Source: a virus
IMG/VR virus record: IMGVR_UViG_3300029319_007321
Location: 1 to 26,445 of that record
Length of the DNA: 26,445 nt
Direction: 5' to 3' (one strand)
A program made the position numbers and the translations under genes. Positions within the stretch are counted from its first letter, which is position 1; the number at the start of each line of letters is the position of its first letter. Below, piece by piece: positions 1 through 26,445 of this stretch. The notes under the pieces are model-generated. The model was not told where the DNA came from. It searched no databases and saw only the letters and a program-made list of their open reading frames with translations.

Positions 1-665
1 TTCTGGTCAGCACCTGAGGCATAGATGTCCAAACCAATGTTGGTCTGTGCTCCAGAAGTTCCACCAGTAAGATCAACGTCGATTCCTGTGTTCAGAACCG
101 TTCCAACCATGGTTGGTGAGTCTGAGTTGATGTCTACATCAAGGCCAACGTTCTGTCCTGTTTGTCCAGACGCAATGATTCCGGTAGCGTCGTAATCAAT
201 GTGAGCGCCAACAGTCGTGTGGTTCGTTGTGGCCGTAACATCTGTGTTTACGAAAAGAGTGCTGCCATCAAAGGTCAAATTGGCTTCACCGTTCAAAGCG
301 GAAGCGCCTGTTGCCGTAGCGATACGGTTATCTGAACCGTTAGTCATTGACACGGCACTTGCTGCACCCACAATTGAAGTGCCCGACGTAATCTGAACGT
401 CGTCGCCTGCGTCTGTAGTAAAGAACAGTTGATTAGGTGTGGCGTTTTTCACCCACAACTGACCGTATGCTGCGGTGTCCCCATCAGCGTTAGACTGCTC
501 CTTGAGGGTAACTGGCCCTTCTACCGTAAGCTTTGTTTTCGGTGAGGCCGTACCAATACCAACACGATCATTGGTCTCATCGACTACAACTGTAGTTCCA
601 TCGACCTCAAGATCAGTGAGGATCTGTGATCCTCCACTGCTGTTGAAAGGACTGTTAAAACCCAT
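1..665 (-). CDS. Tail fiber-like protein, N-terminal part (runs off left edge)
   Basis: An ATG at 665-663 preceded by a strong GGGGGA ribosome site opens a frame with no stop to the window edge, so at least 221 codons are present and the C-terminus is missing. Near residue 40 there is an RVGIGTASP...LTVEG motif, a signature common at the start of phage fiber proteins, followed by Gly/Ser/Thr/Asp-rich beta-type sequence. The last third has imperfect repeats of the type (N)xGLDVDI, TGIDVDL, IGLDIYASGAD, as expected of a stacked trimeric beta fiber. It lies 8 bases after the preceding gene and is the last gene seen in the transcription unit, where T7-like phages keep receptor-binding fibers. A C-terminal chaperone (S74-type) domain would be usual for such fibers but lies outside the window. 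The fiber role is inferred from composition, motif and position. Confidence 0.75.
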   Translation of the reverse strand, partial: MGFNSPFNSSGGSQILTDLEVDGTTVVVDETNDRVGIGTASPKTKLTVEGPVTLKEQSNADGDTAAYGQLWVKNATPNQLFFTTDAGDDVQITSGTSIVGAASAVSMTNGSDNRIATATGASALNGEANLTFDGSTLFVNTDVTATTNHTTVGAHIDYDATGIIASGQTGQNVGLDVDINSDSPTMVGTVLNTGIDVDLTGGTSGAQTNIGLDIYASGADQ

Positions 666-673
666 GCTTCCCC

Positions 674-1105
674 CTATCGGTTACCTGCTTTTGAATCAGC
701 CCAATGCAGTCTAGCTGTGGCTATCTCTGGGTTTCCTGTTGCATCATCAACGATGACCCAAAGGTAGCACGCCCCGCGTGTTGTCTGCGCAGTAGGCGCG
801 GTTACTACAGCATCCAGCGCGATTGAAACATGTCTAAGGTTTCCTGTTGAGCCAGATTGAAGTTTTTGACCAGTTGCCTCACCCGTAAGAGGATGATCGC
901 GACCACTGTCCCAAGTTAGATAACAAGAGACAGTGGTGGCGCTATTCGCGTTGGTAAGCGAAATATCAACGTGTGATAAATAGCATGCCTGCGGCATAGC
1001 CCTTGAGCGAGCATCAACAGCAGAGTCTTCGTGAAGAAGAAGACCGTTCCCGTAGGTGTCGGTAATTTCAGTTGTAGCGTTGTCGTTGCAAATGAAGCCC
1101 TGCAT
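674..1105 (-). CDS. Small beta-rich virion protein, function unknown (143 aa)
   Basis: The start at ATG 1105 is fixed by an AGGAGG ribosome site a few bases upstream. The protein is Thr/Ala-rich with alternating hydrophobic residues predicting beta strands, for example SATTVSCYLTWD and GACYLWVIVDD. There is no signal peptide, membrane segment or catalytic motif. It lies between another small beta protein and the fiber gene, with 29 bases upstream and 8 bases downstream, in the same late transcription unit. A fiber-base, fiber-adaptor or minor decoration role fits the context, but I do not recognise the family. Confidence 0.7.
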   Translation of the reverse strand: MQGFICNDNATTEITDTYGNGLLLHEDSAVDARSRAMPQACYLSHVDISLTNANSATTVSCYLTWDSGRDHPLTGEATGQKLQSGSTGNLRHVSIALDAVVTAPTAQTTRGACYLWVIVDDATGNPEIATARLHWADSKAGNR

Positions 1106-1134
1106 TCCGGCCTCCTACTTGGAAGGTGGAATGA

Positions 1135-1746
1135 TTAGATGGGGTTGACGATGTCTACTACGAAAGCTTCAGCCTGGGCAACCATTGATGCGTTGGTGGA
1201 TCCAAGCGTAACCGTGACGCTCAAGTAGTTGTCTACTGTTGTATCGACAGCAAAAGTTGCCAACGCACCACTTTCGTCGTGACTTAGAGCGACGGCAGCA
1301 GCCGTATCCAAAGCGACGGTTCCAAACATAACGGCGGTTCCACCAGACCCGGCAGTGCGGATTTGAACGACAGCATCACCGACACAAACAGCACCACTGT
1401 TGTCAAGATCAGTAGCAGCGGTTTCGATTCCCGAGTTGCTGCTTGCGGTGGTGTTTGAGCCAAATCGCAATCCAATCTGAGTTGTGTCAGAACCATTTCC
1501 TGATGGGCAATGCACATAGAACTTGGCTCGGATGGTTGAACCAGCAACAAGAGTGTTGGCTGGAATCGTGTACTCGGTAGTCTCGGTCTCGGTTGTTCCT
1601 TCGCCGTCACCGTTGATTACGGTGCCTGCGGCAACATCGGCGTTTGCTTGGCAAATGCCGTACATTTTTCCGCTAGATTTACCAACAGCAAGAGGAATAG
1701 AGTGAGTAAGCGAGCGTCCGCCCATAAGTTCTGGAATCTGGGACAT
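1135..1746 (-). CDS. Beta-rich virion structural protein (203 aa), function unknown
   Basis: ATG at 1746 follows a TAGGAGA ribosome site. The protein is Gly/Ala/Thr/Ser/Val-rich with few charged residues. It has repeated beta-strand patterns such as STIRAKFYVHCP, AVVQIRTAGSGG and YLSVTVTLG, and ends in AFVVDIVNPI. This composition is typical of jelly-roll or fiber-associated phage structural proteins and lacks enzyme motifs. It is the first gene after the giant ORF, behind a 66-base AT-rich gap (1747-1812) that could hold a promoter or processing site, although I cannot point to a convincing one. Its codons look more evenly C/T-ended than those of the giant gene, perhaps reflecting high expression. 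Specific role unknown. Confidence 0.72.
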   Translation of the reverse strand: MSQIPELMGGRSLTHSIPLAVGKSSGKMYGICQANADVAAGTVINGDGEGTTETETTEYTIPANTLVAGSTIRAKFYVHCPSGNGSDTTQIGLRFGSNTTASSNSGIETAATDLDNSGAVCVGDAVVQIRTAGSGGTAVMFGTVALDTAAAVALSHDESGALATFAVDTTVDNYLSVTVTLGSTNASMVAQAEAFVVDIVNPI

Positions 1747-1812
1747 GAAAGAATCTCCTAAGTGGGATGAGAAATCGAAAAAATAATAGCACGTTGCAAG
1801 CGGTGGTCCATA

Positions 1813-4800
1813 TCAATCATATTCTCTCGTGCTCAAGTTTTCACGAGACAGGGCCTGTTTAAGTTCACCAAGCCTCATCTTTGTGTCACGAGAGGTCTGC
1901 TCTGCAAGCGTTGGAATCAATGTTGGTTTGAAGCCAAGCCACCCAACAAACTCCTGAGCCTCTGTAAGTCCGGTGCGTGGACCCATAGTGTCGCCGGTTC
2001 CCATTTCTGGAACCTCCTCCAATACTCCAAGCTCATTTCCAAACGCTCGGAACGCTCGAGCACCACGAACAGCGCCCTCAACAACACCCATGTTAGCGCG
2101 ATCCATGTAGGTAATCGTGTCCATTGAACGGCCAGCGCCAGGAAACTGCAACAAGCTTCTCCAGATCCACCAGGCTTTTCCGTTCCTTGCATGCCACCAA
2201 CCGTTTTCAGACTCACCTGAAATCGCTGACTTGCTTGGGTCTCTGTGTGGTCGATATTGAATGTCAAACAAACCATGCACAAGAGATCCGCCAGTTAAGG
2301 CCAAATCCAACTCGACCAACCACTCAGGCACCTTGTTGTATTCGTTAAGCTCCTTGTCCCAGAAGATATCGGTGCCCGTCGCCATGACAAACAGTGATTG
2401 ATACCAAGGGGCAATGCGATTAGCCATGCCACGAATGGCTCCTTCGTCTGTAAACTTAGCAATGTCGTACATGTCGATGTAGAAGTTCAAGGCATCCATC
2501 ATCGGAAGCGGAGGCGTAATGAACATTACTTGGCTGTACTTGTGCGTGTTTATAACAGTGTTCTTGAAGAAGACAGGCAATCTTCCTTGTTGATAATCTT
2601 TCAGCACAATCTGAGCGTCATCTTCTAAGAACGCGGTTTGGATTCCACGAAGCATTCTCATTTGACCAAGGATTCTTTCTGGGTTTGTAAGCAAAGTGTC
2701 CCAGAACAAATCCATGTTTTTCCGCATGTAAGAGTAAAACATGACGGTTCGTCGAGCGTATGCCTTTTCAAACTTAGTAAGGGCAGCGTAGTCGTACCCA
2801 GTCTTGCGAGCCATAGCGGCGGCTGCGTCTGGAGACAACCCACGCTTGAGCCCATCAATAAATACAGACACTCGCCAATAGTTATCCAGCGCGGTGGCAG
2901 ATTCAATCAACGTTTTCTGCCAGTTCTTAGCCCACCGGCCAACACGCATTTTATTCCAAAAGCCAGGTTGAAACTCTTTCAAGTCGGTAGCAATGTCTTT
3001 CATTGTCTCCGCGTGAATAAAGCTTGATTTCAAACCATGAGCTTCAGCTAAGTTAGTCACTTGTTCAATGCTGTATACAGCGCCTGTTTTCCTGTTGATT
3101 ACAGGCGCAGCATTCGGTTGAAATCCACCATCTTTCCAAAGCCGAGCAACAACAGCCCCTGTTTGTTTTGGATTCAACATCATTCTGCCGGTAGCAATAG
3201 GACCAATGCCTTGCATTGCCTGGAATCCTGCGCCCATAAACACGCCTGTAAAGTACGCAGGGTTGGGCAAAATAATGCCAGTCGTTACACCCATTTTAAT
3301 CTTTGATTCTACAATAGGAAACAGTGTGAAAAGATTGTCTACCGCTTTGCCTGCATTAGCCTTCAACATGTTCACAACAGCAGGATTGCTAAACCCTGGT
3401 CCAAGAACATCAGTGTCTACTTCATAAGAAACAACGCTTCTTGAACCACCCGCACCTGTTGCTCGATCAATAGCCTCATCAATGGCTTTTTGAACAGCGT
3501 CGGGCATAAAGACTTCAGTCCCATCTGGCAAAAGTCTACGCTCAAAACCTCCTCTCGCTCGTTTGAAACCAAAGTTGTTTAGGATTTCCAAAGCTTTTGT
3601 GTAGGCTTCAAGGTCATGTACGTTGCCGTTGAAATCTGTAGGAGCGCCCATTCTTTTAGCTCGAGCAATCTCTGACATTGGCATCAAAGGCTTTTGAGGC
3701 GTGCCAGCAGTAGGCGCTTCTGGCGGTTCAGTAATCAGTTCCTTTTGTCGCCTAAACAAAGTAGAAGTCATGCGAAAAGAAACTTCTTGGTTCAAATAAA
3801 ACTCAATTCGTTTCAGATACAAACTTTTGTTTACTTTGGCGTATGACGCTTGTTTGTTTGCCCCCATGAAAAAATCATTAGCCAAATCTCTTACGTCTGA
3901 AGCAATCCCGTACTGAACCATCTTTTGAGTCAGTCCGCTAATAATCTCCTGCGCTCTCATGCCTGCGATCATTTGAGTAATAGCAGTTTTAGGGTCAGCA
4001 AGAGGTGGGCGCTTAGTCCGAGTTTCTGTTCCTACAACCTCTCCATACTTTCTCTGGAACACCTCATACATTTTGTCCCATTGTCCTCTATGGAACATTT
4101 GATAAAACTCGCCTTGAAGCCTTGTGTTTTGTGCAAACACACCAGACACCCACTCTTGACCACCACCCATGGCTTGAGCAATTTTCATCGACTGGTCACC
4201 AATCAAGCGTGATTGTCTTTCTAATCGCTCGTAAATGTAGCCAAGCGCTTCTTCGATTGCGTCAAAGTCTTGACGGGTCAGAAACTCTGACAGGTCAGGC
4301 TGTTTGCCTTCAATCTTGCTTTGCCTGTACTTTCTGAGTTTCTTTTCGTAGTTTTCTAAAGTGACTAAAGACCAAGCATCGTACTCATCCAAGCCAGGGA
4401 ATGTGTGATGACTTGCGTAAGGTCGCTCCATTACTGCTTGAAGATTCTTTCTTTCAGACAAAATAAAATCGATAAAAGGAACGTCTGCAAACGGTTCACC
4501 AAAAGGATCTGCAGTAGGCGCATATCCTTCATCCGTTAAAGTTCCGGTAAGCATAGCGTTTCTTTTAGCGGCTGCTGCTCCCTCCATTTCATCGGTGCCA
4601 ATCTTTTGCCGGAACTGCTGTAGCTGCAGCAACATGCCTTCTTGTGCCTTTACGTTGCCTTCAGCCGTTACGTCACCGCGTACACCCATTATGTACTCGA
4701 CAGAACTAATGTCTCTTTGAACACCGCTTTTACCAGTAATGGTTTTTACAGTTTCAATTTTTACTGGCTTGTTAACCAGGGTGTCTTTCAACATTAGAAA

Positions 4801-7800
4801 CAACTGTTGTACCGAAAGGTCTTTGTTTCCTTTGTAAGCGTCAGCAGCAGCCCTTCTCATTTCTGGACCAACAGATCCAAGCTCACGCAAGGTTGATTCT
4901 ATAATCCCTCTTTGAAATGGACCTACATCTGCAAGAGTGTTGACCTCAACAAACATTTCCCGAAACCTGTTGACCATGTTTCTAATAGCCCGACTGTGAT
5001 CCCCAGCGTTCACAGACATTTGCTTTAGAGAGTTCCAGGCAGCAACAGCAAGCGTAGGAGATATAGCTTCAGAATAGTGCGTCTTGACAGAGTTAGGCCC
5101 AGCCTCAATATCAAGGAGGGCTTCTCTAATTAGATTCCAATGTTTCTCGGGAATGCTTCTTAGCGAAACGTCTTCGGACAGCAGAGAATACGGAACAATG
5201 TTTGCTAATGGTTCATTCGACAAAGACCGCAAGAACACGCGCATACTTGATGCTTGTTCGTCTGAAAGAACAACATGACCCTTTTGAGAGAAGTAATCTG
5301 GATCACCACCTAAGACAGAATCAAGCCTTGATTTCATGCCTCGCTGTATAGTCTTGACCCTCTTCAAAGGAACAATTGACCGATACGTCAAGGGGAACAT
5401 CTTTTCAGCCCCAGAGGTAATCCGGGCATACTCTCCAGAAATGTACCCAGCGGCTCTTGCGAAAGCTTGAACCACATCTATATCTGTAGAATCATTTGTG
5501 ATTCTCAGTGCGTTTCTTACGGTTGGAGTGTCGAGAGGAATCCTAAAAAACTCATTCTTTTTGTTTTGAGCGGCAACCATGCCTTCTTCAAGCCGCTTCG
5601 TAATGTCTTCAGGCTCTGCAATTCGTACCTTCCTAAAGTTCCTTAAAACTTTTCCGGTAAGCTCCGTAGCCATGGGACGCACATTGAGGTCTGCTGCCAA
5701 CCAAGTATCAAACCATGTTCGAATCTTGGGGTTGGCAATAATCTGCCGGTCTGGCGTAAACCTAAGCCAATACCCTTGTAGATTCAGATAGAGTTGATCG
5801 TACAGCCCTCTCAACGGTCCAGGGGCTTTTCCAGTTTCAATGTATGTTTTGAATGAACTAATAAGGCTGTCTTCGCCTTCTCTGGTAAGTCTCGGGTGTC
5901 TACCATAAGTCTGAGCTTCTTTAATAAGCTGCTTGAAATCTCTACCACTTAGGAACTGACGGACGAGAACTCCTTCATTTCTAAACAGTTGATCAATGTC
6001 TCCCTCAACAAGCATGCGATACAAAGCATCGCCCTGATACGAGTACATCACGTCTCGCTTCGCGTGCTTTTCGCCTTCTAAAACAATCTTTTTTCTTTTA
6101 CGCGCTCTTCCTGTGGCGATCTCATCTTCAAGAGCAATGCGTTGGCTTACAATCTTAAACTGACTTCTTGGTGAAGGAGACGGTGCGGTTTCGGATGCCA
6201 GCATCCTGGTGTTGTTTGTTAAGCCGTCGAACAACCGCCCTTCAGCGCCGCCAGAAATCATGTAATCAACAGCGTCATCAAACATCTTGGTGCCGGGAAT
6301 GGCTCCGTTTTGTTGAGCAATGCTCGCGCTGACCCTTCTTGCTACATCTGGATCCATAGCAGCAATAGTAGACACCCAATCAGGAACCCTTGCGGCAGTC
6401 AGTTGGTTAACGCTCATGTCAGAGTTCAGGCTGTCTAACCTTGATTCTATTGTGTCATAAGGACCAAGAGCACCTTTCATGTCCTCAAAGAACTCATCTC
6501 GAGGTCTAACACCCACAAGGCTTGAAGTCTCTTCAGCGGCTTGACGGCTAAGTCTATCAACAAGGTCAATAATCTCTGGAGGAAACTCTACATTTCGAGT
6601 AGTTCTTGCAGACTCAGTCTTGCCCATTACTTGGCTAAATAAAGCCGACATCCTACGAATAACTCTTCGCAGAATTCCAATTTCAGAATCTGTAAATGAA
6701 GCGTGTCTTTGAACGTTTCCGCTTATCCAATAATCTGAGACAGTATCAGCAAGCCACTCTCCAAATGCGAGTTCTTTGTCGTAGTCTCTTTTAAACTGTT
6801 CTCTTCGCCTCCACTTAGTAAAGCCCGCGTCTCTTTCTCGAGCATACGCTGTTCTAAGTTTTCTAAGCTCATCTGCGGAAAGAACATCTAAGTGAAGCAC
6901 ATGAGTAAGCTCATGAACTAATGTGTGAACCAAACCAACTCTAAAGTACTCATGGTTTCTGACGGACAAATCAAGCTTGTCTACAAACTGATCAATTCTC
7001 TTAGAAGAAGGTCCTTCGCCATATCTACTTTGCAATCTAACTTTCAAGGTTTGAATGAGATCTAAATCAGTAATGCCACTACCTAAAGCTTGCGCTTCTC
7101 TGCGTGTAAGCTCTGACACTACTGGACCAATTGCATCTACAAAGTAGTTGGTGTCTGAATAAAGTTTAGAATTAAATTTTACCGATTCTCCATTCGTTCC
7201 TAAGTTTTTCCATCCAGCTTCTTTAGAAAAAAACCTTTCAACAGCCAAGCTGTAAAGATCTTCAGGCTCAAGACGAGTAAGGTCTATGCCTTTGTATTGT
7301 TTTGCGTCCATCGCGCGTTTTCCAAGCGCGTACAAATTTACATACCGATTTCGTATTCCTGCTTTGGTATTAGATTTTGGTAGTGTTGCTGACCCAAGAA
7401 GCCTTGAAAAAGCTCCACCGACATATGGAAAAAGACGTAGCTTCCGAACAGAAAAAGATTTGTCTGGAAGAATCTCGATAAAGGATCTTCCAAGTTTCGC
7501 AGTCAAATCATCTATGCTCATCTTGTTGACTACGTTTTCATACTCCGACAAAAACTTCTTTTTGTTAGCTGAAAATGTGGTTGGAACCTCTGCAGACGGA
7601 GGAGTCACATCAGGGTCTGTTGCGGCTTCAGCAGCTTGCTTTTGTAGCCTTGCTAATTCTCTTGGTTTGATTTTGAATGTAGCAAAAGCACCTTTGCCTT
7701 CTTTTTGAAGCTTGAGTTTGGACGATTCTTTAGCGGTAAAGGTCAAACGTTTTTTAAGACGACCGAGCTTATCAACAACGTCTTGCCCGTCTATTTTTCT

Positions 7801-10800
7801 GTAGTTGAAAAAATCAGATGGAAGAGTATCAACAAACTCAAACTGTAAAGAAGGATCTGAATCGAGTTGTTTTTTAAACTCAACCAAAGCTTCGCTTACC
7901 AGGCTTGTGTACATATCTTTTACGTCATCAAGAGTGACTCCGTACTTCTTCCTTGCAAGAACACCAATCTGAAACTCCATTCTGGCAGGAAGTGATTTGA
8001 ACGCTGGTTTCACGACACTATACAAGGTCATGTATGGTTGATTGTCACCCTTACTTGCATGTGCAACAGGGTTCATGTTGCGACCAATAAAAGGCCTCGC
8101 CATTGTTGGAAGCACAGGGCTGGTGACCCCGTAAGCATTGGAGTGATTGTATACAGTTACTCCGGTCTGAGCGGGAGGAGTCAGCACAGATTCGATGTCT
8201 GAGGATCTCCAGTATCCACCATTAGCAAGACTTGGAACTTCTACAAAAGTCCAATCTTTCGTAGACGGAGCGCTGGTGTCGAAAGGACCTAATGGGTCTC
8301 CAGGGTCTACAAAGTAATCAGGAGGAACATCTGCAGGCTTTTCTGTTTCGAAAGGCTCAGGAAGGGGATCATCTGGATCAATAGGCCGGGGTCCAGCGGG
8401 TTCCGCTGTAGGTGGGGCAGAGTCAGGTCCTGGGTCTTTTGGTTTTTTAGCCTTTGACTTTTCAATCAACAAAGACCCAAAGAACTCGATTTCAGATTTA
8501 AAACGACTAGCTGGGTTGATGGCTTCTAAATATGCCTGTAGTTCCAGGTAAGGCATGTAAGAGTGAACTTTCTCAACATCGTCTCCGTTTTTCTCTAAAG
8601 CATCGACTAGTCGGTTCTTGAACTCTTTGTACTCATCAGAAGCTCTAAGAACTTGAATGTCTGGTGAGCCTTGATTCATAAGACGCTCAGTAGCGTTTGC
8701 ATGAATAAGCTTTGCTCGAATGGTTCTCGCATTCAGTATTGTTCTTGCCGCAGTTGGATCAATGCCTGCAGCACTAAGAACAGAGTCAACGCCTGCCCTC
8801 ATCGAAGTAGGAATCTGCTTGTAGATGTCCTCTCCCCTGTCCGCAGCAAGCCTGACTTGTTGCTCTACAAGGTGGTTGAGAACCTGGTACATGTCCCCCT
8901 TGGCCGCTCTTGGCACTGCATCTAAAGCGTCATCTACACTTTGACCTGCCTTCACAAGAGGAATGACATAATCTAAAACCCCTTGTTCGCTGATTCCAAT
9001 CGAACGATAAGCTTCTGGATCTGCAACCTTGCCAGCCTGAAGGTCTTCAAGACCCTTGAGGGTTTTGTTTCCTCCAAGAGCCTCTCGAACATTGATGACG
9101 CCACGGTTTACATTCAAATCTACGTTGTTTTTGAATTGGTAAAAACCAGGAGAAATCGCCGCAATAATCGCTTTGCTTCTGTATGGAGTGCCTTTGAACT
9201 GTCTTGCTGCAGCAGCGCCCCTCAACCCTCCGCGCACAGGCATTCCTACCCCAGCAAAAATAGGTCGTTCCCAGGCAACAAGAGTATCTGCAAGGACACC
9301 CGTCGTAGCCCACAACCGATAGGTTGATGATTGCCGATCAACCCCCCTCGCCAACATTTCATCAGTAATGTGCCTGGTAAGACCAACCTCACCAGTGGCT
9401 ACGTTGCCTAAAACTCTAGCGAGAAACCCGGTGTCAGGATCTCGGATGCCAAGGCCGTACCTGAAGTCTCGAGACGCAGGAGTCAACGGCAAATCAAACG
9501 GCAGCCGCATTTCGTTGTATAGCTCAGGAATAGCAGACGCTACACGGAACAACTTGCCAGGAGTGTTTTCAACGTATCGAATCTGACCGTTAGAATCGAC
9601 CTCTTGTTTCAGCATAAGCTCCGCAAAGCCGGTAGCGACATCTTCGGTTGTGTCCCCTCCTGTAGCCCTCATTGCTTCTACGGTTTCGCCAGCACCAATA
9701 ATCACCCCATCAATGAAAGAATCAATGCTTGGAATCGCACCATTTTGATCATTGCTTGCAATAATCTCGGGTACGTTTTCAAGAATCTGACCAATAGGCA
9801 AAGACTCTAACAAAGACTGCAGGTTTTTTTCGTTTAGGGTTTGTTGACGCCCAAGCTGGGGGTAGTAAACCGCATCTGGAGAAGGATTGAATGCTCTGTC
9901 GTTTGCTTGAGCAATGAAGTACTCAAAGGTAAACCGAGGACTGCTTGAGTCTCCCTTGTCTGGGTTTTCTTTGGCATACTGTAGAGCAGCCTCAAGATCC
10001 AAATGGTCCCTGTATTTGGCAGAAGAAGGCAAATCATTCCACGAAACGTTTCTAACCATTTGTAGAATGTCAGGGCGTAGTCTTTCTCTAAGTTCTTCTT
10101 CTGTGGCCCCTGCTCGTTTTTCGGCTTTATATGCTGTCACGATTTGAGACCAAGATTCAGATGGTCTAGACGCAGCCAGCATATCTCTCATTCGTTCTGC
10201 GTCTTCCTCATTGTTTGCAAGAGCAGGCACCCAAACAGAATCAGAAAGCCCCATAAGAGTTTGTGTTCTGCTTGAAAGGTTTACTAATCCTGCAGGGACA
10301 GCAAAAAAGTAGCCGTCATCATTAGCGTCTTGCCGAAACAAAGGCGTTGGCCTAAAAAACTCAGAGGCATCTACTTTGCCCCACAACTTTCCAGCGCCAT
10401 ACCCAATTGCCCCACCAATGAAAGCACCAACGGTCATACCAACAGGATTAAGACCACCGGCTCTTACACCGACCCTTGCTCCTGCGACGGCTGATCTTAA
10501 CCCACCAGCGGTTCGCCCCAGTGTTCCAGCGCGTGGCAACAAGTATCCAAGGTTTTTGGTAGCAACAGCCGTTCCACCCACCGCTCCAGCAGTAGTAAAA
10601 AACGCAAGCTCTTTTGCAGTAGCTTGATCATCAAACGTCATTCCAGCGCGAGTCGCTTCTTCCACAGACATTGGTCTGCCGTAGTTCCAAACCGCAGACG
10701 TAGCAGATCCAAACCCTTCATTGTCAATGATGTCTTGGATTTCTTTCTGTACGTCGCGCCTCATCTGAAAACGTTGTTCATACCCAGGGGTGTCCGCGCC

Positions 10801-11448
10801 CACAGGAACATCGATTACTCTTCTGCGAAAAGCCCTTCCAACACCGTCTACAATCCCAGCGCCCATGGTCATCTCATCAGGCCACTGAGACGGATTGGTT
10901 TTTTCTAAAAGCTCTTGAAGCTCTTCTTCGCTTTTACCTTCATCAATAGCATTGTAGATATCAATGACTGGATTCTCTGAATGCAGCCCAAACCTAAGCT
11001 GTTGTGGGGCTTGTTCATAGAATCGTTTGACTGTGTCTAATGTTGGTCTTTCTGGAAACTCTGGAGCGAGATGACTTGGCGTAAATTGCTTTTGATAGAT
11101 GAACCGATCCGCATCGTCCTGATACCACTGATCGTCATGTCCAGGCCGCGACAACCTCATTTCATCAATTCGAGCGCTTCTTAGCTCAGACTCAAGGACG
11201 GCAAATTCATCTGCGGAAACCGCTTCCGTCGCTGGAGAATAATATTGTTCTGCTTCTTCAACAGCCGCTACATCTGCCTCTGGGTCACTGACAAACTGAT
11301 CACCAGGCACAACAAAGCCAGGTTCAGGATCATCATAAATCCCTTCCATCACTTCGTAATCAGGAGCCTGAAAGTAATCATATGCCCTTTCTCGAGGCAC
11401 GGTTTCAAACCCTTCGATGAGGTCAATGTCGTCCTGTTCTTCAGCCAA
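1813..11448 (-). CDS. Giant virion-associated multidomain protein with zincin metallopeptidase motif (3211 aa)
   Basis: A single uninterrupted 3211-codon frame starting at TTG 11448 (an in-frame TGA lies two codons upstream). In order: acidic N-terminus (about 1-60); Gly/Ala-rich, membrane-like stretch (about 280-360); Pro-rich linker (about 995-1060); HELTH at 1512-1516 with Glu in ELAFGEWLAD (E1559/E1564), a zincin zinc site; a segment at about 1855-1910 with YIETGKAP that resembles the tail of zincin modules in large phage polyvalent proteins but has no HExxH of its own; Gly-rich hydrophobic stretch (about 2690-2730); and a C-terminal region with DNYWR (about 2853) and GYDYAALTKFEKAYARR (about 2876-2895), which I recall from other giant phage proteins. 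It occupies the position of T7 gp16, the last internal virion protein before the fibers, so packaging in the head and injection with DNA is likely. No lytic transglycosylase motif was found. It could instead be an antirestriction-type (DarB-like) factor. Confidence 0.85.
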   Translation of the reverse strand: MAEEQDDIDLIEGFETVPRERAYDYFQAPDYEVMEGIYDDPEPGFVVPGDQFVSDPEADVAAVEEAEQYYSPATEAVSADEFAVLESELRSARIDEMRLSRPGHDDQWYQDDADRFIYQKQFTPSHLAPEFPERPTLDTVKRFYEQAPQQLRFGLHSENPVIDIYNAIDEGKSEEELQELLEKTNPSQWPDEMTMGAGIVDGVGRAFRRRVIDVPVGADTPGYEQRFQMRRDVQKEIQDIIDNEGFGSATSAVWNYGRPMSVEEATRAGMTFDDQATAKELAFFTTAGAVGGTAVATKNLGYLLPRAGTLGRTAGGLRSAVAGARVGVRAGGLNPVGMTVGAFIGGAIGYGAGKLWGKVDASEFFRPTPLFRQDANDDGYFFAVPAGLVNLSSRTQTLMGLSDSVWVPALANNEEDAERMRDMLAASRPSESWSQIVTAYKAEKRAGATEEELRERLRPDILQMVRNVSWNDLPSSAKYRDHLDLEAALQYAKENPDKGDSSSPRFTFEYFIAQANDRAFNPSPDAVYYPQLGRQQTLNEKNLQSLLESLPIGQILENVPEIIASNDQNGAIPSIDSFIDGVIIGAGETVEAMRATGGDTTEDVATGFAELMLKQEVDSNGQIRYVENTPGKLFRVASAIPELYNEMRLPFDLPLTPASRDFRYGLGIRDPDTGFLARVLGNVATGEVGLTRHITDEMLARGVDRQSSTYRLWATTGVLADTLVAWERPIFAGVGMPVRGGLRGAAAARQFKGTPYRSKAIIAAISPGFYQFKNNVDLNVNRGVINVREALGGNKTLKGLEDLQAGKVADPEAYRSIGISEQGVLDYVIPLVKAGQSVDDALDAVPRAAKGDMYQVLNHLVEQQVRLAADRGEDIYKQIPTSMRAGVDSVLSAAGIDPTAARTILNARTIRAKLIHANATERLMNQGSPDIQVLRASDEYKEFKNRLVDALEKNGDDVEKVHSYMPYLELQAYLEAINPASRFKSEIEFFGSLLIEKSKAKKPKDPGPDSAPPTAEPAGPRPIDPDDPLPEPFETEKPADVPPDYFVDPGDPLGPFDTSAPSTKDWTFVEVPSLANGGYWRSSDIESVLTPPAQTGVTVYNHSNAYGVTSPVLPTMARPFIGRNMNPVAHASKGDNQPYMTLYSVVKPAFKSLPARMEFQIGVLARKKYGVTLDDVKDMYTSLVSEALVEFKKQLDSDPSLQFEFVDTLPSDFFNYRKIDGQDVVDKLGRLKKRLTFTAKESSKLKLQKEGKGAFATFKIKPRELARLQKQAAEAATDPDVTPPSAEVPTTFSANKKKFLSEYENVVNKMSIDDLTAKLGRSFIEILPDKSFSVRKLRLFPYVGGAFSRLLGSATLPKSNTKAGIRNRYVNLYALGKRAMDAKQYKGIDLTRLEPEDLYSLAVERFFSKEAGWKNLGTNGESVKFNSKLYSDTNYFVDAIGPVVSELTRREAQALGSGITDLDLIQTLKVRLQSRYGEGPSSKRIDQFVDKLDLSVRNHEYFRVGLVHTLVHELTHVLHLDVLSADELRKLRTAYARERDAGFTKWRRREQFKRDYDKELAFGEWLADTVSDYWISGNVQRHASFTDSEIGILRRVIRRMSALFSQVMGKTESARTTRNVEFPPEIIDLVDRLSRQAAEETSSLVGVRPRDEFFEDMKGALGPYDTIESRLDSLNSDMSVNQLTAARVPDWVSTIAAMDPDVARRVSASIAQQNGAIPGTKMFDDAVDYMISGGAEGRLFDGLTNNTRMLASETAPSPSPRSQFKIVSQRIALEDEIATGRARKRKKIVLEGEKHAKRDVMYSYQGDALYRMLVEGDIDQLFRNEGVLVRQFLSGRDFKQLIKEAQTYGRHPRLTREGEDSLISSFKTYIETGKAPGPLRGLYDQLYLNLQGYWLRFTPDRQIIANPKIRTWFDTWLAADLNVRPMATELTGKVLRNFRKVRIAEPEDITKRLEEGMVAAQNKKNEFFRIPLDTPTVRNALRITNDSTDIDVVQAFARAAGYISGEYARITSGAEKMFPLTYRSIVPLKRVKTIQRGMKSRLDSVLGGDPDYFSQKGHVVLSDEQASSMRVFLRSLSNEPLANIVPYSLLSEDVSLRSIPEKHWNLIREALLDIEAGPNSVKTHYSEAISPTLAVAAWNSLKQMSVNAGDHSRAIRNMVNRFREMFVEVNTLADVGPFQRGIIESTLRELGSVGPEMRRAAADAYKGNKDLSVQQLFLMLKDTLVNKPVKIETVKTITGKSGVQRDISSVEYIMGVRGDVTAEGNVKAQEGMLLQLQQFRQKIGTDEMEGAAAAKRNAMLTGTLTDEGYAPTADPFGEPFADVPFIDFILSERKNLQAVMERPYASHHTFPGLDEYDAWSLVTLENYEKKLRKYRQSKIEGKQPDLSEFLTRQDFDAIEEALGYIYERLERQSRLIGDQSMKIAQAMGGGQEWVSGVFAQNTRLQGEFYQMFHRGQWDKMYEVFQRKYGEVVGTETRTKRPPLADPKTAITQMIAGMRAQEIISGLTQKMVQYGIASDVRDLANDFFMGANKQASYAKVNKSLYLKRIEFYLNQEVSFRMTSTLFRRQKELITEPPEAPTAGTPQKPLMPMSEIARAKRMGAPTDFNGNVHDLEAYTKALEILNNFGFKRARGGFERRLLPDGTEVFMPDAVQKAIDEAIDRATGAGGSRSVVSYEVDTDVLGPGFSNPAVVNMLKANAGKAVDNLFTLFPIVESKIKMGVTTGIILPNPAYFTGVFMGAGFQAMQGIGPIATGRMMLNPKQTGAVVARLWKDGGFQPNAAPVINRKTGAVYSIEQVTNLAEAHGLKSSFIHAETMKDIATDLKEFQPGFWNKMRVGRWAKNWQKTLIESATALDNYWRVSVFIDGLKRGLSPDAAAAMARKTGYDYAALTKFEKAYARRTVMFYSYMRKNMDLFWDTLLTNPERILGQMRMLRGIQTAFLEDDAQIVLKDYQQGRLPVFFKNTVINTHKYSQVMFITPPLPMMDALNFYIDMYDIAKFTDEGAIRGMANRIAPWYQSLFVMATGTDIFWDKELNEYNKVPEWLVELDLALTGGSLVHGLFDIQYRPHRDPSKSAISGESENGWWHARNGKAWWIWRSLLQFPGAGRSMDTITYMDRANMGVVEGAVRGARAFRAFGNELGVLEEVPEMGTGDTMGPRTGLTEAQEFVGWLGFKPTLIPTLAEQTSRDTKMRLGELKQALSRENLSTREYD

Positions 11449-11458
11449 ACCTCACCCC
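11446..11458 (-). promoter_or_regulatory. Ribosome binding region and TTG start of the giant gene
   Basis: Read on the minus strand, GGGGTGAGG runs directly into a T and then TTG. The GGGG part sits 6 bases before the TTG, while the GAGG part is only one base away. An in-frame TGA ends two codons upstream, so TTG is the only N-terminal start, and the next in-frame Met is at residue 34 with no Shine-Dalgarno sequence noticed. A weak start codon with a crowded ribosome site would lower translation of this very long protein, which would suit a component needed in few copies per virion. Confidence 0.55.
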
Positions 11459-11459
11459 G

Positions 11460-13442
11460 CTAGTATTCTAAAGCTCGGGTACCACCGTATTTATACTCAG
11501 AGGCAATGATGTCTCCAAAGTGCTGCAACGTGTACGAGTCCCAAAGTAACGCATCGATTTGAGCCCTATGAGCCCTTTGATTGTATGGGCTCTGGCCTTG
11601 CATGTTTTGTCCCAACAAAACTGAAGCTTCTCTTCCTGCTTGAGAAATTCTACTAAGCGAGGTTTGTAGTTGCAATATCTCTGCGGGAGAAAGCTTATTT
11701 GTAATCGATGTCACTTGTTCCTTGAAGGGCATAAACCAACCTTCAACAAGAGACGAGGGTCCTTGCCCAAAGAGATTCCGGTCAACAACTCCTTGCTCAT
11801 TACGCAAAGGCCTTTCACCAGAAGAACCCCTTCTGGTTAGTATTTCGTGAGTAGGCTTATCTTTTGGAGTAGATTTGTTTTCTTCTTGGATTTGAAGTGC
11901 GCTTATGTACTCCCGCCTTGATGCGTCGTTGAACTCAGGTTGTGTTGTTTGGAAAATATCGACCATTTTTTGCAGGGCTTCTTGTACTTTTCCTTCGGAC
12001 TGGTCTGCTTCAATAAAGAAGCTGTTTGTGTAAACAGACCTTACTCCATCACGCCTCATCCCACCTCTTGCTGGAATCCCAATGTAAGAGTAGACAACAT
12101 TAGCAGGAGCGCCCTGAAGACCATGTCTTACACCCCCAAAGCCTTGTGAACCACCATCTATGTGGCGAAAGTGTCCGCCTCTTCTGTTATAGTCATAGCC
12201 AAGTCCTTCAATTCGGCGCTGCCATGCACGACCGGATGGGTTTTGACCTGCTTGACCAACCCTTGCTTGGTAGTAACCTGATGGTACATCCCTTGGTGAT
12301 CCTTGATAAGCCCGAACGAAAATCAATGGAGCAAAGCCTAAGTCTTCTACAGTTTCAATAGGCAAAGCGTTTGCGGCTCTGCCTTCCTCAAAGGAAACAC
12401 CCCTTTGTCTCATTGAGTTTTTAACGAAACCAAAGTTTTTTCCTGAACTAAAACTTTCGGGTCGAGATGTAGGATCAAATAGAAACTCAACCAACTCTTG
12501 CATTCTGCCATAGGTGTTTTCTTGAATACTGCTCGTTATAAAATTGTTCTTTAATCTATCCAACTCACCTGGAGATCTAATATCAGAACTGCCGCCTCTT
12601 GTAGCAGCGACTCCCTGAGAAAACGCTTTCCTAAGAGGGGATACAGCTTGGAGTTGATATCCAGTGTAGTCAAACATCTCGACAAAATCCTGGCCTGGAT
12701 TTACAGATGCTTCAATCTGTTTGTTCATATTAAAAAACAAGTCTCTATCAAGCCTTTGATAGCGCTCTGCAGCCAAAGCAGAAACGGGAGTGTTCTGAAA
12801 ACCAGCCCCACCAGCGAGGGTCGCTGTCACCCCCTCTAACATTCCTCGACCAGCCCGCCTTAGTGCTCCGTATGGATGACCTGGAAGTGGAACTTCATTT
12901 CCTTGATCGTCTACTACATCCGAATCAGTGTTGTACCCATAGGAATTCCAAAACGGCATAACGGTTTGTAACCAAATTCTATGACCGAAGTTTTTCTCCG
13001 ACTCAAGATCGCTGGTGTAGGTGTTTACTTCAAGCGGATTAGGGTTTGCCGTTTTGCTATCAATACTAACTGTGTTGTTAGAGGCGTTGACGATTGCGTC
13101 TGCTAAAGGCTCTAAATCTTCCTGAGATACTCCAGTTCTTGTTCCAGGGAATCCTTGCTCGCTAAACACAGGAGAAAGCTCCGCGCCAATCCCAGTCTCA
13201 ACAGCAGGCGGAGTCTCAGGCTCAGGCTCAGGCGCTTCGACAACAGGCGGAGTCTCAGGCTCAGGCGTTTCGACAACAGGCGGGGTCTCAGGCGTAGGCG
13301 GAGGCTCAGGCGTTGCGACAACAGGCGTAGGCGCAGGCGTAGGCGCAGGTTGTCTTGGCGGAGAAGGTGGCGCAGGCTCAAGAACCAGCGCGTCCATCAA
13401 AGCTTTCAAGTTTGCTCTTGTTTCTGTGTTTTCTTCTGACAT
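11460..13442 (-). CDS. Internal virion-type protein with proline-rich arm (660 aa)
   Basis: The frame is open from TTG 13514, but that start lies inside the preceding gene and has no ribosome site. I prefer ATG 13442 (MSEENTETR), two bases after the preceding stop, although its AGGA is 13 bases away and so weak. A short helical N-terminus (1-25) is followed by a Pro/Glu/Thr-rich arm (about 26-88) built of PETPPVVE-like units, then a globular region rich in aromatic and Arg/Gly residues with no family I recognise (for example FVRAYQGSP, HFRHIDGG, VVYSYIGIPARGGMRR), and a helical C-terminus rich in Gln/Ser/Leu. It ends 11 bases before the giant gene and is probably translated with it. By position it should be an ejected or internal virion protein that may partner the giant. 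No enzyme motif is evident. Confidence 0.75.
   Translation of the reverse strand: MSEENTETRANLKALMDALVLEPAPPSPPRQPAPTPAPTPVVATPEPPPTPETPPVVETPEPETPPVVEAPEPEPETPPAVETGIGAELSPVFSEQGFPGTRTGVSQEDLEPLADAIVNASNNTVSIDSKTANPNPLEVNTYTSDLESEKNFGHRIWLQTVMPFWNSYGYNTDSDVVDDQGNEVPLPGHPYGALRRAGRGMLEGVTATLAGGAGFQNTPVSALAAERYQRLDRDLFFNMNKQIEASVNPGQDFVEMFDYTGYQLQAVSPLRKAFSQGVAATRGGSSDIRSPGELDRLKNNFITSSIQENTYGRMQELVEFLFDPTSRPESFSSGKNFGFVKNSMRQRGVSFEEGRAANALPIETVEDLGFAPLIFVRAYQGSPRDVPSGYYQARVGQAGQNPSGRAWQRRIEGLGYDYNRRGGHFRHIDGGSQGFGGVRHGLQGAPANVVYSYIGIPARGGMRRDGVRSVYTNSFFIEADQSEGKVQEALQKMVDIFQTTQPEFNDASRREYISALQIQEENKSTPKDKPTHEILTRRGSSGERPLRNEQGVVDRNLFGQGPSSLVEGWFMPFKEQVTSITNKLSPAEILQLQTSLSRISQAGREASVLLGQNMQGQSPYNQRAHRAQIDALLWDSYTLQHFGDIIASEYKYGGTRALEY
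13190..13380 (-). repeat. Imperfect coding repeat encoding a Pro/Glu/Thr arm
   Basis: The plus strand shows GGCGG(A/G)GTCTCAGGC units beginning at 13207, 13246 and 13279 (39- and 33-base steps), with related GGCGTAGGC and GGCGCAGGT units at 13289-13350. Read on the minus strand they encode PETPPVVETPE-like and PTPAPTP-like peptides in frame. The array is a low-complexity spacer that could easily change length by slippage. It gives strand-shadow ORFs rich in Arg or Leu that are not genes. Confidence 0.8.
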
Positions 13443-13443
13443 T

Positions 13444-15342
13444 TTAAGAACCAAGTCCTGCCATTTGTCTTTCCGACTCGACAATCCAGTTTTGAATGGA
13501 ATCATTGAGTTCAACTAAACGTGAGTTGAGAGTATCAAAGTTGTCAGTATCTAAGGCAAGATCAACTTGATTGACAATGGTTCTTCCCGCATCACCTGCA
13601 AGCTTTGGATCCATTAGGTCAATATCGTTCCTCAACGAAACAACCTGTTGCTTGTATGCCTCTCTGTCGCCAGATGTGTACACACTGGAAAGGTTGTTGA
13701 TTTGATCATCGTATTCATACGGCAGCCAAGAAAGCTCAGACAACGTCTCTTGATTGCCAGCATCATCGAGCCTGTCTGCAAGAGCATTCGAAAACGTAGC
13801 AAAGGTTTCAGCATCATCTGGCTCATCGAATGTAATCTCTCTAAGAGAGGTCCCTAAAACCTGAGCCAGAGTGAAGCCTCTCGCGGTTTGAACTTGATCC
13901 AATTGAGTTCTTACAAAAGGATTGTCTACACTGCCTGAGAGGCTCAAAAGCCTGTCTCTAAGGTTTACCAAGTCCTCGGCTGTTTCCGCCCTTTTAGAAT
14001 CCAAAGCGACAGACCGAAGCTCGTTTTTAAAAAAGTCGAGAACATTACCGCCAAGACGGTTGGCTTCTTGCTCTCCAAGGCCCCTTCGCCTTGCGGCCAC
14101 AGCTTCTCGTCTCCACCCATCAAACACCACGCTCTCAACCGCACCAGGCTCTAACTGGCCAGTAAACGCCTCATCTAAGATTCTGCGACCTGCAGCAGGG
14201 CTTTGTTGATAGACCTTGGCAATCTCATCAATCAACCTAAGCTCAGATGTTGGTTCTTCTAAAGAAGAAATGTAAGGGTCGAATGCTTGCCCTGACAAAA
14301 TAGCAGAACGTGCTGCAGACTCTTGCCTTGAGGCAATCTGCGATCTTCTTAAGGACTTTCGCAGGCTGTCGATTCTGGTGTCGTAAACACTCACGTCCAC
14401 CGGCTTGTCCAAACCAGCGCTCAAAAGCATAGCGTCCAAATCAATCGACTGGGCTGCACCAACTCCTCCTCGAGTTGCTCGCCTCTGTCGTCGCTCGATG
14501 TCTGCGTCAGTCACCGGCCCATAGTTCTGTCGATACTCTGTCATCAGGTTTAGGCGGAGAACAGGCTTTGCGCCCACTGCATTTTCAGTAGTAAGGTCTC
14601 CAGCAGTAACGAAGCTTCCGTCTCTCAGTTGGAAAACAGGGTTTCTAAAGTCAGGCCGACCAGTGGCTTGTGCCGCAATCATGTTTGCGCCGACAATATC
14701 CCCTCTTTCAATCGCAGCTTGCTGAAGCTGTGCCGCAAGAGCCTCTCTTCTTTGAGCGTCTCCTCGACCTGTTGTTTTCGAAAGATCCTCAAAAACCGGA
14801 ATGTACTTTCTGCTTTGATCAGTCCACATGTTTTGAGCACCGGCTGGGTCGTTCAAGTACTTTTGGGTCCAACCATCAAGATTAAGCTCAGGGCGAAATT
14901 TACTACCAGTTCTTACTTCTTCAATAATCGCATTGGACTGAGGGTCTCGACGCATCGCGGCCTGATTGGCCCGCTGAATCTTCATAGATTCTGTTTCGAT
15001 TCCGCCTCTTGCTCGTATTCGAGCCTGTGCAATATCTGCCTGATTATTCTGTAAGTTCCTTGCGTTTTGACCAAGCTCGCTAAGGTAGTCTTTTACAATC
15101 TCTGCTCGATCTGAACGGTCCTGTTCAATCAAGGATGCACGGTTTGCCAAAGCCTCAGTCAAAGACTCTTGCAGCGTCTTGTGCATGATTGCGCGTGTCC
15201 TTGGATCCAGCGCCTGCAGTGCTGCTTTTCTCTTAAACCTGTACTCTTCCTGAGCGTTTGCCCAGAAAGAAGCGATGAAGCGCTCGGCCAAGCTGACATC
15301 AGGAAAAGCAATAGGACTAAAATATGGTGGGACTACGGCCAT
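13444..15342 (-). CDS. Helical internal virion-type protein (632 aa)
   Basis: ATG 15342 is preceded by GAGGT at good spacing. The protein is almost entirely predicted helix, rich in Ala, Arg, Asp, Gln and Leu, with no cysteine motif, signal peptide or enzyme signature. The first 110 residues (FKRKAALQAL, LTEALANRASL, YLSELGQNARNLQNNQADI) look like extended coiled coil. The remainder has repeated acidic-aliphatic helices such as LVNLRDRLLSLSG and LVELNDSIQNWI. Length, composition and location between the 125/809-residue proteins and the giant match what is expected of a T7 gp15-like ejection protein, but I see no sequence motif that proves it. A 50-base gap separates it from the gene upstream, and it ends two bases before the preferred start of the 660-residue gene. 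Confidence 0.75.
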   Translation of the reverse strand: MAVVPPYFSPIAFPDVSLAERFIASFWANAQEEYRFKRKAALQALDPRTRAIMHKTLQESLTEALANRASLIEQDRSDRAEIVKDYLSELGQNARNLQNNQADIAQARIRARGGIETESMKIQRANQAAMRRDPQSNAIIEEVRTGSKFRPELNLDGWTQKYLNDPAGAQNMWTDQSRKYIPVFEDLSKTTGRGDAQRREALAAQLQQAAIERGDIVGANMIAAQATGRPDFRNPVFQLRDGSFVTAGDLTTENAVGAKPVLRLNLMTEYRQNYGPVTDADIERRQRRATRGGVGAAQSIDLDAMLLSAGLDKPVDVSVYDTRIDSLRKSLRRSQIASRQESAARSAILSGQAFDPYISSLEEPTSELRLIDEIAKVYQQSPAAGRRILDEAFTGQLEPGAVESVVFDGWRREAVAARRRGLGEQEANRLGGNVLDFFKNELRSVALDSKRAETAEDLVNLRDRLLSLSGSVDNPFVRTQLDQVQTARGFTLAQVLGTSLREITFDEPDDAETFATFSNALADRLDDAGNQETLSELSWLPYEYDDQINNLSSVYTSGDREAYKQQVVSLRNDIDLMDPKLAGDAGRTIVNQVDLALDTDNFDTLNSRLVELNDSIQNWIVESERQMAGLGS

Positions 15343-15392
15343 ATGTACCTCGGTTTAGTCTGATTCTATAAGACGAGAGGGCAAATGTCTCA

Positions 15393-16163
15393 TCAAGATC
15401 CTGATATGATGTTCCAGTTGCTACCATTAGATATGATGATCACCGCATCGTATTGAGATGAGTATGTCTTTGTCGTAGCCCCGTTAATGGTCTGAGTAGC
15501 AGCCCCGTCAATCACCATGTTGTTTGCAGCTAAGGTTTTATGAAACCCCAGCATGAGACCCTGACATTTTGTAGCACTGGGAAGGGTGATGGTGACATCC
15601 CCTCCGCCAGTAGAAACATTGTAGAACGTAGCTTGAGTAGATGTGATGGCTGTGTCCGTAGCAATGACGGTGAAACCAAACTCAACAGTCCGTACCTTCA
15701 ACGAGTGTAAAAATGCACGCATACCAGGTTGAAGGGAACTGGAAGCCAGTGAAGCAGCGCGTTCGATTCGAGCAGCAAGCGCTCCTTCAATATCGTCTAT
15801 CTGTTGTTGGAATCTAAAAGAAGCGGCACCGATAGCTCGCTCGGCAAGCTGCCTTGCAGACTCAATCTTTTTCTCGAGGCTATTGACCTCTTTATTAATT
15901 CTAAAAGACAAGCTTCCTGCTGCAAGTTCAGCCAACTGTCTTGCAGAATTGATGTTGTGTTTTAACGACGCAGAAAGATTGCTTTCCGTGATTGGCTTTT
16001 TAGAAACACTGCTTCTATGCTGCAGTGTGTTGAAAGCACCCTGTTGGATGTGTTGCGCCTCAATAGAATCTGGAGTCAAAACTCTGGCTTTTACTTGATC
16101 GGCCAAGTCATCTAAAGACAGGTCTGAAACTCGTCGGTCTCTTGTGCTTCCAGGCTTTGGCAC
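15393..16163 (-). CDS. Coiled-coil fiber-like protein with C-terminal beta domain (256 aa)
   Basis: Starts at GTG 16163, two bases after the preceding stop, with AAGG about 10 bases upstream. Residues 1-70 are polar. Residues 72-100 and 101-129 are two 29-residue repeats (SARQLAE...SFR...) forming a coiled coil that fades out in a third partial copy. Residues about 160-256 form a beta domain with the pattern VTITLPSA...GLMLGFHKT..NNMVIDG...TINGATTKTY...VIIISNGSNWNII, which closely follows the C-terminal domain of many phage fiber and head-fiber proteins. A trimeric shaft plus head is likely. Its place among internal virion genes, rather than with the fibers at the left end, is unusual, so it may be a tail-tip or head fiber, or a plug at the tail exit. 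Family assignment is from motif memory. Confidence 0.72.
   Translation of the reverse strand: MPKPGSTRDRRVSDLSLDDLADQVKARVLTPDSIEAQHIQQGAFNTLQHRSSVSKKPITESNLSASLKHNINSARQLAELAAGSLSFRINKEVNSLEKKIESARQLAERAIGAASFRFQQQIDDIEGALAARIERAASLASSSLQPGMRAFLHSLKVRTVEFGFTVIATDTAITSTQATFYNVSTGGGDVTITLPSATKCQGLMLGFHKTLAANNMVIDGAATQTINGATTKTYSSQYDAVIIISNGSNWNIISGS
15777..15950 (-). repeat. Two 29-residue coiled-coil repeats within the fiber-like gene
   Basis: The two adjacent 87-base units encode NSARQLAELAAGSLSFRI... and ESARQLAERAIGAASFRF... Protein identity is clear (SARQLAE, SFR), but the DNA has drifted at many codon positions, so this is an old duplication kept by protein structure rather than a recent tandem copy. 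The unit length fits a trimeric coiled-coil shaft segment. Confidence 0.75.
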
Positions 16164-16165
16164 TA

Positions 16166-18595
16166 TCAGCGCCTTTGTGCTTGGTTCATGTATTGAATCG
16201 CCTGGTCGAGCGCTTGCTGTTTAAGGGCTGATTGTTCTGGTTTTGAGTAAAGGTTCATAATGCCAGTCAAAGCAAGACCCATAACCCTGTTGAACTCATT
16301 GATGTTTTCATTGGAAAGGCCGCCTCTCAAATAAAGCGAGTAAGCCTCCATAGAGTTTTGATAAGACAAAGGATTACCCATATTGTCAAACGCCTTGCCG
16401 ATATCCTCCATAGGAGGTGCATTCTCCAATGAGCCAAGAGGTCTTGGTGCAGGAGCCGCCTGAGGAGCAGGCGCAGGAGCAGGCGCTGGTGCCGCAGCCG
16501 GTTGAGAAGGCCGTGCTCTATTTAACTCTGCCTGAGCAGCAGCCTGTTGTTCTGCTGTAGCGTTTGGTCCCATGCCAGCCGCAATAATGTCAGGGTTGAT
16601 TGGGGGTTCTCCACCTGTAGCCTCAATGCCTGCAGCAACTTGTTGTTCAGTTGCCCCTGGAAGCATGGCCGCAACCACCGTATCCACCACACTGTTGTCA
16701 TCAGCAGGAGCAGCAGCAAGGACGTTTTGACCGGGCGTAAGGCCAATATCAAACCCTTGTTGCGCTTGCGCTCCAGGCTGGCGCAAAGCCGGATCTTGAT
16801 CCATAGGGGGTAGGGGTGGGCCACCAGTGCGAGTGGGCCTCATAGCGTCTCGCTGCTCGTCAGTCATCCTCGTCATCGTCTGCTGGGCCGGAGGTTGCGC
16901 CTGCTGTTGAGAAGCCTGTTGAACCTTAGTAAGCGCTTGCTGGCGGATCGTAGGATCCAGTTGTTGCAAACTATAAGATCGAATGCCGGGAGAAAAGTCT
17001 TCTTGAGGATTGCCAAGATGAAAGCGGCTGGTCTCGCTATTCAAGTACACAACTTGATCACCTAAACTCAGCTTTACAAACTCTCCTCGAGGCCCAACCG
17101 AAGACAAGTCTGGTGCGCTTGAGTAGTGGTCTGGTTGACGGGCTGCTAACTCTTGCCCCGTAGCCGCCCCAAGAAACCCGGGTTGAGTCGCGGGCTCTGC
17201 GGAAACTCGACCTTTCGCTCTTTCAAGCTGTCGGTAGTTTTCAGCTTGCTCTGCGTTCAAGCCAAGATCAAAGATTTCTTTTTCAATTTCAGCCGAAGTT
17301 CCCGTAGCTGGAGGAACTACTGCAGATACTGCGGGATCGGTTTGAATTGGGGTGGCGGTTTGAGTAGAAGCAGGCGTTCCCGGTTGGACAACATTCTTGA
17401 CAGCATCAATAACCCCCTGCCCCTCTGCGCTAGCTGCTTTTCCCTGATCCGTTTGAGGCGCTTGATACGCACCAATCTCATTTGTAATGGCTTGACCAAT
17501 ACTGTCGGTTGCGGAATAGCTACGATTAATAGCGTCTTGCCGGTTTGATGGAGCACCAATGATTGTGACTGTTCCATCAGGATCTTGACGATATCGGTAT
17601 CCTCCAGCGCCATCAACTTCTCGAGGCTGTGGAGCAGCAGGAGCAGCAGGAGCAGCAGGAGTAGCAGGAGCAGCACCCTCAGCAGCAGGCGCAGCAGCAG
17701 GCGTAGCACCCTCAGCAGCAGGCGCAGCAGCAGGCGTAGCACCCTCAGCAACAGACGCAGCAGCACCCTCAGCAGGACGATCAGCACGAGCACCAAAGGC
17801 AGACTGCAATTCGTTAATCAGCTTGTTTCGTTCTTCATCGGAAACTCCGCTAAATCGATCAAGAAGACTTGATACCTCCGCGTCCGACAAATCAGGAAAA
17901 GCGTTCTTGAGTTCCTTAGCAACCTTAGGGAGGTCCTTTGTTCCTTCATATGCTTTTGCAGCGCCAAGAAAAGAAGCAAGGCCAGCGCCAGCCTTAGCAA
18001 GACTTCCAATAAGTTTTTCTTTAGATTGTGCGAAGAACTGTGTAATCGAATCGTACTTTTTGAGGTCTTCCGCAACCTTTCGTCGTCGGGATTCTTCTGC
18101 AAGCGCCAAAGCTTTTACTTCTGCATCTCTTCCGGCTTGTTCTGCAGCACTTTGAATAGCTTTTGTTTGTTTGAGATTCCCTCCACCTTTGGCCGCCAAA
18201 GCTCCCAAGCCAGCCCGAGATGCCGCCGTTTCTGCACCGCCAATGACTCCTTTGGATCGCCGGAGTGTTTCTTTGAATTCTTCCGCCCCTAATGTTCCTG
18301 AGCGTTGTTGTGCTTGAATTCGCGCCCTTTCACTGGCCGCTTCTTTTCTCGTGTCAGACAGAGCGTATGCTCCACCTTTGATGAGAAGATCGATGCCGCC
18401 CAAAATAGCAGCTTTTTTAGCAACGTCTTTTTTCTTTTCAGCCGCCTGTTGCTTCATTAGAGCGGCAACGTTTGGATCTCTCGAGGCAAGGATCTGGCTT
18501 GTTAAAGAGTCGGTTTGAAGGTAGTCGGTGTCATACTCGTCACCAAGCAAAAACTCATCGTCACTATTAATACCTGTTCTACGTCTACGAGACAT
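16166..18595 (-). CDS. Ala/Pro-rich internal virion-type protein (809 aa)
   Basis: ATG 18595 follows an AGGATGAG ribosome site and lies three bases after the previous stop. The N-terminus is basic (MSRRRRTG), then acidic. Residues 62-80 (AAILGGIDLLIKGGAYAL) and about 194-215 (KLIGSLAKAGAGLASFLGAAKA) are amphipathic or membrane-like. Residues 90-180 are helical with a GGAETAASRAGLGALAAKGGG motif that I associate with ejection-type virion proteins of podovirus-like phages. Residues 273-322 are an EGATPAAAPAA repeat linker, a second Ala/Pro linker lies near 698-718, and the C-terminus is helical and Gln-rich. Placed directly after the gp14-like gene, it is the best candidate for a gp15-class ejection protein, but the long low-complexity linkers are atypical. 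No enzymatic motif was found. Confidence 0.75.
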   Translation of the reverse strand: MSRRRRTGINSDDEFLLGDEYDTDYLQTDSLTSQILASRDPNVAALMKQQAAEKKKDVAKKAAILGGIDLLIKGGAYALSDTRKEAASERARIQAQQRSGTLGAEEFKETLRRSKGVIGGAETAASRAGLGALAAKGGGNLKQTKAIQSAAEQAGRDAEVKALALAEESRRRKVAEDLKKYDSITQFFAQSKEKLIGSLAKAGAGLASFLGAAKAYEGTKDLPKVAKELKNAFPDLSDAEVSSLLDRFSGVSDEERNKLINELQSAFGARADRPAEGAAASVAEGATPAAAPAAEGATPAAAPAAEGAAPATPAAPAAPAAPQPREVDGAGGYRYRQDPDGTVTIIGAPSNRQDAINRSYSATDSIGQAITNEIGAYQAPQTDQGKAASAEGQGVIDAVKNVVQPGTPASTQTATPIQTDPAVSAVVPPATGTSAEIEKEIFDLGLNAEQAENYRQLERAKGRVSAEPATQPGFLGAATGQELAARQPDHYSSAPDLSSVGPRGEFVKLSLGDQVVYLNSETSRFHLGNPQEDFSPGIRSYSLQQLDPTIRQQALTKVQQASQQQAQPPAQQTMTRMTDEQRDAMRPTRTGGPPLPPMDQDPALRQPGAQAQQGFDIGLTPGQNVLAAAPADDNSVVDTVVAAMLPGATEQQVAAGIEATGGEPPINPDIIAAGMGPNATAEQQAAAQAELNRARPSQPAAAPAPAPAPAPQAAPAPRPLGSLENAPPMEDIGKAFDNMGNPLSYQNSMEAYSLYLRGGLSNENINEFNRVMGLALTGIMNLYSKPEQSALKQQALDQAIQYMNQAQRR
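17676..17765 (-). repeat. 33-bp tandem repeat encoding AEGATPAAAPA linker
   Basis: The unit beginning CCCTCAGCAGCAGGCG on the plus strand starts at 17676, 17709 and 17742. The first two copies are 33 bases and nearly identical, the third is shortened to 24 bases, and another CCCTCAGCAGG begins at 17766. Further GCAGCAGGA triplet-rich sequence extends to about 17635. All of it is in frame and codes an Ala/Pro spacer between helical domains. High copy identity suggests recent slippage-driven expansion. Confidence 0.85.
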
Positions 18596-18598
18596 GAC

Positions 18599-18976
18599 TC
18601 ATCCTACACCAAAAGTTTCTGCTTGAAATTTATCGAATTGAGTTCCAGTGTTCGCCTGAGTAGTAGCACCACCCATACTGGCCGCAAGAAGAGCATCATC
18701 TTTCTTAGATTGTTGCGAAAGCGCGGTTCTTTGTTTAGCTCTTTTCTGAGCCTGCTTGTCTGCCTTCATAGCTTCTTTGTTGGCTTTTGCTAAATCTTTG
18801 GCTTGTTGTTCTTGAAAGCTTTGAACCCCGCCGGTTGCTGCCGCTGTAAGAGCAAAACCAACACCAAGCAAAGGATTGACAGCACCAAGAGTCATGGCTG
18901 TTGTTAGGGTGCTTGAAGAAAGGCCGGTTTCTAATGCACCAACAGCCGCCGCCTTTTGTTGTTTTTCTGTAGCCAT
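18599..18976 (-). CDS. Small internal virion protein, T7 gp14-like in character (125 aa)
   Basis: ATG 18976 has AAGAGGT five bases upstream. Residues 23-49 are a Gly/Ala/Leu/Thr hydrophobic segment able to enter a membrane. Residues 53-95 are a highly charged Lys/Gln/Ala helix, and the C-terminus has LLAASMGGATTQANTGTQFDKF. A short protein with one hydrophobic segment and a Gln/Lys/Ala helix, placed after the tail genes and before the large internal proteins, is what gp14-class proteins look like; they are thought to form an outer-membrane pore during DNA ejection. The SMGGATTQ region resembles the ALAAKGGGNLKQT region of the next gene. It is shorter than T7 gp14 (about 196 residues), and assignment is by character and order. 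Confidence 0.7.
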   Translation of the reverse strand: MATEKQQKAAAVGALETGLSSSTLTTAMTLGAVNPLLGVGFALTAAATGGVQSFQEQQAKDLAKANKEAMKADKQAQKRAKQRTALSQQSKKDDALLAASMGGATTQANTGTQFDKFQAETFGVG

Positions 18977-18988
18977 ATCTACCTCTTA

Positions 18989-19843
18989 CTAAAGCGCATG
19001 GACATCAATTACCATACTGCGGCCACCAACCATAATGTGTTTCCAACCAGGGCAGTTATATGTGGGGGTTTGTGAATTGGTTCCCTCGGTCATAGCAAAA
19101 CCCTCATTTGAGTTCACCTCTCGTGTACCTGATTTTCCGTTTCCTCTCGGTGAATCAGCCAGTGAACGGACCAAGCACATCACAACCACATGGTTTATTC
19201 CGGCTGATAAAGTTGGGTGACAGATGAAAGAAAACTGTTTGCGAGAGTGCATGTGGTTGAACGAAGTAGAAGCATACAAGTACCGCGCAGTTGTTGGCTC
19301 TATTTCTCCATTCACAAACAATGCAAACTCAGCGCACCAAGCTTCTTCTAACTTTCCCGGTGTATTTCCATCATCATCTTCAACACCGGACCCCCATGGA
19401 GAGAGAGAGCCTCCCATTTCATAAGCGTAAAAACTACACAGAACAGTGCTCTTAGTGCTGTTTTCTTGAACGTTAAACGTTGCTCCCATGTTTCGAACAG
19501 GAACCCAGCCTGATGTTTGATTTCTTTCAGTTGCAAAATCCGATGTTTTAGATCCTGCATGTGGGTGATGAAAAGACAGGTTTTCAACACCAAAAGGAGT
19601 ATTTCTATAATAAACCTCAGAGCTTACAAACTCAGTTCTGTTCGACCCAGAAGCATAGAAGTCAGGTTTGTATATGTGCCGGGTCTTAACAACCGGCTCA
19701 TTTCCTTTTGATGAAGTTACAAAGTCGCTGTTAGTGCGAATCCCGCTGTTTAGATAAACCTCGTTTTCATCATACAAATCTTCAAAGAAGCTAATAACTA
19801 CTTCATCGCCATCACTTGGTTTTGTAGGTGGATTGATAGGCAC
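18989..19843 (-). CDS. Beta-sandwich tail-associated protein, third of three similar proteins (284 aa)
   Basis: Starts at GTG 19843 with GAGGTG four to five bases upstream and only three bases after the preceding stop. A short N-terminal segment (about 1-45, INPPTKPSDGDEVV...FFEDLYDENEVYLNSGIRTNSDF) may anchor the protein. The rest is beta-rich, with STVLCSFYAYE, AEFALFVNGEI, SFICHPTLSAGINHVVVMCLV and a final SMVIDVHAL strand. The ordering of elements (a F-x-x-x-x-N-G-E/D strand, then a hydrophobic strand, then L-x-A-G and V-x-V, then a terminal strand) matches the gene at 20756-21625. Placed directly after the nozzle gene, these proteins are probably tail-spike, tail-collar or side-fiber components. 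Receptor binding is possible but not shown. Confidence 0.7.
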   Translation of the reverse strand: MPINPPTKPSDGDEVVISFFEDLYDENEVYLNSGIRTNSDFVTSSKGNEPVVKTRHIYKPDFYASGSNRTEFVSSEVYYRNTPFGVENLSFHHPHAGSKTSDFATERNQTSGWVPVRNMGATFNVQENSTKSTVLCSFYAYEMGGSLSPWGSGVEDDDGNTPGKLEEAWCAEFALFVNGEIEPTTARYLYASTSFNHMHSRKQFSFICHPTLSAGINHVVVMCLVRSLADSPRGNGKSGTREVNSNEGFAMTEGTNSQTPTYNCPGWKHIMVGGRSMVIDVHAL

Positions 19844-19846
19844 TTT

Positions 19847-20755
19847 TCACCTCACAAAATTACGAGCGGACAACAGGAAATTACCAAAGGTAACCTTCCC
19901 ATCCGTGGGCTTATCATCCCAGTAATCAATCTTAACTTGAAGTCCAAAATACAACTGAGTGGTAAACTGTGTTGTATAGGAGTAACCAGTAGTTCCAACA
20001 TCTCTTTTACTAGCAAAGAGATGAGAAGCACAGATGTTCTGCCTCAACCTTGCATAGCCAGCGAAAATATTGGACAAAGCTGTGTAGTCGGAGGTCCTTT
20101 CGCCCCAGAAACGATTTTTGTTTATGGTAGGATCTCTGCTGCCGTTGATATTGAATCCTTTGCTTTCAGCTATTGGCGCGTGAAAACCAAAAGCCCCCAT
20201 CTGCACTCTGCGAGTTGTTGCATGCATAGGAATCCATGCAGAAGAAGCTGTAGGCGTAGATGCAGACAAAATATAAGCAAGTCTTGTGCTTACCCTTGTT
20301 TTCTTACCCCAGTTGTTTGAGCCGTTTCCACCAGCAGGAAACAAACCGATAGAGGGTGCAGCAAAAACATCCAAGTGGTATCTGACCAGCATCATGTGAT
20401 GATCGTATTCTCCGCTTGTAATATCAGGGCTGTAAGTAAATGGGCCGATAATTTGGTCTTGGCTGCTTGAAAGCAAGTGCCAAGAGCCATTGTGTGGGCT
20501 GTTGGTTGTTTTTACATAGCCGTATGGTGAAGAAGATTTACTAGCCCCTCGATGGGCCGTGCTGGTTATGTCTCCTTTAGTAAACATTCGACGATCAAGG
20601 CCCTCGTCTCGAATGTTGTCAGAATCAACACCTTGTCTGTTTGCGGTGTTGCCTGTCGGGCTTGTTGCCGTGCTCCAAGAGTCAACGGTGTCGTTCACAT
20701 CTGCGACATCCAAGGTCTCGCCAGGAGTGATGCCTTTTATGATAACTCTGGACAT
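19847..20755 (-). CDS. Tail-associated structural protein with EGLDRRMF motif, second of three (302 aa)
   Basis: ATG 20755 follows immediately after the TGA of the previous gene, with AAGGAAG upstream, so translation is likely coupled. Residues about 18-60 carry NDTVDSWSTAT...DSDNIRDEGLDRRMF, a pattern I associate with tail-attached proteins of marine phages, where the N-terminus anchors and an RDEGLDxRxF turn precedes the main domain. The remainder alternates beta strands (HMMLVRYHLDV, LAYILSAST, YFGLQVKIDYW) and ends in FGNFLLSARNFVR. The arrangement matches its two neighbours at low identity. It probably forms part of a tail collar, spike or side fiber. No catalytic motif is visible. Confidence 0.72.
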   Translation of the reverse strand: MSRVIIKGITPGETLDVADVNDTVDSWSTATSPTGNTANRQGVDSDNIRDEGLDRRMFTKGDITSTAHRGASKSSSPYGYVKTTNSPHNGSWHLLSSSQDQIIGPFTYSPDITSGEYDHHMMLVRYHLDVFAAPSIGLFPAGGNGSNNWGKKTRVSTRLAYILSASTPTASSAWIPMHATTRRVQMGAFGFHAPIAESKGFNINGSRDPTINKNRFWGERTSDYTALSNIFAGYARLRQNICASHLFASKRDVGTTGYSYTTQFTTQLYFGLQVKIDYWDDKPTDGKVTFGNFLLSARNFVR

Positions 20756-21625
20756 TCAACGCTTCCTTTGGTGAACAATAAGCTCTCGCTCAAACATTGT
20801 ACACGGTTGCTGAACTCCCGTTTTCTCAATGTCTTCGCCAGGAACACGATTGTCTACATAAGCCATTTTGTATTGAACCTGAACGTCTGTTTCTCCAGCT
20901 AGCACAGGAATAGCCCCTACAAGGTAAACTGAGTTTCTTCTTACATGATTCGCAAACCATCCAGATTCACACACAACATCACCGTTGCACAACACTCGAA
21001 ACTTAATGCAAGCAAACATTCTTCGAGGTCCAATATTGTCGTCAGCAATGCCATCATCGGGAACATACACATCCCAAAGGTGCGCTTCTCCGGCAGGATA
21101 AGTCTGCCAAGATGGTTCGTAAATGCCTTCCCATTCACCAGACCCGGTCGAAACTTTTTTCTCTGTACCAAGGTTGTTGCATAGGTCCAGGCCCATCCAC
21201 TGAAAGTGAGCAGAAAACTCAACAATCAACAGACTGTCCTCTGTAAGATTTAAATTAAGTGCTGGAGTTGTGTTGAAACTTGAATAGGCTGATGGCCTTC
21301 CAGTGCCTTTAGTTGACCATCCGATGCTTTCCATGTCTCCACCCAAATCTAAAAGCATGATTTTTCCGTAACCATTGCCGTTGTGAGTGGTTGCTACGTC
21401 AGCGAATACTGCATTGAATGCATTGTGCTCAACAAGAGGAAGAGAGCTAAACCCACCAGCGGTCGGGCTGTTGTACACTCCATTTGAAAAGTCTTGTTCT
21501 CGAAAGTTGTCTCGGTCTAAGTAGCCATTGTACTCCGACACAAACTCTTTTTGATTCTCTAAAAAGTCTTCAGGGATAAGAGCATCGCCTGACTCGTGGT
21601 ATTCCTGTCTATACTTCCAAGCCAT
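20756..21625 (-). CDS. Beta-sandwich tail-associated protein, first of three similar proteins (289 aa)
   Basis: The frame is open from 21664, but I place the start at ATG 21625 (MAWKYRQEY). It has a perfect AGGAGG seven to eight bases upstream and is one base after the nozzle-gene stop, whereas the longer form would overlap that gene by 38 bases. The N-terminal 45 residues include FVSEYNGYLDRDNFREQDF, which parallels the RDEGLDRRMF anchor of the next gene. The main domain is beta-rich: LLIVEFSAHFQWMGL, FACIKFRVLCNGDVV, SVYLVGAIPVLAGETDVQVQYKM and a final FERELIVHQRKR. Probable tail-attached structural protein, related to the two genes that follow. Confidence 0.72.
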   Translation of the reverse strand: MAWKYRQEYHESGDALIPEDFLENQKEFVSEYNGYLDRDNFREQDFSNGVYNSPTAGGFSSLPLVEHNAFNAVFADVATTHNGNGYGKIMLLDLGGDMESIGWSTKGTGRPSAYSSFNTTPALNLNLTEDSLLIVEFSAHFQWMGLDLCNNLGTEKKVSTGSGEWEGIYEPSWQTYPAGEAHLWDVYVPDDGIADDNIGPRRMFACIKFRVLCNGDVVCESGWFANHVRRNSVYLVGAIPVLAGETDVQVQYKMAYVDNRVPGEDIEKTGVQQPCTMFERELIVHQRKR

Positions 21626-21626
21626 A

Positions 21627-24056
21627 TCAAGTCCCTCCTCTTGGAGATTTTGCAGAAATACCAAGGGCTTCGTTTAGCGGCTTGATATTCCTTTGCTCCC
21701 CGAGCTTTACTTCAATGTCATAACCAACGATTTGAATCTGTCTGCTTGCAGGAGAAAAAGTAAACTGCATTTCTCGAGCAGGACCAACAGAGGCAGTGCT
21801 TATATCAAACCGGACAGGCACGGGTCGAGCGTTAGCCCAAACTCCAGCATCAGGGTGAGTTGGACCCCAAACAGCAGGAATAGAAGGAGGAAACGTATAC
21901 TTCCTTTCTACATCATTCATTGGACCGTAAATAAACTGCCTGTCATTTGGATCTTGTTGATCGGCGCTTTGCGCTGTTGAGCGAACCTGTCTGGTTGATC
22001 GATTGATTCTGTAGTTCAACTCTAAGTCATTGTTGCCATATGCCACTGCATAAACGATGACATGTGCGGGCTGAACGGATTGATAAACACTACCGAAATC
22101 AATCGACGACGTTTCGTAAAGAGGCTCAACCTTTCGAATACTAGAGTTGGCATAACCTCCTGACCTCTGACCGTACCAGTGTCCCTTAATCTTTGCGCCT
22201 CTACTGTAGACGTAGATTCCTTGTGCCGTGGTTCCTAAGTTTGTTTCACTTTCATTACCAGAAGCATTGCTTCCGTAAAACAAGTAGTTCCTATGATCTT
22301 TAGTTTCGACCATGCAGCCTATTGGGTAGTTTTCTCGAAAACTCCAAGCACCAATCTCATAGTGGTAGCAAAGAACTAAATCATTCTTATCAGACCCAAT
22401 CGTTGGAACCGCCAACCAGTATTCTCTATCTGTGTGATAAATCTCACCAAACGCATTCAACAACGCTGCTGGATTGATTTTTTTCATAAGGTCTGGGATT
22501 GGTGTTGAAATGTTCACAATCCCTGTGATGGTGCCAGTGTTTTCCAAAGCACCTTTGAGCAAGTACACTCCGTCTTGAGAAAGAAAAGCCAAGCCCAAGC
22601 CAGGAATCTCTTTGATTGAGTTGGGCGAAGAACAACCAGTGTCCAAAGTCAAAGTGACTGAAGCAAACCCGTTAGCGGGATCGCCTTTGATTAGGTAGAT
22701 GCCTTTCTGTTTAAAAACAACCAAGGCGTTCCTGGTTGCGTACATTCCAGTAATCGGCCCTTCATTCGCATCTCCAATAAAGAACACATTGTCTGGTGGA
22801 AAGACCTCTGGAAAAAGCGGAGCGCTGTAAGCCACTTCACTTCCAGAATGACCAGCAACGAACATAGTGTTTTTGAATGATGCTAAATACTTCACGCCAG
22901 ACGGAACAGGACCAAAATCCTCATCATAAAGACGATTACCAAGAAAAGCGTCTGGCCGCCCATCCTCAAACACAGTTGTGAAGTTGTCTTGGATCTCCTC
23001 TAAAAAATAAAAATTGTCCCCTCTTGAAACGCTAGCGAGTTCATTGGAACTGTTGACTAAATTTTGAGTCCTATAGACTCTGCGAGCAACTGTTCCTTTC
23101 GGGCCTGTTGGAATTGAAACCCTAATGAAGGTTCTGCCATCCTCATTAGACAATGAATAATCATCGTTCGCGGATTCTTCATAAGAATAAAGGTTGTTGC
23201 CGTTATCAAACGTACACAGCCCGCTTGAAATAGATGGCTTTGATTCTTGTCCTCTTTCATTTACAAACGTGACTTTGTATCGATACCCGTTCTTTCTTTT
23301 TCCCGAATCTAAACCCTGTGTTTCTTTATTTTTTATACCAAATGTCGTATTTGCGACTGTGTCTGGGTCTGAGTTTTGACTGCCAACGCCACAACTCACA
23401 AGATCATGAAAGATTTTTGATACGTTGTATTTTCCATTTGCAAAAAACATAGACGCATGCAGCCCGTCACTGCCCATACCAACAATGCCTGATGCAGTAG
23501 GTGGAGCAGGTGAGGTCCCAAACCCAGCGTTTTCTACTCGAGTTCCATTGAAAACAATCACCCTGTCGTAGCCGTTGGCAAAATAAATATTGCCACCCCA
23601 AGTCTGAGACTGGGTTCTTTGGTGCGGTGTAGTAATAATTTGTCGTCCAGTAACAACGCTTCCGTCAAGATCTACCAAAGGCGTCCAAGGATCAGCCGAA
23701 GAAGACCGCTCTACTTTAGAGCCATTGAAGAAGTTTATCGTCCCGTTTTCGTCTTCAAACAACAACCACTGACGCGCACCGTTATGCTGACAGAACCAGT
23801 GAATACTGTAGATTTCACCCTGACCTTCCCAGGGGTTGCTTCGGGCACCTCGAGCAGACGCATTGTAGTAGTTTTCTTCACGGTTACGACTATCGGGTTT
23901 TTGCAGCGTAGCTATCTCAATGGACCCGCCAGCATCTTTCCAACCGTCGTGGTAGTCCCAAGTCATGTCTCGAATCCTGGCTGCAGTACCTGCTCCAGGG
24001 GTCCACCTTTCCTCTATGCCTCTTAGTTTGTTGACCTGTAGAGTTGTGGTTTTCAT
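21627..24056 (-). CDS. Tail nozzle protein, T7 gp12 (tail tubular B)-like (809 aa)
   Basis: ATG 24056 lies two bases after the adaptor stop, with AAGG upstream. The N-terminus (LRGIEERWTPGAGTAARIRDMTWDYHDGW) has the layout of gp12-class proteins: a short strand, then an arginine-rich loop leading to an NM/MTW(D) motif and GW. Blade-like beta repeats follow, such as ARQWLLFEDENGTINFFNG, TMFVAGHSGSEVAYS, NALVVFKQKGIYLIKGDP (about 435-455) and GLAFLSQDGVYLLKG. These are typical of the beta-propeller core of tubular B proteins. Residues about 250-370 hold an extra fibronectin-like module (YRYKVTFVNERGQESKPS ... RRVYRT ... VFEDGRPDAFLG) that also appears in the adaptor. Length is close to T7 gp12 (794 residues). 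It forms the distal conduit for DNA. Confident by architecture and order, without a database search. Confidence 0.85.
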   Translation of the reverse strand: MKTTTLQVNKLRGIEERWTPGAGTAARIRDMTWDYHDGWKDAGGSIEIATLQKPDSRNREENYYNASARGARSNPWEGQGEIYSIHWFCQHNGARQWLLFEDENGTINFFNGSKVERSSSADPWTPLVDLDGSVVTGRQIITTPHQRTQSQTWGGNIYFANGYDRVIVFNGTRVENAGFGTSPAPPTASGIVGMGSDGLHASMFFANGKYNVSKIFHDLVSCGVGSQNSDPDTVANTTFGIKNKETQGLDSGKRKNGYRYKVTFVNERGQESKPSISSGLCTFDNGNNLYSYEESANDDYSLSNEDGRTFIRVSIPTGPKGTVARRVYRTQNLVNSSNELASVSRGDNFYFLEEIQDNFTTVFEDGRPDAFLGNRLYDEDFGPVPSGVKYLASFKNTMFVAGHSGSEVAYSAPLFPEVFPPDNVFFIGDANEGPITGMYATRNALVVFKQKGIYLIKGDPANGFASVTLTLDTGCSSPNSIKEIPGLGLAFLSQDGVYLLKGALENTGTITGIVNISTPIPDLMKKINPAALLNAFGEIYHTDREYWLAVPTIGSDKNDLVLCYHYEIGAWSFRENYPIGCMVETKDHRNYLFYGSNASGNESETNLGTTAQGIYVYSRGAKIKGHWYGQRSGGYANSSIRKVEPLYETSSIDFGSVYQSVQPAHVIVYAVAYGNNDLELNYRINRSTRQVRSTAQSADQQDPNDRQFIYGPMNDVERKYTFPPSIPAVWGPTHPDAGVWANARPVPVRFDISTASVGPAREMQFTFSPASRQIQIVGYDIEVKLGEQRNIKPLNEALGISAKSPRGGT
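21634..21639 (-). promoter_or_regulatory. Shine-Dalgarno AGGAGG that decides the 21625 start
   Basis: The AGGAGG lies within the last codons of the nozzle gene and is spaced seven to eight bases from ATG 21625. The stop TGA (21629-21627) lies between the two. The ideal spacing argues for the 289-residue rather than the 302-residue product and for translational coupling with the nozzle gene. Confidence 0.8.
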
Positions 24057-24058
24057 TA

Positions 24059-25366
24059 TCAGACCTTCGTTGGGATTCCGTATCTCTCGACCTGCATAAG
24101 ATCCTTATCGAACCCTCTGCGTCTAAACATTCTATTCGAACGACTCAAATACTTCTGCTTCATTCTCTTTAGAAGCTCTTCTGCCCTTCTTCCGTACAAC
24201 TGTCCCTGAGTTGTCATTCCATGCTGAAGGCAAATGTCTTCGAGGGGCTTGTACACTAAATAGTGATGGTACTGAACCGGCCAAGCAGGAACGTCGTAGT
24301 CAGCAGATAGTCGCCTTGGGCGCTGCGCATATCGTATCTCAAGCTCAAGGTCCGATTGTGCTGTCCACCAAAGCCGAACAAACTGTCGGGGGCCAGCATC
24401 AAACAGGTTGGTCACCTGGTCATAATCATATGTATTGGTCCCTGATGTTGCAGCATTCGGCAGGATTGTCTCATCATCATACAACGTTGTAGCTGCATCT
24501 AAGACGGCAATCAGAATCCATCTGGTTCCGTTGGTCTTGTCTCTTCGGTACACATACTTTCGTTTACCAGAGTCATTGAACGTGACGCCGTCGCTTGACC
24601 ACCTAAGGTCTTCTATTTCTTCCAACCGAATAGATCTGTCTGTGCCAGACGTGGTTGCTTCAGAAACAAGAGACGGGGCACTTTCAATACCTTCAGATAC
24701 AATCGTATAGCAATACTGGTAAGTAGTGTTTCTCTTCAAAGAGTTTGTAGGGCCCGATCTGACCGTCAGCTTAATGGTTTGATCTGGTGGCCTTTGAAAC
24801 TCATTTGATTCCTCTTCAATCATTACGATTGGATCACCAGTCTGGTCGATGTCTAAGAACTGCTCCTCCTCTTTTCGCATGTTGACAAACATCAACCTGC
24901 CACGATCATCTGTTCTGGACATGACGCCCAGGACTTCTACGCAATCCTTAGGCAGAGCGTATCGGTCGAACCTGACTGACCAGTTCGCACTACCAGCAGC
25001 AGAAGTTACGGCAGAAGCTAAATAAAGGGTTGTTGTGGTGGCTACACGAACGATTGGAACCTCTGTGCCGTCTGGAGCAACAAACGTCTGGCCTTCCATC
25101 TCAGGGACAAAGACTCCTGTTCCAGCAGAAAGCGTTACCAGTCTAAGATTGCCCGCCGCAATAGTAACTTGTGACGTAGCTGAACCGCTGACGGTGGCCT
25201 TAATGTTGAAGTCTCGCTTCTCCTGCATGAAAAGCCATTGATACTGACTGCTGCATTGCAGGTAGTGTCGATTGACTACCCGCTCCACCTGAGACTTGTA
25301 GGCTGCAAGACTTGGATTGTAATCGAGAGCAGAGTTGATTTCCTCTCGCAGTTCTTTCAGATTCAT
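24059..25366 (-). CDS. Head-tail adaptor, T7 gp11/P22 gp4 (tail tubular A)-like (435 aa)
   Basis: ATG 25366 has GTGAGG four bases upstream, just after a terminator hairpin. The first 50 residues are helical (LKELREEINSALDYN..., VVNRHYLQCSSQYQWLFM), and the C-terminal 110 are again helical (VQYHHYLVYKPLEDICLQHG...AEELLKRMKQKYL). This is the discontinuous helical bundle seen in gp11/gp4 adaptors that bind beneath the portal. The middle has a beta insert: residues about 60-150 with TSQVTIAAGNLRLVTLSAG, then a fibronectin-like module at about 210-295 (YQYCYTIVSEGIESAPS ... KYVYRRD ... YDDETI). T7 gp11 is about 196 residues, so the extra length is this central insertion. It lies directly before the gp12-like nozzle gene, as in T7. 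Confidence 0.82.
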   Translation of the reverse strand: MNLKELREEINSALDYNPSLAAYKSQVERVVNRHYLQCSSQYQWLFMQEKRDFNIKATVSGSATSQVTIAAGNLRLVTLSAGTGVFVPEMEGQTFVAPDGTEVPIVRVATTTTLYLASAVTSAAGSANWSVRFDRYALPKDCVEVLGVMSRTDDRGRLMFVNMRKEEEQFLDIDQTGDPIVMIEEESNEFQRPPDQTIKLTVRSGPTNSLKRNTTYQYCYTIVSEGIESAPSLVSEATTSGTDRSIRLEEIEDLRWSSDGVTFNDSGKRKYVYRRDKTNGTRWILIAVLDAATTLYDDETILPNAATSGTNTYDYDQVTNLFDAGPRQFVRLWWTAQSDLELEIRYAQRPRRLSADYDVPAWPVQYHHYLVYKPLEDICLQHGMTTQGQLYGRRAEELLKRMKQKYLSRSNRMFRRRGFDKDLMQVERYGIPTKV

Positions 25367-25376
25367 ATGGCCTCAC

Positions 25377-25421
25377 AAAAACAAAACCGGCGACTGGGAG
25401 TTGGGAGCCCCAGTCGCCGGT
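25377..25421 (-). terminator. Intrinsic terminator between capsid/decoration and tail genes
   Basis: Read on the minus strand, ACCGGCGACTGGG pairs perfectly with CCCAGTCGCCGGT (arms at 25409-25421 and 25386-25398; 13 bp, 10-base loop) and is followed by TTTTGTTTTTG. The stem, loop and U-rich tail make a classical Rho-independent terminator. It ends two bases before the ribosome site of the adaptor gene, leaving no room for a promoter after it, so the tail genes depend on readthrough, an upstream promoter with antitermination, or a promoter inside the terminator's upstream gene. T7 has its late terminator at the equivalent point, after gene 10 and before gene 11. Confidence 0.88.
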
Positions 25422-25461
25422 AGGGTGGGGCTAAGGGAAACCCCGGAGTGGGTATGTAGGC

Positions 25462-25920
25462 TTAGAAGTAGCCCTGGTTTTTGATCATGACATCAGCCAG
25501 GTTTCCAGAAGCAGCTTCGAGTGCGATTCCACAGACGGTGAAGTCGAGAGCAGCCGCGACCGACGTAGTGTCGATTGTCGTAGCTTCAACAGCACGTCCA
25601 GCAGTAGAGCTTGCAATCAGGCGATCACCAAATGCAGCGGCGCTGTTTGCGACGTTTGCATTTTCGTATTTACCTGCGATTTGCACAACAACTTCTTCTC
25701 CAGCAGCAACTGTCTCAGTTGCAATTCCAAAGATTGCGCCTTCGTTGTTACCCGTAACATTTGAAGGAGCAACAGAAGCACCCAAGCCATTAGTGGTGTC
25801 AGAGGTGAGCATTACCCAATCAGAACGATTGCAAGCAACCGAAGCGTACAAGGTCACGAACTTCTTAGGAAAATGATTGTTTTCGCCGCCAGGGCCACCA
25901 TCAATCTTATGAACAGACAT
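25462..25920 (-). CDS. Capsid decoration-like protein (152 aa)
   Basis: ATG 25920 follows a very strong AGGAGG ribosome site, suiting a highly expressed product. The sequence has GIATETVAAGEEVVVQIAGKYENAN, FGDRLIASSTAGRAVEA and CGIALEAASGNLADVMIKNQGYF, repeating a beta-hairpin theme of (A)G-x-x-V-x-V-x-x-x-G. This resembles DUF2190-type or similar small capsid-stabilising proteins, though it is longer than the usual 110 or so residues. It sits directly after the capsid gene and before the late terminator, so it would be made in comparable amounts to the capsid protein. Assignment is inferred; a head fiber is the main alternative. Confidence 0.7.
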   Translation of the reverse strand: MSVHKIDGGPGGENNHFPKKFVTLYASVACNRSDWVMLTSDTTNGLGASVAPSNVTGNNEGAIFGIATETVAAGEEVVVQIAGKYENANVANSAAAFGDRLIASSTAGRAVEATTIDTTSVAAALDFTVCGIALEAASGNLADVMIKNQGYF

Positions 25921-25958
25921 CTCTTAATCCTCCTCTCTTTTGACCGAGAGATTGTGTG

Positions 25959-25986
25959 AAAGAGGGGGGTCAGGATGACCCCCCTC
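25959..25986 (-). terminator. GC-rich hairpin after the capsid gene, weak terminator or mRNA-end stabiliser
   Basis: A 10-bp stem (plus-strand arms GAGGGGGGTC at 25962-25971 and GACCCCCCTC at 25977-25986) closes a 5-base loop 12 bases after the capsid stop. On the minus strand the stem is followed only by TTTCACAC, so the U-tract is short and termination may be partial. It could alternatively protect the capsid transcript end or slow the polymerase. Confidence 0.65.
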
Positions 25987-25998
25987 GAAAGACTAATA

Positions 25999-26445
25999 TT
26001 AGAATGCTTCCAAGTCGAACGCGATTCCGCTGGAACCGAGGTGCTTGGCGATAAGCTGACCACGAACACGCATCTTAGCTGCGCGAACGTCGTACTCACC
26101 AGACACGGTCTCAAAGTCAGACAGGTCGAAGTATCCCTTGGGATCCCACAGACAGTGAATGTCATTGAGGTTCAGGAAGTAGAAGCTGATTGGGTCAGTT
26201 CCAGTGGTGGCTCCGCCCGTGGGCATGTTGAACTCAACGTCAATCTGGATGCCATCAAAGGTCTGAACCATGCGACCACCGTCGAGAGCAGCCTGGTCAA
26301 CGTAGCGCTCCTGAGCAGACAGGGCACGCTTGAGGTTCTTGAATCCAGCGCGGGAAGCAAGAATCACGTTTGGAGCGCCAGAAGGCGACACAGCGTTGAT
26401 TTCAACAAGCAGGTCGTACAGACCAGCAAGGCCGTTAGCGTTGAA
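25999..26445 (-). CDS. Major capsid protein, C-terminal 148 residues (runs off right edge)
   Basis: The minus-strand frame is open from the right edge to TAA 25999. It contains NAVSPSGAPNVILASRAGFKNLKRAL, RMVQTFDGIQIDVEFNMP, PISFYFLNLNDIHCLWDPKGYFDLSDFE and a final RAAKMRVRGQLIAKHLGSSGIAFDLEAF. The pattern of a nucleation helix, an NxxDI-like strand and a terminal LGSSGxAFDLxxF is typical of the P-domain and C-terminal strand of HK97-fold capsid proteins from podovirus-type phages. An internal GTG at 26391 is not the start, because the frame continues upstream as LYDLLVEINAV. Frequent use of C- and T-ended codons is consistent with very high expression. N-terminus and neighbours upstream (scaffold, portal) lie outside the window. 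Confidence 0.82.
   Translation of the reverse strand, partial: FNANGLAGLYDLLVEINAVSPSGAPNVILASRAGFKNLKRALSAQERYVDQAALDGGRMVQTFDGIQIDVEFNMPTGGATTGTDPISFYFLNLNDIHCLWDPKGYFDLSDFETVSGEYDVRAAKMRVRGQLIAKHLGSSGIAFDLEAF

Follow-up and report, generated by a model that had tools for sequence, protein, structure and literature searches.

The passage of very large proteins through the narrow tail of short-tailed phages is an unsolved problem, as is the question why many of these proteins carry metallopeptidase (MPTase) domains. The virion RNA polymerase (vRNAP) of N4 has been described as beads on a string, moved through a ~35 Å channel together with two other ejection proteins (PMC12633501), and the ejectosome packed by phage phiM1 consists of three kinds of protein (PMC11440229). 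The polyvalent proteins are very large single chains that combine disparate activities, carry LPD38 and an HExxH domain, and are encoded among virion genes; LPD38 (Pfam PF18857) has been reported only from phage-type proteins of this class, and maturation-type cutting has been proposed for those of the N4 vRNAP type (Iyer et al. 2017, PMC5512222).

The locus analysed here lies on a 26,445-base linear IMG/VR virus fragment, the whole of which is called the window below. A preliminary description had pointed to a single unbroken frame of 3211 residues, naming no strand. The frame was borne out on the minus strand (11448..1813) and is open on that strand only, the plus strand there being stop-rich, and GGGGTGAGG precedes its TTG start. 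The encoded giant protein consists of two cores, kept among relatives, and a variable cassette between them:

1813..11448, minus strand: giant ORF of 3211 aa, TTG start, stop codon included
8449..11151, minus strand: N-core, residues ~100-1000, kept in long and compact relatives
10375..10596, minus strand: Gly/Ala-rich stretch, residues ~285-358, largely missing in compact relatives
6037..8448, minus strand: variable cassette, residues ~1001-1804 (804 aa in the window)
8239..8448, minus strand: Pro-rich linker, residues ~1001-1070, left border of the cassette
1816..6036, minus strand: C-core, residues ~1805-3211, delimited by alignment of relatives

The Pro-rich linker recorded earlier is real, with 16 Pro within residues 1001-1050, and the right border of the cassette is a low-complexity sequence. 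The stretch formerly called Gly/Ala membrane-like is plainly rich in Gly and Ala, but its membrane-like character is weak because no 19-residue segment has a Kyte-Doolittle mean >1.4. Profile scans and tblastn gave no significant match of the giant protein in Pfam, PHROGs or cultured phages, and nothing credible was found in PDB with the N-core or the C-core profile.

At E 10 the Pfam LPD38 model hit neither the window's protein nor any of six relatives; the same model finds true members. Because of this lack of hits, the C-core was compared, profile to profile, with nine Pfam-LPD38 proteins gathered from bacterial genomes, where LPD38 proteins are mostly open frames of 2.2-4.8 kaa. The two profiles aligned over 330 columns and kept register across the PNPAY, DNYxRVSxF and FYSYxRKN regions:

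2239..3312, minus strand: divergent LPD38-type module, residues ~2713-3070 (hhalign 94.7%, E 6e-8)

All seven controls (the N-core, the middle of the C-core, two zincin alignments, two neighbours and the reversed C-terminal alignment) gave <=0.4%. Judged by this profile homology, the C-core contains a divergent module of the LPD38 type. AlphaFold modelled the C-core with low confidence and the PDB fold search was empty; a fold search in a viral library led to proteins named 'Large polyvalent protein associated domain', which are taken as supporting evidence only because the global TM-scores were low. The C-termini of gp129 of Cellulophaga phage phi19:3 and gp123 of phi18:3, a type to which the fold search had pointed, belong, like that of the window's giant, to the LPD38 superfamily (92.8% in the profile-profile comparison). 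Compared directly, they do not match the window's C-core significantly; the bridge between the two is LPD38. In gp129 there is no HExxH. According to its annotation, gp123, a giant of the phi19:3 type, was detected in phi18:3 virions by MS/MS. In Pseudoalteromonas phage vB_Pun_Y3 (L071 624-13998) a protein of 3421 aa with the annotation DdrB-like ParB stands beside an 'ADP-ribosyltransferase' with a C-terminus of the phi19:3/LPD38 type.

The genes on the minus strand are ordered as a head/tail module, structural-looking ORFs, a 632-aa protein, a 684-aa protein, the giant, two small ORFs and a tail-fibre-like ORF (E 7.5e-6). The two proteins before the giant have counterparts in its closest relative, L001 (record G001, 72 kb):

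13444..15342, minus strand: 632-aa neighbour, candidate ejection protein by position (626-aa counterpart in L001, 34% identical)
11460..13514, minus strand: 684-aa neighbour, candidate ejection protein by position (682-aa counterpart in L001)

PDB profile searches with these two neighbours gave no match. The head/tail module of the window encodes a head scaffolding/decoration-like protein (E 4.5e-9) and a 435-aa protein, a 148-aa open-ended ORF has weak major-head-protein matches (E 0.014), and an 809-aa protein is a homologue of an 'internal virion protein' (E 1e-20). Counterparts of nearly all these genes occur in the same order in G001, where TerL and a capsid protein are encoded upstream and the 626-aa and 682-aa proteins precede a giant of 3491 aa.

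Several side observations were made on these gene blocks. The 809-aa protein (window 16166-18595, minus strand) contains Ala/Pro-rich tracts of the AAPAAEGATPA kind, and its N-terminal part matches L001 at 34%. Three successive proteins of similar length (284, 302 and 302 aa) are encoded at window 18989-21664, minus strand, in an order kept in L001 and in the record of L011. ORFs of 1068 aa (G001 9-3215, L029; no PHROG match) and 1027 aa (G003 49449-52532, L035) lie just upstream of packaging genes. In Roseobacter phage CRP-7, which had the best E-value among the terminase matches listed, a similar position is occupied by three large, non-homologous proteins.

Size, a mostly helical prediction and the place among tail genes would also suit a normal structural protein of the tail, or one of tape-measure type, that does not enter the host. 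This is very improbable in view of the LPD38 homology of the C-core and the enzyme-like and wall-binding domains of relatives; moreover, the PHROGs scan gave no significant tape-measure match and the tail-tube-like and fibre neighbours are of the short-tailed type. The location between the head/tail genes and the tail-fibre-like ORF counts for an ejection protein, and so, indirectly, does the annotated MS/MS detection of phi18:3 gp123 in virions. The reading preferred here, with a probability of about 60%, is that the giant is a virion-packaged ejection protein of the polyvalent type, with a replaceable cassette and a zincin-type metallopeptidase as accessory cargo. In this the preliminary proposal of a packaged and injected protein is followed; as also proposed there, it may cleave a host or virion protein.

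Placement before the tail fibres, described earlier as the T7 gp16 position, is shared with gp37 of the phiKMV group (LUZ19; PDB 9sfn_G), with which the cores were compared; however, gp37 has 1337 aa against 3211 aa in the window and the cores are not detectably homologous to it. The vRNAPs of Schitoviridae (PMC12633501) resemble the window's giant in length (~3.2-3.5 kaa), in a middle-to-C HExxH and in two smaller ejection proteins nearby. Neither core matched a schitovirus vRNAP in direct comparison, and searches for an RNA polymerase domain in the giant gave no Pfam hit and no PDB profile hit. The likeness to DarB put forward in the preliminary description was not sustained: DarB-type antirestriction proteins have methylase and helicase domains, and a Pfam scan of the whole giant finds neither of them, nor a lysozyme domain. 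The LPD38 polyvalent proteins and the N4-type giant ejection proteins are the fitting comparison, rather than DarB. The window's giant differs from the former in that its LPD38 is too diverged for the Pfam model, its N-core is unrecognised and a single enzymatic domain can be recognised in it.

About 30 related IMG/VR records share the cores of the giant protein. With the conserved C-terminus as the query, the number of loci rose in successive scans from 12 to 23 and on to 31. Many of these loci belong to the same records, several L identifiers being overlapping fetches of one record (e.g. L001, L013 and L047). The relatives of both cores are, without exception, uncultured contigs, and a search of bacterial and archaeal genomes with the C-core found no relative. 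N-core homology is weak or partial in L016, L027 and L054. The length of the cassette varies widely: 25-36 aa in eight compact relatives, 207 in L014, 863-878 in L002, L005 and L010, 1086 in L001, 1301 in L027, 1413-1549 in L003, L015 and L026, and 1632 in L016. Compact proteins (2.3 kaa, against 3.2-4.0 kaa for the long forms) join N-core and C-core in one chain with no HExxH between them. In the C-core tree the window is the sister of L001 (100/100), and a fully supported branch parts cassette-bearing from compact rows; the tree is silent on the ancestral state of the cassette. Since the compact and the two-zincin forms are confined to few clades, they represent few evolutionary events. The cassette of L027 and L054 (alignment A10) is of a third, zincin-free type and is 49% identical between these two phages.

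The preliminary description had left the cargo domains unrecognised. The cargo region is now delimited as the cassette, and the sole recognisable enzymatic domain in the window's protein is the putative zincin (zincin 1) within it:

6529..6957, minus strand: zincin-type region, residues 1498-1640, from conservation and model
6901..6915, minus strand: HELTH, residues 1512-1516, from the sequence
6757..6759, minus strand: E1564 (in EWLAD), proposed third zinc ligand, invariant in alignment A7

Both HELTH and the downstream ELAFGEWLAD, which contains E1559 and E1564, stand in the translation where they had been reported. The chance expectation of an HExxH in a protein of the giant's composition is 0.02. 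HExxH, E1564, W1565, A1567 and D1568 are conserved at aligned columns in the window and seven zincin-bearing relatives at 26-56% identity to it (L002, L005 and L010 being mutually >90% identical). Either E1559 or E1564 had been suggested as a ligand beside H1512 and H1516; since E1559 is not conserved, E1564 is the likely third ligand, and the predicted active set is H1512, E1513, H1516 and E1564.

The AlphaFold model of the cassette was poor (mean pLDDT 41), with ten-residue blocks near 1510-1590 reaching 63-84. It places HELTH and EWLAD on two separate helices, as described for MPTases (PMC5512222), and is too weak to confirm the zinc site. A fold search with this model returned no zincin and no PDB match, the zincin-1 profile alone gave no significant Pfam or PDB peptidase match and no solved zincin, and a scan with the zincin region as the query returned only previously found relatives. 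A catalytically dead region, or one that is not a zincin at all and fills the cassette in a structural role, would agree with the missing peptidase match and with a fold confirmed neither by AlphaFold nor by fold search. This explanation is nevertheless improbable, as the two histidines and the glutamate of HExxH and the downstream E1564 are invariant amid diverging surroundings, and the separate predicted helices also speak against it. HE.GH in L016, L025, L027 and L054 was not accepted as a zincin; it lies at a place in the C-core at which the motif is missing from other relatives.

The zincin could also be a maturation protease that cuts the giant during assembly, or in the head, for packing and release. 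Processing is the MPTase role favoured in the polyvalent-protein paper (PMC5512222), and the Pro-rich linker and the low-complexity right border would offer accessible sites. The compact relatives, with 25-36 aa and no HExxH between the cores, make this role rather unlikely, although cassette-bearing forms could still be cut. A cut between the cores is therefore no fixed requirement of the family, given that both are fused, with no zincin, in the compact chains. Presence or absence of the cassette while both cores stay fused counts for accessory cargo; the putative zincin, an accessory module, is missing from many relatives. In the best reading the locus represents a new podoviral family of giant ejection proteins of the polyvalent type, in which the zincin is not an obligatory maturation protease.

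A second zincin is present farther on in L001, L003, L015 and L026. The closest relative thus carries this shared domain and the window does not, and the C-core of L001 holds, in addition, an inserted LysM. The corresponding sites in the window are:

6400..6486, minus strand: site of the second zincin of L001, absent in the window, residues ~1655-1683
3739..3756, minus strand: site of the LysM inserted in the C-core of L001 (LysM 40.8 bits), residues ~2565-2570

The second-zincin profile matched residues 409-558 of LUZ19 gp37 (HEAVH423; E 2e-19, hhalign 97.3%) and the virion RNA polymerase of a Litunavirus (HELLH2091; E 7e-11, hhalign 92.7%), so that the vRNAP HExxH domain is homologous to a domain which the window lacks. 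Because the second zincin matches both gp37 and vRNAP while the cores match neither, one metallopeptidase domain is common to three otherwise dissimilar types of giant ejection protein. As a side observation, the HExxH stretches of gp37 (L046; E 7.5e-15) and of phiM1 gp48 near residue 384 (E 0.24) match the second zincin, and the two proteins are annotated as endolysin or exotransglycosylase. The endolysin/exotransglycosidase-like label in phiM1 (PMC11440229) may need a second look, since the HExxH stretch overlaps that region.

L016, which shares the window's C-core, has a GHKL ATPase at residues 371-494 of its 5'-open giant frame (Pfam 28.4 bits, cut-off 25; HtpG E 3e-4), in the N-terminal part and not demonstrably within the middle cassette. 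With regard to the disparate activities typical of polyvalent proteins, the putative zincin alone is recognisable in the window; among relatives there are two zincins and LysM in L001 and GHKL ATPase in L016. GHKL and LysM in relatives support modularity; the view of the cassette as a cargo bay rests mainly on the middle region.

The following course is proposed for the packaging, ejection, catalysis and target of the giant. Packaging and ejection would fall to the N-core and the LPD38-containing C-core, and the cassette between them, with the Pro-rich linker on its left, would carry one zincin-type metallopeptidase. The chain may thread through the tail with the two smaller neighbouring ejection proteins, like the ~3,500-aa vRNAP of N4, and refold in the envelope or cytoplasm; by position only, the 632-aa and 684-aa proteins and the giant would form a trio comparable to those of N4 and phiM1. 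As accessory cargo, the zincin would most likely have a host protein as its substrate or, once inside, release a domain from the giant.

The domains shared among these phages tie together LPD38 polyvalent proteins, N4 RNA polymerases and phiKMV ejection proteins, and the natural pairs with and without the cassette (2.3 kaa vs 3.2-4.0 kaa) bear directly on the question of zincin self-processing. It is suggested, tentatively, that the giant is a natural protein-delivery scaffold in which the two ejection cores stay constant and the cargo bay between them is loaded, emptied or swapped; the bay might then hold, with the same reserve, one zincin, two zincins, other contents or nothing. If this is true, the injected enzyme would be exchangeable while the delivery machine stays unchanged.
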